This document shows positions 1-64,000 of a stretch of DNA of 64,000 nt, piece after piece; positions within the stretch are counted from its first letter, which is position 1, and every line of letters starts with the position of its first letter. The stretch is from Gautieria morchelliformis. Its lineage: Eukaryota > Basidiomycota > Agaricomycetes > Gomphales > Gomphaceae. The stretch covers positions 62,001-126,000 of the forward strand of contig WHVA01000057.1 of NCBI GenBank assembly GCA_015179125.1, written 5' to 3'. A program made the translations under genes and the position numbers. Under the pieces are notes generated by a model. It searched no databases. It saw only the letters and a program-made list of their open reading frames with translations, and was not told the origin of the DNA.

Positions 1-1
1 T

Positions 2-115
2 CCCCCGCATGTCCCGCTCCTCCCTCATCGCCCCCATTGAAGGCTTGCGCCCCAGCGCGGCCTGCATGTTGCTCTTCATGGCATGTTTTGCGGGCCGCCG
101 GGTGTCGCCCGTGCA
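2..115 (-). CDS. possible 3' exon of a gene running off the left edge
   Basis: On the minus strand a GC-rich open frame reads through 115-2 and contains the stretch MKSNMQAALGRKPSMGAMRE (Met codon at 79-77), a charged, plausible protein sequence. It is preceded by a CAG that could be a splice acceptor. No family is recognised and the gene continues outside the window, so this is only a possible partial exon. The plus-strand frame over the same bases is poorer in protein-like composition. Confidence 0.25.
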
Positions 116-817
116 CTGTTACGAGGGCCGACACTGTGTTGCCCTGTATCATGATAACGCGGTGTCCACCCTGTCCAGCGATGCGATAGCATGCCCGCCT
201 ATCACTCAACGCTCCTGCGACCCCGCGCCGCACACGACGGAACGTCCGTTGCCCGATCGACGACCCTCTCATGACCACGCCCACCGTCGTTCGCCTTCTT
301 GATGAGCAACTATGTCAGCCCCGTAGGGGCTATATGTCGCTCTTCATAAAGAGGTTGGTGTGATATTGAACGCGTGGTAGTACTGTATCAGTCGGAGCAC
401 GTATAGGTATCCAGCGATACATGTATATTATGTATGGTCACGTATCGATAGGTGCTGAGGGCCTGGGTGGTCCCAGTCTCTGTGTATGTGTCCGCAGCGC
501 TCACACGTGCTCGTACATACAACACCAACTGGAACCATACCAGACTCGCTCCACGAATGTTACATACCTCACTCTAAAGTATTTTTTTTTTGAGCAGCTG
601 GCGTATCATCACTGTGGGAAATCAGCTATGCCCCCGTAGGTGGTTGTGGTAGAAGTATCGAGAGGCGATCCAAGACTAGTGTACCCAGCAAATCACGCAT
701 CAACCGTCTGGCACGATATTCGCTGAACCGAGCGTGAACCCGCCCCGGGGCCGCTAGTGATAGAGCAAGAAAGCGTATGCAATGAAAACACACGCACGTG
801 ATTGTAGCAGGCCGCGA
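116..817. other. no gene recognised
   Basis: Short open frames only, with no family-like sequence on either strand. A T-run lies near 583-591. I see nothing functional here. Confidence 0.5.
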
Positions 818-1855
818 TACAGCCTACGCGGAGCGCGAAGAAGACACCAGGACGATACATAGTGAATGCGTTGCACCGCCAGATTGAGATGGATGCAGGA
901 CAAGCTATCGGCATCGGCGGGGCGTGAGCATGACGAGGGAGTCCGAGTGTCTGGATCTGAGTGTGCGATAAGATCAGCACGCACAAGCGAACTCGGAGAT
1001 TAAGATAAATACTGTAAAGGAACCGGTGACAAATGGCAAATGGCAAATGTTGACACGCGCTTTCTCTTTGTATCGACCATCTTGCATAGTGTCACGCCCC
1101 AAAGACGATAAATTGGGCACAAAAAAAAATTTCTTTTCAACGCAATCAGGCCGTGATACAGCCTACGAGCGCGGAGTCGGGGAGAAGATACCAGGACAGC
1201 GAAGCGAAGGATACATGAATGCATTACACTGCCAGATTTGAGATGGATGAAGGCCAAGCTATCGGTATCGGCGGGGCGCAAGCAATGACGATGTCTCGGA
1301 CACCAGGATTCCTTCTACAAACTACGCGGAGCGAGGAGGAGGAGAAGGACACCGGGACGAATACATCGTGAGTGCGTTGCACCGCCAGACTGAGACGGAT
1401 GCAGGGACAAGCTATCGCTATCGGCGGGGTGCGCGCATGACGATGCGGTGGATCCTAGGGCGGCGCACGCGGCACGGATGTGATGGACACCAGGACCCCC
1501 TCTACAGACTACGCGGAGCGGAGCGAAGAGGAGGAGAAGGATGTCAGGACAATACATCGTGAGTGCGGTGCACCACCAGATTGCGACGGATGCAGGCACA
1601 AGCTACTAGTGTCAGCGGGCGCGAAGCATGACGATGCGGTGGATCCTAGGGCGACGCACGCAGCACGGATGTCATGGACACCAGGACCCCTCTACAGACT
1701 ACGCGGAGCGAAGAGGAGGAGAAGGATACCGGGACAATACATCATGAGTGCGTTGGACCGCCAGATCATTGCAGTGACAAGCTGTCTGCAGGGCGCGAGC
1801 ATAACGATGCGAGGGATACCAGGCCACGGGGGAGGCCGAGTCGACGAGAATGAGC
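818..1855. repeat. degenerate tandem repeat array, five units
   Basis: A unit built around CTACGCGGAGCG, then GAAGGANACCAGGACAATACAT, GCGTTGCACCGCCAGATTGAGA and a GC-rich segment recurs with starts near 818, 1143, 1312, 1501 and 1692. The last spacings are about 169-191 bases. The first interval is longer (about 325) because unrelated sequence including a LINE 3' tail lies in it. Copies are diverged and carry no convincing coding frame. Confidence 0.75.
1084..1130 (+). mobile_element. LINE 3' tail fragment
   Basis: CATAGTGTCACGCCCCAAAG followed by ACGATAAATTGGG and an A-run matches the 3' end of the LINE at 41050-41090 and of the truncated copy ending near 2560. It sits between units 1 and 2 of the tandem array, consistent with a very short 5'-truncated LINE insertion. 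Confidence 0.5.
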
Positions 1856-1959
1856 GGCAGACGAAGAAAAAAGGGCAGCAGCGGGGATGACAAGTGACGA
1901 GAGGATATGTCCCATCGCGTGCTGCGGAACCCTGCGAATAAGCAAAGCAGCCGAGCTAC

Positions 1960-2560
1960 AGAGGTTCAACGAGGAGCCAGACGGCTGTTTGCCCAATCGC
2001 CAAGAGCTAAGTCCGCACACGAATATGTTCTGTCAATGCCCTCATCGGCCTTTTCCAGGGTTAGCGGGAGGCAGACACAGTCATAGGCTTCCACGTATGG
2101 ATATCTACGTTCGGAATCCCCTGAAGTTGTCCTCCGATACCCCTATCCTCTTGATCCAGCGACGCACAGGATACATAGCTCTAAACAGACACCGATTCAA
2201 CACAGGAAAGGTCGACTCACTCGCTAACGTGCACAACTCGCAGGTCACCGAATCAGTACACCATGACCTGTTCAGATGTCCTGAGCACAAGGGCGTGGGA
2301 AGAAGCTAGAACATGAGCTGCGGCGAGGAGCACGCGGTCAGAGTGCTGCTGGCGAGACCCAAAGCGATGACGGCCCTCTTCCAGTACATACACGAGACAG
2401 GGCGATTCTCCAGGACATACGGAGGCCTCAGCTTATCGCAATAAGACCAGTAGACAAACAGAGCAAAGGCGCGCAGCGTCGTGTCAATGTCTGATTGTTT
2501 GCTGCTCCTCCTCAGGCAAGTTTACATAGCGCCATGCCCCAAAGATGATAAATCGGAAGA
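1960..2560 (+). pseudogene. 5'-truncated LINE copy (ORF2 C-terminus and 3' UTR)
   Basis: Frames here encode ..IQRRTGYIALNRHRFN.. and ..ESVHHDLFRCPEH.., then ..RVLLARPKAMTALFQYIHETG... This is the C-terminal Cys/His region found at the end of LINE ORF2, and it parallels the end of the longer LINE at 40.5-40.9 kb. Frames are broken by stops. The copy ends with CATAGCGCCATGCCCCAAAG and GATAAATCGG, the same tail as the full LINE. Confidence 0.65.
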
Positions 2561-4206
2561 AGAAAAAAGGGGAAAAAAAAACTCACTTAGACGATCGTCG
2601 TCTGCGTTTGCCTCTATATAGCTCCCCGGATAAGCACTACCTTTGGGGTGTATCGGAAGCGATGTTTCGGAATTTATCCGCCATTGTGAATTCCCCAGTC
2701 CTGCCCCAGACGTACCGGCACCAGGGCTTAGCCGCCGGCTCCGCATGACCCTCGGCAGAACATCCCAAATGGCATGGCGGAAATCCCTGCCTCCCATAAC
2801 GCCACCCGCACGCCGGGAATGAGCGACGGATCTACTAGATACGACCACGATGATCAGTGCTGTACGCATCACGGGTCTGACCTGCGCGTCAGTGGGCCCA
2901 CTATGTGGCTGTGTCCTCAGAGCACCTGGTTTGCGTCGACGCGCGGCAGCCCCAATCATGGATCTGCGCTGAACGGGATGCCGCTGGTGATCCACCATTT
3001 CCCGGCACCCCAAATATCACAAGGCAAGGCTCCCCGTATGCTTCCTAGCGGGGCGCCTATGTGGCTTCTTTGGGTCGCTCGCTGGCGCAACACATGATCT
3101 AAATCAGGGGATCGGCATCGGGCTTCGCGGGTGAAAATCCGGGGGTACAAAAACTTGAGACAAGCGAGGAGAATGGCGTAAATACCACATCGCGAGAACA
3201 CGGGTAAGTAGCGCGTTGAATCCTGTAGGAGAGGGGAGCAAAGATATCTTGCGGGGTGTTTCGACGGTTTCTATGTGTTTATTATGAGTTCTGGATATCA
3301 GAGTCGCCGCATACCTTTACGGTACCCTATGAGCCATGCGTAGTGGCCTGTGGGGCGCTCCAAGGTATGTTCTAACCGGCGAAATTGGGCGTTTCTGGAT
3401 GACGCCACACCTATATCGGGAGGAGGCCAAGTAAAAACCGCCAATACAAATGAAATAAGTATAACGGCCAGCGAACTTCCTAATGGCAGTGTGTTGCAAA
3501 CACGTGGTCGAAGACTCGAACTCAAGGAAACACTCTGCGGGTGCCAATAGACTTCGGAGTATTTATTCGAGGCGCGCTTGGTTGCACATGTTTTCTGGTC
3601 GTAGTTGGCCATATTGATTGGAAGCATGATGCTTCGTGCGCTGGCAATTGTAGGTGAAACCAGAACCAGACATAAGAAATCCATCTCCGAATCTCCGACC
3701 GGCAAGCGCGGGGCTTCAATTTTGTTCGCCAATTCACTTTCAGCGAAAAAGCACCCCAAAACCATTATGAGGGAACCGCCTTTCGGAACTCGATATCTAT
3801 TTTTGGAGCCTGTGGCTCTCTGTGCGTGACGGAATACGGGGCTTGCGCTATGTTTCACTGGACATGTGGGCCGTGGCTTGCCCGACGAGATGTGGAAGTT
3901 GTATGGCTGCGATGTCCGGATAGCTTCCATTCGGTGGTTTTTCTAAAGGGTCCTCTGTCCTTCGTGCGTAGGGAAGTTCTTCCGTCCCGTTTACCCGCGT
4001 TCTATACTCTCGACGGCACTTCCGAACCGTCACATGATGGGTGACAAACGGGATACTCGGTGCTATTGTGGCGTCTATGGTGTTTTCCACCCAGACGCTC
4101 CCTCTAAGGGATAGCTGCCGACTCACTGTTTTATAAACCATGTGTGCCCAGCAGAACCCATGTGCTCAGGGATTCACTGAAGAGCTGCTCCCGTACTGGA
4201 CTCAGG
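2561..4206. other. no gene recognised
   Basis: Several open frames up to about 210 codons occur here (minus strand 3930-3298 is the longest), but none shows a recognisable domain, a coherent set of introns or a convincing start. One minus-strand frame has a hydrophobic stretch near SSLAVILISFVLAVF. I cannot support a gene. Confidence 0.4.
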
Positions 4207-4213
4207 TATAAAG
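4207..4213 (+). promoter_or_regulatory. TATA box of the GH16 gene
   Basis: TATAAAG lies 74 nt upstream of the ATG at 4281, a normal distance for a fungal core promoter with a short 5' leader. Confidence 0.55.
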
Positions 4214-4280
4214 CCCAACTAGAGTGGATATGTCATAATTTTTACAACGCACCTGCAGAGTGTGTCCAGGCAGGCTCGCA

Positions 4281-5457
4281 ATGTTCAAGTGTCTCCCATT
4301 CGTTCTTCCTGCGCTTTTTGTTGGCATTTCCTCGGTTCGAGGGTACACACTCTCTCGGACGTATACAGGAAGTGGTGCGTTGGATATCCGCATACATTCA
4401 GACCTGCGCTGTGAATAACCTATTCTACAGACTTCATCAACGAATTCAATTTCTGGAACGATGCCGTATCGACGGACCCGACTGGCAGTTCGTCTGCGCC
4501 GTCGGCCGCGTGGTACATGCCCCAGGCGGCGGCAGAGCAGCAGGGTCTCGTCTGGGTAAACAGCGAAGGACATTTTGGTACTTATGCCTTCCTCCCTGCT
4601 GAGTTCTGATGCTGACGATCAAGTCCAGGTCTCTCCGTCGATTCCACGTTCACTTACAGCGGCACAAACCTCCGCCCGTCCGTGCGCATTTCATCCCAGC
4701 AGTCCATTCAATTCGGGCTGCTGATCCTCGATGCTGTGCATCTGCCGTACGGCACGGGAACGTGGCCCGCATTCTGGCTCAGCGGCGCAGACGGCAACTG
4801 GCCCAACTCTGGCGAAATTGATATTTACGAGGGCGTCGGGAATAGCGTGCAGAACACTGTTTCATACCACACCTCGGAGGGGTGCAGCTACGACACGAGC
4901 CAGCCCCAGACGGGGCAGTTCAACTTCGCGGAAGGAACAGACTGCAACGCGTTACTGCACAACGACGAAGCGTGCGGCAATGTCGACCCCAGCACGACGT
5001 CCTTTGGGAGCGGCGCCAGCAACGTAGGGGGAGGCGTTTATGCCCTGGAATGGACGACTAGCGCCATCAAGGTCAGCCCGATTTCAGCATATATGCATAC
5101 TATACATCTAACCCGCATATGTAGATATGGCACTTCAACCGCAATAGCATCCCGAGTGATATCACGGGCGGCAACCCGAATCCCGCAGGCTGGGGCACAC
5201 CCGTGACCAACCTTGCCTCGACAGACTGCAACATCAACAGTCACTTCGGCCCACAATCTATTATCTTTAATAGTGAGTGAATTATCCCAAGCGTGTCGGT
5301 CCCCCAACTGACCGTTATTGCAGTTGAGCTCTGCGGTACCTGGGAGGGTAATGTCTTCTCCGGCGGACCACAGGCTTGTGTCAGTTATGTCCAGCAAAAT
5401 CCTGACGCCATGAAGAGCGCGTACTTCGAGATCGCCTCCCTGAAGTATTACCAGTGA
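4281..5457 (+). CDS. GH16 family endo-beta-glucanase (secreted)
   Basis: Predicted five exons: 4281-4374, 4431-4577, 4629-5071, 5125-5272, 5324-5457, with four introns of 51-56 nt having GT..AG ends. The exon sum is 966 nt, giving 321 aa in one frame. The N-terminus MFKCLPFVLPALFVGISSVRG is a typical signal peptide. The catalytic GH16 signature GEIDIYEG is present (E-x-D-x-x-E: nucleophile and acid/base glutamates), after ..GTWPAFWLSG... Downstream features such as WHFNRNSIPSDI and ..ACVSYVQQNPDAM.. fit fungal laminarinase-like GH16 proteins. Such enzymes cleave beta-1,3 or 1,3/1,4-glucans in walls. Substrate and subfamily are inferred; the fold assignment is secure. It appears intact. Confidence 0.93.
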
Positions 5458-7255
5458 ACGCTGGCGGTAAGGAACGAGACGGCTAATTTACGGCGGCTCA
5501 TTGGAAGGCACACATTTATTTGTCTTTTGGGGGTTCAAGGCATGATTCGTAATGACCGTGTATCTGACGATGTATCGATGATCTTTGGCGCATGCTGTAT
5601 ACTTAATAAACAAGGTTCCATGTTTTTCATTTGAAATCATGACTCCTCAGGCCTCAGGGTTCTGACGCCAGTCTCTTCCCGAGATCATCCCAATTAGAAT
5701 GGGATAATCCCCCTTTGGGCGTTTGCGTGATGCCGGTTTAGGGCGTGCGACGCATCCAAGCCAGGTACAAGCATCACTAAGTCTGAGTCCCGGTAGGCGG
5801 CGGGCGGTAGTACACCGATTAGAATGCCACCCTGGACGGTGGCAATTGACATGAGGGGCGTGCGATGCACTCATGCCAAGTACAAGCATCACTAAGTCTG
5901 CGTCCCGGTAGGCGGCGGGCGGTAGTATACAAATTCCCTTAGAGTCCTGACGGTTCCGGAACCTGTCTAAGGTATCACATACATAAACTTCACTTAGCGC
6001 TGCAAAGAAGGAAGGTGGGGATTTCTTTCAGGTGATGGCCAGGCATGCATGTCTTCTTGCTCTGACGGGTATTATACTGTGAGCGCGACATATGAGACAA
6101 TCAGTACCCGGAGCGCTAAGATAAGAGTTACATCGGCTCTTACCCCGTTCGGGCTTCAGAGCGCTCGATTTGTTGTTATATACGAGGCTACTTGAGCAAA
6201 GAAACCCGAGCTGCCGCACCCTTTGTCTCCCGGGGACCGGATGGGTAGTGGTATCAATAGTTGGACGTGAATGACCAGGAGGCACGGTATAAATGGATAC
6301 GTACAATAAATAGATGGCTGCAATAGCCATTTCATAACCGGTTGGCGAACGGCTCCATGGGTGAGCGGCAGTTCGACCTTAATCAAGGAGAAGCATGGAT
6401 GGCCCCTTTTACCCACACGACGAGAGGCACCTAGTTCATGATGTGTGAGGTGAAACTTCTGCCACCGTATCCTGGGCCACTACGCAAGCCATATTTCCTT
6501 TCAGTTTGTTTACAATGGCACACGTAGAAGCTGAACTTATTTATAGGGATGAACGTGTTTGTGCCTTGACGGTGACTGTTGTGAGGGAAAGTTCGCTGTT
6601 TCTTTGTTGCGGGTTTGCATCCCTCGGGTTTACGAGGCATTCACAGCCACTTTTCTCATTATTCCTCCCTTCACCCTTCCCTAACTCAACCTCTTACCGT
6701 CGCTTCATCGGGATCGTCTGAACCAATCGATACGTAATAAGGACATTAAATTCCACCATAACCCTAGTGGGGGATAAAACTTCGATTAGCAGGACACTCT
6801 GGTGATAGATTCAGATAACTTGCTGTATTCGGGTTTCGTCCGGTGGCCTCATCGACATCACAGGGACTCGAGCCTGTGGTCAAGTGCTAGGACGAAGGGG
6901 CAAGCACCAAACAAAATAAGGAACCTTAGAGTGAGATAATCACTTGACTGAGAGTATTTACCTGTGCCACACTCAAGGTGGGCAAGCTCCACTGGGCATG
7001 TTTGCTTCACCGATGATATGGAATTTGTACACACGCCATGCACCGTCCCCGCGCACGGCACCAGAGCATCCGCGCCGGGGGGAGGATATCAACGACCACG
7101 AGGCGCGTGTCCACGTGCAGTATTCAAGGGGCAGTGTGAAGGTGGTCGCGCTGGGGAGTGCGAACGCGAGCATGGAGAGGGTGCGGCGGTGAGTGCGCAG
7201 GCGCCGGGGCCGGGGGGTGTGGAGAGGAACGGCAGGAGGTGCACGCAGTAGTAGT
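5458..7255. other. intergenic, no gene recognised
   Basis: AATAAA at about 5605 could serve the GH16 transcript. A two-copy tandem repeat is annotated separately. The remaining small frames show no family-like sequence. Confidence 0.5.
5741..5930. repeat. two-copy tandem repeat
   Basis: A segment of about 70 bases, GGGCGTGCGACGCAT..AAGTACAAGCATCACTAAGTCTG..CGGTAGGCGGCGGGCGGTAGTA, occurs at 5741-5811 and again at 5856-5930 with few changes. Both copies are in the same orientation. Confidence 0.8.
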
Positions 7256-7257
7256 GT

Positions 7258-7402
7258 CTTCCGGGCTCGGGCCGGGCTCAAAAGCCCGGGCTTGGGCCGG
7301 GCCTGGACGGGCTCGGGCTCGACGAATTCTAAGCCCAGCCCTGAGCCCAAGCCCGACCAGGGCTCGGGCCAGGCTCGGGCTTGAGCCCGGGCCTGTGGGT
7401 GT
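7258..7402. repeat. hAT subterminal GGGCTCGGGCC repeats
   Basis: Dense repeats of the type GGGCTCGGGCC and GCCCGGGC, in both orientations, lie just past the 3' end of a hAT transposase relic. Clustered short motifs of this sort are typical of subterminal transposase-binding regions of hAT elements. A clean terminal inverted repeat was not identified. Confidence 0.6.
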
Positions 7403-7489
7403 GGGATGTCATCGAAGGGGGAAGTCATCCAAGGGGATGCCGCCCATGCATGTATTTACCTGAACATAGTTTCATATTAAATCCAACAA

Positions 7490-8169
7490 CTAGACAACCT
7501 CCTCATTCAGGAGGTTGTCTAGTTCAATGTCACAGTCGCTGTCTAAATCTAGATCAATAGAACCATCACCGGACCCAGCCGCCGTTTTTCTGTCACCGAG
7601 GAGATCAAACTCGAGCGAGGACATGGGTGCCGGATCCCGAGTGAGTAAGTCGTTTCGTAGAGCACATTTGATTACCTGCAGGGCCTCCACTACATCACCT
7701 TTCAAGCGGTTACGCCGCTTGCTGATCGTGATACCCGAGCTGGAGAATGCACGTTCACTCGACACCGAGGAGGCCATGATTGGAAGGTAATCATATGCCA
7801 GCGAGGCCCACATAGGGAAAAGGCGTTCGTGGCACTAGGTTTGCATCAGCGATCTCATCTGATCAATGAATATATATATGGCTTACCCCCCACCACTCAA
7901 TTAGCCCCATCCCATCGGGTATCGGCTCCACGGGTCCAATGTACCCTCGGTATGCCTGGAGCCAGGGGCTTTTGCTGTCTGACATGTCACTGGAGAAGCT
8001 GGATGCAGGCACCAAGCGAGCCGGTGCGTCTTCTTCTTCATCGCCACTCAGTGTGCCCAGAAGATCCTGGAACCGACGTTTCTTCAGGTTAGGAACTGCA
8101 TCGGATGGCTTGGGTGCAGCCCTTGATGCATCCCAACGCTCCTTGAACTGCAGGACCAGTGAGTGGAAT
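7490..8169 (-). pseudogene. hAT transposase C-terminal part, truncated by Gypsy-1
   Basis: Minus strand. The upstream exon (8169-7887) encodes ..VLQFKERWDASRAAPKPSDA.. up to ..GLIEWWG. A 52-nt intron (7886-7835, GTAAGC..CTAG) follows, then CHERLFPMWASLAYDYLPIM and SVSSERAFSSSGITISKRRN. This is the hAT dimerisation region (RW..WW..fP.la..yL.i.assv.SER.FS) with the usual RNRL tail and an acidic C-terminus. The frame is open to 8169, where the Gypsy-1 LTR begins, so the N-terminal catalytic part is gone. The rest of the gene is not found beyond the far LTR of Gypsy-1. Confidence 0.8.
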
Positions 8170-8174
8170 AATAG

Positions 8175-8857
8175 TGTTACGATCGTTTATTTCCGACTTC
8201 CGACCCTCAGTTCCGCCACTCCTTCCGCCCCTCCAATAGTCCCGCACAACGTTCCGCCCCTCCGACATTTCCGACATTCCGCCCCTTGTACATTTCCCTT
8301 GTTCTTTCGACTCTATTACTCGGACCCACCGGACCCACCTCGCCATCCATCAAAACCATATATCCTGTCACCCTTGTAGTTCGTTGTCAGATATGTTTTC
8401 CCGACCCCTTGTTCTTTGCCATTGTTCTACCTTACCCTGAACCCCCCTTGTAGTCCCATTGTTCCCAATTAGTTAGTTCCCACACATTGTACTCGACTTC
8501 CGCTTCCTCCGGAATTTGCTTAGTACAACACCATTACTTGTTGCTCTGCGCTTTGTATAAAACCCCCCTCATGTATGTCTGTTAATGGGCAATCAGATAA
8601 TCACCTTCGATACTTGGTTTCCTTCGCTCCATCTCCTGTTCTTAGCACAGCGAGTCTAGCAAGATCTCAGTCCTTCCGTCTTCCGCCTTCCGCCTCAGTT
8701 CCGACTCAAGTTCCGACCAAACCTTTGGCTCAGTACTTTCCAACTTCCGACTCATTTCCGAAATACCTAGGACGATAGTTCATCGGGGGCGCAACCTATA
8801 AGTTGAAGCCGCCGTCCTTTCTAGTTCCGACCTTAGTGGAAATCTCGATACGTAACA
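8175..8857 (+). repeat. Gypsy-1 5' LTR
   Basis: 683 bp, TG..CA ends, matching the 3' LTR (15436-16129) and solo LTRs at 17834-18552 and 36338-37030. TATAAAA at 8556-8562 places the transcript start near 8587, where GGCAATCAGATAAT (8588-8601) begins. The LTR is saturated with TTCCG: 16 plus-strand occurrences by eye. Confidence 0.92.
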
Positions 8858-8859
8858 GT

Positions 8860-8873
8860 ATTATCTGATTGCC
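8860..8873 (+). promoter_or_regulatory. self-complementary primer binding site of Gypsy-1
   Basis: ATTATCTGATTGCC, two bases after the LTR end, is the perfect 14-nt reverse complement of 8588-8601, the predicted 5' end of the element's own RNA. That is the arrangement used for Tf1/sushi-type self-priming, where a fragment of the mRNA 5' end replaces a tRNA primer. No tRNA match is needed. Priming itself is inferred. Confidence 0.7.
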
Positions 8874-8891
8874 GACCCGATAACTATCACT

Positions 8892-10328
8892 ATGCCTCCT
8901 CGTACCACAGCTACTTCAGCTCGAGCAGGAGCTGTCGAAGCTCTCTCTTATTTTGGCAGTCTTAGATCCGCAGCACCAAGGCACGCGGAACCCTCCAGCA
9001 GCTCTCGTGCCGACGATGAGCTTTCCGATGCCTTTCCGCAACGATTCGAAGAAGTTCCCGACGCTAATCCCGACGACAATCCCGACTACGACGGGAATTC
9101 GACGAGTAGCAGCGGCGAACAAACAGCAGCGTCATTCCGACGCCCAGCTCCACCACCACCACCTCCACCAGGACCACCTCCAGGCGGCCCTCCAGGCGGC
9201 CCTCATGGCGGCCCACCCGGCGGTCCCCCAGGCGGTCCTCCCGGCGGTCCTCCACCTCCAATTCCACCTCAGATTCCCGCCAACCCAGTTCCGCCCGCGC
9301 CAGTTCCGGATCTTGCACAAGCCATCGCCATGCTAGCCGGACAACTCCAGCGCCCGGCCCAAGCACCACCTCGCCCCAAGACAAAGGTCCGCGAACCAGA
9401 TCAGTTCGACGGTTCCGACCCCAAGAAGCTCCAGCCATTTCTGGTTCAGCTTCAACTCAATTTCCGTGATCGTCCCGACGCCTTTCCCGACGACGAACGA
9501 AAGGTCAATTATGCCCTTTCCTATCTCCGAGGCACGGCGCTCGACTATTTCGAACCCGCCCTCATGAATCCGTTCGCTCTCGTCGACTGGGCCGACGATT
9601 ACCCCAATTTCATTTCCGAACTCCGCAGCAACTTCGGACCATTTGATATGGAAGCCGATGCGGAAAACGAACTCGATAAGCTTCGCATGAAAGACACTCA
9701 TAAGATAGCTAAATATATCGTCACGTTTCAGCAGCTCGCTCCTCGAGTCCAATGGGGAGAAGCCGCACTCCGACGCCAGTTTTACATGGGCTTGCCATCC
9801 CGCATCAAGGATGAAATTGCCCGCGTCGGAAAACCCGCCACCCTTACCGACCTCCGCAACCTCGCCCAATCCATCGATTCGCGCTACTGGGAAAGACACT
9901 CCGAGATTGCTTGTGAAACTTCCGCCCAGAGCAAGAACGACAAATCTTCCGACAAGAAGTTGATAAAGACAAGAAGAAGACCAATTCCGGAAACACCAAC
10001 TCCGGAAACAACAACAACAACAGTTCCGGATCCAACTCCGGCAACCGGAACAACAACAACACCCCTCGGAACAACCAGGCCTCTGGTTCTAACACCAACG
10101 CCCGGAAGAGCACCCCGGATCTTTCCGACAAACTTGGGAAAGACGGAAAACTAACCCCTGTAGAACGCCAGCGTCGGATGGACAACAACCTTTGCCTCTT
10201 CTGCGGCAAAGGAGGTCACGTCGCTCGCGACTGCACTCGCGCTTCCGCCTCCGCTGCTAAGGCCAAGGGCCGCGCAGCAAAGACGGAAGAGAAATCCGAA
10301 GCGGTTCCCGCTGTGGATTCAAAAAAAT
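8892..10328 (+). pseudogene. gag: Gypsy-1 gag (frameshifted)
   Basis: The frame opens at ATG 8892. It has a Pro/Gly-rich linker (PPPPPPGPPPGGPPGG) around residues 85-125, then a capsid-like region with EPDQFDGSDPKKLQPFLVQL and ..VNYALSYLRGTALDYFEP... Near 9960 the frame shifts. The CCHC zinc knuckle CLFCGKGGHVARDC is encoded in a different frame near 10195-10240, and the second part ends at a TAG near 10328. The order capsid-linker-knuckle is normal for Ty3/gypsy gag. Confidence 0.85.
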
Positions 10329-10484
10329 AGTCAGCAGTCCTCCGGCCTCCGCACGAGCTGAGGGCTGTGTTGACCCCATTCGTGCGACAAACGAGGTTAA
10401 ACTCCACGCATCCGCTCTTTCGTCCTCCGACTCTCTCTCTGTTCCGCTCACTTCCGATACCATTTCCACCCCCCGTTTACAGCA

Positions 10485-13400
10485 TTGATCGACTCCGGTT
10501 CGACTCATTGTTTCCTCGATTCCGACTTTGTTTTGAAACATAAACTTCCGACCCGCAACATTCCGACTATTCCGCTCCGCCTTTTCGACGGGTCTTCCAA
10601 CACGGGAATTTCCCAAGTTGTGGATCTGTCTATCCGTTTCGCTACTGGGGACAACCATGAAGTTACGTTTTACGTTACTCCGCTAGATGCTAGCTGTTCC
10701 ATTGTACTAGGACACAATTGGCTCACCCGATATAATCCGTCGATTAACTGGGCATTGGGTCAAATACAGTTCCGTACCCCGGATCAACTTCCGTCTATTC
10801 CGACGTCGTCCGCAAAGATGGCTCAGGCCTCTTCTGCAACTCCGCTCGTGGATTCAGTTCCGCACTCCGGTCCCGCTTTAGCACCTCCGCCCCTCGAAGC
10901 CCCTCGAATTGCGCTCGTTTCCGCCACCGCTTTCCGCGTATTGCAACGGCAAGATGATACGACCGTCTTCCAGCTTCACCTCTCCGATTCGGCTTCAGTC
11001 AAGGCTCGTTCCGCCTCGACTTCCGCTCCGGTCGACATGAGCTCAGTTCCGGAAGAATATCGTGACTTCCCGGACGTGTTCAATAAGGCCAAAGCCGACA
11101 AACCTGCTGAACATCGACCTTACGACTTGAAGATAGATTTGGAAGAAGGAGCATCTCCGCCCCTTGGACCGATCTACTCTCTTTCCAAAGTGAACTCCTA
11201 ACTCTCCGAGAGTTCGTCAATGAACATCTCAACATGGGCTTTATCCGCCCTTCGCTGTCTCCGCACGGCGCTCCGGTCCTCTTCGTCAAGAAGAAGGATG
11301 GATCTCTCCGCCTCTGCGTCGATTTCCGCGGACTCAATGCCCTCACTAAAAAGGACAAATATCCGCTTCCGCGCATTTCCGACTTACTCGACACTCCCCG
11401 CAGGGCGAAGATCTACACCAAAATTGACCTCCGGCACGCTTATCACCTTGTCCGCATCCGGGAAGGTGACGAGTGGAAAACCACCTTCCGCACCCGCTAC
11501 GGCGCTTTGAGTGGACTGTCATGCCTTTTGGTCTAACCAATGCTCCCGCCGCTTTTCAGCGATTCATGAACGACGTATTTTCCGACCTCCTCGACGTATG
11601 CGTTCTAGTCTACATTGACGACATCCTCATCTATTCCGACACACCGGAAAAACATCGGGAACATGTCCGCGAAGTACTCCGCCGCCTACGCAAACACCAT
11701 CTCTACGCAAAAGCAGAGAAATGCGAATGGCATCGCGACACGGTCGAATACCTCGGCTACATCCTCTCTCCAACAGGTCTTACCATGGCAGAGGACAAGG
11801 TCAAGGCAATTCAAGAATGGCCGGAACCCCGACGTGTTAAGGATGTGCAGTCTTTCCTTGGCTTCGCCAACTTTTACCGGCGTTTCATTTATAATTTTTC
11901 CGACATTACTGTTCCGCTCACGCGTCTCACCAGGAAGGGTGCCCCATGGAATTTCACACCGGAATGCCGTTCCGCATTTGAAGCTCTCAAATCGGCCTTC
12001 ACCACGGCTCCCATACTCGGTTTCTGGATTCCTGATGCCCAACTTGTACTCGAAACCGACGCTTCTGACTACGCGCTAGCCGCCATTCTTTCCATCATTT
12101 CACCCGACGACGGAGAAATTCATCCGATCGCCTTTCATTCCCGCACCTTTTCCGCCCCGGAACTCAACTACGACGTCCACGATAAGGAACTACTTGCGAT
12201 TTTCGAAGCCTTCAAAATCTGGAGACATTACCTCGAAGGTCCAACTTATCCGATCGACGTTGTAACGGATCATAAGAACCTTGAGTATTTTGCAACCACT
12301 AAGATTTTGACTCGCCGTCAAGTCCGCTGGTCTGAATACCTCTCACAGTTCAACATGGTGATCCGTTTCCGCCCCGGAAAGCTCGGAGCAAAACCCGACG
12401 CGCTCACTAGACGTTGGGACGTCTACCCAAAAGAGGGAAGTAGCGACTATGCCAGCGTTAATCCGCACAATTCCGCCCAGTATTCTCCACTGAGCAACTG
12501 GCATCGTCCCTGCGTGCCACAGCATTGCAGTTTCCGCTACTCCGCGCCTCAATTATTATGGACACCGAGTCTCTCCATTCCGACATCCGATCCGCACTCC
12601 GTTCCGACCCCACCTCCGCAGCCCACCTCGATGACCCACCAGTCCTGGATGGTCCCTCGATTCCGACGGATTTCTCCGGTACAAGTCCCGGATTTACGTT
12701 CCGGACACCAACGATCTACGACTTCGCGTGCTCCAGCAAAGCCACGATCATCCGCTCTCAGGACACCAAGGCCAGAACAAGACCCTCGACATAATCCGAC
12801 GTACCTATACTTGGCCTCTCCTCCGCACGATGGTCCAAGACTACTGCAAGTCATGCACCACCTGTATGCGAGCCAAGCCTCAACGTCACAAACCCTACGG
12901 CCTCCTGAAGCAACTTCCGATCCCGGAACAACCGTGGAATTCGATATCCATGGATTTCATTGAGAAACTTCCTAAGTCATCCGGCTATGATACCATTCTA
13001 GTGATCGTTGACCGCCTCACAAAGCAGTCCATCTTTATTCCGACCTACGACACCATAACTTCCGCCCAGCTCGCACAGCTCTTTGTGCTCCACGTCTTTT
13101 CCAAGCACGGAATACCTTCCCATGTCACTTCCGACCGTGGATCCGAATTCGTGTCCTCCTTTTTCCGCACACTCGGCAAGGCTCTCGACATGAAGCTCCA
13201 CTTCACTTCCGGTTATCACCCGAAGGAGACGGACAAACGGAACGTACTAATCAGACCCTTGAGCAGTATCTCCGCGTCTATTGCAACTACCAACATAGCA
13301 ATTGGTCCGACCTTCTTCCGCTTGCGGAATTTGCCTACAACAACGCGCCTTCCGCTACCACCGGAATTTCACCCTTTTACGCCAACAAGGGCTACCACCC

Positions 13401-14027
13401 GAATCTCGCCATCCACCCTGAACGCGACCTCGCCTCTGCAAGAGCCCGAGATTTCGTTGTGGAACTTGACGACCTTCACCAGCACCTCCGAGAGAACATT
13501 ACCGCTGCCCAGAAGAGATACCAAACTTCCGCCGATCGGAAACGCCTCCGCAACCGGCATTCGAGATAGGCGACAAAGCCTTTGTCAAAGCTGAAAACTT
13601 CCGCACCACTCGCCCCTCGAAGAAGCTCTCTGAGAAATACCTCGGTCCTTACGAGATCATCGCTAAGGCCGGCAGTCGTTCTTTCACCCTCAGACTTCCT
13701 GACAATATGCGCGCAGTACATCCGGTATTCCATGTCTCTATGCTTGAGCCAGCAGTTCCGAATACAATTCCGAATCGAGAACAACCTCCGCCTCCGCCAG
13801 TCGTCATCGACGGAGAACCGGAATATGAGATTTCGGAAATCCTCAACTCCAAGCTCGACAGACGATACCGCTGCCAACTCCAGTACCTAGTCAAGTGGGC
13901 AGGCTATGAAAACACCGACGAAGAGACCTCGTGGATTTCCGCCACGGAACTTGACCACGCCTCTGACCTCGTCTCTGACTTCCACAAGTCATATCCTGAC
14001 AAGCCTGGCCCCATTTCCGCGCCCTAG
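10485..14027 (+). pseudogene. pol: Gypsy-1 pol: protease, RT, RNase H, integrase, chromodomain (several frameshifts)
   Basis: Protease: IDSGSTHCFLDSDF at the start, ..SIVLGHNWL.. downstream. RT: ..[20 protein letters not shown].. and catalytic VYIDDILIY. RNase H: ..LETDASDYALAAIL... Tether and RT/RH links resemble chromoviruses. Integrase: HH-CC knuckle (..CKSCTTCMRAKPQRH..), D..D with ..ISMDFIEKLP.. and TSDRGSEF. Chromodomain: ..LQYLVKWAGYENTDEETSW.. at about 13880-13940. Frames change near 11190 (one base lost in AAAGTGAAC), 11500, 12450, 12725, 13235 and 13565. Each break is small, so the element is relatively young, or some breaks are sequencing errors. Confidence 0.9.
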
Positions 14028-14172
14028 TCAATTCCGACCTCATTCCGACACCACGGCTCGCTTACATTTCTCAAGTCATAATTCAAAAGAAAATCCGATT
14101 ATTATTCCGATATGCTAATTTCCGACACTTCAAGAAAAATACTACAAGTCACCTTGACACCCTACTCCTCCC

Positions 14173-15318
14173 TCATGGTCTCCGCCTCGACCTCCCTTTC
14201 CGCTTCCGGTCCTTTTCCGACCCTCCTACCTCGACGACCACCAACTCCGTGTCTAACCGTTCCCTCGTTTCCGCCTCGTTCTCCTCCTGCACCCGTGGTT
14301 CCATCCTTTCCCGGACCATCTCGTTCCGCCACCGGTACTCGCGCTTGAACTGCTCCAGGACCGCCGACATGACGGTCATCTGGTTCTGGAACGACAGCAA
14401 CTGCTGTTCCTGAACCACCGCCATATCCGTCAGCAGCTTCCGGATCCCGCGTTGGGTTTTCCGGATCCCCCTCAGCGACTCCGCGATGTCTAGCAGCGGA
14501 GATGCCATGCTGAAGCGGTTCAGCACCGCTGTTTCCGATGTTCCGGTCACCGGAAACCCTTCCGCCTTCTTTCCGCTTGGTCCCGGTTTTGACTTGGGGG
14601 TTTCAGGCCCCTCGGTCTCAACCCTGCGACGTTTCCGCTCCACCCTAGCGGCACACCCATCCACCACGCAACGGCACTTCTTGTCCCGGCACCGCTCGCA
14701 GGCCGTCTCCCGCGGATTTTCCGACCACACGCACTCCAGGCCCTTGACCTCGCACGTATCGCAAGGAGCCTTCTCCTCCTCACCGTCCCTGGACTTCCTT
14801 TTCCGGATCGCAGGATTTTCCGGTCCCAGCTCTCGCAACTCCAGTATCCGAGCCAGCTTCTCCTTCCGAGCCTGCTGAAACTCGTCCGCCCTCCGTTTCC
14901 GCTCCTCAACTACGTTCGGCATAGGAGCACTTTCCTTTTGCTTCCCCTTGCCCTCTGGAGACGGCGTGCTTTCCGCTTCCGACTCCCCCTCGGAATCGGC
15001 GACTCTCTGGCAGTTCTCTGTGAGCTCCGGAACCTCCCCACGACATTTCCGACTCACCCGGAACTTCCCTGCCTTTTCCGCCACGGCCTTTTCTTCCGCA
15101 GCCTTTTCCGCCGCATTCCGTTTCCGTTGTTCTTCACGGACGCGCGATTCCTCCTCGCGACGTTTGCGGTCACGCTCCTCCTTCTCTTTCCGCTCCCGTT
15201 CCAGACGCTCCTGTTCCTCGCGCTCTTTCTCTTTGCGCTCCTCCTCCAGACGCTCTTTCTCCTTCCGCGCCGCTTCCTCGGCCTCGCGTTTTTCGGCCAA
15301 CTCCTTTTGCGCGAGCAT
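14173..15318 (-). CDS. antisense ORF inside Gypsy-1: coiled coil plus Zn2Cys6-like cluster
   Basis: An uninterrupted 381-codon minus-strand frame lies between the chromodomain and the 3' LTR of Gypsy-1. Residues 1-75 are an almost pure Glu/Lys/Arg coiled coil. Residues 186-217 hold C-x2-C-x6-C-x10-C-x2-C-x6-C (CDTCEVKGLEC .. CERCRDKKCRC), which fits the spacing of fungal Zn2Cys6 DNA-binding clusters. A Gln-rich helix (about 300-330) and a basic tail RKRKGRSRRR follow. It is the only long undamaged frame in this copy. Function is unknown; a DNA- or chromatin-binding accessory protein of the retrotransposon is inferred. Its TTCCG-rich composition matches the element, so it belongs to it. Confidence 0.7.
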   Translation of the reverse strand: MLAQKELAEKREAEEAARKEKERLEEERKEKEREEQERLERERKEKEERDRKRREEESRVREEQRKRNAAEKAAEEKAVAEKAGKFRVSRKCRGEVPELTENCQRVADSEGESEAESTPSPEGKGKQKESAPMPNVVEERKRRADEFQQARKEKLARILELRELGPENPAIRKRKSRDGEEEKAPCDTCEVKGLECVWSENPRETACERCRDKKCRCVVDGCAARVERKRRRVETEGPETPKSKPGPSGKKAEGFPVTGTSETAVLNRFSMASPLLDIAESLRGIRKTQRGIRKLLTDMAVVQEQQLLSFQNQMTVMSAVLEQFKREYRWRNEMVRERMEPRVQEENEAETRERLDTELVVVEVGGSEKDRKRKGRSRRRP

Positions 15319-15421
15319 GTCAACAAAAAGACGCGTCTTGTTTCCCGCCTATATTACAAACTCCGACGCGTTTGTTCACAGGTCACGTGATTCCGACTTG
15401 TGGTCTCGCGGGGCTCGACCT

Positions 15422-15435
15422 TAGAAGGGAGATAC
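15422..15435 (+). promoter_or_regulatory. Gypsy-1 polypurine tract
   Basis: TAGAAGGGAGATAC immediately precedes the 3' LTR, in the position where plus-strand synthesis is primed. It is shorter and less pure than many polypurine tracts. Confidence 0.5.
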
Positions 15436-16129
15436 TGTTACGACCGTTCATTTCCGATTTCCGACCCTCAGTTTCCGCCACTCCTTCCGCCCCTCCAATA
15501 GTTCCGCACAACGTTCCGCCCCTCCGACATTTCCGACATTCCGCCCCTTGTACACTTCCCTTGTTCTTTCGACTCTATTACTCGGACCCACCGGACCCAC
15601 CTCGCCATCCATCAAAACCACATATCCGGTCACCCTTGTAGTTCGTTGTCAGATATGTTCTTCCGACCCCTTGTTCTTTGCCATTGTTCTACCCTACCCT
15701 GAACCCCCCTTGTAGTCCCATTGTTCCCAATTAGTTAGTTCCCACACATTGTACTCGACTTCCGCTTCCTCCGGAATTTGCTTAGTACAACACCATTACT
15801 TGTTGCTCTGCGCTTTGTATAAAAACCCTCTCATGTATGTCTGTTATTCTGCAATCAGATAATCACCTTCGATACTTGATTTCCTTCGCTCCATCTCCTG
15901 TTCTTAGCACAGCGAGTCTAGCAAGATCTCAGTCTCTCTCTCAGCCTTCCGTCTTCCGCCTTCCGCCTCAGTTCCGACTCAAGTTCCGACCAAACCTCTG
16001 GTCCAGTACTTTCCGACTTCCGGCTCATTTCCGAAATACCTAGGACGATAGTTCATTGGGGGCGCAACCAATAAGTTGAAGCCGCTGTCCTTTCCAGTTC
16101 CGACTTAGTGGAAATCTCGATACGTAACA
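15436..16129 (+). repeat. Gypsy-1 3' LTR
   Basis: 694 bp, TGTTACGACCG..ATACGTAACA, closely similar to the 5' LTR but with small indels (an extra TCTCTCTC segment near 15935). The right flank TTTCT does not duplicate the left flank AATAG. Confidence 0.9.
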
Positions 16130-16186
16130 TTTCTGCAAAATACCGAAGGGAGAGACAGGTCAAAAAAGGTGAACAACCAGAAGATT

Positions 16187-17833
16187 ATTAATTGGAAATA
16201 TTCTTACACATCTTGTCAGGTCGTCCTGCATCATATGCAAAAGGTCCAGGAATTGCAAATAAATCTCTACGCTCGCAGCAGCGAATGGCAGGAGCATGGG
16301 CATCACAGTCATCACTGAAGTCATGGTTTGGCAAAGATGCTGGGACAAATGTACAGTATGCTCTTGACACGATGCAAGACAATGACAACGCCACTGCAGC
16401 GAAGTGAAAGAGGAACGCAGATGACATTCCAACACTGCCAGCCAGTTCACGTCGGACCACATGCATCGAAATATTCAACGATGACGACAATCCCACCGAT
16501 GCAGCATCAGGATGTGGAGAATGGTCCGGTGAGCATATCCTGGAGCCAATGATAACGAATGATGTGGAGATGCAGAATGACACAGAAGCAGATGATGAAG
16601 GCGATGGTGCAGTGGAAACAAATGATGGTGAGGTGCAAATGAATGATGAAGATGCTGAGTACTGGGAGGCAGAATTGGATGACGCTGTCCAGGATGAGAC
16701 TGCAGCAGTAAAAGATTGGGCCACACTTCGCAGTGAAGTCAAGACTCACATGAAGAAACATTCAAAAATCATGCCGCTCTCCCACCTCAACCAGTACATG
16801 ATATTGGGCAACTTCGCCACCCTGCGCATACGTGGAGTCACTCGAATCAAGGCCAGCCAGGAGATCACACGCCAATGGCATGATGGCGAAGGGGTTTTGT
16901 TTGCATGTAAAGTTTGAGCACTACGAGTCATTTGGAAGGCTGCCGAAAGAAATGAGAGGTGGCTCTAGGGCCACATGATCCTGGCTCAGTGATGAGTGCA
17001 TCAAGAAAAGGGTCATGGATTTCTTGACTAATCTTCCCGCTGGCAAGGTCACTCCCCGTGGCGTCTGCAACCATGTCAACTCTATCATCTTTCCTGAGCT
17101 TGGCATCACCCCAAAGAAACCCATCGGTCTTCGAACAGCTCAACGCTGGCTGATTAGACTTGGCTGGACACACACCCTGATCAAGAAAGGTGTTTACGAA
17201 GATGGCCACAACCATGCGGATGTTGTCCTCTACCGACAGGAGGACCTTTTGCCTTGCATGCTTGAGTACGAGAGGCGGATGGTCCATTATGAAGGGACAG
17301 AGCTGAAAAGGGTGGAACCAACTCTGGTGGGAGGAGAGAATGAGATTGTGCCACTCTTCCATGATGAGAGCTGCTTCCACACAAATGATGCATTGAACAG
17401 TGCCTGGTGGGTCATTCGCGCTGTTTGGGGACTTTTTTTTGATCATCGTTCAGGCTCAAGTCAGGTCAGCAGCCCCTTCGAAAGAAGGGTTGTGGCAGGT
17501 TGATTCACGTGTCAGACTTCATCAATCCTGAGACCAGGCGACTGATTATCCGTGATGGAAGCGGTAATATCATCCAAGATGCCAGAAAGATAATTTACCC
17601 TGGAGCCGATGGGGATCCATGGTGGGACACCCAACAGTTGCTTGCACAGATTAATGATGCTATCGCGATTTTCGAAATGGCTTTCCCAGATAAACAAGGT
17701 CTTTTTATTTTTGACAACTCTTCTGCACATGGTTCTCTCCCTGCTGATGCACTAAAAGCCTTCGAGATGAACAAGAGCGATGGCGGCAAGCAGCGGCATC
17801 AGCGAGACACCATCATCCCCGAATCGAACCCAG
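16187..17833 (+). pseudogene. DDE-I transposase, first part (IS630/Tc1-mariner-like)
   Basis: An N-terminal piece (..IANKSLRSQQRMAGAWASQS..), an acidic linker, then ..HTLIKKGVYEDGHNHADVV.. and the catalytic region ..VPLFHDESCFHTND.., KIIYPGADGDPWWD and ..LFIFDNSSAHGSL... These match, block for block, the intact DDE-II transposase at 20.4-23.2 kb (first and second catalytic Asp in DES and FDN). Several frames are broken, and the coding sequence is cut at 17833 by a solo LTR. It resumes at 18553 and again at 29250. Confidence 0.82.
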
Positions 17834-18552
17834 TGTTACGATTGTTCCGATCAACCATCTCCGCCACCTCAGCATATCCTCCGCACCACCTCCGTACCAC
17901 CTCTGACTCTATTTCGACATCCGCAACTTCCGCAACCCTCTACCTCAACCCCTTGTTCTTTCAGTACCCCTGGCCACCTCCAGATACCGGCCACCGTACT
18001 CGACCCTGAACACAGAAAGATACCATTTCTGTAGTTCCACTTCTTCCGATGCCTATTGTACTTACTCGCCTTGTTCTTTGCCATTGTACTTACCCTACCC
18101 TGCACCCCCCTTGTCATCCCATTGTTCCGCATTAGTTACTTGCCCCGGATGTCTACCCGATTCCCGCACTCTCCGGAACTTGCTTAGTATCATACCATTA
18201 CCTGTTGCTTCTGCTCTTTGTATAAAACCCCCTCATGTATGTCTCCGTTTCTGCAATCAGATAATCGACATTGATACGTGATTCCCTTCGCACTGTCTCC
18301 TGTTCTTAGCACCGCGAGTTTTGCTAGTCTTGTCTCCCTCAGTCCTCAAACCTCTGTCCTCCACCTCTTCTGACCTTTGCCCTCCGACCCTCAACCCTCG
18401 ACCTTCAGTAGTCTGCTCCCAACTTCCGCCTTCTCCAATATCCGCAAGTCAACTCCGAAATACTTAGGACGGTAGTTCATCAGGGGCGCAACACATAAGT
18501 TGAAGCCATTGTCCTTTCCAGTTCCGACCTCTGGGAATTCCGATACATAACA
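17834..18552 (+). repeat. solo LTR of the Gypsy-1 family in DDE-I (TSD CCCAG)
   Basis: TGTTACGATTG..ATACATAACA, 719 bp, is flanked by CCCAG at 17829-17833 and 18553-18557. This is a perfect 5-bp duplication and marks the insertion as a single event followed by LTR-LTR recombination. Internal TATAAAA and TGCAATCAGATAAT are conserved. Confidence 0.92.
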
Positions 18553-18823
18553 CCCAGTGGCAGAGCATTGTGGCAAAACCCAGAAAATGATGCTTCCTGA
18601 TGGGAGTCCGAAAGGCATGCAGCGCATTCTTCAAGAGCGAGGATTTGATGTCAAGAAGTTTCGCCATGTGAAGTGCTCACCAGTTTGTCCAATAGAAAGC
18701 TAGAGTTGCTGTGTGGCGCGTGCTCTCAGTCAGCAAGATGATTTCAAAAATCAACCCTCCATGCTCGAGACCCTCATCACACAACACGGACACGAATGCA
18801 TTTTCTTACCGAAGCTCCACTGT
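18553..18823 (+). pseudogene. DDE-I transposase, second part
   Basis: Encodes ..MLPDGSPKGMQRILQERGFD.., ..VARALSQQDDFKNQPSMLET.. and ..ITQHGHECIFLPKLHC, the block preceding the catalytic Glu in this family. The sequence breaks at ..CTCCACTGT where Gypsy-2 inserted and continues as GAGTTGAATCCAATTGAAATG after 29254. Confidence 0.82.
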
Positions 18824-19249
18824 TGTCAGGGGACACCCTGTGTTCCATTTCCAGTTCCAACACCACACCCAGTTCCGACTCCATTTCCGACTCCGCTTCC
18901 AATTCCGATTCCATCTCCGCCTCGGCTTTCGGAAATGATTCCGCTTCTGGGAGAACTTCCATCAGTTCTGTTCGCCTTGCCAGTTCCACTCCAATTTCCG
19001 ACTTCCACTCTCGGAACAGTGTCGGAAATCAAGCGACTTGCGTAATAGGTGGCATCAAGGGTCAATCAAGGGTCAGGGAGGTCAGGAGGATGCAGGTTGA
19101 TGGCGGGTGCCAAGTGTTGTCCCTGGCTGCGCAGCGTAGTATAATACGGGCTCGCTGACATTGGGGGTCCTTAGACTTTTCTCTTTGGATTTCCCCTTGT
19201 CAGTTGTGTGGTAGTGTGATCTCCACAACCAGCCAGGGTTGCCCTTACA
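18824..19249 (+). repeat. Gypsy-2 5' LTR
   Basis: 426 bp. TATAATA at 19140-19146 lies 33 bases before AGACTTTTCT (19173-19182), the probable transcript start. Confidence 0.9.
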
Positions 19250-19251
19250 GC

Positions 19252-19261
19252 AGAAAAGTCT
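19252..19261 (+). promoter_or_regulatory. self-complementary primer binding site of Gypsy-2
   Basis: AGAAAAGTCT, starting two bases after the LTR end, is the exact complement of AGACTTTTCT at 19173-19182, about 33 bases past the TATA element. Geometry and 2-base spacing are the same as in Gypsy-1, although the sequences are unrelated, which supports a self-priming mechanism. Confidence 0.6.
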
Positions 19262-19436
19262 CTCCCCTAGAGGACCGGCGGTCGTACTGCGCGTTGCATT
19301 CGCCATAGGTGCGTTCGGAATCGGAGACAGCGACTCGGAGATTGCGACCTCTTCTGCACACACAGCGTACGACAGCCCCTCTTCTTATGTCGAGCTCCCA
19401 ACCCCAGAAATCCCGTCCCATATTTCTCCTTCCAAC

Positions 19437-20222
19437 ATGGATCCGGACGATCGTCTTCGGAATATGGAGGAGGAATTGACGCGGAACCGGATGAAGACCG
19501 ACGCGATTGAAACAGCCTTACAAGCGATTTTGGCTAAGTTAGATATTCCACAAGGTGGTGGAAATGAAATGCTGGATGATCCGGATTTCGGAAAAGCGGA
19601 AGCAGCGGAAGAGAGGATGTCCGCGAAGTTAGCAAACGTCAAACCCGCAACTCCGGCGGACTTTGACGGAGATCGGGAGAAGCGATGCGCATTCTTCAAC
19701 ACATGCAGCATCTACTTCACAATTGTCGGAGACCTCTTTCCAAACGACCAGGCTCGGATCCACTGGGCATTGTCCTTTTTCAAGTCGGACCACGCAGCCC
19801 GTTTGCAAACAAGGTGATCCGACATGAAGCGAAGGGAAAGGGGAACTACTTCCAGGACTGGGACGCCTTTGAGAAAACATTTTCCGACCAGTTCTGCCCG
19901 AAAAACGAGCAGCTCACAGCCCTTACGAAGCTCGAGGGGACAAGCTGGTACCAGGCCAAGGATCCGATCGATGACTACATTGATCGCTTCCAGGAGCTCA
20001 TTGACCTTGCGGAGTATGACAACGACAAGACGATCATCATCAAATTCCGACGAGGACTTGATCCGACACTCCAGAACCAAGTCGCGCTGCTTGGGGATGG
20101 AGCTCCGGATTTTGATGACCCGGAAGGGTGGTACCAAGCTGCGCAGAGGGTGTCCTGGAACAGGGAAGCAAATGAGGCCTTCGTGGAGACAAACCGGAAC
20201 ATGACACGCAGTTCCACTCGTC
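19437..20222 (+). pseudogene. gag: Gypsy-2 gag, 5' part
   Basis: Opens with MDPDDRLRNMEEELTRNRMK, a coiled-coil start, then ..KPATPADFDGDREKRCAFFN.. and, after a frameshift near 19800, ..WDAFEKTFSDQFCPKNEQLT.. with ..FRRGLDPTLQNQVALLGDG... This is a Ty3/gypsy capsid-like gag. The frame is interrupted just after ..NRNMTRSSTRP by DDE-II and resumes near 23400. Confidence 0.85.
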
Positions 20223-23200
20223 CTATAGTGCAAGAAGCACTGAAGCCATGCCTCTGTGGCCGCTTTTTGAGACTTCCGATTGCATTTCTGTGACTGGTAC
20301 ATTACTCTAAACACATAAAAACGCTGTTTTAGAAGTTTTCAAAATAAGCGCCCAAACTGCCAATTTTTTGGTTGGAAATTTTTAAGTACCGACGCTATTG
20401 TACCTTGAGATGCCTCAGCGAAATAAAAAATCCACTCAAGCCAAGCAACAACGGAGCACAGGGGGAACCCATTTTATTTCTGCAGCTAAAGACATTGGTG
20501 GTGATTCTACTGACTACAATACATCCTCAGACGACGGCTCAAATGACAGCTCGGATGAGTCTGTAGGGGCCACCAAGAGGCTATTTTCGAGGAAGCTTCC
20601 AATCCATTTGCGGAATCAACTGGTATTTAAAATTCTGAAACAGTTGCTTATCTGACTGTGGAATAGGCTACAGGCAAGCGTGAGAGGCCCGTGGTCTATA
20701 GAAAGGACTCCGAACGGACACATTTCTGTCGCCAAAAATACTGGAAAGAAGCCTCACAGGGTAGTGCTGATATTGGGTCATTCTTCGTGCCAAAACCCTC
20801 GCAGCTGATTCCAAAGTCGCAACTGCATGTGAACATTGAGGATGTGACGCTGCAACCAGATCCAGTTGAGGAGATGGCGGTTGATCTTGGGCTGGATATT
20901 CTGGATTTCTGCATTGATCAGTTAGAAGATGATCATGCAATTATATCTGATATGGATGAGAATGAATTTGAAGTGAGTGTGGTGATAATTGAGATGCAAA
21001 ACCGAACTTACCGATCTCTCAGGAAATGATCGCTGAAATTGACGCAGATCATTCTGTTACAGATTCCGAGACCATTCAGATGGACCCAGCTGAAGTTGAA
21101 GCTGCTCGCGAATGGCTCGAGATTGATGATGAAGATGTGCCGACACCTACAGACATCATCACAATTGTTAAGAGGTGTCTGCAGGATGTGAAGAAATTGA
21201 AATGTGGACGTACGGTGAAGATGATGACCCAGCTGACTGCGGTATCAGAGTATGCGAAGCTTCGAGATCGTTACCAAGCACATGGCAGGTCCAAGAAGCC
21301 ATGTCTAAAGGCAAGTCTTGCAATTGCCCATCGAATGGGCAAAGGCTTTTACTTCGCACGCCAAGTATGTCAAAATGAGGCGTACCTTCTTAAACACCAG
21401 CGATTGCCACCATCAAAGGCAAACGTTAAACACGGACAATACACATTACTCGATAACGAGAATGTTATCCATGCAATACGCAATTACCTGGCAGCCCAGC
21501 AACTCGGCACCATCACCCCCTTCCTCCTTTGTCATCATGTGAATCATGTCATTCTTCCAACCCTCGCACTTACTGGGAAATCAAGCATCAGCGAGCACAC
21601 AGCTATTCAATGGCTGAAAAAGTTGAAGTATACCTGTAAAGATGTCCGAAAAGGCGTGTACCATGATGGGCATGAACGGCCAGATGTTGTGGAAGCCCGA
21701 AGGAATTTTCTTGCACAAATGAGTCAGTATGAAAGGTGAACAAAATTAGCACATATTATTTACTGCGATAATGACACTGCAACCAGACTCATGACCAAGT
21801 ATGACAATAGCACCCTCGAACCAATCTCTCCAATGCTGGCGCCTGGTGAGAAAGAGCTTGTACTCGTTGCACAAGATGAGTGCATTGTACACACCAATGA
21901 CTTGCGCCGCCGAGCCTGGTTGAAAGGGGATCAACAGCCGTTGAAGAAAAAAGGTAATGGCCGAGGGATTCACATTTGTGGTTGGATCTGTGAGACCACT
22001 GGCCACCTGAAACTCTCAGAAGAGCAATTGAAAGCTCAAGCATCGCTCCCGGAAGATCAACATCTGAAAGTGACCGACTCGACCAAGATCATTTACCCGG
22101 GCAAGAACCATGACGCATGGTGGGATCTATCCCAGCTGATGGAGCAGATGACGCATGCCATTGACATCTTCGAGCATCTGCACCCTGATAAGGTTGCAAT
22201 CTGGCTCTTCGACTGCTCCTCAGCCCACAAAGGTCTTGCAAAAGACACTTTAAGCGTCAACAATATGGGGGTCAGGTCAGGTGGCAAACAAAGCCACCTT
22301 CGAGACACCATCATACCCCTCAACAACCCTCCTCCCAAACCCGGTCGCCCTGATACGCGAGGTCAAACCCAACAGATGGTTTACCGATCTGATCATGTGG
22401 ACGAGAAACTTCGTGGACAGCCTAAAGGCATGAGGGTTGTGCTGCAAGAACGGGAATCGGTATGGAATAAGTTGACGGATAAATGCAAAGGCAAGGTTCC
22501 GGTTGGGAAATGCAAAGACTGCACTAAGTCACAAGTGAAGAAGGACGCAGAGAGGAGGGTGGCTGAGGCTGAGGCAATGGGTCAGGAGGATACAGTGGCT
22601 GAAGAGGACATTACTCGTTCACAAGAGCCGGAGGCCATCGAATCGAAGAACGATTGGTGCTGCATGTATCGTGTTCTTTCGCTGCAGGAGGACTTTGCAA
22701 ACGAAAAATCAAGGCTGCAGCATTATATTGAAGGCAGGGGACACATCTGCATGTTTTTTCCGAAGTTCCATTGCGAACTCAACCCAATCGAAATGGTTTG
22801 GGGCTTCATGAAATATCGTAAGTGAACCTATTTATCTATATACCCCCCATTTACCATACTTAAGCTCTTGAAGGTTATCGCCTCGCATCGGATGGCAAAT
22901 TCACCACTGCGAAGCATCTCATTCCAGAATGCCTTGCCATGTGCGACACCATGACAATTCGACGTTTCTTCCGCAAGGTATGGCGCTACATGGACGCATA
23001 TTCGTAAGCACTTCGTTCCATTCTTGTCATGTCACTGACTCTTCGGTTGCAGGAAGGGGCTCAATGCACAGCAGACTGCTTTTGCTGTGAAAAAATACAA
23101 ATCTCATCATAAAATTGGGCTCCCCGCTGACATTATCGCCTCAATACCACCATAGAGAACTATTCTACATACTGCTATTGATCTCCATAGGCTTTATATA

Positions 23201-23404
23201 CCTTGTAACGTAGTTTTTCGTGTTTAAGCGCCCACTGCCAAATTTTGAGAGGATTTTTTTTTAATTACTCAGAATTATATTATTCTGTTGAGCACACATT
23301 AATCTACATGTTAATAGACTGCCTTTCTGATATTTTAAATCCCCAAATATGGAACTGTCGTGGGGCTGTAGCAAAAGTTAGGTTTGGATATCCGAGTTGC
23401 CGGA
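20223..23404 (+). mobile_element. DDE-II, IS630/Tc1-mariner-like DNA transposon inside Gypsy-2 gag
   Basis: About 3.2 kb that interrupts gag and carries one spliced transposase gene. Exact ends, terminal inverted repeats and target duplication could not be settled by eye, so boundaries are approximate. AGCGCCCAAACTGCCAATTT near 20347 and AGCGCCCACTGCCAAATTTT near 23228 are similar in direct orientation at the two ends. Confidence 0.75.
20410..23155 (+). CDS. DDE-II transposase, intact spliced gene
   Basis: Six predicted exons: 20410-20622, 20667-20972, 21023-21735, 21787-22817, 22874-23003, 23053-23155. All introns are 44-56 nt, GT..AG, and the exon sum is 2496 nt, giving 831 aa with no stop. 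Start MPQRNKKSTQAKQQRSTGG; basic N-terminal domain; helix-turn-helix-like middle (..HTAIQWLKKLKYTCKDVRKG..). Catalytic triad in QDECIVHTND (D), IWLFDCSSAHKG (D) and FHCELNPIEMVW (E). The C-terminus ..WRYMDAYSKGLNAQQTAFAV.. is shared with DDE-I and DDE-III. It catalyses cut-and-paste transposition. An unusual Lys/Glu-rich insert lies between the second Asp and the Glu. Confidence 0.85.
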
Positions 23405-23809
23405 AAAGGTCTTCTTGCACTGTACTCCACCTATGCCAAAACTCGGAAGTGCATTCACTCCCACATGGAAAATATTTCCAACGGTTGCTCCGCTTGCTCC
23501 TAATAGGAACCATAGCCCTCCTCCTTCGAAGAATGGCCCTGCCCCGATGGATGTTGACCGCATGTGCGGAAAAGGCCACGGAACTATCACCTGCTTCCGA
23601 TGCCGACAACCAGGTCACTATGCTCGCGAGTGCCCCCAAGCCTTTGACATCCGGCTTATGACCACGGAGGAGAAACTCGAGCTCCTTCCAGAGTTCCTCG
23701 CACTCGCGGACATAAGCGGGGTGCCCACTGCGGAAGTAATTTCCGAAAATGCGGAACATGGTGCATCGGGAGCGGAAGATGCATCGGATTTTGTGACACG
23801 CAGCAGGTG
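23405..23809 (+). pseudogene. gag: Gypsy-2 gag, 3' part with CCHC knuckle
   Basis: Encodes ..MPKLGSAFTPTWKIFPTVAP.. and the zinc knuckle CFRCRQPGHYARECPQ (C-x2-C-x4-H-x4-C), then an acidic tail ending at a TGA near 23810. This is the nucleocapsid half of the gag cut by DDE-II. Confidence 0.85.
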
Positions 23810-23849
23810 AGATGTGTGCCCCTGCTGCTTGTACATAACCGGTTTGCCT

Positions 23850-24298
23850 GTCTTGAAGTAGAGAATGAAAAGCCCCCGCTCCCCTCACTTCGTACAGACC
23901 CACCGGATAAAGTCACACAAAAACCGAATCCAACACCCCGTCCATCCCGCGTCCGCCCTTGGGAGAGACGCCTCCCGAAGCGCTATATTGTTGCTTCCAC
24001 CCCTGGCCCCAAGTCACTAGTCATTAAGGTGGAGATCCAGACGACAGATACTGCGGAAGTAAAATCCGGACCCGCCCTTGTCGATTGCGGGGCCACTGGT
24101 CAGTTTATAGACCGGGACTATGTGGAACGGAACCGACTGACCACGCGGAAGTTGCAACGCGCAATCCTGGTGTTCAATGTGGATGGAAGCCCCAATGAGG
24201 CAGGGTCCATCACGGAGATAGTACACACAATTCTCCGCTATGATGGGCACACAGAATGCACTTCCTTCGCAGTGACCAGCCTGGGGAAGCAAGACATC
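23850..24298 (+). pseudogene. Gypsy-2 aspartic protease, interrupted
   Basis: ..GPALVDCGATGQFIDRDYVE.. contains the retroviral-type protease active site (D-C-G-A-T-G in place of D-S/T-G). The frame continues to ..VTSLGKQDI and is then cut by a solo LTR. The next codons, IILGFTWLQEHNPEINWQTR, follow after 25331. Confidence 0.85.
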
Positions 24299-25331
24299 TG
24301 TCAAGATTGGTTTTCAGGCGTTAATATCGTGTATTAGTGAACACAGTGAATGCCCGAATAACTTGTGCGAATAATTATGCCATTCAGCGAATAGGTGAAT
24401 CGATAAATGTTCACGGAACAAGAGGGTTGCCCGAACAGGGCTCGCCCTATCTACAGTCGTAGCGAAATAGCTCTCAGCACTTGACGATGTAACGTGCAAG
24501 ATATTGTGGAAGGGCTGTCTAAGTTTCGACGGTCCCTTCGCTGGCGAAGGTGCTCCTTCAGAGCCCTTCGCCAACAGCACAGAAAGTAGTTTTGAAGGCT
24601 AAGGTAACGAAGATGAAGTATGAGAACTCACCAGTGATGCCTAAGTCCTTTAGCTGGTCAAAGATAGAAATCTTCAAGGAGAGGCTCAAGACGATGATCA
24701 CAGCGAGGTCAAGTTTGCACAAGATGGACGACGTATGATAATTGAACTGGGGAATATACATGCAAATGTAAACTACTTATATCGAATGCTTGTACGATAT
24801 CAGCGAATAGGAAAGAGGCCGTCACGAGTCAGGGTTGGATAGGGGTGCGCAGTCATGATACTAAGGATATGGAATAAACATACAATAGAGTGAGGGAAGA
24901 ATGCGAACATGAAACGACGGAGAGTAAAGGGGGCGAAGGCACTTATGGACAAAACCATGTCTTGGGAGCCGCATACATGCTACCCTGCACGGACTCTTCG
25001 TTTACTGGGTTGATCCCACACGACCTATGGAAGGAACGCCCTGTGAACGCACTTTGGCCATACGAACACCCAATGGGGTTGGATTAAGAAGATGATGGGG
25101 TTAATGATGAACCATCGTGCCGGGTGAATGGTATCGATCATATTTGATGGCGTGCCTGCTGGCGAAATTTGCGAGCAGCGAATAGCGGTTCAGAGGATGG
25201 GGCGAACAGCGAGTAGAGTGGGCGTAGAGGAGGAGTGGTCAGTAGGTGCGGCGAACTCTGATGAAGATGCTAGGGAGTGACGAGGGGGAACATGGAGGTA
25301 GCGCGGTAGGAGAAATAAACCGGTCATGACA
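24299..25331 (+). repeat. solo LTR of a third family in Gypsy-2 (TSD ACATC)
   Basis: 1033 bp, TGTCAAGATTGG..GGTCATGACA (ends TGTCA/TGACA), flanked by ACATC at 24294-24298 and 25332-25336. It is rich in CGAATAG/GCGAA motifs. The same family recurs at 31691-32964. Confidence 0.88.
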
Positions 25332-28300
25332 ACATCATCCTCGGGTTTACCTGGCTCCAGGAGCACAACCCGGAGATCAATTGGCAGACTCGGAAGGTGC
25401 TGATGAGTCGGTGCCCAGCCAAGTGTCACATGTGCCGGTCGGAAGTGCGGAAGGAGCGCCAGGAGCAGCGGAAGACCGAACGGCTCATACAGACATGTCG
25501 TTCTGGCCCCCATCCACTGCTTGCAGAAGAAGACTCGGAAGCGGAATTTGAACCGGATCCCACATCCAATTCCAATTCCAATTCCAATTCCGACTCAGAT
25601 GTCATCCGATTCAGCCCGGAAGAGACTCTGGCGGAGGGGGAGCACTTGCTGTACGTAAACCTTCCACCGGAAGCGGAACACATCCGCGCCACCGGAAATA
25701 TTTCGCAACGCCTTGCTGAAGCCTTCAAGAAGCATGATAAAGTGGAGGTGGAAATTCTGGAGAACCTGCGAGAGTTCGAGGACGTCTTTTCCAAGGAGTC
25801 GTTTGATACCCTGCCTCCACGGAAGCTGTGGGACCACGCCATCGAGTTGGAGCCTGGGTCAAAGCCCACCAACTGCAAAGTCTACCTGCTGTCACCCAAG
25901 GAGCAGGTAGAGCTCGATGCATTCCTTGCGGAAAACCTCCGTACAGGGAGGATCCGCCCCTCCAAGTCACCCATGGCATCTCCGGTGTTCTTCATCAAGA
26001 AGAAGGACGGCTCGCTCAGGCTTGTGCAGGACTACCGGGCCTTGAATGCGATCACGATCAAGAACCGGTACCCCATTCCACTCATTTCCAAACTAATCAC
26101 ACAACTCCGCGGGGCGAAGTACTTCACTAAGCTGGATGTCCGCTGGGGCTTCAATAATGTTCAGATCCAGGAGGGAGACGAGTGGAAGGCTGCATTCCGC
26201 ACCAACCGAGGACTCTTTGAGCCACAGGTCATGTTCTTTGGCCTCACCAACAGTCCCGCCACATTCCAGACGATGATGAATGACATTTTCCGTGACATGA
26301 TAGCAGAAGGGGTTGTCTGCGTCTACCTCGATGACATCCTCATTTTCACGAAAACAATGTCCGAACATCGGGAAGTCGTGCGGAGAGTGCTGGAACGGCT
26401 CCGGGAATACAACCTGTGTCTCAAGCCGGTAAAGTGCGAATTTGAGCGGACACGGATAGAGTATCTTGGGGTGATTGTGTCGGAGGGAAAGGTGGAAATG
26501 GACCCGGTCAAAGTTTCTGGTGTATCGGATTGGCCTGTGCCGCGGAACAAGAAGGAGGTCCAGTCCTTCATTGGGTTTGTCAATTTCTACCGGCGGTTCA
26601 TCAAGGACTTCTCCTGCCACGCCCGTGCCCTCTTCGACCTCACCAAGAAGGAGGTTGGGTGGCTGTGGGGAGAGCCGGAACAGGCCTCCTTTGACAAACT
26701 CAAGGAGCTGATCACTTCTGCCCCGGTCCTGATCTTTCCCGACGACTCTCGCCCTTATCGAGTCGAGGCGGATTCTTCCGACACGGCTACCGGAGCGGTT
26801 TTGTCACAACAGTCATCGGAAGATGGTGGGGGGTGGCATCCAATTGCCTTCTTCTCTAAGAGCCTCAGTCCGGTCGAGCGGAACTATGAGATCCATGACA
26901 AGGAGATGCTGGCAATCATCCGAGCGCTGGAGGAGTGGCGACACTTCCTCGAGGGTGCTCTATGCCCATTTGATATCTGGACAGACCACAAGAACCTCGA
27001 GTATTTCCGCACGTCTAAGAAGTTGAACCGACGACAAGCACGGTGGTCCCTACACCTGTCCCGGTTTGACTTCATTCTCCACCACCGCCCCGGCCGCACC
27101 ATGGGCAAGCCCGATGCCCTATCCCGCCGCGCGGATCATGAAAGCGGAAGTAGAGACAACGCGGATATGACACTGCTCCGCCCAAGTCTCTTTGCAATCC
27201 GCGCCCTAGAAGGAGTGACTGCAGTTGGAGCGGAAGCGGAAATGCTCCGGGATATCCAGAGGCAGTACCGGAATGGAGAGAAGGAGGAGTCGGTGGTGAA
27301 GGCAGTGGAGGAACTTCGGAAAGGGCACTCACGGTCGGTACGGGCAGCGGAATGGTCGGAACGTGACGGGCTGCTCCACTTCAGAGGCAAGGTTTACGTC
27401 CCAAGTGGGGCGGACCTCCGCCGCCGCATTGTGTCCCAGCACCATGACACACGGGTCGCTGGGCATGCTGGCAGGTGGAAGACACTGGAGTTAGTGGCTC
27501 GGAATTACTGGTGGCCTCAGATGTCCCGCTACATTGGACAGTACGTGAAGACATGTGACCTTTGTCTCCGAACCAAAGCGCAACGACATCCGCCCGTCGG
27601 AGAACTTGTTCCGCTCCTGATCCCCGAATCCCGCTGGGACACCATCAGTGTCGACTTCATCGTTGAACTCCCGGAGTCTCATGGCTACGATGCGATCATG
27701 AACGTCGTGGATTCAGTAAGCAAGGTGTCCCACTTCATTCCGATGCACACGACGATCACAGCCCTCAGAGCGGCCCGCCTGTTCCTTGCACATGTCTGGA
27801 AGTTGCATGGGGTCCCGAAGCAAGTTGTTTCCGACCGAGGTCCGCAGTTTGTCGCGGAACTGACTCGGGAGCTCTACCGCCTGCTCGGCATAAAGCTGGC
27901 TACCACCACAGTGTACCATCCGCAGGGTGATGGACAGACGGAACGGGTCAATCAGGAGTTGGAGCAATATCTCCGCCTCTTTGTCAATGAGAGGCAGGAT
28001 GACTGGGATGAGTTACTTCCACTGGCGGAATTCCAATACAACAACCATGTACATTCCGCCACACAACAGACTCCCTTCATGCTTGGCACCCGCGGATGGG
28101 CTTCGAACCACGCCAGGCTGAGTCCCGACTCGAGACGGTCAATGAGTTCCGAGACCGCATGGACTCCACCCTTGCGGAAGCCAAGTCGGCCCTTGCGAAG
28201 GCCAAGGATGACATGGCAAGGTACTACAACCAACACCGGGTTCCTGCCCTGGAGTACCAAGTTGGAGACAAGGTGTATCTAGATGCAAGTGACATCCGCA

Positions 28301-28740
28301 CCACACACCCTTCGCAGAAGCTTGCCCACCGCTACCTTGGGCCCTTCACAGTGATGCGGACGGTTGGACGGAATGCATACCGCCTCCGACTTCCGATGTC
28401 CATGTCCCGACTCCTTCCCGTCTTCAACGTGGTGAAGTTACTCCCTACGCTTGAGGACCCAATTCCAGGTCGGAAGGCTCGTCCGCCACCTCCACCGGAA
28501 ATTGTAGATGGGGAAGAGCACTATGTGGTGGAACAGATCCTGGACAGCCGGTTTGTGCAAGGACGACTCCAATTCCTTGTAAAATGGGAAGGGTATGGGT
28601 ATGAGGAGAATTCTGGGTCCCAGAGCAAGATGTTTCCACTCCAGACAAACTCCGTGAGTTCTATAGGACACACCCCGGTGCCCCTCGTCGAATCCGCTCG
28701 CTGGCATTTCAATCCCTTGTGTCCCATGCTTCGAGGACGC
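25332..28740 (+). pseudogene. pol: Gypsy-2 pol: RT, RNase H, integrase, chromodomain (nearly intact)
   Basis: One frame runs from 25332 to about 28090. It encodes protease end, linker, RT (..[18 protein letters not shown].. and VYLDDILIF), RNase H (..VEADSSDTATGAVLSQ.., ..TDHKNLEYF..), and integrase (HH-CC with CDLCLRTKAQRH; VDFIVELPESHGYD; SDRGPQFVAEL; YHPQGDGQTERVNQELEQ with the catalytic Glu). A frameshift near 28090 precedes the C-terminal integrase domain and ..VQGRLQFLVKWEGYGYEENS, a chromodomain that loses frame by one missing base near 28612. The solo LTR upstream separates this frame from its gag. Confidence 0.92.
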
Positions 28741-28761
28741 AGCACGCTAGAGGGGGGGTGA

Positions 28762-29249
28762 TGTCAGGGGACACCCTGTTTTCCATTTCCAGTTCCAACA
28801 CCACACCCAGTTCCAACTCCATTTCCGACTCCGCTTCCAATTCCGATTCCATCTCCGCCTCGGCTTTCGGAAATGATTCCGCTTCTGGGTGAACTTCCAT
28901 CAGTTCTGTTCGCCTTGCCAGTTCCACTCCAATTCCCGACTTCCACTCTCGGAAGTGTCGGAAATCAAGCGACTCGCGTAATAGGTGGCATCAAGGGTCA
29001 ATCAAGGGTCAGGGAGGTCAGGAGGATGCAGGGCTGATGGCGGGTGCCAAGTGTTGTCCCTGGCTGCGCAGCGTAGTATAATACGGGCTCGCTGACATTG
29101 GGGGTCCTTAGACTTTTCTCTTTGGATTTCCCCTTGTCAGGTGAGAATCCCCTCTCTTGTATACTCTGTTCATTTATACAGACTTTGGATTTCCCCTTGT
29201 CAGTTGTGTGGTAGTGTGATCTCCACAACCAGCCAGGGTTGCCCTTACA
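28762..29249 (+). repeat. Gypsy-2 3' LTR, longer than the 5' LTR
   Basis: 488 bp against 426 bp. The extra bases lie at about 29140-29201 and begin GGTGAGAATCCCC, end TTATACAG, and are followed by a second copy of ACTTTGGATTTCCCCTTGTCAG. A purine tract AGGGGGGGTGA abuts the LTR start. Confidence 0.9.
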
Positions 29250-29554
29250 ACTGTGAGTTGAATCCAATTGAAATGGTCAGTTCATCTTTTCCCTACTAGT
29301 TCAAACAACCAAAGCATTCTTGAATAGTATTGGGGGTGGTGCAAGTACAGATATCGCAAAGAGGACAAGAATGGTTTCTCAGACGCCAAGGCGGCCGCAA
29401 GTATTTGGATGCATGTCCAGATGAGGCCATATGGAGGTTTATAAACTGTACCTGGCGGTTCATGGATGCCTACCGAAAGGGATTGTCTGGAAAGGCAGCT
29501 GCATGGGCTGTCTGGAAGTACCGACGGCATTGGTGTGTCTCAAATACAGCCTAA
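29250..29554 (+). pseudogene. DDE-I transposase, third part (C-terminus)
   Basis: Completes the motif CELNPIEM (catalytic Glu). A short intron (GTCAGTTC..GAATAG) is followed by YWGWCKYRYR, ..KYLDACPDEAIWRFINCTWR and FMDAYRKGLSGKAAAWAVWK up to a TAA near 29554. A small frameshift lies near 29400. The element probably ends by about 29745, where the Gypsy-3 relic begins. Confidence 0.85.
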
Positions 29555-30040
29555 CAGGTGCTCGAGACATCAGCGGCTAGCTAAATAGTTACCATTTTCT
29601 TGTCCAAAAATTTGGCGCAGCGAAAAAAGCGTGGGAAAATTACTTTGGGGCCGTTTTCCGACGTTTTTGAGCCCTAGGAGTTCAAATCTGAACTCAGTTT
29701 GGTGCCAAAAAAATTGGTTCGGCCAAGAAGAAGTTTGTCGTGTTTGATTGTCCTAAGCTGTATAAACCTGAGCCTTCCAGGGGGCATCCAACAAGTCGGT
29801 AATTAATGGGAGTGGGTAGCGGTCCTTCTTCGTAATCTTATTGAGTGCTCGGAAATCAACACAGAGCCAAAGTTCGCCACTCTTCTTTTTGACAAAGAGG
29901 ATAGGGGCTCCATGGGAGGACCGAGTGGGCTGAATGTAACGCAAATTCAGGTGCTTATCAATGAAAGCTCGGAGCGTGGCAAGCTCCAAGGTAGAGAGTG
30001 AATATAATGGAGGTTGAGGGGGCATAGAACCATCCTCCAG

Positions 30041-30595
30041 GGAGGATAATCATAATGGTTATGTAATACAGCATATATGAGTATATAATATATACTATAA
30101 GAGTATTAATAACAACATATAGGAATATATAGTAGTATTTATAAGGAGAATAATAGATGTTATTAGATGATTCTGTATATATTTAAACATCTCGAAGATA
30201 TATATACATATGAGAGAGTATTAGACTACAAGATAGAGTAACAGATACTTGGAGAGATACTTGTAACAGATATGAGTAGGAGTATTAGTATGACTAGTTA
30301 TAATGAGAGAGTATTAGACTAGCATATGGAGTAATAGTAGCTGTGTAGATATTTGTAATATATATGAATAGTTATAATGATATAGTGTATATTAAAAGTG
30401 GGTAGAAAAAATAAGAAGAGACGTAAAAATTGGCATTGGCGTTCTCGTCGGCGGAGCGGCTGCTTGGGGAGGGACAAAATCAAAATTATTTATAGCCCAA
30501 CAATAAGATTGGCATATACTTTCGTCCTCTTCTTTTCTATAATTTGAGAATAAAATGGGTGAAGCTACAGGTAATAAAAAGTTGTGAGCATCCGC
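30041..30595. mobile_element. AT-rich insertion in Gypsy-3 RT
   Basis: 555 bp interrupting the RT reading frame between codons ..NITL and EDGSM. CCAG is present on both sides (30037-30040 and 30596-30599), and removing one copy plus the insert restores the frame. The first 350 bases are TA-rich, with many TATAT, AGTATTAG and GAGAGTATTAGACTA repeats. No coding frame is seen. Confidence 0.6.
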
Positions 30596-31690
30596 CCAGA
30601 GTGATATTGAGATCATAAGGACGGTGTGGAGCCAAGGTATCAGCTTTGGACTTGCTGAACACATCCGTGAAGTCATGGTACTCTGGCGGGATGTCCGTGA
30701 GGTCCACAGGTTTGGGTTTTGCAGAAGCCGAGCGGGATTGGATCTACGGATCAGGTTTTCAGACTATTTCTACTTACAAAAACTGATTCGATAAATCAAT
30801 GGATAGAACCGGAATCTACTAGAGCTTTAAACTTTTGGTTGGGGAGCAGAGACGAGGATAAACTAACTACAAGAGAATTCGGAGAACAGAGAACAGAAGC
30901 ATTGATTCTTACCTCCCCTAATGCACAAGCTGAGTCAATGCGACCCTCGGTATGTGCAGAGGCCGTAGGGCCGCTGACTATTTTTTTGCACCTGAAGCTG
31001 AGCTATCAGCTTTATCGTCGGACGTCTTCCTGTCAGAAGCCGTGGCTGCCCAGGCCGATGTGGCCTTCGGACATTCCTTCACACGGTGGCCACTCTGCGC
31101 ACATACTAAGCAGAGGTTGTTATCCATGCGCCCCTGGCGTTCTTCAGGCATGAGTTTGCCGTCCTTGCCAAGTCTGTCCAGTTCAGGTTTTTTCTGACCC
31201 TCGGACTGATTATTCCCTTTTGGCTTATCCTTGCCTTTGCCTTGGTTATTACCAGCATTAGTGTTGGAGTTGCCGGAACCTTGACCTTGACGTTGGTCGT
31301 TGTTCTGGGATCCTCGGTTTTGGTTGGCTGACCTATTGTTCCTGGTCTCAGGTTTGGGAGCGGAATGAGTCTCACTAGAGAGTTCACCGCAACATTCCCA
31401 ATACCTCTGGTCAATTTTCTGAATGAGGTCTTGGAGGTCGTCAAGGGTTCGGGGTTTGTTGAAATGCACCATTTCATCCTTGATTCGCTTTGGCAAAGCC
31501 AAATAGGCTCAGTGATGCAAAGCCAAATTGTTATCCTGGAGGACAGATGCAAGCCTGTAGAATTTGACAAAAAACCGAGTTGCCTTGTGGTTATCCTTCA
31601 TCGAGCTTGATTTCAGCATCCGCAACTTGGTCATAGGGGCTGAAATTCAGATAGAGCTCTTCCGTGAATGCCGTGTAATCTGAAGCCCAT

Positions 31691-32964
31691 TGTCAAGATT
31701 GGTTTTTAGGCGTTAATATCATGTATTAGTGAACACAGCGAATGCCCAAATAACTTGTGCGAATAAGTATGCCGTCCGGCGAATAGGTGAACCAATGAAT
31801 GTTCACAAGGTAAGAGGGTTTCCCGAACGGGGCTCACCCTATCTACAGTTGTAGCGAAATAGCCCGTGGCACTTGACGATGCAACATGCAAGGTGCCACG
31901 GAAGGGCTGTCTAAGTAGCGACAATCCCTTCGCCGGCGAAGGTGCTCCTTCGGAGCCCTTCGCCAACAGCACAGAAAATGGTTCGAAGGCTAAGGTAACG
32001 AAGATGAAGTATGAGAACTCACCGATGCCGCCTAAGTCCTCTGCTAGTCGAAGATGGAAATCTCCAAGAGAAGGCTTAAGACGATGACCACAGCGAGGTT
32101 AAATTTGCACAAGATGAACGACGTATGATAATTGAACTGGGGAATATACATGCGAATGTAAACTACTTATATCGAATGCTCGTAAGGTATCAGCGAATAG
32201 GAAAGAGGCCGTCACGAGTCAGGGTTGGATAGGGGTGCGCAGTCATGGTACAACATAGATGAAATAAACATAAAATAGAATGAGAGAAGAGGGAGAACAT
32301 GAAACGATGGAGGGTGAAGGTGGCGAAGACACCTGTGTACAAAATCATGTCTTGGGGTCCGCATATACACTGCCCTGCACGGGTTCTTCATCTACTGGGT
32401 TGATCCCACACGACCCACCGGTAGGACGTCCCGCGAACGCACCCTGCTCATATGAACACCAAAAGGGGGTTGGATCGAGAAGCTGATGGAGTTACTGACA
32501 AGCCATCATGCCGGATAGGGATGTCGATCGTGATTTGATGGTGTGCCTGCTGGCGAATGATGCGAGCAGCGAAGGGTCATTCGGCGAAATGCAAGGAAGG
32601 GTGAACAGAGGTGACATAGAGGAGGAGAGGTCGAGGTGGAGGGCGAAGCCGAGCAAACACTGGGGAGGAGTAGCGAAAGGGGAAATGGGGATAACAAGGT
32701 GCAGGAAATACACAGGTCATGACAATCCAATTACCAGAACACCATCGGAAGAGGGTCGAGCAGAGGAGGTGGTAGACCCAGCGATGACTGCCAAGTCAGT
32801 CCAAAGACGTCGATCGTGCGTTTGACGGCGTGGCTATGGTAATTGGCGCAAACAGCGAGAATTGGTTGCCGAACATGACAATGGTGATCGGAACGAACAC
32901 GAAGGTGGAGTGAGAAAATAGGAAAACTGAGCATCTGAGTATGGGAAATAAACGCGTCATGACA
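31691..32964 (+). repeat. solo LTR, third family, in Gypsy-3 gag (TSD CCCAT)
   Basis: 1274 bp, TGTCAAGATTGG..GCGTCATGACA, with CCCAT at 31686-31690 and 32965-32969. It matches the solo LTR at 24299-25331 over most of its length but is about 240 bp longer, with a partly repeated segment around TCGATCGTG..TTTGATGG near 32525 and 32810. Confidence 0.88.
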
Positions 32965-34037
32965 CCCATGGGGGTTCATCGGCAGGGTCATCTGCAAGGT
33001 AGGGCTCGAAGTAATCCAGAGCTGTTCCCTTGAGGAAGGACAAAACATAGTTCACTTTCATAGAACCATCTTGGAATGCTTGGGGTTTGGCATGGAAATT
33101 CAATGTGCACTGGAGAAGAAATCCTCGGAGCTTCTTTGGGTCTGAACCATTGAACTGGTCAGGTTCCCAGAGTTTTGCCTTCAAGTCACTTCGGTCTTCA
33201 CCACCACCAAGCCCATTGTCAGCGAGCCTTTCCAAAGCCATGAGTAGTCGCCCCACCTGTTCCTCACCGTTTGACGCTGCATTCGGGTTGGGATTAGGTC
33301 TTGGGCCTGCTACATTGGGATCGGAATTGTGCTTGAAATCGGAGTCATCGCCACCATCACCACCATCACCAGGATCACTCAGTTCGGGAGGTTCAGCGAT
33401 CAGTTCTTTGGGAACTTTGCTGACACACCCTTGGCCAGTGCCAATAACTTGGCACCGGGGTGCAGGTTGAACTGACGGGGGGTTTGGAATACCGGTGACG
33501 GAACAGGGGGTTTTCCGGGACGCTTGAAGCACCTCATGCACGCCAAGCTTCGATTGTCGGGGGGTCCGTGCTGGATGACATGGCCCCTTTTTTGTGGTGA
33601 GTATGTGTGGGCTGTCACTGTAATGTACTAGTGATGCTCTATACTTGGTTTTAGGTAGTGGATGTATGGAGGAAGATGTTTTGTAAAATTTTGGTGTGGT
33701 GGTTAGCGTGAGAAAGTTTTTTTTTATCTGGCTGATTGAAAAGAATCTGACAGCAGCAACAGGCCCCCTTTGGATTAGCACATTTAAAACCATTACACTC
33801 AGCATGTTACGTGGCTGCCTTCAGCACAGGTGTACGATCAGGTGATCAGCATTCTGAACAATGAGTGTAGGAGTTCAGATATACCATGGCGTTGCAGCCC
33901 GGGACACGCGCCAGCAACCAGCAGGCAGCCGATAAACCAGAGCAGAACTCCTCTCAGACCCTTATGCAGCCGTCCGCACCAGGGAAGCCGCACGCACATT
34001 CCTGGATAGGAATGGGTACTTCGCAAGGGACGAACCT

Positions 34038-35200
34038 TTGACAGCAGAAATGCTCAGCCACATGCTGTTATCAATGGCACACAGCTCCATGGGAAAGATG
34101 CTGCAGGAGGGTGCTCAAGCAATTGCCATCTTGATGACGGAAGAGGCAGCGAAGGGCCTGGGAGAGACAATCGCGAAGCACATCAAGGAGAGAATGAAGA
34201 CAACGTCGGACAAGGTTGGGGAAGTGACGGAAGTAGCGAGGAACCTGACTGAGACCGTGCAGGTGGCATCACAAGGTCCTTCCAGGTGGCTGGAAGAGGC
34301 GCAGGGAGGCTGAGGCAAAGCAGGCAGAGGGAGAGGACAAGGGGCAGACAGGGCAACATACGCAGTGGTGCTAAGAGGTAACATACCACTCTCGCACCCA
34401 ACTAACCTTGTCAGAGCATGAGCCAGGGAGTGCCAGATCATGATAGATAGCGACCCGAGGGCAGAGAGGAACGTCTTCGACAATCTCATGGAGCAGGAGT
34501 TAGTAGCCAAAGCTAACAAAGCTGTGGAGCAACTCGAGCTGCCGGAAGAGGCCGGGGAAGTGCGCTTCTTAGGGGTGAAGAAGCTGACACACAGGGGAAC
34601 CGTCTTCGATCTCACCGTGCCCACTGCAGGGAGATGGATACAGGCCAACGAGGGTGCCTTCCTGGAAAAGTACAGCGGAACAGCCATAATAAAAGACAGG
34701 GCAATGTCAGTAATTGTCAAATATGTACCAACCAGTCACTTTCCCAAAGCTTTTGCGGAAATGAGGAAGATAGAAAGCGACTCGAGGCTCCCAAGCAGCA
34801 CCCTCATATTGACACGCTGGATAAAGCCGGTGCACAGGCAGACAGCAGGGCAAAAAACCACTCACCTGATCACGAAGTTCACCACGACAGCAGCAGCAAA
34901 CCAAAGCATAAGGGAAGGGATGATCATAGCAGGGAAGCGCACCTGGGCCAGGAGGCTGAAGAGAGAGCCGCAATAGTGCCTGAGGTGTCAGAAGTATAAT
35001 TCCAGACATGTGGCGGTGGAGTGCACCAGCCCTAGCAGGTGTGGAACGTGCAGCAAGGAGCACCAAACTGCAGAATGCAAAGAAACCGAGCCTGACAAGC
35101 TTCACTCCATCAACTGTAACATGCATGGCCGGTCACACATCCTGGGACAGGACCTGCCCCAGTTTCAAAGCCGCGTGTCTAGCAGTAGAAAAGAGTGAGC
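34038..35200 (+). pseudogene. LINE ORF1 (gag-like, CCHC knuckles)
   Basis: ..MLSHMLLSMAHSSMGKMLQE.. and, after a frameshift near 34310, ..NVFDNLMEQELVAKANKAVE.., ..KLTHRGTVFDLTVPTAGRW.., ..ILTRWIKPVHRQTAGQKTTH... After a stop near 34975 the frame gives CLRCQKYNSRHVAVEC and CGTCSKEHQTAEC, paired zinc knuckles of LINE ORF1 proteins, which bind the element's RNA. Confidence 0.75.
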
Positions 35201-35572
35201 CAGAGCACACGTACAGGTTTTTCCCAAACAACGACCTGTGGGCCTGGGAACAGCAGGGAGCAGAGAGTGAAGGGGCCAACACGGCGCCCCCCCCAGGGTG
35301 ACCAGTATACAGGACGCCATGAGGCAGCAAACCCCGCCAGAGCCCACAAGTGATGTGCCACACATCCGCAGCCAGGGGCAAGGCAGAAGTAGGGGAAGAG
35401 GAGGAAACCCATCGTTAGGGCATAGGGACCAAGGGTGGTCCAGCCAGGACACAAGGCAGCGCAGATTAGATGACTTCGGCATAGGGGCCTGTCAAGCAGA
35501 GGACCAACAGGGGGATGAGGATGGCCAAAGCCCTTATTGTGGATGAATAACGAAACTCACGGGGGATAAACC

Positions 35573-36337
35573 TTGCGGATCAGACAACAGAACACTAACA
35601 AGTCCCTTATCGCAGTCACAGACTTACTGACAAAGTGCCCACCTGACAGGTACGGCATCATTGCCATACAAGAACCCTATATCGACTTTTTGGGAAACAC
35701 ACAAGCATCACCACACTGGCACGCAATATATCCGAACTTGCACTATCAGGACAAAGGCAAATGCACAAGAGATACTATACTAGTCAACAAGAGCATCGCC
35801 ACCAGCCCATGGACCATGATCAAGATGGGGTCACCAGATGTTACGGCGGTGAAGCTGAGCACAGATATGGGTGTAGTGCTCATTTACAGCGTCTATTGTG
35901 ACTGTACTAACTCTGACAGCATACATGACCTGCAAAAGCACATGCAGGACCAAGCGAAGGAGGGCCGGGCACAGCAGGAGAACATCGAAGGCGTTATATG
36001 GCTCGGCAACTTCAACCTACACCACCCCCTGTGGGACAAGGAGCGCAACGTCCACCTCTTTACCCAAAGCAACCTCGACGCCACTCAAACATTACTCGAA
36101 GCAACGGCAGAGCACAACCTACAAATGGCACTCTCCAGAGGCACACCTACATTGAGAGCTTTGTCCACAGGGAACCACACCAGAACCAATAATGTATTCA
36201 TGTCTACCATGCTATTCAAAAGGCTAACCACATGCTCAACAGTCCCAGAAAACATGCCGGCAAAGAGCAATCATTTCCCAGTGGACACGACGATCGACAT
36301 ATCTCTTGCGATTGTTGCCATCTCCCAAAAGCCAACT
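35573..36337 (+). pseudogene. LINE ORF2, endonuclease domain
   Basis: ..LRIRQQNTNKSLIAVTDLL.. starts the AP-endonuclease domain, with ..YGIIAIQEPYIDFLGNTQAS.. (catalytic Glu in IQEPY) and ..VIWLGNFNLHHPLWD.. (the family usually has GDFN; here Asn replaces Asp). The frame ends where a solo LTR begins. This domain nicks target DNA for reverse transcription. Confidence 0.8.
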
Positions 36338-37030
36338 TGTTACGACCGTTCATTTCTGACTTCCAACCCTCAGTTCCGCCACACCTCCCGCCCCTCCGAC
36401 ATTTCCGCAACACATTCCGCCCCTCCGATATTTCCGACATTCCGCCCCTTGTACATTTCCTTTGTTCTTTCGACTCTATTACTCGGACCCACCGGACCCA
36501 CCTTACCGTTCATCAAGACCATATGTCCGACCCTCCTTGTGTTTCGTTGTCAGATATGTTTTCCCGACCCCTTGTTCTTTGCCATTGTTCTACCTTACCC
36601 TGAACCCCCCTTGTAGTCCCATTGTTCCCAATAGTTAGTTCCCACGCATTGTCTACTCGACTTCCGCTTCCTCCGGAATTTGCTTAGTACCATATCATTA
36701 CCTGTTGTCTCAGCTCTTTGTATAAAAACCTGTCATGTATGTCTCTTATTCTGCAATCAGATAATCACCTTCAATACTTGATTTCCTTCGCTCCATCTCC
36801 TGTTCTTAGCACAGCGAGTCTAGCAAGATCTCAGTCTCTTTCAGTACTTTCGATCTTCCGTCTTCCGCCCCAGTTCCGACACAAGTTCCGACCAAACCTT
36901 TGGTTCAGTACTTTCCGACTTCTGACTCAGTTCTGAAATACTTAGGACGATAGTTCATTGGGGCGCAACCTATAAGTTGAAGCCGCTGTCCTTTCCAGTT
37001 CCGACTTAGCGGAAATCTCGATACGTAACA
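36338..37030 (+). repeat. solo LTR of the Gypsy-1 family in the LINE (TSD CAACT)
   Basis: 693 bp, TGTTACGACCG..ATACGTAACA, with CAACT at 36333-36337 and 37031-37035. Internal TATAAAA and TGCAATCAGATAATCACC are conserved. Confidence 0.93.
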
Positions 37031-39640
37031 CAACTACAGGGAGGTGGACTGGAAAGTCTTCAATGAAAGCCTGAAAGAACGCCTGCAGAGCAGCATTGCC
37101 AGCCCAATGCCAACAGACCAGCACAGCTTCCAACACCACCTCCAGGAGATAACCACCGCAATAGTGGAAACAGCAGAGGAGCTAGTACCCAAGACTAAGC
37201 CCTCTCCCTATATGAAAAGGTGGTGGTCACGAGAGCCAACTAGACTTAGGGCGAACACCAGGAGGGCAGGCAGGAAGGCATACATGTGCAGGGGGGATCC
37301 AGCGGACAGGGTGCACGAGGACTACAAAAATGCCAGGAACTGCCACGCTGACACTATAGAGAGCAACAAGAGGAAACATTGGGATGCCTTTCTGGAAGAG
37401 ATAGACGAGAAGACTGTCTGGATGGCACACAGGTATGCCTCAGCAGACGCAACTGATGGCAGGAGAACCAGAATCCCAACCCTCACCACGAAGCACAATG
37501 ACAGCTCCAAATGGGTGGCCGACACAAATGAGCAAAAGACGGAAATGCTTCTCAACACCTTTTTCCCAAAGTCCAGAGCCGCGGCAGACCATGCCCAAGT
37601 GAACCCTGACTATCCCCCACCCGCTTTCGAATATGAGCCGGTAACCGATGACCAGATCCAGCAAGCAGTAAGCAAGCTCAACCCTTTCAAGGCACTGGGG
37701 GCGAATGGCATCCCAAACATGGTCATAAAGCAGTGTATTGACGTATTGCTACCCTACCTAGAACCGCTGTACAGGGCCACATTCAGCCTCAACATATACC
37801 CTCAGGAATGGAGGGACTCAGTCACAAGAGTGCTGAGAAAGCCAGGGAAGGCTGATTATACGGTACCCAGAGCATATCGTCCCATAGCGCTCCTGGACAC
37901 TATAGGAAAAGTGCTGTCCACCTGCGTTGCAGAGGACCTGGTTGAAATGGCAGAAAAATACCAGCTCCTCCCCAATAACCATTTTGGATGCCACCCTGGC
38001 AGAACGACGACAGATGCAATTCACTACACGGTGGCTGTTGCAAAGCATGTGTGGAGGCGAGGCAAGGTCCTAGGTTTGCTATTTTTGGACATAAAGGGCA
38101 CGTTCCCAAGCATTATGCTGGACCAGCTAACGCACAATATGCGCCAGAGAGGTGTCCTTGAGGAGTACACCAGGTGGATCCGGAGGAGGGTTGAGGGAAG
38201 ACACACGGTCATCAGTTTCGACAACTACAGCACGCAGGCCTTGCCAGTTGAATGGAAAATGGATCAGGGTTGCCCAGTATCTGCCATAGCCTACCTTTTC
38301 TATAATGCTGACCTGCTCGAAATAATGCAATGGAGAAGAGGTGAAGGCTGTGTTGGTTTATGGATGACACTACCCTCATGGCTGAGGGAGCAGATTTCGA
38401 GGAGGCCTTCGGCAAGTTAGTGGACATGATGATGAGGCCTGGCGGAGCCAATAAGTGGGTCCATACACACCATTGCAATTTCGCCACAGAAAATTCGGTC
38501 TAATGGGCCTCATAAGACGGTAGGAGAGGGACACAGCCAGTGCCAGGAAGTCAAAGCCAGTTACAAGGCCAGCCATACAGATAGGCACACATCATATAGA
38601 GCCAGCTGCCACACACAAATTCCTGGGAGTGATCATAGACCAGGAGCTGCGCTTCAGAGAGCAGGTCAATCATGCACTCAAGAAAGGGGAGAGATATATC
38701 GCGCAGTACAGGAGGCTGGTAAAGCCAACGAAAGGGGTATCAGCTAAGTACATGCGAAGATACTACCTAGCAGTCACAATACCAAAAATGCTATACGCAG
38801 CTGATTTTTCCTGGTACCAGGTCCAGGCGCACGAAGGGGACCAAGGTCCCCATCAACAAGCTGGCATGAATACAGCAGCAAGCCGCACTTGCAATAACAG
38901 GGGCAATGAGAACAACGGCGAACGATGTCCTGGATGCACATGCAAACCTTTTTCCATTCCCGGTCCTAGTATCTAAGCTAACACACAGAGCCGAAGTCCG
39001 ACTAGCCTGCCTGCCCGATACCCACCCCTTGGCCCCTGACATACACAAAGCAGCCATATGGTACGTAAAAAGGCACCAAGCACCTCTTCACGAGATATTA
39101 CACGCTTTTGAGCTGCAGCTAGGGAACTTGGAAAAGATAAGGGCAGCAGTACACGGACCAAAATGGTCTCCTTCTTTCAAGATGCGAATTCTGCCGAACA
39201 AAGAGCAGGCTGCAAAGGAAAATGACGCAGAGACAGCAGACATCAAAGTTTTTACAGACGGGTCATTTATTGAAGGAGGAGTGGGGGCGGCAGCGGTCCT
39301 ATACAGGCAGGGCAAAGTCGAGCAGGTCGTGCGTCTGTACATGGGCACCAAGCACGAACACACGGTCTTTGAGGCTGAACTGGCAGGAGCAGCAATGGGT
39401 GCGAAGCTTCTCAATGCAGAAATGGGAAAAAAATATGTCATTGCTACTGACAGCCAAGCTGCAATACAGACCACATGATGTGACAAAGCCATCTCCGGGC
39501 AATACTTAGTCGAAGCACTGCACAGGCAAATCAAGGATGTAACGACCAAGCAGCCGGGCGCTGAGGTACTTATGCGATGGGTACTGGGACACGAGGGGAT
39601 AGAGGGAAACAAAAGGGACGACGCTGAAGCCAAGAGAGCA
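37031..39640 (+). pseudogene. LINE ORF2, reverse transcriptase and RNase H
   Basis: RT blocks: ..LNPFKALGANGIPNMVIKQC.., ..PRAYRPIALLDTIGKVLSTC.., ..LLFLDIKGTFPSIMLDQLTH.., ..WKMDQGCPVSAIAYLFYNAD... The FMDD active site (near 38358) falls out of frame by a one-base shift. RNase H near 39235-39640: VFTDGSFIEGGVGAA, ..TVFEAELAGAAMGA.., ..VIATDSQAAIQTT (premature TGA), WVLGHEGIEGNKRDD. Frameshifts and stops indicate loss of function. Confidence 0.85.
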
Positions 39641-39784
39641 GCCCAAGGTCACTCAAGCAAAGAAATGCTGATGCCTATTGAGTGCAGGGGGGTTCTACCC
39701 AACAGCAACTCAGCAGATACCACCAGGAGGCAAAATAGACAGTCAGGGCCGCATTTGCAAAATCACCACAAGCCCCAATAGCAC

Positions 39785-40485
39785 ACAGGATTTGTAAAAG
39801 ACTAAGAGGTGTCGATAGTGAAATGAATTGTGAGTTAGATTCAAACTTCTATTCGAAGTCAAATCAAGTGTGATTGTGAAAACAGAGAGATAGGGAAAAC
39901 ACAATGTGTGTATTCCCTTCAGTAATAACTGCACAAGATTGTGCGTCGCAAAATTCCAAGTAGCTTCAAAGAGGTGAGTTCTAATTGACTGGTGAGTACA
40001 ATACATAGCGCAGCTATTTATCTGTTGGAATGAACTACGATGTAAGAGGAATGGGTACATGGGTGAATGTATGTATGCGGCTCGGGGGTCGGTGCGCCAG
40101 ATACTGCGGTGGGTACATGATGTGCAGATTGGAAAAGAATGTGGTTTGATTAAAAGCATCAGATGTGAGGTTATTGGGAAGGGGTGTGTGTGATTAAAGA
40201 TATCAGAACTGAGATATGTTTGTTCGAAAGAAAATGAAGAACGAAAGTAGTGGAAAGGGAAGGATGTGAGCTGATGGACTAGCCATCGAGTTGCTCCACG
40301 GATCGATGTGTTTTGGGCTCGGGCTTTGTCTCAGTTCAGGGGTCGGCTGCGTGTCCGCGGGCTGATGGGATTTTTGTGATGGATCATGTGGGTGTGTGTG
40401 TGATCGAGTGGGGGAGCTAAGGGTTAGTGGCACGGACGTGTTGCATAGACGTGTTGCATATGGAAGGGGTTGGATGAGGTGAAAT
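39785..40485. other. unidentified insertion in LINE ORF2
   Basis: About 700 bp separates the RNase H end from the C-terminal segment that should follow it. GTGAAATGAA occurs near both borders (39819 and 40478) in the same orientation. No coding frame or known terminal sequence is recognised. It might be a small non-autonomous element. Confidence 0.35.
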
Positions 40486-41090
40486 GAAGTGAGAGTAATT
40501 GACAGGATTGACCCTTCCATGCCATCCAACGCATACAACAAGATAAGCAGAGACCTACCTCGCAAACAGGCTAGCTTACTCATTCAGCTCAGGACAGGAC
40601 ACGTGGGCCTCAGCAAGCATCTGTATAGGATCAGAAAAGCAGAGTCGCGGATAGCCCGAAGTGCAACCAAGTTGAGGAGACGGTTCATCATTTCCTTTTT
40701 AGGTGTCCGGGGTATAGTGCACAGAGGAGAGTGCTGGAGAAGGGGTTGCGCAGAGGGGCGAAATCTGCAAGAGTATTGCTGGGAAGGCCGAAGGTGACGA
40801 TGCATTTGTTCAAGTATATCAGCGCCACACGCAGGTTCGAAGAGATGCACGGACAGCTCGAGCTACCACAGAGACAGGACAGAGAGGTGGCATGAAACAC
40901 AGAGAGATCACACGGACACATCATACGCAAAGCTATCACAACTAGGCACAGACTCGCTCAGGGCTCTGCCCCATGAGCACAAGCAGGGATAGAGAACTAA
41001 AGGGCATGGCAGACACACTTGTGGACCGGGGCTTTGTAGAAACCATCTTACATAGGGCTCGGCCCCAAAAAAAAACGATAAATTGGATTA
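40486..41090 (+). pseudogene. LINE ORF2 C-terminus and 3' end
   Basis: ..RKQASLLIQLRTGHVGLSKH.. and ..LLGRPKVTMHLFKYISATRR.. (frame changes between them) match the fragment at 1960-2560. The 3' UTR ends CATAGGGCTCGGCCCC, nine A, CGATAAATTGG. Confidence 0.8.
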
Positions 41091-41839
41091 TAAAAATTTA
41101 AAATTTAAAAAATTCAGCCAGATTTCCAGAACCAGAAACCAGCACTGTTTGAGCTTGTGGAAGCTCACAGCCACATTGCTAAATTGAGTCGTCGTGTCAA
41201 AAAGCTGCGTAGATGATTTAACATACCCCCTGAGTATTTTTGAGCAGTCGGTGACCCTCGACTGCCCGTATGCTACCACCAACAAAAAGTATTGAGGAGA
41301 TAGAGCATAATGTTAAAGAATGCCTTGATTCAGTGACCCTGCTCCAGATATGCAGGCGAGATATACATTCTATGCTCACTCGAGTGTGACACTGGGCTAG
41401 CAACAAGGTAGATTGCGATGCCAGCGCTCTCTGCGCGACCAGGAACCGGGCCGTGCTCAAGCCGGCGCAAGCATAAATACAAAATAGCAATTCAACAAGA
41501 AGTGGGAAGTGGACAGGGCGGGTGCAAAAAGATATTGAGCTCAAAGCCTTAATGGCTATCGAGCGCGATGTGTGTGAGAAGGACGCAAGGGAAAGGGGGA
41601 AGAGGAGCTGGAACATTTATACTAGGAGGGAGTGTGGACAATAGGACATAGGCTATGCAAGCTTTGATGCGAGTGGACTGTGGACGGAGCGTGGACAGTG
41701 GACGAAGAGTGGGCAGTGGACAACGGGTGGACAGTAGGCACGAGTGGCTGGAGTCACATGACTCGTGTCATAGACCCTGGACATCGGCGAGCTTTGTCCA
41801 ATCCATTACTACTTTCTCTGTACTTATTTTAAGAACCAC
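41091..41839. other. no gene recognised
   Basis: A run of GTGGAC-type short tandem motifs lies at 41660-41755. Open frames here show no family-like sequence. Confidence 0.45.
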
Positions 41840-41998
41840 AGGTTTGCCAATTGTTCTGCACGTTTTATGGATGTCTACCAAAAGGGACTGGATGGTGAGA
41901 AGGCTACATGGGTGAATAAAAAGTACAGGGGGCATCAGGTCATCCCAGAGAGTATTCTCAAATCACTGGAGCAAGCCCACAATGCCAGCACAGTGTAG
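41840..41998 (+). pseudogene. DDE-III, C-terminal transposase fragment
   Basis: A frame encoding RFANCSARFMDVYQKGLDGE and ATWVNKKYRGHQVIPESILK is the C-terminal tail shared by DDE-I (RFMDAYRKGLSGKAAAW) and DDE-II. Only this exon remains. Downstream sequence to about 42120 (GGCCGCTTATG twice) is probably element end. Confidence 0.65.
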
Positions 41999-42495
41999 AA
42001 CTATTATAATTACAATTAAATACCTAAACCCCAAATTTGAACTATCGATTTTGGCCGCTTATGTAATAGGGTTTAACTAGGGTTAACGGGCGCTTAAGGG
42101 TAGCTGAGTTTGGATGGCCGCTTATGTGCACCGGTTCGTCCTCGGCTGACTCATCTTCCCGATTACTAACAGAACCGGCACAATGTTCAAGGGGTCGGAC
42201 AGACAGACTCCACGGTTTGACCCATGCAACCCTATCGCTTCGTCCCTTTTTTTTTTCGAAACAAGAATACCTCTTATCAAGCAAGTATGTATACGCCTTC
42301 GGCGCTCTTACAAAGCAACAGAGGTCTAGGTATTCCATCACAGGATGTCAACTTACTCATCATCAGTTGGTGACGAACCATTCCCCTCGAAGATCGGGTC
42401 TGATACCCCAGATGGAGAATTGAAGTGAGATGGATAGCTTGACTGCGTGGTCGGTTAAGCTGCCCCCGTAGAATGATTCAACCAGTTCGGTTCCC

Positions 42496-42502
42496 TATAA
42501 AA
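42496..42502 (+). promoter_or_regulatory. TATA box of the HAD-terpene cyclase gene
   Basis: TATAAAA, 49 nt before the ATG at 42545. Confidence 0.5.
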
Positions 42503-42544
42503 CATTAACTGTCATAAGACGAGTAGACCTACCACCTGGTTGAC

Positions 42545-45127
42545 ATGGCGCCCCCGGCCTCGAGTACACATGGTGCACTTCTGTCTCACCCCAGCCAGGA
42601 GAAATGCAGTCATGCCAGGGTCCATCCACGAGTTACTACCGTGATATTTGACCTGGGAGACGTCCTCTTCATGTGGTCTTCTTTCTCTCCAAAGTCTCCA
42701 CTGTCCCCACGAACACTCAAGCAAATTCTTCGCTCCTCAACATGGTTCGAATACGAAAAGGGGAACCTCACAGAGAAAGAAGCCTACTCCACTGTAGCTC
42801 GAGAGATCAATATCTCCGCCGGAGACGTTGCCACTGCCTTTAAAGAGGCTCGCAAATCGCTCCGGAGCGACCCTACAATGCTGGACTTGATTCGAGAACT
42901 CAAAGCCGCAGGGCGGACCGTATTCGCAATGTCAAACATATCCGCACCTGACCGGGATGTACTCGTAACGAAGGCAGACCCTTCCGAATGGGCACCTTTC
43001 GACCAAGTATTTATATCGTATGAGGAATTTTATCTCCCTCAGGGCTCATGATGAAATATTGATCCCAGCATGACAGGGCCAAGGCACATGAACGCAAACT
43101 CAACGTAGGCTTTTACCAACATGTTCTCAAGGCGACTGATGTGGACCCCACCCGAACGGTATTTGTGGATGACAAATTGGAGAATGTGTTGACTGCCCGG
43201 TCGTTTGGACTGCACGGAATCGTATTCAATGATGCCAACAAGGTGGCACGTCAGTTGAGGAACCTTGTGGGAGATCCCGTCCAGCGCGCACAATCATTCC
43301 TAGATACCCACAAGAAGCGACTTGTCTCTGTAACCTCGCGTGGTGATGTCCTAAGTGAAGTAATAGTCTCTAGGCGCATTTATTTGCAGACCCTCAGCAC
43401 TCTCTTCCCGACTTCCGCCTTCTCCGATATCCGGAAGTCAAATCCGAACTACTTAGGGTGGTAGTTTATCAGGGGCGCAACACATAAGTTGAAGCCATTG
43501 TCCTTTCTAGTTCCAACCTCCGGGATTTCCTATACGTAACAACAGAGTAGATAGGATTGGTGTTCAAAGAAATAGAGCAGGCGTGAGTACGAGGTGTGAA
43601 GAATGGTTCGGATGAGGAAGGGGAACGAATAGAAGTTGTAATCTGCTTTTCGCCTTGACGCTCCCAGTAGCGATTGTCAATGCGAAGAGCCTGACGCTTG
43701 ATATTGTCGAGGCTTTCAGGACGATCGTAAGAGAGCATGTGGTTTTAATATGCTTGGCAAGGCTGTTGTAGAAAGCATTGTAAAGGTCGGCATTATTCCA
43801 CTCGATGTAAGAGGACAACTCAGCAAATGTGGTCATGTGGCAATTGATGCGATGGGTGTCAAGCATCTTGAGCTTGTGAATGGCTCGCTCGGAAACCTGG
43901 ATGATGTCGGCCTGACCGAAAAGACGATTAAATTCATCAACAAAGGTAAGCCAGTCACTCCGAACGGGCAGTTCTGGGACCTGAATGGGAAAGGGTTGCC
44001 ACCAGATCAAGGCAATGTCGCTGAGGTAGGATGCTGTATAGGAGACTCGCTGTCGCTCCTGCTGAAACTTTTGGGGCTTGTTGTCGAAGACCATAACACA
44101 ACTCGCAATGAATGTTCAGAGAAGACGAGGTTCTTTTCCTGTGAATTTGTGCTCCGGACTGAATTTCCTCATGCAGAACTTTGCGCAGCTGCTGATATTA
44201 GAAGCTACCGGCAAACGGTATGTGTTTCATGTGTTCACCCCGTCTTCGCTAACTCATTCACAGCTCCCTGGTGGACTACGTTGAGTACCCCCGGCTCTTC
44301 AATTTCTTTCAAGGTTATGCGGGACAGTGCCGGTACATGCCAAGCTGACTTCATCACTAGGCGTGGGCATGCTGACGACGCACAAATTCCCGCAAGTCTC
44401 GATGTCAAATTAATAGTAGAAACATAATAACATTTGTGTCTAGGGACGATCTCGATACCACGTCTATTGGATTGACGGTTTCGACGCACATAGATTTGGA
44501 AACAAAGCACAACGTTATGGACGAGATGCTTGCCTGCCGTAACCAAGATGGGCTTGTGCAAGTCTATTTCGATGACTCACGACCTCGTATCGGTAAAACA
44601 TGTTTTTCTGTGAAAACCTGTATTCACGCTAAGACACCCGTGGGCATCTAGATCCCGTCGTATGTGTGAACATCCTTACATTTTTCTATCGCAATGGTCG
44701 TGGACATGAACTTGCAGCGACACTGGACTGGGTGTATCATTGTCTCCTCCATCGGGCATACACTGATGGAACCCTCTACTACGCGACTGCGGAAGCTTTC
44801 TTGTTCTTCCTCTCTCGGCTCATGGAAAGCTGTGAGAAGGTACGAGAGAGATTTAAGCCCGTGTTCACAGGACGCGTCACGGAGCGATTTGGCATTGATG
44901 GTGACGCGCTCGCGCTCAGTATGCGATTACTCGCTGGAAATAGCGTTGGCCTTGTCAACCGATCGGACCTGGGCAGATTGTTAGCGATGCAGCAGGATGA
45001 CGGTTCGTGGACGAATGGATGGTTTTACAAATATGCATCCTCAGGGATGCTGATCAAGAACGATGGTTTAACAACTTCCATGGCCATCAGAGCCATCGAG
45101 ATCAGCCGCGATGGCTATAACTCTTGA
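42545..45127 (+). CDS. HAD-like terpene cyclase (drimane/albicanol synthase type)
   Basis: Seven predicted exons: 42545-43017, 43077-43359, 44177-44217, 44264-44313, 44361-44403, 44444-44592, 44652-45127. The sum is 1515 nt, giving 504 aa with no stop. The N-terminal HAD domain has motif I VIFDLGDVLF, a middle ..TVFAMSNISAPDRDVL.. and motif IV FVDDKLENV. The C-terminal cyclase domain has NFAQLLILEATG, the class II acid motif DLDTT within DDLDTTSIGL, ..NVMDEMLACRNQDGLVQVYF.., ..ILTFFYRNGRGHEL.. and ..LLAMQQDDGSWTNGWFYKYA... HAD plus DxDTT cyclase is the layout of fungal AstC/AncC-type enzymes, which cyclise farnesyl diphosphate to drimane skeletons and remove phosphate. The product here is inferred. 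Intron 2 is 817 nt and filled with transposon debris; the exon join ..GDVLSE/NFAQLL.. matches the family. Confidence 0.85.
43400..43541 (+). repeat. 3' fragment of a Gypsy-1-family LTR inside an intron
   Basis: CCGACTTCCGCCTTCTCCGA through GGGGCGCAACACATAAGTTG to CCTATACGTAACA corresponds to the last ~140 bases of the TGTTACG..TAACA LTRs at 18410-18552 and elsewhere. The rest of the LTR is missing. Confidence 0.8.
43564..44094 (-). pseudogene. retrotransposon gag fragment inside an intron
   Basis: Minus-strand frame ..QQERQRVSYTASYLSDIALI, ..WLTFVDEFNRLFGQADIIQV and ..TTFAELSSYIEWNNADLYNA resembles a Ty3/gypsy capsid region. It ends in unrelated sequence and has no partner pol. It lies antisense within the 817-nt intron of the HAD-terpene cyclase gene. 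Confidence 0.7.
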
Positions 45128-46076
45128 CAGAAAACATCTCGATTGATATTTGTGATTATGACAGGCTCTCTCCTAGAATTGTTGACATAGAATACGGGAA
45201 CAGTGATTATTGAATCATGTTGCAGCTGCGCCGCTTAAGAATCTATAGCTTCCACGAGTTGCATATGTCATGTATGATGATGTTCAGGTGCGGATGTGAG
45301 AATGGGAAAAGGGAGGAATAAAGCCTTCTTGAGTCTTGACAACTGGTCTGCATTCGGGACCACCCAAACGGCCGAAGCACCCGTCGGACCGTCCAAACCT
45401 GCTAGTCACATTACTCTTGCGATCTACGCACGCTGAAGCTTGATGTGGCGGAACACTGGCAGTCTGGACTCATGGCGGATTGACCCGGTAGAACATTGAT
45501 ATTGAACGTTACTGTAAACTGACTCGAAGGCACTCGAAGTGAGTTGGATATGACCACAAGCCACTTAGCAGATAAAATAGTTGATTGGCTCACCGTGAGA
45601 ATTCGTTGGGTGACGACGAAAACAACACACTGTGGATAGCGAATCCATTGAAACCTAGTGGGTTTACCCACGGGGTTTCTGTTTTCAGTGGGTACATCAT
45701 TGAAACAGCCCCCATTGAAACAAACCAATGAAATTATTCAAGTGGTTGGACCAGTAGAATTTTCAGTGGCTTTGTCACTTAGTTTCCATGCCATAGGAAC
45801 TACATATTCAATGTAATTATCATGAGAATTTCAGTGCTCGAAGGCCTGGATTGCCGTTGTTCGCACACTTAAAAATTTTCAAGATAGCTCATGGAGCACT
45901 CAGTGAAATCCAGTGAATTAATATATATATTTCTGGGCAAATATACTGAAGTTTCCATACATGTATCAATGAATTTCCATGCTTGAGGTGCCAGAATGCT
46001 ACTGCGGCCCCAAGTGACAACTGCTTTTGAGACACAGCACTAAGTATAGACTCTAAGTGTGAAAAGACTCCTACTA
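45128..46076. other. AT-rich spacer with ATTGAAAC / AGTGGG motifs
   Basis: No gene recognised. 45640-45790 contains repeated CATTGAAAC, AGTGGGT and CAGTGG words, and a similar vocabulary recurs at 49010-49330. This suggests two diverged copies of a short non-coding repeat flanking the glyoxal oxidase relic. Confidence 0.4.
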
Positions 46077-46367
46077 CTAGTCCGCCTCCATTCCATCCCT
46101 GCCCAGATCATCTTCAAACACAGTCCGCACGTAGTCGCCCCGTATTCGATCAATGATGCCCCACTGTGAGTCACTCATGTGGACCCGACCTACGGCACAT
46201 TGAATGGCGTTAAGGTTGATGAATATAGACGGGTTTGTCCTCTCATAGGACACTACGGATGTGGCAGCGTCTCCACCCGGGGGGTTGCTTTGGCAAGTGT
46301 GAATATCACATGATCGATGTAAGTAGGTCCTTGTGTACATAACATGTAACTCCAACGCGTCGCGCAA
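46077..46367 (-). CDS. small unrecognised protein or transposon-associated fragment
   Basis: A 96-codon minus-strand frame containing ..CDIHTCQSNPPGGDAATSVV.., SYERTNPSIFINLNAIQCAV and GRVHMSDSQWGIIDRIRGDY with an acidic end. The sequence is protein-like and I have the impression of C-terminal tails of transposon-associated proteins common in Agaricomycetes, but I cannot name a family. It could be the last exon of a lost gene. Confidence 0.4.
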   Translation of the reverse strand: MRDALELHVMYTRTYLHRSCDIHTCQSNPPGGDAATSVVSYERTNPSIFINLNAIQCAVGRVHMSDSQWGIIDRIRGDYVRTVFEDDLGRDGMEAD

Positions 46368-46507
46368 ATTGGCTTCACTCCACCATCACCTATCCAGCTT
46401 GCGCCGACAAATTAATTCTCTTCTAGAGAACGCGTCGAAGATGATGCGCTCAACATGTCACTACATTACCCATCTAATGCGTGATTTACTTCTGTTTGTC
46501 GTGACAC

Positions 46508-47324
46508 TTGCAGCCGATCGCAAACGCGGGTGGCTGGAGCCTGACACAGCGGGGCCTGACGGGCATGTCGGCGATGCAGGTCACGGTCGTGTCGCCCATG
46601 CACGCGATCATCTTCGACAAGGTCGAGCACAACTACGTGAGCATCGGCGGGCACCCCGCGTGGGGCATGCTGTACGACCTCAACACGGACGAGACGTGGC
46701 CGTTCCTGCTCGAGTCGAACTCATTCTGTGCGTCGGGATTGTTCCTGTCGAACGGGATGCTGATCAGCGTCGGCGGGAACCCCGCGGCGGTGATCGACAC
46801 GTTGAACGATGCGTATCACGACGTCTCAACGGGCTGCAGAGCATCCGGATGGTGGAGCCGTGTCTCAGCCCCAATGGGAACTGCGTCGTGCAGGACATGG
46901 TGAACGCGACGCGCATCAAACGGTGGTACCCCATCGTTCTGCGGATCACGGATGGCTCTGCGCTCATCTTCTGAGGGGTGACGGAGAACGTGTTCATGAA
47001 CAACATCAGCCGTCCATGTCATTCTTCCCGTCCAAGCCTACGAGTCCTATCAAGTTCGACGTGCCGTTCCTCAACCGTACACTCAACGCCAACCTGTTCG
47101 TGCATGCATTGTCGCTCCCGGGCCAGCGGGCATTTATCATCTCGAACACGCAGTCGACATTCTTCAACTGGGGCGCGTCTCTGCCGCAAGAGGAGCCGCT
47201 AGCGCACACTTTCCTGGGGGGCAACCTGACGGTCACTGCGCCTCCGGACGCGGGAATGTACCCGCCGGGGCCGGGGTACAGTGGTGGATGGGGTGGCGAG
47301 CAAGGCGGCGATGATGCTGATTGA
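46508..47324 (+). pseudogene. glyoxal oxidase (copper radical oxidase) fragment
   Basis: ..GGWSLTQRGLTGMSAMQVTV.., ..HAIIFDKVEHNYVSIGGHPA.. and SNSFCASGLFLSNGMLISVG correspond to the N-terminal blade region of basidiomycete glyoxal oxidases. The Cys of FCASG is the position that is cross-linked to Tyr in the radical cofactor. Frames then shift: ..GLQSIRMVEPCLSPNGNC.. ends at a TGA near 46975, and ..SFFPSKPTSPIKFDVPFLNR.. with ..LNANLFVHALSLPGQRAFII.. follows in another frame to 47324. The C-terminal copper-binding half is absent. These enzymes make H2O2 for lignin peroxidases; this copy is dead. Confidence 0.8.
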
Positions 47325-47339
47325 GGACGGGAAGGCGCC

Positions 47340-47840
47340 TTTGACACACTGAGAGCACGTCCACGCTCAGGCTCGAGGCGTGCCCAAAAGTGTTTTGGAT
47401 GGTAATGGTGTACGTGGCGAATGGCAGCGTGAGATTGCTGAATAGCCGCCGCTGCTCATTCGTCACGTCCGAGAAGGCACTCACCGTAGTCACGATGGGG
47501 GCGTGCTGTTCAGGGAGACCTGGCGGCCCGCCGGTCAGATCAGCGACAACGCCCCCTCGACACAACGCTTACGAACATCTGCAACGCCACCATCGGGCCC
47601 CGTGACACCGAACCACTCGATGCCCGTGCCTGTGAATGTGATCGACACCGACGCCTCAGGGTCGCTCAAGATGTGCAGCGTCGAATTCACAGCACTCGCG
47701 TCCATCCTGCCCATCCAGTTCCCCGTGAACGTGATTGCGCTGCTGGTGTCATTGAACGCCTGCGTGCCCTCGGGCGCGAGGAACGGCAGGAACGCTGTGG
47801 GAACGCATATACGGGAATGGTTGTGATTTTATTACTCACT
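47340..47840 (-). pseudogene. beta-sandwich extracellular protein fragment
   Basis: Minus strand from about 47840: ..TQAFNDTSSAITFTGNWMGR.., ..ASVSITFTGTGIEWFGVTGP.., then after a stop or unrecognised intron ..FSNLTLPFATYTITIQNTFG... The repeated 'sITFTGt.i..fGvtgp' and 'YTITIQNT' strands are the pattern of the secreted or membrane-anchored beta-sandwich proteins common in Agaricomycetes, the family also suggested for 49530-51003. No start or anchor is seen, and it lies antisense to the glyoxal oxidase relic's end. Confidence 0.4.
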
Positions 47841-48539
47841 TCTGCGCAGACCCCCTACTCTCGAGAGCCTCGAACTGGTTTCCGTTGAGGATGTATCGCC
47901 CAATCTGCTCATGGTAGGAGCATTCGTACAGTCCGATTTCTTGAGCCCAGGCACTAATGCTTCAATAGGAACATCGTCTGAAAACAGATATATGCGCCAT
48001 GTGCCGTATCCAGGTAATTAATGTATCGGTACATCTGACTAATGGAGACTGCTTCTTGTGAGTGGAGTACGGTTCCCCTTCTCATCACACCTCTAACCTA
48101 TCCCCACCAGCATCGGCCGCATCTATCAATACCACGAAAACTCTAAGTACTGCTCCGCACACAAACCTTCACCAAACCACGCTGTCGACATCTGCCTCCT
48201 GCATATTATGATCCAGATGCCCATGTACAAGGAGAGTCTGGAGCAGACTATGTTCTGGAGACGGTTGTTGTAACCGAGCGTGATTGAGCTGAGCTGACAC
48301 GGCGTGGTACATTAGCCCGCCCTCCGTGGAGTCTTTGAAGAAAGTGATGCAGACGTATGCGCGACGGGGCGGGATGTGACGATTTTTATTAATGACGACG
48401 GGATGCAGGTGTGTTGCTATTTGTTTTGTTTTTTCTCGACTACGCACCTCTGCGCACCTCCTCTGTATTCTCTCCCTAGCTTGGGCTATCATCCCAGCTT
48501 CTTCCCCCCGCCGAGCGTCTTGCGCGCCAAGCCTTCTAT

Positions 48540-48937
48540 GCTCAACATGGCGTCGGCTGGGTCATGTGCCCCAAGCACCATTCCCCGCCCAGCCGCCCAA
48601 GGCCAAGGCAGGCGCCCTGCCCCCACCCACGCACTGCGGCTTCGTGCGTGCAGGCTGCTTCAGGAAGGTGAGCAACATGAACTACGGCCTCGCGCTGAGC
48701 CTGAAGGTCGAGAAGTTCGTGCTGCAGCTCGTCGAGGAGCAGGAGCGGGAGCGCGTGCAGAGGGCGATAGCGGCGGGGGAGAGCGGGGTGGGTGTGGCGG
48801 CGGCAGGTGCGGGTGTGGGCGCGAGCTTGAACTCAGCACACTCGGGCGCGACCTCGCTCACGACGACGACGACGAGCAGTGCGCTGACGGCTGCGGATGT
48901 GGAGCTCGACATCGAGGAGACGTTTGAGGAGAATTGA
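48540..48937 (+). CDS. hypothetical protein fragment
   Basis: A GC-rich frame ending ..GLALSLKVEKFVLQLVEEQE.., ..ALTAADVELDIEETFEEN has an amphipathic helix, an Ala/Gly-rich linker, a Ser/Thr stretch and an acidic C-terminus. Codon choice (strong G/C third positions) is coding-like. No family recognised, and the 5' part is unclear. It may be a last exon or relic. Confidence 0.25.
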
Positions 48938-49529
48938 AAACTCATAGCTATACAACCTAGTATTCACTACGCATTTCATGAATCTTCAGTGATTTGCCCC
49001 ATATTATTCAGATCTCAGGCCAGTGACATTCAGTTGCTGCATCTCTGAAATGTGGTGATAGAACCACGGGGTTGTAAGTGACTATCTCATGGGAACCCAG
49101 TGGTTGTCGACTCAAAATGCCTGGTTCAATCCGTTGGTCTTCCGTTGTAGGATCCCTGAATACCCATGAGTCAACCCCTGAAACCAACTCATTGAAACGA
49201 AACTTTTTCCACTGAAACCGATTCATTGAATTTTCAACAGGTTCTATTGGTATTTACACTAGCTATAATGGTTTATATACTGAATCATCAGTGGGTCCAC
49301 CCAATAGGATTCATTGGGTTGACTACCCACAGTGAACACCAGCCGCCGAAACGCTAGCTCGGCGCACTCAGGTTTCTATTGTACATACATGGCACAAAAA
49401 GCGGGATGAAGGTAACGCATAACGGCTGTGTGGTTTTGTTTTTACACGCCTCTTTTCCCTTTCCTTGAGTGTTATATCTACGGACAGAACGCTTCCGCCA
49501 CCAACGACTTCTTCGTGGTCTGAGTTCAC

Positions 49530-51003
49530 ACTATGACATCAAAGAATTCTTCTGCCACCGCTAGAAACGTGACGGTAGGCAACGTAGATAAAAGCGTGGT
49601 CCTAACACCCCTCCCCGCCTGAGGCAGGTCACACCAAGGGCAGGGATTAACAGGCGGTACCTTCTCCTTCTCCAACACCGAGAATGCCACTGCGGACGTA
49701 ACAAATGATTTCCCCGAATCCCCCGATTATCAACCCTCACCTTAATACAGAGAATGCCACCGGTTTTGTGTGGCGTGGTTTCTTGCGCTCTGATCCAGCC
49801 TTGTATTCAGTGTGCATCGACTGCACCGATCTAGCAGACGCGGAGATAGTAGACGGGCATGCATGTCATCGAACATCTACAGACGTTGTGGTCAGTTTAT
49901 TCCCACTAAATCCAAGTCGTAGCTCATCGTGTGAGCAATCAGACCACTCTCTTCTCTAAGACCGACCTTCAAAATTCCGGTCACAAAATCACAATAACAA
50001 ACCTCGTAGATCCCAGATTTGGGGTGGCTAGTCAAATAACCGTCGATAGCTTTATTCTTGTTATACCAGCAGCGTCCTCATCTGTGGTCTCCGCGTCCAG
50101 TTCTTCACAGAGCGTACAGACTCTCACAGCATCCACAAGTCTGAGTAATACGTCCGCATCATCAAGTGTAGTGGTTGCTATGTCAAATGGAGGGTCCCCA
50201 ACCGCTGCAGCAGCATACTGGTCGAAATCACAATCAACTCCCGGGTTGTCAAAAGGTGGCATCGTCGGTGCAGTCTTTGCAGGCGCATTCGCCCTGCTAA
50301 GTGTTTTGGCATTTAGCTGGTGGCTCTTGAGGAGAAAGCATGTCTAAGGGAAATTGTCCAACCTCGCATGTGGAGAGAAGAAATCCGTTCCAGATCTAGA
50401 GTCACCGATGTCCACTACTCTCAAGTTGCCTCTGAACGAAGAGCAGCAGTCGGTAGTCAAAGCCCCTCTCCCATCGAAGGATTCGGGTCCAACTTCCGTC
50501 CCACGTACGTCGTTATTACTCAATTCAAACTTCTTTTTTCGAGTAACCTACACAATATGAAATATCCAGATCCTTCTAAAGCCCACCGCTCTAACCATAA
50601 TCCTAGGGCCCAGTCCCGGCGCACCGACAAACCCATTTCTTCTCGGAATCGTACCCCCAAACCTTCCCAGAAAAACACCTCCACGGCCCCTACCAAACCA
50701 CCAGTGGGGCATTATACCTGTCCGTTTCATCCCTTCAGAAGACATACCAGAGAAAGACGAGCAGCAGGCTAATGATGACTCAGACTTTGACTTCAACACA
50801 CCTTATCCGAGCTCAGAGCTTGGGACTTCGTCATTTATAATGACTGACTCCACCTTCACCTCGGTTACTCTCAACGACGATCATGTAGACAACAAGGCGC
50901 CAGCATCTGCTCTGGGCCTTGAAAAGTTGTCATCGAACCGTGCAAGCCCCGATTCAGCCCAGACACCGCCGTCGAGTATATCCCGAGGTTTGAGACGCAT
51001 ATA
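49530..51003 (+). CDS. single-pass membrane protein with extracellular beta-sandwich (exon structure unresolved)
   Basis: The central segment reads ..LFSKTDLQNSGHKITITNLV.., ..VASQITVDSFILVIP.., a Ser/Thr/Ala-rich stalk, then KGGIVGAVFAGAFALLSVLA and FSWWLLRRKH, a transmembrane helix with a basic stop-transfer. A cytoplasmic tail ..CGEKKSVPDLESPMSTTLKL.. through ..APASALGLEKLSSNRASPDS.. ends with a TAA near 51003. Upstream pieces (..TARNVTVGNVDKSVVLTPL.., ..GGTFSFSNTENATADVTNDF..) contain stops, so introns or decay must be invoked. Such proteins are abundant in Agaricomycetes and are thought to act as surface sensors or wall-linked receptors; the ligand is unknown. Confidence 0.55.
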
Positions 51004-51443
51004 AGAGAAACAAGTAATACTTCTCTCTCGCCTGCATGGTAGGGAATTGACTTAATTCGCATTCATTCCATTCTTGTGTGCCCACTTCCAATGGACCGAA
51101 CGCGGACTAGTGGCTGGCCTCCCACCTATTCACATAAATACCATCTTTATTTTCTGAACATTATGCAATGTATCGATTAACGGTATCGATTAACGTACAT
51201 GCTACTAGTTTGTATTACTGAACACAATCTTACCTCCCCTCTCCCGTAACGCTTGCCCCAGCTTAATTGATTTACCAAAAACAGCGAACAACTCAACATA
51301 AGCTCTCAGACGAGCAGAATATTCCTACGCTATGGCTGAGCAAGTCGCGGGAGATCAGTCTTCTATCATGATACGTCGAATTCCCAAAAAATAACATCAA
51401 GATAGTGCCGTATTACACATAGAATTAAGAAGCCTTGGGTCGG

Positions 51444-53612
51444 CTAGACTGTTCTACGGGTTCGCAGTGTAGGATGGATATGTGTTTGGTATCTCGTTCC
51501 TAGCCGGGAATGCTCATAAGGGGAGAGATGTTGTAGCCTGGCAGGTGCGGAGCGTTTTTGACTTGGCTCATCAGGAACCCCTTCCATATCGGCCGCCTTT
51601 CTCTTGGGGTGAATAGCTAAAACTGCCCCCGAGTCTGCCTCTGGAACAGGTGCAGCCCGCTGCGGTGCAACGACGTCAGCTTCCAGTTCAAGCTTCACTA
51701 TGGCATGCCTGAAATGTCCAATAAACTCCTGATAGTCGCGCTCGGGGTCCAGCGTCGGTCGATCAGAATTAGTTCGGCGCTGGAAAAAACCATGCAACTG
51801 CATGGCCATCTCTTGAAAGATCTGGCCGAACCAAGGCTGTATAGGGAGGTCGAAGTCATTCCGGATGTGTTCTGATTTTGTCGCCCCATCTTTGGAGTCC
51901 AGCTTCTTCAACTGTGGTGGGGTCTTCGTGACACGTGAGGTGCGGACGTCTCCAGGACCGTCGTATTCGCATATCAGCCAGCTCAGTACATAATAGAACG
52001 ACTCCAGATCGTCAAGATAGGAGTGGCTGCTTGCGTGCTTTTTTTGGAGAAGATTGCGTGACATGAATCTACGCGTGCCCTGAATCATAGGATGAATGAC
52101 GCTAGCGACATACAAGAGCTGGAAAATACAGACCACGGTCTTCGGGGCCGTGTCAAGTTTCTCCAGACGAACAGCGTAGTCGAGATCAATTAAGATGCCG
52201 CGATTGCCTTCTCCAGCCCCTTCGTCAGTATTGATCAGGATGTTGCCCATACTAACGTCCCGATGCAATATATTGGCTTTCTGGTATAAATTAAGATGAG
52301 CTTGAGAATAAAGTTAGCCTTTAAGGTTGGCTGGTGACTATATCACTTAATTCGTACCCTGAACAGCGTCATGAAAAGCTAACAGAAGCTCTCCGCGGGA
52401 CGAGAATTTCCAAATGGGTTTTCCATATGTATCCATGACAATCCTAGTGTGGACACGGTCTAGTACAGTGCTACCGTCAGTGAATGCCCCACCTCGCATG
52501 CGACGATTCTTAATTATTGTATCCTCAGAGCGCCCAGGTACCAAGATGCGTGCTTGATGGCGGATACGAACAAGACCACACGAAACACCCATATTCTGGG
52601 CATGAGTGATGAGGCTACCCTCCGTGTCGTTCTGCGTTTCTGAGGGTGCTATCCAGGCATCCTTGATTACGTACGTTTTGTGAGGCTCTTCGACAGAGTC
52701 AACCAGCCAACATCCGGTAGCGCGGCTCACGAACTTGGTGGCCTTGAAGAGTCGCGACTTGACTCGATACGATAGAGCACGCGGAGGGCCATCAGGACCG
52801 CATTCCATGGTCCAAATTCGCGGCTCCAGCCTGTCGTCAAGAACAAATGAAGTGTCAAATCCAGCTTTAACCTCGTCTAGGGAGGCAATCCCCGCTATTA
52901 CCGCGCAGAAGTCTACAGGTCGAGTATGATAGTCCAGTCGTGGAGCAACGACACACCCCGCAGGGTCGAACATAAATACTCTCATGTATGACTCTGTCAG
53001 GATCAGGGCATAAATATACCGGCGGTTGTCTTGTTGCTGAAAAATCTCGTTGGCGTGTACAGCGGACAGGTGGCGCTTTGTAAACCTATACTCGGATTCT
53101 AGCATGACTTGTATAGGAACCATTCCAGAGCAATATTCTGGTATTGGCTTTTCGGATTTATTGGAAATAAAAGCTGGACCAGCACCTGCTAGCATGAGAT
53201 CTGGATGCGGCAGAGGATCGCGTGATGCTTTCATATCTAGAGGCTTGAGAAACAGCCGCCTGGGGGGAGGAATACCTGACCGTTCAAGAATTGTGTTCAG
53301 TATATTCCTAAGGGGGGAAAGAAGATGGGCAGCCGATTGTGGTTTCGTCGTAATACGTTTCCACCTCTTTGCCGTCTCCCTATAGTGTGCCCCTTTGACA
53401 AGACGAGCACAAGCCCGTGTATGGGGCTGAACAGGGAAGTGTTTGTTGTAGAAGTTACTATCATCAACCCATGTGCCTTTCATCTTGCTTCTTAAGAATT
53501 TCCTATTTTTCGACCGTCCATTATCCTGTGGCTCAGGTGTACTTGATGGTTGTCGATGTCGATAGTTGATGCAAAGCGTTGGGTCATCTGTGATTGCATA
53601 CAGATACCACAC
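51444..53612 (-). CDS. FunK1-type fungal protein kinase
   Basis: Minus strand. The main exon from 53612 to about 52360 begins ..WYLYAITDDPTLCINYRHRQ.. and ends ..GELLLAFHDAVQ; the true start may lie further upstream. A short intron follows, then LNLYQKANILHRDVSMGNIL (catalytic loop HRDVSMGN, the FunK1 variant of HRDxxxxN) and GILIDLDYAVRLEK (DLD in place of DFG). Next come GTRRFMSRNLLQKKHASSHS and YLDDLESFYYVLSWL. The C-terminus ..HPKRKAADMEGVPDEPSQKR.. is basic and ends at 51444. A 54-nt segment (GTCTGT..ATTCAG) between TVV and GTRRF could be a frame-preserving intron. FunK1 kinases are expanded in mushrooms; targets are unknown. Confidence 0.88.
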
Positions 53613-53759
53613 GGAACAGAGATCACCAGAGACTCACCACGAAACCGTTCCGGGTTTATCACGAGATCCATGCTGAACGATATCATTGAACACCAGCGAC
53701 TTACATAAATCATGATAAATGAGGCGATTCTAAAACCAACTCACTCGATGCGGCCAAGG

Positions 53760-55461
53760 AAAGATGAAGGAACCTAGGCAATGAGATGGCGGCTGTGGCT
53801 TGACCGGTAATCCTTTACCATTGCGTTGAACAAAAAAACAATTGGCAGTAGATGCCTAATTCCCTCATCGTAAGCAGCAATCGTGACTGTAACGTGAGTC
53901 ACGCAGTGGAGCATGTGCAGCTGGAAAGATTTAGGTTCGGCACAAGACCCATCTCCGACTCAAATTTCACGCTCCGAGAGCATGCCGAACCTAGGAAAGA
54001 TTCGTGCCACCACTATCGAGCCTGAGGCACAATAATCGTATGTACTAGGGCACCTCCATGGCCGTCACGTGAAGCAGTGCCAAGGGATAGGGAGACCCAA
54101 CTAACTGGTTGAACTCCTCTGAGGGATGTGAGCTTTCCAACTGCTTACTGTGCTTGCCGTCCGCCTGTCTTGATATCAGCCTATTTCCAAGTTGCACTTC
54201 TGTCTAAATGCCGGATCCTCACACAGCATTATGATAGTCGTATTTTTTGTCAAGCATTTGTGTGACGCATCACGCGGTACAATCGGTACGCGACAAACAC
54301 TGCTTATCCACAGCTTTCATCGCTGAATTCTACCACGTCTCCTATACACACCCGCACTTAGTACGTTGAATAACTACACATATACGTCCCAGGACCAACA
54401 TAGTACTAGAAAAACGCGTAGATATGTCGTATGACGCGTCCGGCAACGACGAGCGGGGTCACAGGTCTTATCAGGAGCTGCTGTGCAAAAAGAGGACCCC
54501 GACCGGTTGAAGGAAGAACACAGCGCTCAGGTGAGCATGTATTGATGTGTTGCCTTTGCAGAGACAAACAATGCTACAGAGGGTTGTCGTCCATGCCATG
54601 AATCTTGCAGCAGCTCCCGTGGGGAATTGACATCGACCAGCTGAAGACATCTGCCACTGGCACTTGATCCTGTGTCCATGTGTGCATTATGTTCCGGCAT
54701 TCTCAACTGTATGACGCGCAGGTTGGTGGGGCTTGTTTACCTACCCATGTGCAAACTCCAATGTATGCGTAAGTGCTATGGTATGAAACACATAGCTTTG
54801 AGATGGATCTACAATGGACCCTTTATCATCCCATCTTGTTTGCATCTACTTGTGCTGCGTTTCTCAGCACAGACGTATGTGCAGCGTATCTTGCAGAAAT
54901 GGGCTCATTGCAGGTGTACATAGAGATATGCACCGTGGAGTTGGGTGGTCATCCATGCCTCAGTGCTCGCAGCCAAGCTTGCATCGTCGCGAGTCCCGCT
55001 CTTCATCATTTCTGGTATATTTACATACAGGTATAGTGTGCTTGTGAACACATTGACTGTGAGCACTGACTGTGAGTGGGATTGAACTGGGCGTCGATGT
55101 CGTCCGATCTCGCACTGTCAGAGGACGATGTCTGTGTCAATTTGGTCACCGGACCTGTTCTGGCCAGCTCGTACTGATATTACGGTGTGGATTTTCAATC
55201 GTCACGCGTCAGACGCGGCCTCTCTCACATCAGATTCAAACTCATTCTCATGAAGCAGCTCCGTGTTTATGTAAAAAAGTTAGCTACACGTTGGATGCCC
55301 ATACTTAGTTCTCTAGAGTTCTCACTGTGCCGGACGCACTGGTACAGGCTCGAATATAACAGCTACAGGTGTCTTACGAGTGACGATTGGTTCCTATCAG
55401 CCCGCCCTTCGAGCTGAGCCGGCAAGCCAGAGCTTCTGGAGCAGCCGAGGTATCTGGGTGG
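53760..55461. other. no gene recognised, left flank of the virus-like block
   Basis: Apart from a short inverted repeat at 53932-53993, I see only small open frames (for example 54672-55047) that lack family-like sequence. No transposon terminus is obvious at the junction with the inverted-repeat arm at 55462. Confidence 0.45.
53932..53993. repeat. 11-bp inverted repeat
   Basis: TAGGTTCGGCA (53932-53942) and TGCCGAACCTA (53983-53993) are perfect reverse complements with a 40-nt loop, each next to GGAAAGATT. It could be the end pair of a small element or a chance hairpin. Confidence 0.6.
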
Positions 55462-55655
55462 GTAGCCAGGAAGGGAGGGCAGACAACGTATGTCAACGTG
55501 AAGTTCTCCGATCGCCGCGTACGCAAGGGATGGAACTCTCTCGCCGTATTCGACACATCCTCGGGAGAGACACCGAATCCTTCCATGAACGTGGAGATGA
55601 TCTCAAGGTGCATTGCAGGTATCATCAGCGAAGGTCCATGATGGCAGTACTCCAC
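55374..55655 (-). pseudogene. gene B-left: truncated duplicate of gene B
   Basis: Minus strand of the left arm repeats the first ~64 codons of gene B (..MIPAMHLEIISTFMEGFGVS..PPFLA) and then runs into unrelated sequence (HPDTSAAPEALACRLSSKGG) ending at a stop near 55374. The codon that is ATG in gene B (58086) is GTG here because of the transition at 55655. A non-functional by-product of the inverted duplication. Confidence 0.6.
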
Positions 55656-56121
55656 TTCGTCTCTCGAGTCTTCCCGTGTGTCCTTCCTCCTCTCTGCTCG
55701 TCCCTCGGATCCACGCTGCATCCTTGCCGACTTGATGCGCAGGTACGTCGTATCTTCCTCGTGTCTACGCAAATGCATGTGTGTGTGTATACCATTGCAG
55801 CAGCGCTGATCACGGTCACTATTGCTGTCCAGGTATGTCGACTACGCGCACAGACAAGAGTTCATCCGCAGGTGCACAGTTCGCAGAGAGTCCCTCGCTC
55901 AACGCATCCACGGGACATATCAAGCTCGTGGGCACCGTCGGGAAGGAGAAGACCTACACACCGCAGCAGGGACAGGAGGAGAGGCCGTACATCCCTATAG
56001 ACCTCACAGTGTCCTGGGAGAAGGACGGGAAGACGTACACAAAGGAAGGGAACGACGTGTATGTGCAGTTTCGTGCGTGCAGATACGTCCCTGGGAGCAC
56101 AAAGGACCATGCAGCCGTATC
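55462..56121 (+). repeat. left arm of a 660-bp inverted repeat
   Basis: Base-by-base comparison with the reverse complement of 57620-58279 gives 653 of 660 identical, no indels. The seven differences (left-arm positions 55491, 55517, 55655, 55891, 55911, 56053, 56076) are all transitions, five of them at CpG sites. The arm contains the start of gene A on the plus strand and, on the minus strand, the start of gene B. Confidence 0.97.
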
Positions 56122-57112
56122 TGGCTTCTCGCGTGCAGCACGAAGGAAGTCTGCGGAGTTAACCTTGTCTGGCATGTTCGCACACTACGGTCTGGTCAGT
56201 GTAGTCATGCGAGCACCTCGCTGTACCTCACCAATTGTACTCGGCATGAGCATCATTAGCGACACCCCCGAAGGCTTGCAGTTCGATGACCAGAGCGACT
56301 ATGTACTGCAGGAACCACGCAAGGGACCAGGGAAGTCACATACAGACAGGTCTCTCCTCTCTCCTCTCCCTGGAGGGGAGAAGAGTCGCCGCACGTCCAG
56401 TATTGCTTCGGGGAGGAGTAGGGTGAGCTCCCGTAGTGCTATGTCGAGTATTGCCCCAGGACCAAAGCTGACCAGGACTGCACCGTCGAGTGTGTCGGGA
56501 AGGTCATCGAAGGCGGCAATGACCGTGGAGGAACCTAGCGATACAAGCAGCGATGATACTAGACACACCGTACGTACAAGGACACGTGCTCTGCCTAGCA
56601 TCATAGACAGTGTCGCGTACGAAGGATCTGAGAACTCCCCTGACATGATCTCGAGACTCTTCGCACTGACGACCGTTCGCGAGGTGTTCGTTGGGTACCT
56701 GAAGTTCTCGTCTCCCATGCATGCGTATGCGTATCTCGTGCTCAGTGCATGCGGCAAGATGGAACTACTCGACAGATTGACGGACGTATCCCCAGACGAC
56801 GTGCTCTCTGTGCTGCACAACCTCACCGAAGGAGACGTGAGAGTACCAAGCGACAGGGGAGGGAGTGGAATACGCCTGCTGGTGGACCTTGCACATGCGA
56901 TGATCGAGTCCAACCCAGAGAGTGCTGCATCTGCGCTCCTGAACACGATACCAAAGAGGATACGGTACACATGCGCCAACGGGTACTTCGGTACAGGTCC
57001 TGACGGTACGGGGACCAATGCATATGGGATCGCATTGCAGATTGCTCGAGGGTCTCAGATCATGATGCGCAACGTGTCCTCGTTCACGTACCATGGGATA
57101 GTCACCAAGTGA
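55835..57112 (+). CDS. gene A-left: possible chimeric virus-like protein
   Basis: 425 codons from ATG 55835. The first ~95 residues (MSTTRTDKSSSAGAQFAESP.., ..EERPYIPIDLTVSWEKDGKT.., ..VPGSTKDHAAVS) are shared with A-right through the inverted repeat. After position 56121 the protein is unrelated: ..MFAHYGLVSVVMRAPRCTSP.., a Ser/Arg-rich linker (..SSIASGRSRVSSRSAMSSIA..) and a helical C-terminal half ..EVFVGYLKFSSPMHAYAYLV.., ..IRLLVDLAHAMIESNPESAA... The exact switch at the arm end suggests a fusion created by the duplication. The C-terminal half may originally have been another gene. Function unknown. Confidence 0.55.
   Translation: MSTTRTDKSSSAGAQFAESPSLNASTGHIKLVGTVGKEKTYTPQQGQEERPYIPIDLTVSWEKDGKTYTKEGNDVYVQFRACRYVPGSTKDHAAVSGFSRAARRKSAELTLSGMFAHYGLVSVVMRAPRCTSPIVLGMSIISDTPEGLQFDDQSDYVLQEPRKGPGKSHTDRSLLSPLPGGEKSRRTSSIASGRSRVSSRSAMSSIAPGPKLTRTAPSSVSGRSSKAAMTVEEPSDTSSDDTRHTVRTRTRALPSIIDSVAYEGSENSPDMISRLFALTTVREVFVGYLKFSSPMHAYAYLVLSACGKMELLDRLTDVSPDDVLSVLHNLTEGDVRVPSDRGGSGIRLLVDLAHAMIESNPESAASALLNTIPKRIRYTCANGYFGTGPDGTGTNAYGIALQIARGSQIMMRNVSSFTYHGIVTK
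56345..56380. repeat. palindromic pyrimidine/purine hairpin inside gene A-left
   Basis: CTCTCCTCTCTCCTCTCCC-TGG-AGGGGAGAAGAG forms an imperfect hairpin within the coding sequence (peptide SLLSPLPGGEKS). Similar hairpins lie near 57146-57255, 59221-59256 and 60770-60852. Confidence 0.5.
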
Positions 57113-57145
57113 TGTGCTATGCAGTCTCCAAGTCCGTGATATACT

Positions 57146-57214
57146 CGATCTGCTCTCCCTCGTGGGTCTTTCCCTCTTCTCCTCCGTATGCAAAAATTTT
57201 TGTGTATCTCAAGG

Positions 57215-57255
<41 letters not shown>
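57146..57255. terminator. large hairpin between convergent genes, with (GA)n tract
   Basis: CTCTCCCTC..TATGCAAAAA / TTTTTGTGTATC..AAGGGAGGGAGAGAGAG pairs as a long imperfect hairpin. Its apex CAAAAATTTTTG (57192-57203) is a perfect palindrome. It lies between the 3' ends of A-left (57112) and A-right (57256), where a transcript-ending hairpin would act on both strands. The GA run spans about 57220-57251. Terminator function is inferred. Confidence 0.45.
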
Positions 57256-57256
<1 letters not shown>

Positions 57257-57906
57257 CAGATGGACACAGAGCGCATGACATCCGCGAGATCCTTGGGTGT
57301 GTGGCTAGTCACGTCAGGAACGTCATGCTTTCGGACTCCCAGGACACAGATGGACTTCACGGAGATGTTGATCGTCTTCTTGGAGGGTGACTTGGTGAAC
57401 GAGAGATCCATAGTACCGCAGAGGACCTCCCCGTCGCCGAGTTTACTGAACTGCTCCTTCAGAGTACTGCCCTTGACGTCCTTTTTCGAGACTACACTCA
57501 CCTCCGTGTCCTGCTTCATGTACATCTTCAAGGTGTACCAGTCGTCGGCTACCTTGACGGACTCATCGAATGACAACCCCGTGGACTTCGCGAGGGACGA
57601 CATCTTCGAACCGTCCAACGATACGGCTGCATGGTCCTTTGTGCTCCCAGGGACGTATCTGCACACACGAAACTGCACATACACGTCATTCCCTTCCTTT
57701 GTGTACGTCTTCCCGTCCTTCTCCCAGGACACTGTGAGGTCTATAGGGATGTACGGCCTCTCCTCCTGTCCCTGCTGCGGTGTGTAGGTCTTCTCCTTCC
57801 CGACGGTGCCCACGAGCTTGATATGTCCCATGGATGCGTTGAGCGAGGGGCTCTCTGCGAACTGTGCACCTGCGGATGAACTCTTGTCTGTGCGCGTAGT
57901 CGACAT
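57256..57906 (-). CDS. gene A-right: unknown virus-like protein
   Basis: 216 aa from the minus-strand ATG at 57906. The N-terminal half is shared with A-left; the C-terminal half is its own: ..LAKSTGLSFDESVKVADDWY.., TLKMYMKQDTEVSVVSKKDV, ..LSFTKSPSKKTINISVKSIC... It is beta-rich, highly charged, without signal peptide or membrane segment. The alternation of strands and charged loops would suit a small nucleic-acid-binding (OB-like) protein, but this is a guess. It faces gene B across 179 nt. Confidence 0.6.
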
Positions 57907-58279
57907 ACCTGGACAGCAATAGTGACCGTGATCAGCGCTGCTGCAATGGTATACACACACACATGCATTTGCGTAGACACGAGGAAGATACGACGTACCT
58001 GCGCATCAAGTCGGCAAGGATGCAGCGTGGATCCGAGGGACGAGCAGAGAGGAGGAAGGACACACGGGAAGACTCGAGAGACGAAATGGAGTACTGCCAT
58101 CATGGACCTTCGCTGATGATACCTGCAATGCACCTTGAGATCATCTCCACGTTCATGGAAGGATTCGGTGTCTCTCCCGAGGATGTGTCGAATACGGCGA
58201 GAGAGTTCCATCCCTTGCGTACGTGGCGATCGGAGAACTTCACGTTGACGTACGTTGTCTGCCCTCCCTTCCTGGCTAC
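57620..58279 (-). repeat. right arm of the 660-bp inverted repeat
   Basis: Reverse complement of 55462-56121 with seven transitions. The arms are separated by 1498 bp. This arm lies within two frames that both continue past its ends (gene A-right and gene B), so it is probably the source copy. Confidence 0.97.
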
Positions 58280-58862
58280 ATCGACGTACACGGCAAAGAA
58301 CGTCCCTAACCTGATGGACTGCCTAGAGGAGGGAAAGGAGATGGTCATCGCTAGAGCTCCCCCCGATATGTACCTCACGAAACCGAAGCTGCACAGAACG
58401 AAGGTGCAGGTACAAGGCCGTCTTGCTCTCGAGGTCGTCGACTATGCTGCAGAGTACATACCTGACCTACAGGGAAGTGTCACCTTTGTGAACCTAACGA
58501 GTGCCGTGATCTTCTTCCTCCTCTGCGAAAGGGGAAAGGACGTCGAGGTACTTGTCCCATCCTCAGTGACTTGCAGCAATCTCGCAGACCACATCGGATA
58601 TGGGTACTCCGTCGAACGATGCACGGGAGACACCCTCATGAAGTTGCGTCGCAAGTCAACCGAGGCAAGGAGCGTTACACCCCTGGAGCTTCGAAAGAGA
58701 GGGAGGGTATGCTACAGAGGCAGCATGGACAATGCACAGGACGTGACTACGCATTTTAACGATGCCGTACTGCTCTCATGCACTAGATCTCCCTCTGCTT
58801 TCCTTGAGACGCTGAGTATTGTACATCCCCAAGGAGGGGCATCAGATCTGTCATTCGTCTGA
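58086..58862 (+). CDS. gene B: unknown virus-like protein
   Basis: 258 aa from ATG 58086 (an upstream in-frame stretch begins at 57963, but the divergent arrangement favours the later start). ..MIPAMHLEIISTFMEGFGVS.., ..FTLTYVVCPPFLATSTYTAK.., ..GKEMVIARAPPDMYLTKPKL.., ..GSVTFVNLTSAVIFFLLCER... Mixed alpha/beta, with one hydrophobic strand that is too short to be a clear membrane helix. No family recognised. Its last 80 bases overlap the 3' end of gene D on the other strand, a degree of packing unusual for host genes here. Confidence 0.6.
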   Translation: MEYCHHGPSLMIPAMHLEIISTFMEGFGVSPEDVSNTAREFHPLRTWRSENFTLTYVVCPPFLATSTYTAKNVPNLMDCLEEGKEMVIARAPPDMYLTKPKLHRTKVQVQGRLALEVVDYAAEYIPDLQGSVTFVNLTSAVIFFLLCERGKDVEVLVPSSVTCSNLADHIGYGYSVERCTGDTLMKLRRKSTEARSVTPLELRKRGRVCYRGSMDNAQDVTTHFNDAVLLSCTRSPSAFLETLSIVHPQGGASDLSFV

Positions 58863-59457
58863 CACGCGAGACCAGGACACTGCTACACAGCATAGGAGAC
58901 ACGTCCATGAGGTATGCATCCCTGAGAGTGTCATGCGACCTGTCAAACTCCTCGGCTGCCATCCGTGTACTGTCACTCTGCAGTATTGGTTCGCTCACTA
59001 GGGATACACGTCCCAGATACGTAAAAAGACCCTCCTTCGTGCGCTTGTCCGATGCCTTTGCGAATGCACTAACGATGGTCTTCCTGTCTGCTGTGGCGCA
59101 TGCAAGGACAGCGTGCCATAGAGCTCCCACGTACTCGTCGGATACATCGAAGTTTCGCGAGCAGAAGTCGTAGTCTCTCGTGGCTAGCATACACACAGCA
59201 TTGTCGTAGTTGCTTGCCGTGCCCTTCCTTCCCTCTCCCCTTCCTCGAGGAGAGTAGTATCGCCTGTCGAATGCTGTCTGCTTCTCTGCGAGGGATACCG
59301 ACATATCGCGCATCACGGACAGGCGCACATCCACGAACCTGTCGTCCTTTCGAGGGAGGGAAGACGTGGTGCTGAACCTTGCCACACGCGTGCCTCGTTT
59401 GAGTACTCCTTCGATGTGCAGTCTCAGTGAGTTGACGTAAGAGTCGGCTGCAGACAT
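58783..59457 (-). CDS. gene D: unknown virus-like protein
   Basis: 224 aa. MSAADSYVNSLRLHIEGVLK.., ..RFVDVRLSVMRDMSVSLAEK.., a basic SPRGRGEGRKG segment encoded by a palindromic hairpin, then ..YVGALWHAVLACATADRKTI.. and ..VSPMLCSSVLVSRVRRMTDL... Mostly helical, no recognised domain. It starts 27 nt after the end of the capping-enzyme gene on the same strand, so the two could share a transcript. Confidence 0.6.
   Translation of the reverse strand: MSAADSYVNSLRLHIEGVLKRGTRVARFSTTSSLPRKDDRFVDVRLSVMRDMSVSLAEKQTAFDRRYYSPRGRGEGRKGTASNYDNAVCMLATRDYDFCSRNFDVSDEYVGALWHAVLACATADRKTIVSAFAKASDKRTKEGLFTYLGRVSLVSEPILQSDSTRMAAEEFDRSHDTLRDAYLMDVSPMLCSSVLVSRVRRMTDLMPLLGDVQYSASQGKQREI
59221..59256. repeat. 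palindromic hairpin inside gene D
   Basis: CCCTCTCCCCTT-CCTCGAGG-AGAG has a perfect CCTCGAGG centre. It encodes the basic SPRGRGEGRKG segment and looks like an in-frame insertion of the same hairpin type found between genes. Confidence 0.5.
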
Positions 59458-59484
59458 GGTTTTCGAAGGAGCATGCTCTGAGGT

Positions 59485-60608
59485 CTATCGAATGGTCACA
59501 GATCTGCTATGCACAAGTACCACATGCGATATCACGTGCAGTGCGGTATCGTCTCCCACTGACTCTGTGGACTCGACATCATGTGCGCGTACTGTCCTGA
59601 GTCTGTCATGTATGTCGCTCGTGACCAAGGCATGTTCGGTGTACTCGGGGTCCCTGCCCCACTGGACTGTGGCATCTGTACTGGTCGTCCTCTGCATACG
59701 TATACCTGCCACGTTCAGGAGCATACCGCTAGAGTCTGCCGAGTCGTACACGTATCCACACGAGAGTACCGGAATGCCCTGCCTCGAGAGCTCTGAGATA
59801 TCCTTGTACACGTGCGACAGGGAGAAGATGGCTACTGCACATGCACATCGAGTCGTTAGCTTGTTCTCTCTCAGGATCCGTACAACGTGAGATGCCGTAG
59901 CACAGAGGACCACGACTCTCCTTGCTCTCGTGGATGCGGCACTGAATGCGTCTAGTACCTTGTTGCTGTTGTAGTACGACCCCTTTCCGTTCGTGCGCTG
60001 ACTCAACCTCAAGCACTTCGATGGGTCTGGTTCCACGGCGAGTATCCTTGCGTTGTCCCCTAGGTGTTCGTACTCCGACGAGTGGTGTCCGTCTCCTGCC
60101 CCGAGATCCAGTACTACCTTGCCCGTGTCGCTGATCGATCTGACGATGCCGTAGATGCGTCTCTGGAGCAGTGTACACGAACGCGAGAACGTACCACGTC
60201 GTCGGACATGTGAGCTGCCAAGGACGACCTGTATATGTTGGTACACGCCTCCATGCTGTTTGCATTCTCCTTGTCGTCCCTCCTGAAGATGTCTACGATC
60301 GTCGCAGTACCGTCCGTGCACCTGAAACGCACCTCGAGTATGTCTCCCTTGAGGTACGGAAGTCTTCCCTTCAGGGAGATGATGGTGTTGCCCTCGAAGG
60401 ATGACATGCCGAGGTTCCCGTCGTACATGAGCTCCATGGATCTTGTGTCCTTGATCTTCAGGGTCTCGTCCCTCCTCGTGGACAATGCCAAGACGCCATC
60501 GCATGCAAACCCGCATGTTCCCGCATACTCGTACGCATCCTTCTCTCTCTCGAAGGAACTGAGGTTTGCGTCGTTCACGAAGGGCAACTCCGAGAGCAGT
60601 GTGACCAT
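59485..60608 (-). pseudogene. gene C: viral-type mRNA capping enzyme (guanylyltransferase C-terminal half plus methyltransferase), broken
   Basis: Minus strand. The first frame (60608 to about 60180) has ..GFACDGVLAL.. (like nucleotidyltransferase motif IV), ..ETLKIKDTRSMELM.. (like motif V), YLKGDILEVRF (OB-fold strand) and FRRDDKENANS, matching guanylyltransferase motif VI (R-x-D-K-x-x-x-N). After a one-step frameshift near 60170-60190 the next frame gives KVVLDLGAGDGHHSSEY (SAM motif I), ILAVEPDPSKCLRL and ..WGRDPEYTEHALVTSDI.., a cap guanine-N7 methyltransferase-like domain ending at 59485. The adenylated/guanylated Lys motif (KxDG) and any triphosphatase domain are absent upstream, so the gene is also 5'-truncated. 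The domain order matches capping enzymes of large DNA viruses; the host enzymes are separate proteins. Confidence 0.65.
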
Positions 60609-60769
60609 GTACGAGGTTCGCGGAAGTCCGAAGAAGCGCTACATCGTTGCAGGACTGAACGAGGGATGCAAGAGACCACCTCGAGTTGTTCGCAGTGTCC
60701 CTCGTTGGGATGGTACCACGGAGCAGCGATGCAAACGTCCTCTAGGTCTGCCACACATCCATTCCATTC

Positions 60770-60852
60770 CCTCTCCTCCCCTGTGCAAAAATTTTGTGCA
60801 TGGGAAGACACATGGAGGATCACCTGATCATCTTCCCCTCGAGGGAGGGATG
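60770..60852. terminator. hairpin with CAAAATTTTG apex and CCCTCGAGGG palindrome
   Basis: CCCTCTCCTCCCCTGTGCAA-AAATTTTGTGCATGGGAAG pairs imperfectly around CAAAATTTTG, and TTCCCCTCGAGGGAGGG follows with a perfect CCCTCGAGGG. Same design as 57146-57255. It marks the right end of the recognisable virus-like block. Confidence 0.4.
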
Positions 60853-60860
60853 CAGACCGT

Positions 60861-62452
60861 ACATGTATGCGAGTACATCTGTGCATATGCGACGACCATC
60901 TCTGCGTGCCAAGGTTCGTGACATCAACCATTCCCGTGCGCTGTTCGTGCAGAAGCAACCGTTTTTGACGCTGATCAGATTGTGGGTGCTGCGGAAGACC
61001 CCGAGGATATGCAGTCTATTCTATTCTAACTATATGAAACGCGCAGGTCGAGGGAGAAGATGTTCGTGGACTGCGTGAGCGAGCTCGCCGCGCTGTCAGA
61101 TGTCGTGCTGGCGGCAGCGGCCACCGTCGCGCTCGCGAGCACGTTGAAAAACCTGCCTCCGCCCGCCCCGCCTGCGGGTACTTGCTCACGCCAGGATAAC
61201 GGTGCGGCTGAACGGCATGTCGTCATCGACGGAGGCGGGAAAACGGAGCGGCTGAGCGGCATGGCAGAAAGTGGCAGAGAAGCAAAAATTACCTGGAATG
61301 CGGAAAGGTAACGCCATGATTTCCAGGATGGTTTGGGTGATACTACGAATCTGTAGTTACAAAAATGTTTTGAATTGACTGAAAGTTTCTCAACTGATTT
61401 TTCATCCTTCCGCCCATACTCTCCAAATCCCAATACCTCGCGTGGTCATTGACAGCCGAAGACGAAGTCAAGGAAATCGCCCATTTAGTAAAAGCAGCTC
61501 GGCGCATGTGGTGAAACGAGGAGCCATGCTTATCGTTTATGTGCAGATGCTGAGAACATCAATCACCGCTACTCTAAGTAAAAGCGGGGCGAGATCTCTT
61601 TCCTCATGATTTGAGCCCGGCCTACAACCAGTTCAAGACGCACATGGTACTTAATCACGAGGACCGCCAGTACTTGACATGATTCTATTACGTAATACAA
61701 TTACTCACCTCGTTACTGGCGACTTTATAGTCTGCAGATCTAGATGAGTCGAACCCATGCTGCCATGCGTAAGCCCTGGATAAAGCTGATTCAGTTTGGA
61801 GGCCATCTTTTACTCGATATTCCGCCATCATCAAACTTTGCATCAGAATGCTTATCACAAGTAACCCAGTTTGGTAAGCACTCCGCGCTCACCGAGACTT
61901 TGATGGAACGATATTTGTAATGTTCATCTGACCACAAGGTTGACGTTCTATGGAGTTTCCACTAATTCAACTACTCGGTCACACGACTAACACAATAACG
62001 TCGACCGAGGCCTCTCAACGTACTGCATGGTATGACCATCTAATATCTCCATGCAGGTCTTACTATCTCACACATGCACAACTCTTGCATGATCTATACG
62101 TATGCTTGGCTCCACGTTTAACGGCGAGCGCTTAAAAATACTACTGGAAGCTAGACAGCTGCTATAGCGACCCTGCATGACCAAAAGCCTTAGTACACGC
62201 TATCTCATGCTCGCTTCGCTTGTCGCCCCCAAATGGTCTAATTCTATTGGGCGTGCCCACTTCCGGCAATGAGGTGCACGGAATATCCGGAAGTACACTA
62301 TTCATCGATGGTTCATGGAAACAGAAGACACCGTTTCTTCCACAAGGGCGGTAATCCATATGCATCGTCTCCAGAAACCAGCGAGGACCATGATAGCTTC
62401 TTATCTGCATCCTTGTGCATTGACTTCGAGCCACATGCACCCCAATATCCCG
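60861..62452. other. no gene recognised
   Basis: A GC-rich stretch at 61058-61300 is open on both strands (plus MFVDCVSELAALSDVVLAAA; minus with Ala/Ser-rich sequence) but neither reads like a known protein, and it may be a relic. 61440-62450 shows nothing convincing. Confidence 0.4.
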
Positions 62453-62459
62453 TATAAAT
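62453..62459 (+). promoter_or_regulatory. TATA box of the S53 protease gene
   Basis: TATAAAT, 70 nt before the ATG at 62523. Confidence 0.55.
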
Positions 62460-62522
62460 TCTGGCCCATACCTGACCCATACACAGTGTGGTCGAAGCCC
62501 CTCCCCTGTCTAAGTTGAAGAT

Positions 62523-64000
62523 ATGGTCCTCACTAGTCTTGTCGTTGCCTCTCTCGTCACGCTCGCGTGCGCAGGTCCTGTGGCACAAAACCTTGTCGTA
62601 CACGAACAAATCAACAGTGCTCCTAATGGCTTCCTCCATACAGGTCCCGCTTCGGACTCCACAGTCCTGAATTTACGTATCGCACTCGTGTCTAGTGACA
62701 TGGCAGGACTTGAGAAGGCGCTATACGACGTGTCGACCCCATCGAGTAGCTTGTATGGACAACACCTGAGCAAGGCAGACGTATGTTACATGTAGCTCAT
62801 TCTCTGGTCTTCAGAAATGCTCATCGTTTTCAGGTCGAGGCTTTCGTGGCACCCAAGCCTGAGACTGTCTCCGCTGTGAATGGCTGGATTAACGCCAATG
62901 GGCTCAGCGCGACAACAATCTCACCAGCAGGGGATTGGTTGGCCCTGTCTATTCCCGTGTCCAAGGCAAACAGCCTCCTGGGTGCCCAGTTTTCGTTCTT
63001 CACGGAGCAGGCTACTGGCAAGGAGTCTGTCCATACACTTTCATACTCCATCCCGGCGTCTCTCAAGGGCCATATCGAGCTGATCCATCCCACCACAAGG
63101 CACGAATCAATCTGACATATCCTGGATCTATAACTCACGACTCGTTTAGCTTCGCCTCAAGCCATTCCGTGCCAAAGTTCTCGACACCCACTATCGTACC
63201 CCCCAGAAACGTGACGTCAAGCCTCGCTGTTCCTTCCTCGTGCGCCAGTGTTGTCACGCCTGCATGTCGTATGTGCTTCTCTATCTTCCGTATGGTAATG
63301 CAATGTTGAACATGTTACTCGACGCAGTTCAAGCCCTGTACGGTATCCCTACTACTCAGGCCACCCAAAGCTCAAATGCCCTTGGCGTGTCTGGATTCAT
63401 TGACCAATTCGCCCAAACTGCTGATCTCAAGGTTCATAACTGCATTATTACCTCCACATAATTAGAGCTAAAAAGCGACGTGTAGCAATTCCTCCGAACA
63501 CTTCGGCCGGATCTTCCTCAGTCCACCACTTTCGCTCTAAAGACTCTTGATGGAGGTTCAAACCCTCAGGGCGCCCAAAACGCTGGCGACGAAGCTGTGG
63601 GTCCTCTTTGATGGTTCGTATTGTATATGAGCCCTAATCTTTTGGCAGAACTTGGACATCCAATACACCGTAGGTGTGGCTTCTGGTGTTCCGGTTACTT
63701 TCATCTCTGTGGGAGACAACTTCCGAGACGGTGACCTCGAAGGCTTTTTGGATATCATCAACGCTTTGCTTGCGGAGAGTTCGCCACCTCAAGTGTTGAC
63801 CACCAGCTATGGTAGGAATTCGCTTGGTCTCGGTGCAAACTGAGTCTTTATTGCTGTTGATCAGGTAATAATGAGGATGAAATCTCGCCAAACTTGGCCA
63901 TGTGCGTCTCCAGATGAAGCGTCATCTAGGAGGACCAAGTTGGTGCTGACCGTATCTATTCAGGAACTTGTGCAACGCCTACATGCAACTTGGTGCCCGG
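62523..64000 (+). CDS. S53 peptidase (sedolisin), secreted, 3' end outside the window
   Basis: The start MVLTSLVVASLVTLACAGPV is a signal peptide. Propeptide (pro-kumamolisin): ..STVLNLRIALVSSDMAGLEK.., ..VSTPSSSLYGQHLSKADVEA, ..GDWLALSIPVSKANSLLGAQ... Mature enzyme: PACLQALYGIPTTQATQSSN, ..TLDGGSNPQGAQNAGDEANL.. with the catalytic Glu and Asp of E-x-x-x-D in DEANLDIQY, then ..VLTTSYGNNEDEISPNLA.. and NLCNAYMQLGA at the right edge; the catalytic Ser lies beyond. Introns of about 50-60 nt, for example 62781-62833 and one ending at 63328. The join near 63105-63160 is uncertain and may use a GC donor. These are acid extracellular tripeptidyl-/endo-peptidases of wood-decay fungi. Confidence 0.92.

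Follow-up and report, generated by a model that had tools for sequence, protein, structure and literature searches.

The genome of the basidiomycete Gautieria morchelliformis (Gomphales) contains a broken gene for an mRNA capping enzyme, set in a compact block of orphan open reading frames and related to fragments elsewhere in the same genome. We favor, at roughly two chances in three, the reading that this block is an endogenized and decayed genome fragment of an undescribed DNA virus of Agaricomycetes with non-Pol II transcription. The case that the gene is the capping-enzyme relic of a DNA virus or a virus-like replicon is strong, and of these two donors a virus appears the likelier.

A truncated and frameshifted capping gene

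We analyzed a 64-kb window, the whole stretch C637:62001-126000 of the 336-kb contig C637. A preliminary description of this DNA had reported a guanylyltransferase-like frame ending in FRRDDKENANS, followed in a shifted frame by a SAM motif and a methyltransferase. Both frames are present as described, their coordinates were confirmed (Table 1), and the proposed basidiomycete host fits the evidence, the assembly being annotated as G. morchelliformis. The decisive profile was built from four metagenome proteins only (P0003, P0004, P0006 and P0007), with no window sequence included. Against the six-frame translation of the 64 kb, it matched these two frames (E values in Table 1), with a next best match at E 9.5 and a best match of E 5.5 in controls made from the reversed window and five mononucleotide shuffles, bearing out the guanylyltransferase-like identity of the first frame and the methyltransferase identity of the second. 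Within the first frame, CDGVLAL, LKIK and FRRDDKENAN align with guanylyltransferase motifs IV, V and VI of the metagenome relatives.

The gene is truncated at its 5′ end and frameshifted, as had been proposed. Profile positions 1-330 of 684, covering the zinc ribbon, the middle domain and motif I, were not found anywhere in the window, and the motif I lysine (KxDG) is absent from the window copy, whose 5′ part is missing. The two halves lie in different frames. The DNA behind profile positions 331-461 (60554-60168) is contiguous with that behind positions 446-682 (60222-59512) and overlaps it, which identifies the break as a small indel near 60200, with no space for an intron.

The preliminary description had proposed a search of each frame separately with Pfam capping-enzyme and Pox_MCEL-type models. 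Weak matches were obtained, all of them below curated cut-offs (LEF-4 at E 0.0047 and mRNA_cap_C at E 0.16 for the guanylyltransferase frame, Methyltransf_25 at E 0.0052 for the methyltransferase frame), and Pox_MCEL was not reported. PF01331 and PF03291, which we take to be the families of host fungal capping enzymes, matched none of the frames tested (to E 10 for window frames and E 1 for the others). PF03919 (mRNA_cap_C), which covers cellular and viral capping enzymes alike, matched C342 (E 0.023) and P0003 (E 0.046) as weakly as it did the window, again below its cut-off. Of 952 candidates in a protein search with the window methyltransferase frame, the only match was that frame's own annotated model. 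The GenBank gene models P0001 (JB92DRAFT_3110796) and P0002 (JB92DRAFT_3269484) appear to be spliced across the breaks into orphan ORFs; P0001, which lacks the SAM motif, was rejected as a protein guide.

Table 1. Features of the capping gene and its surroundings (window positions unless an L number is given).
Feature	Position	Strand	Remarks
Guanylyltransferase fragment, motifs IV, V, VI	60168..60554	-	4-protein metagenome profile, E 5.8e-27, positions 331-461/684
Open frame of guanylyltransferase fragment	60117-60638	-	Met at 60608
SAM methyltransferase, other frame of same gene	59512..60222	-	Profile E 1.1e-48, positions 446-682/684
Open frame of methyltransferase part	59488-60741	-	
Motif IV position, CDGVLAL	60483-60503	-	
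Motif V position, LKIK	60450-60461	-	
Motif VI, FRRDDKENANS	60255-60287	-	
SAM motif, VVLDLGAGDG	60088-60117	-	Different frame from FRRDDKENANS
ORF C, orphan	58786..59457	-	First Met lies 27 bases after the stop of the capping frame
ORF B, orphan	57900..58859	+	Stop-free frame whose start is not fixed; overlaps ORF C convergently
ORF A, orphan	57259..57906	-	Residues 148-194: 51% match on C337
ORF F, orphan	56207..57109	+	Codons 1-162 recur on C47 (82% aa)
ORF E, start	56125..56175	-	Cut off at inverted-repeat junction
Inverted repeat, left arm	55462..56121	.	7 mismatches in 660
Inverted repeat, right arm	57620..58279	.	Partner of 55462..56121
AT-rich palindromic motif	57189..57202	.	Between convergent stops of ORFs F and A
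AT-rich palindromic motif, second copy	60784..60796	.	
Short repeats found elsewhere in genome	60914..61007	.	60914-60963 matches C287; 60966-61007 matches six other places
Truncated capping frame at C608, 497 aa	L046:314-1804		Profile 3-398

Uninterrupted relatives begin with a TFIIS-like zinc ribbon

A search with the open frame at C608 (residues 24-430) returned, besides C608's own model, the metagenome proteins P0003 (692 aa, 47% identity) and P0004 (691 aa, 30%). A profile search added P0006 (693 aa, 29%) and P0007 (707 aa, 28%); it scored the best 7,999 candidates by shared words, and P0004 was not among them. All four relatives are uninterrupted proteins of 691-707 aa from metagenome contigs (20,270 bases long for P0004, 5,790 for P0007 and 4,409 for P0006), and all share one domain order: a TFIIS-like zinc ribbon, a middle domain, guanylyltransferase motifs and a DxGxGxG methyltransferase. 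The motifs KxDGER, DxE, DG, KxK, RxxKxxAN and DxGxGxG are common to the four, and the C608 copy carries motif I as KIDGER. The guanylyltransferase-methyltransferase fusion read from the broken window gene is thus found in a single chain in each relative, and within Gautieria a single frame spans both parts at C342.

The N-terminal ribbon, which the preliminary description could not have seen in the window, matches the Pfam TFIIS zinc ribbon at E 7.3e-5 in P0004, 3.5e-4 in P0006, 0.026 in P0007 and 0.027 in P0003, above the Pfam cut-off in one of the four (P0004). Its second cysteine pair is invariant across the relatives. Of the first pair, both cysteines are present in P0006 and the C608 copy, one in P0003 and P0007 and none in P0004, and those missing may reflect predicted protein starts. 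TFIIS acts on the multisubunit, DNA-dependent RNA polymerase, and by analogy the ribbon would bind a multisubunit RNA polymerase here. We know of no other fusion of a TFIIS ribbon, a guanylyltransferase and a methyltransferase, and neither the family nor a TFIIS-capping fusion was among the literature matches listed.

The middle domain, about 180 aa long, is poorly conserved and, in an alignment inspected by eye, shows no clear ExE pair of a tunnel-type triphosphatase. The methyltransferase part matches generic methyltransferase families only and lacks a KGGDL-like signature, the mark of cap-N7 enzymes; cap-N7 specificity is suggested only by its position in the protein.

No named virus appeared among the matches to the window frame, the C608 frame or the profiles in protein searches. 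Single-protein scans of IMG/VR, whose reach is limited to close relatives, gave no relative of P0003, P0004, P0006 or P0007, nor, within the same reach, of an Rpb2-like frame on C148 or a 585-aa ORF on C47 (both described below). Prokaryote genomes scanned with P0004 and phages scanned with P0006 gave no match. When the capping frames and the profile were searched against PDB sequences, the chains listed were an RPA12 ribbon, generic methyltransferases and unrelated proteins, with no capping enzyme among them. The family of the capping gene has no named members: its nearest relatives found are these metagenome proteins, and not recognized Nucleocytoviricota or linear plasmids, the groups that the preliminary description had named as typical bearers of such a fusion.

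Fragments at many places trace to at least two lineages

Beyond the single locus first described, capping-gene fragments occupy at least 21 places in the genome and fall into at least two lineages. An own-genome search gave 23 matches at E 1 or better, comprising the window, two second pieces and 20 other places. With C608, added by a second own-genome search, this makes 20 further places and one doubtful one (C943, E 0.65; C849 is weak, E 0.0019), counts that are lower bounds. All 13 fragments examined with the independent metagenome profile match it (C608, C342, C160:428k, C152, C149, C160:508k, C891, C145, C537, C671, C460, C323 and C131), and none of them is full-length; the C342 match spans profile positions 323-588. 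The remaining places, C492, C155, C130, C611, C249, C762, C849 and C943, come from the first own-genome search alone. Stretches of C47 and C337, compared for other ORFs, gave no capping match with the profile.

The four stretches compared at C671, C460, C323 and C131 have a repeat in common, at 95-97% identity, that carries a methyltransferase piece (profile 600-645 in three copies and 600-631 in C671); to judge from the sequences, this piece is a fragment amplified within the repeat. Eight more places match the same methyltransferase residues as the dispersed repeat. C537 and C891 are a 98% duplication over 7.9 kb, and C149 and C160:508k are copies of each other (91%).

Codon comparisons carry the signature of past purifying selection. 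The window and C149 give a dN/dS of 0.16 (151 codons, with 22/17/53 differences at codon positions 1/2/3), and the window gives 0.18 against C145, 0.23 against C160:508k and 0.14 against C537. C342 gives 0.11 against C152 (58 codons) and 0.13 against C160:428k (43 codons), and differs from C608 at 13/11/37 sites by codon position with dS saturated; the pairs window/C342 and window/C152 were left out as too diverged for dS. Low ratios among diverged copies imply that the lineages separated while the capping gene was still working, and the window lineage and the others evidently diverged under purifying selection and decayed afterwards. Closer pairs have higher ratios (C149/C160:508k 0.37, C149/C537 0.40, C537/C891 0.31, C537/C145 0.48 and C152/C160:428k 0.78), which would be expected had they diverged in part after decay.

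In a tree of 11 rows, the window, C149, C160:508k and C537 are grouped (100/100), with three of the eight forks open and several long branches whose joins, the window clade included, may be false according to the program's own warning. C342, C152 and C160:428k instead join the metagenome protein P0003 (83/96), apart from the window clade. On this reading, two separate groups mean at least two donors.

The capping gene lies in a compact block of orphan ORFs

Positions 55462-60913 form a compact block of about 5.5 kb, made up of orphan ORFs at 55% GC. It contains eight stop-free stretches of at least 200 aa in six frames (overlaps counted), against at most two in 200 dinucleotide shuffles. Pfam, NCBIfam and PHROGs gave nothing above cut-off for the linked ORFs, and Rfam no family in 50000-64000.

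At C149 and C160:508k, too, the methyltransferase is followed on the same strand by the start of ORF C (tblastn matches of 78% over 37 aa and 54% over 41 aa); because these two places are copies of each other, they count as one independent comparison. This order, capping gene then ORF C, is shared with one other lineage and suggests that what remains here came from an ordered genome. C47 also carries ORF F sequence and the beginning of ORF E, at 93% over 534 bases, and there a 325-aa open frame (L040:5267-6241) continues ORF E; ORF F differs between the window and C47 at 8/9/16 sites by codon position. A second element lies on C47 (L040:4793-9120), and its three orphan ORFs are 325, 585 and 349 aa long. 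By eye, the 585-aa ORF has a nucleotidyltransferase-like stretch, and its relatives adjoin the methyltransferase at C149, C160:508k, C537 and C891.

All seven mismatches between the inverted-repeat arms are transitions and five are at CpG, a small number of sites in the pattern that deamination of methylated chromosomal DNA would give. At C608, a 1,115-base palindrome without spacer (99.4%, L046:1784-2898) lies close behind the truncated capping gene. The inverted repeat and this palindrome point to head-to-head joining; such junctions are made by hairpin-ended linear genomes, but repair at integration could also produce them. The AT-rich pattern TGCAAAAATTTT, chosen after both of its copies had been seen, has 2 matches in the window against 0.01 expected, and a weaker AT-rich palindrome is present on C47; the motif may be a terminator.

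Short repeats just beyond the block probably mark the right edge of the element, and its left edge is defined only by the outer end of the inverted-repeat arm. Putative kinase-like and peptidase-like ORFs flank the block on either side. These ORFs, the genomic repeats at 60914-61007 and the copies inside duplications and repeats argue for residence in the chromosome. Elsewhere in the window, large retroelement ORFs occupy 8856-14027, 25319-28761 and 35570-39478 (two Ty3-like pol/integrase and one LINE-like, by eye).

RNA polymerase-like genes elsewhere in the genome

A PF00562 search of the genome found host-like genes and a broken Rpb2-like gene on C148 (L056:664-2070 and L049:1300-2109, about 58.7-60.4 kb). 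This gene is diverged from Pol II, with a best PDB match of 137 bits, and may belong to a second, AT-rich endogenous viral element. Its loci are separate from the capping fragments, not linked to them, and have 34-39% GC against 55% in the capping block, so the two need not be one virus. On C371 (L057:2120-3371), two orphan ORFs of similar style lie beside a broken Pol II Rpb2-like piece.

Origin of the element

Descent from a DNA virus or a virus-like element, as first proposed, fits the profile match, the relatives and the past purifying selection. Within this range, a cytoplasmic replicon lacking a capsid is a possible but unlikely donor; it would be the basidiomycete equivalent of the linear plasmids (virus-like elements) of yeast. 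Yeast linear plasmids encode their own capping enzyme and their own RNA polymerase, and the gene order of the block, compact and partly convergent, would suit such a replicon. A scan of a plasmid collection with P0003 gave no match, a weak point against it, the collection being mostly of bacterial plasmids. The likeness extends to pGKL2 ORF3, which also comes from a fungal host and whose capping enzyme has triphosphatase and guanylyltransferase activity (excerpt of PMC6211774). Against this, the only known hosts of the yeast elements are said to be Saccharomycetales (in a section of PMC10328495), and their RNA polymerase is described as lacking the rim helices bound by TFIIS (same excerpt of PMC6211774), whereas the metagenome relatives carry a TFIIS-like ribbon. 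Together with these published features, base composition sets the block apart: the yeast elements have more than 75% A/T (abstract of PMC4431711), and at 55% GC the block is not a yeast-type linear plasmid, which is A/T-rich as defined.

Far less probable is a host or transposon gene, that is, a lineage-specific fungal protein that has decayed. The dispersal of the fragments, the repeat at C671, C460, C323 and C131 and the C537/C891 duplication would fit such a history, but repeat spread accounts for copy number and not for origin. PF01331 and PF03291 are unmatched in the frames tested and PF03919 stays below cut-off; the relatives are uninterrupted proteins from metagenome contigs, and P0003 groups with one of the Gautieria lineages and not with the other. 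We consider it very improbable that a virus contig was wrongly joined to fungal DNA or entered as contamination: the fragments are spread over many contigs, some within repeats and duplications, the metagenome relatives are uninterrupted whereas the window copy and all 13 fragments examined are broken or incomplete, and the few arm differences are such as methylated chromosomal DNA would give. A capping enzyme of an RNA virus copied into DNA is barely credible, since the multisubunit RNA polymerases targeted by TFIIS ribbons are DNA-dependent, the frames tested had no match to an RdRp family and, to our knowledge, KxDG-type guanylyltransferases in viruses are those of DNA viruses.

The Nucleocytoviricota capping enzymes poxvirus D1, asfarvirus NP868R and mimivirus R382 place the guanylyltransferase ahead of the SAM methyltransferase. 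The Gautieria-type family resembles them in having both in one chain, in its motif order and in its presumed large DNA-virus context. It differs in its N-terminal TFIIS-like ribbon, its shorter length (~690 aa) and its sequence, with Pox_MCEL not reported and none of these enzymes among the PDB matches listed. By analogy, the gene would work like a poxvirus- or asfarvirus-type enzyme, yet we do not file it under Nucleocytoviricota. Baculovirus LEF-4 matches the window frame, as noted above, and P0003 (E 0.012), both below cut-off, but not P0004, P0006, P0007 or the C608 and C342 frames, and the C-terminal ribbon of LEF-5 matches the C608 copy at E 0.028. LEF-4 and LEF-5 (Naldaviricetes) are separate proteins, and LEF-4 is not known to have a methyltransferase.

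A parallel in setting is Rhizophagus irregularis, for which part of PMC10640383 describes a 1.5-Mb giant endogenous viral region with a capping gene, PolB, RNA polymerase subunits and VLTF3. Both would be cases of an endogenous dsDNA-virus capping gene in a mycorrhizal fungus, but the Rhizophagus region is one continuous 1.5 Mb in an arbuscular host (same part of PMC10640383), whereas Gautieria, a basidiomycete, has scattered kilobase fragments of an unplaced family. In the African swine fever virus (ASFV) polymerase, an extension of RPB7 has been proposed as a dock for the capping enzyme (excerpt of PMC10881513); here, by contrast, the tie to the polymerase would be a TFIIS-like ribbon within the capping enzyme itself.

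Implications for virus biology in Agaricomycetes

Under the favored reading of an endogenized DNA virus, the virus would transcribe its own genes outside the host Pol II pathway, probably in the cytoplasm. Its capping enzyme, one chain of about 690 aa running from TFIIS-like zinc ribbon and middle domain to guanylyltransferase and SAM methyltransferase, would dock on an RNA polymerase encoded by the virus and cap transcripts as they emerge. At least two such genomes would have contributed pieces that were integrated into fungal DNA, rearranged by inversion and palindrome formation, copied by host duplication and repeat amplification, and broken. We lean slightly towards a more specific proposal, a new cytoplasmic DNA virus family of Agaricomycetes in which the ribbon-capping chain couples polymerase rescue to capping, and which left at least two fossil lineages in Gautieria.

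Together, these findings suggest that undescribed DNA viruses or virus-like elements infected the Gautieria lineage more than once. The fused architecture suggests that transcript cleavage and capping are physically linked. Furthermore, repeated endogenization in a mycorrhizal basidiomycete, together with uninterrupted relatives in metagenomes, provides a concrete handle for finding such a virus.
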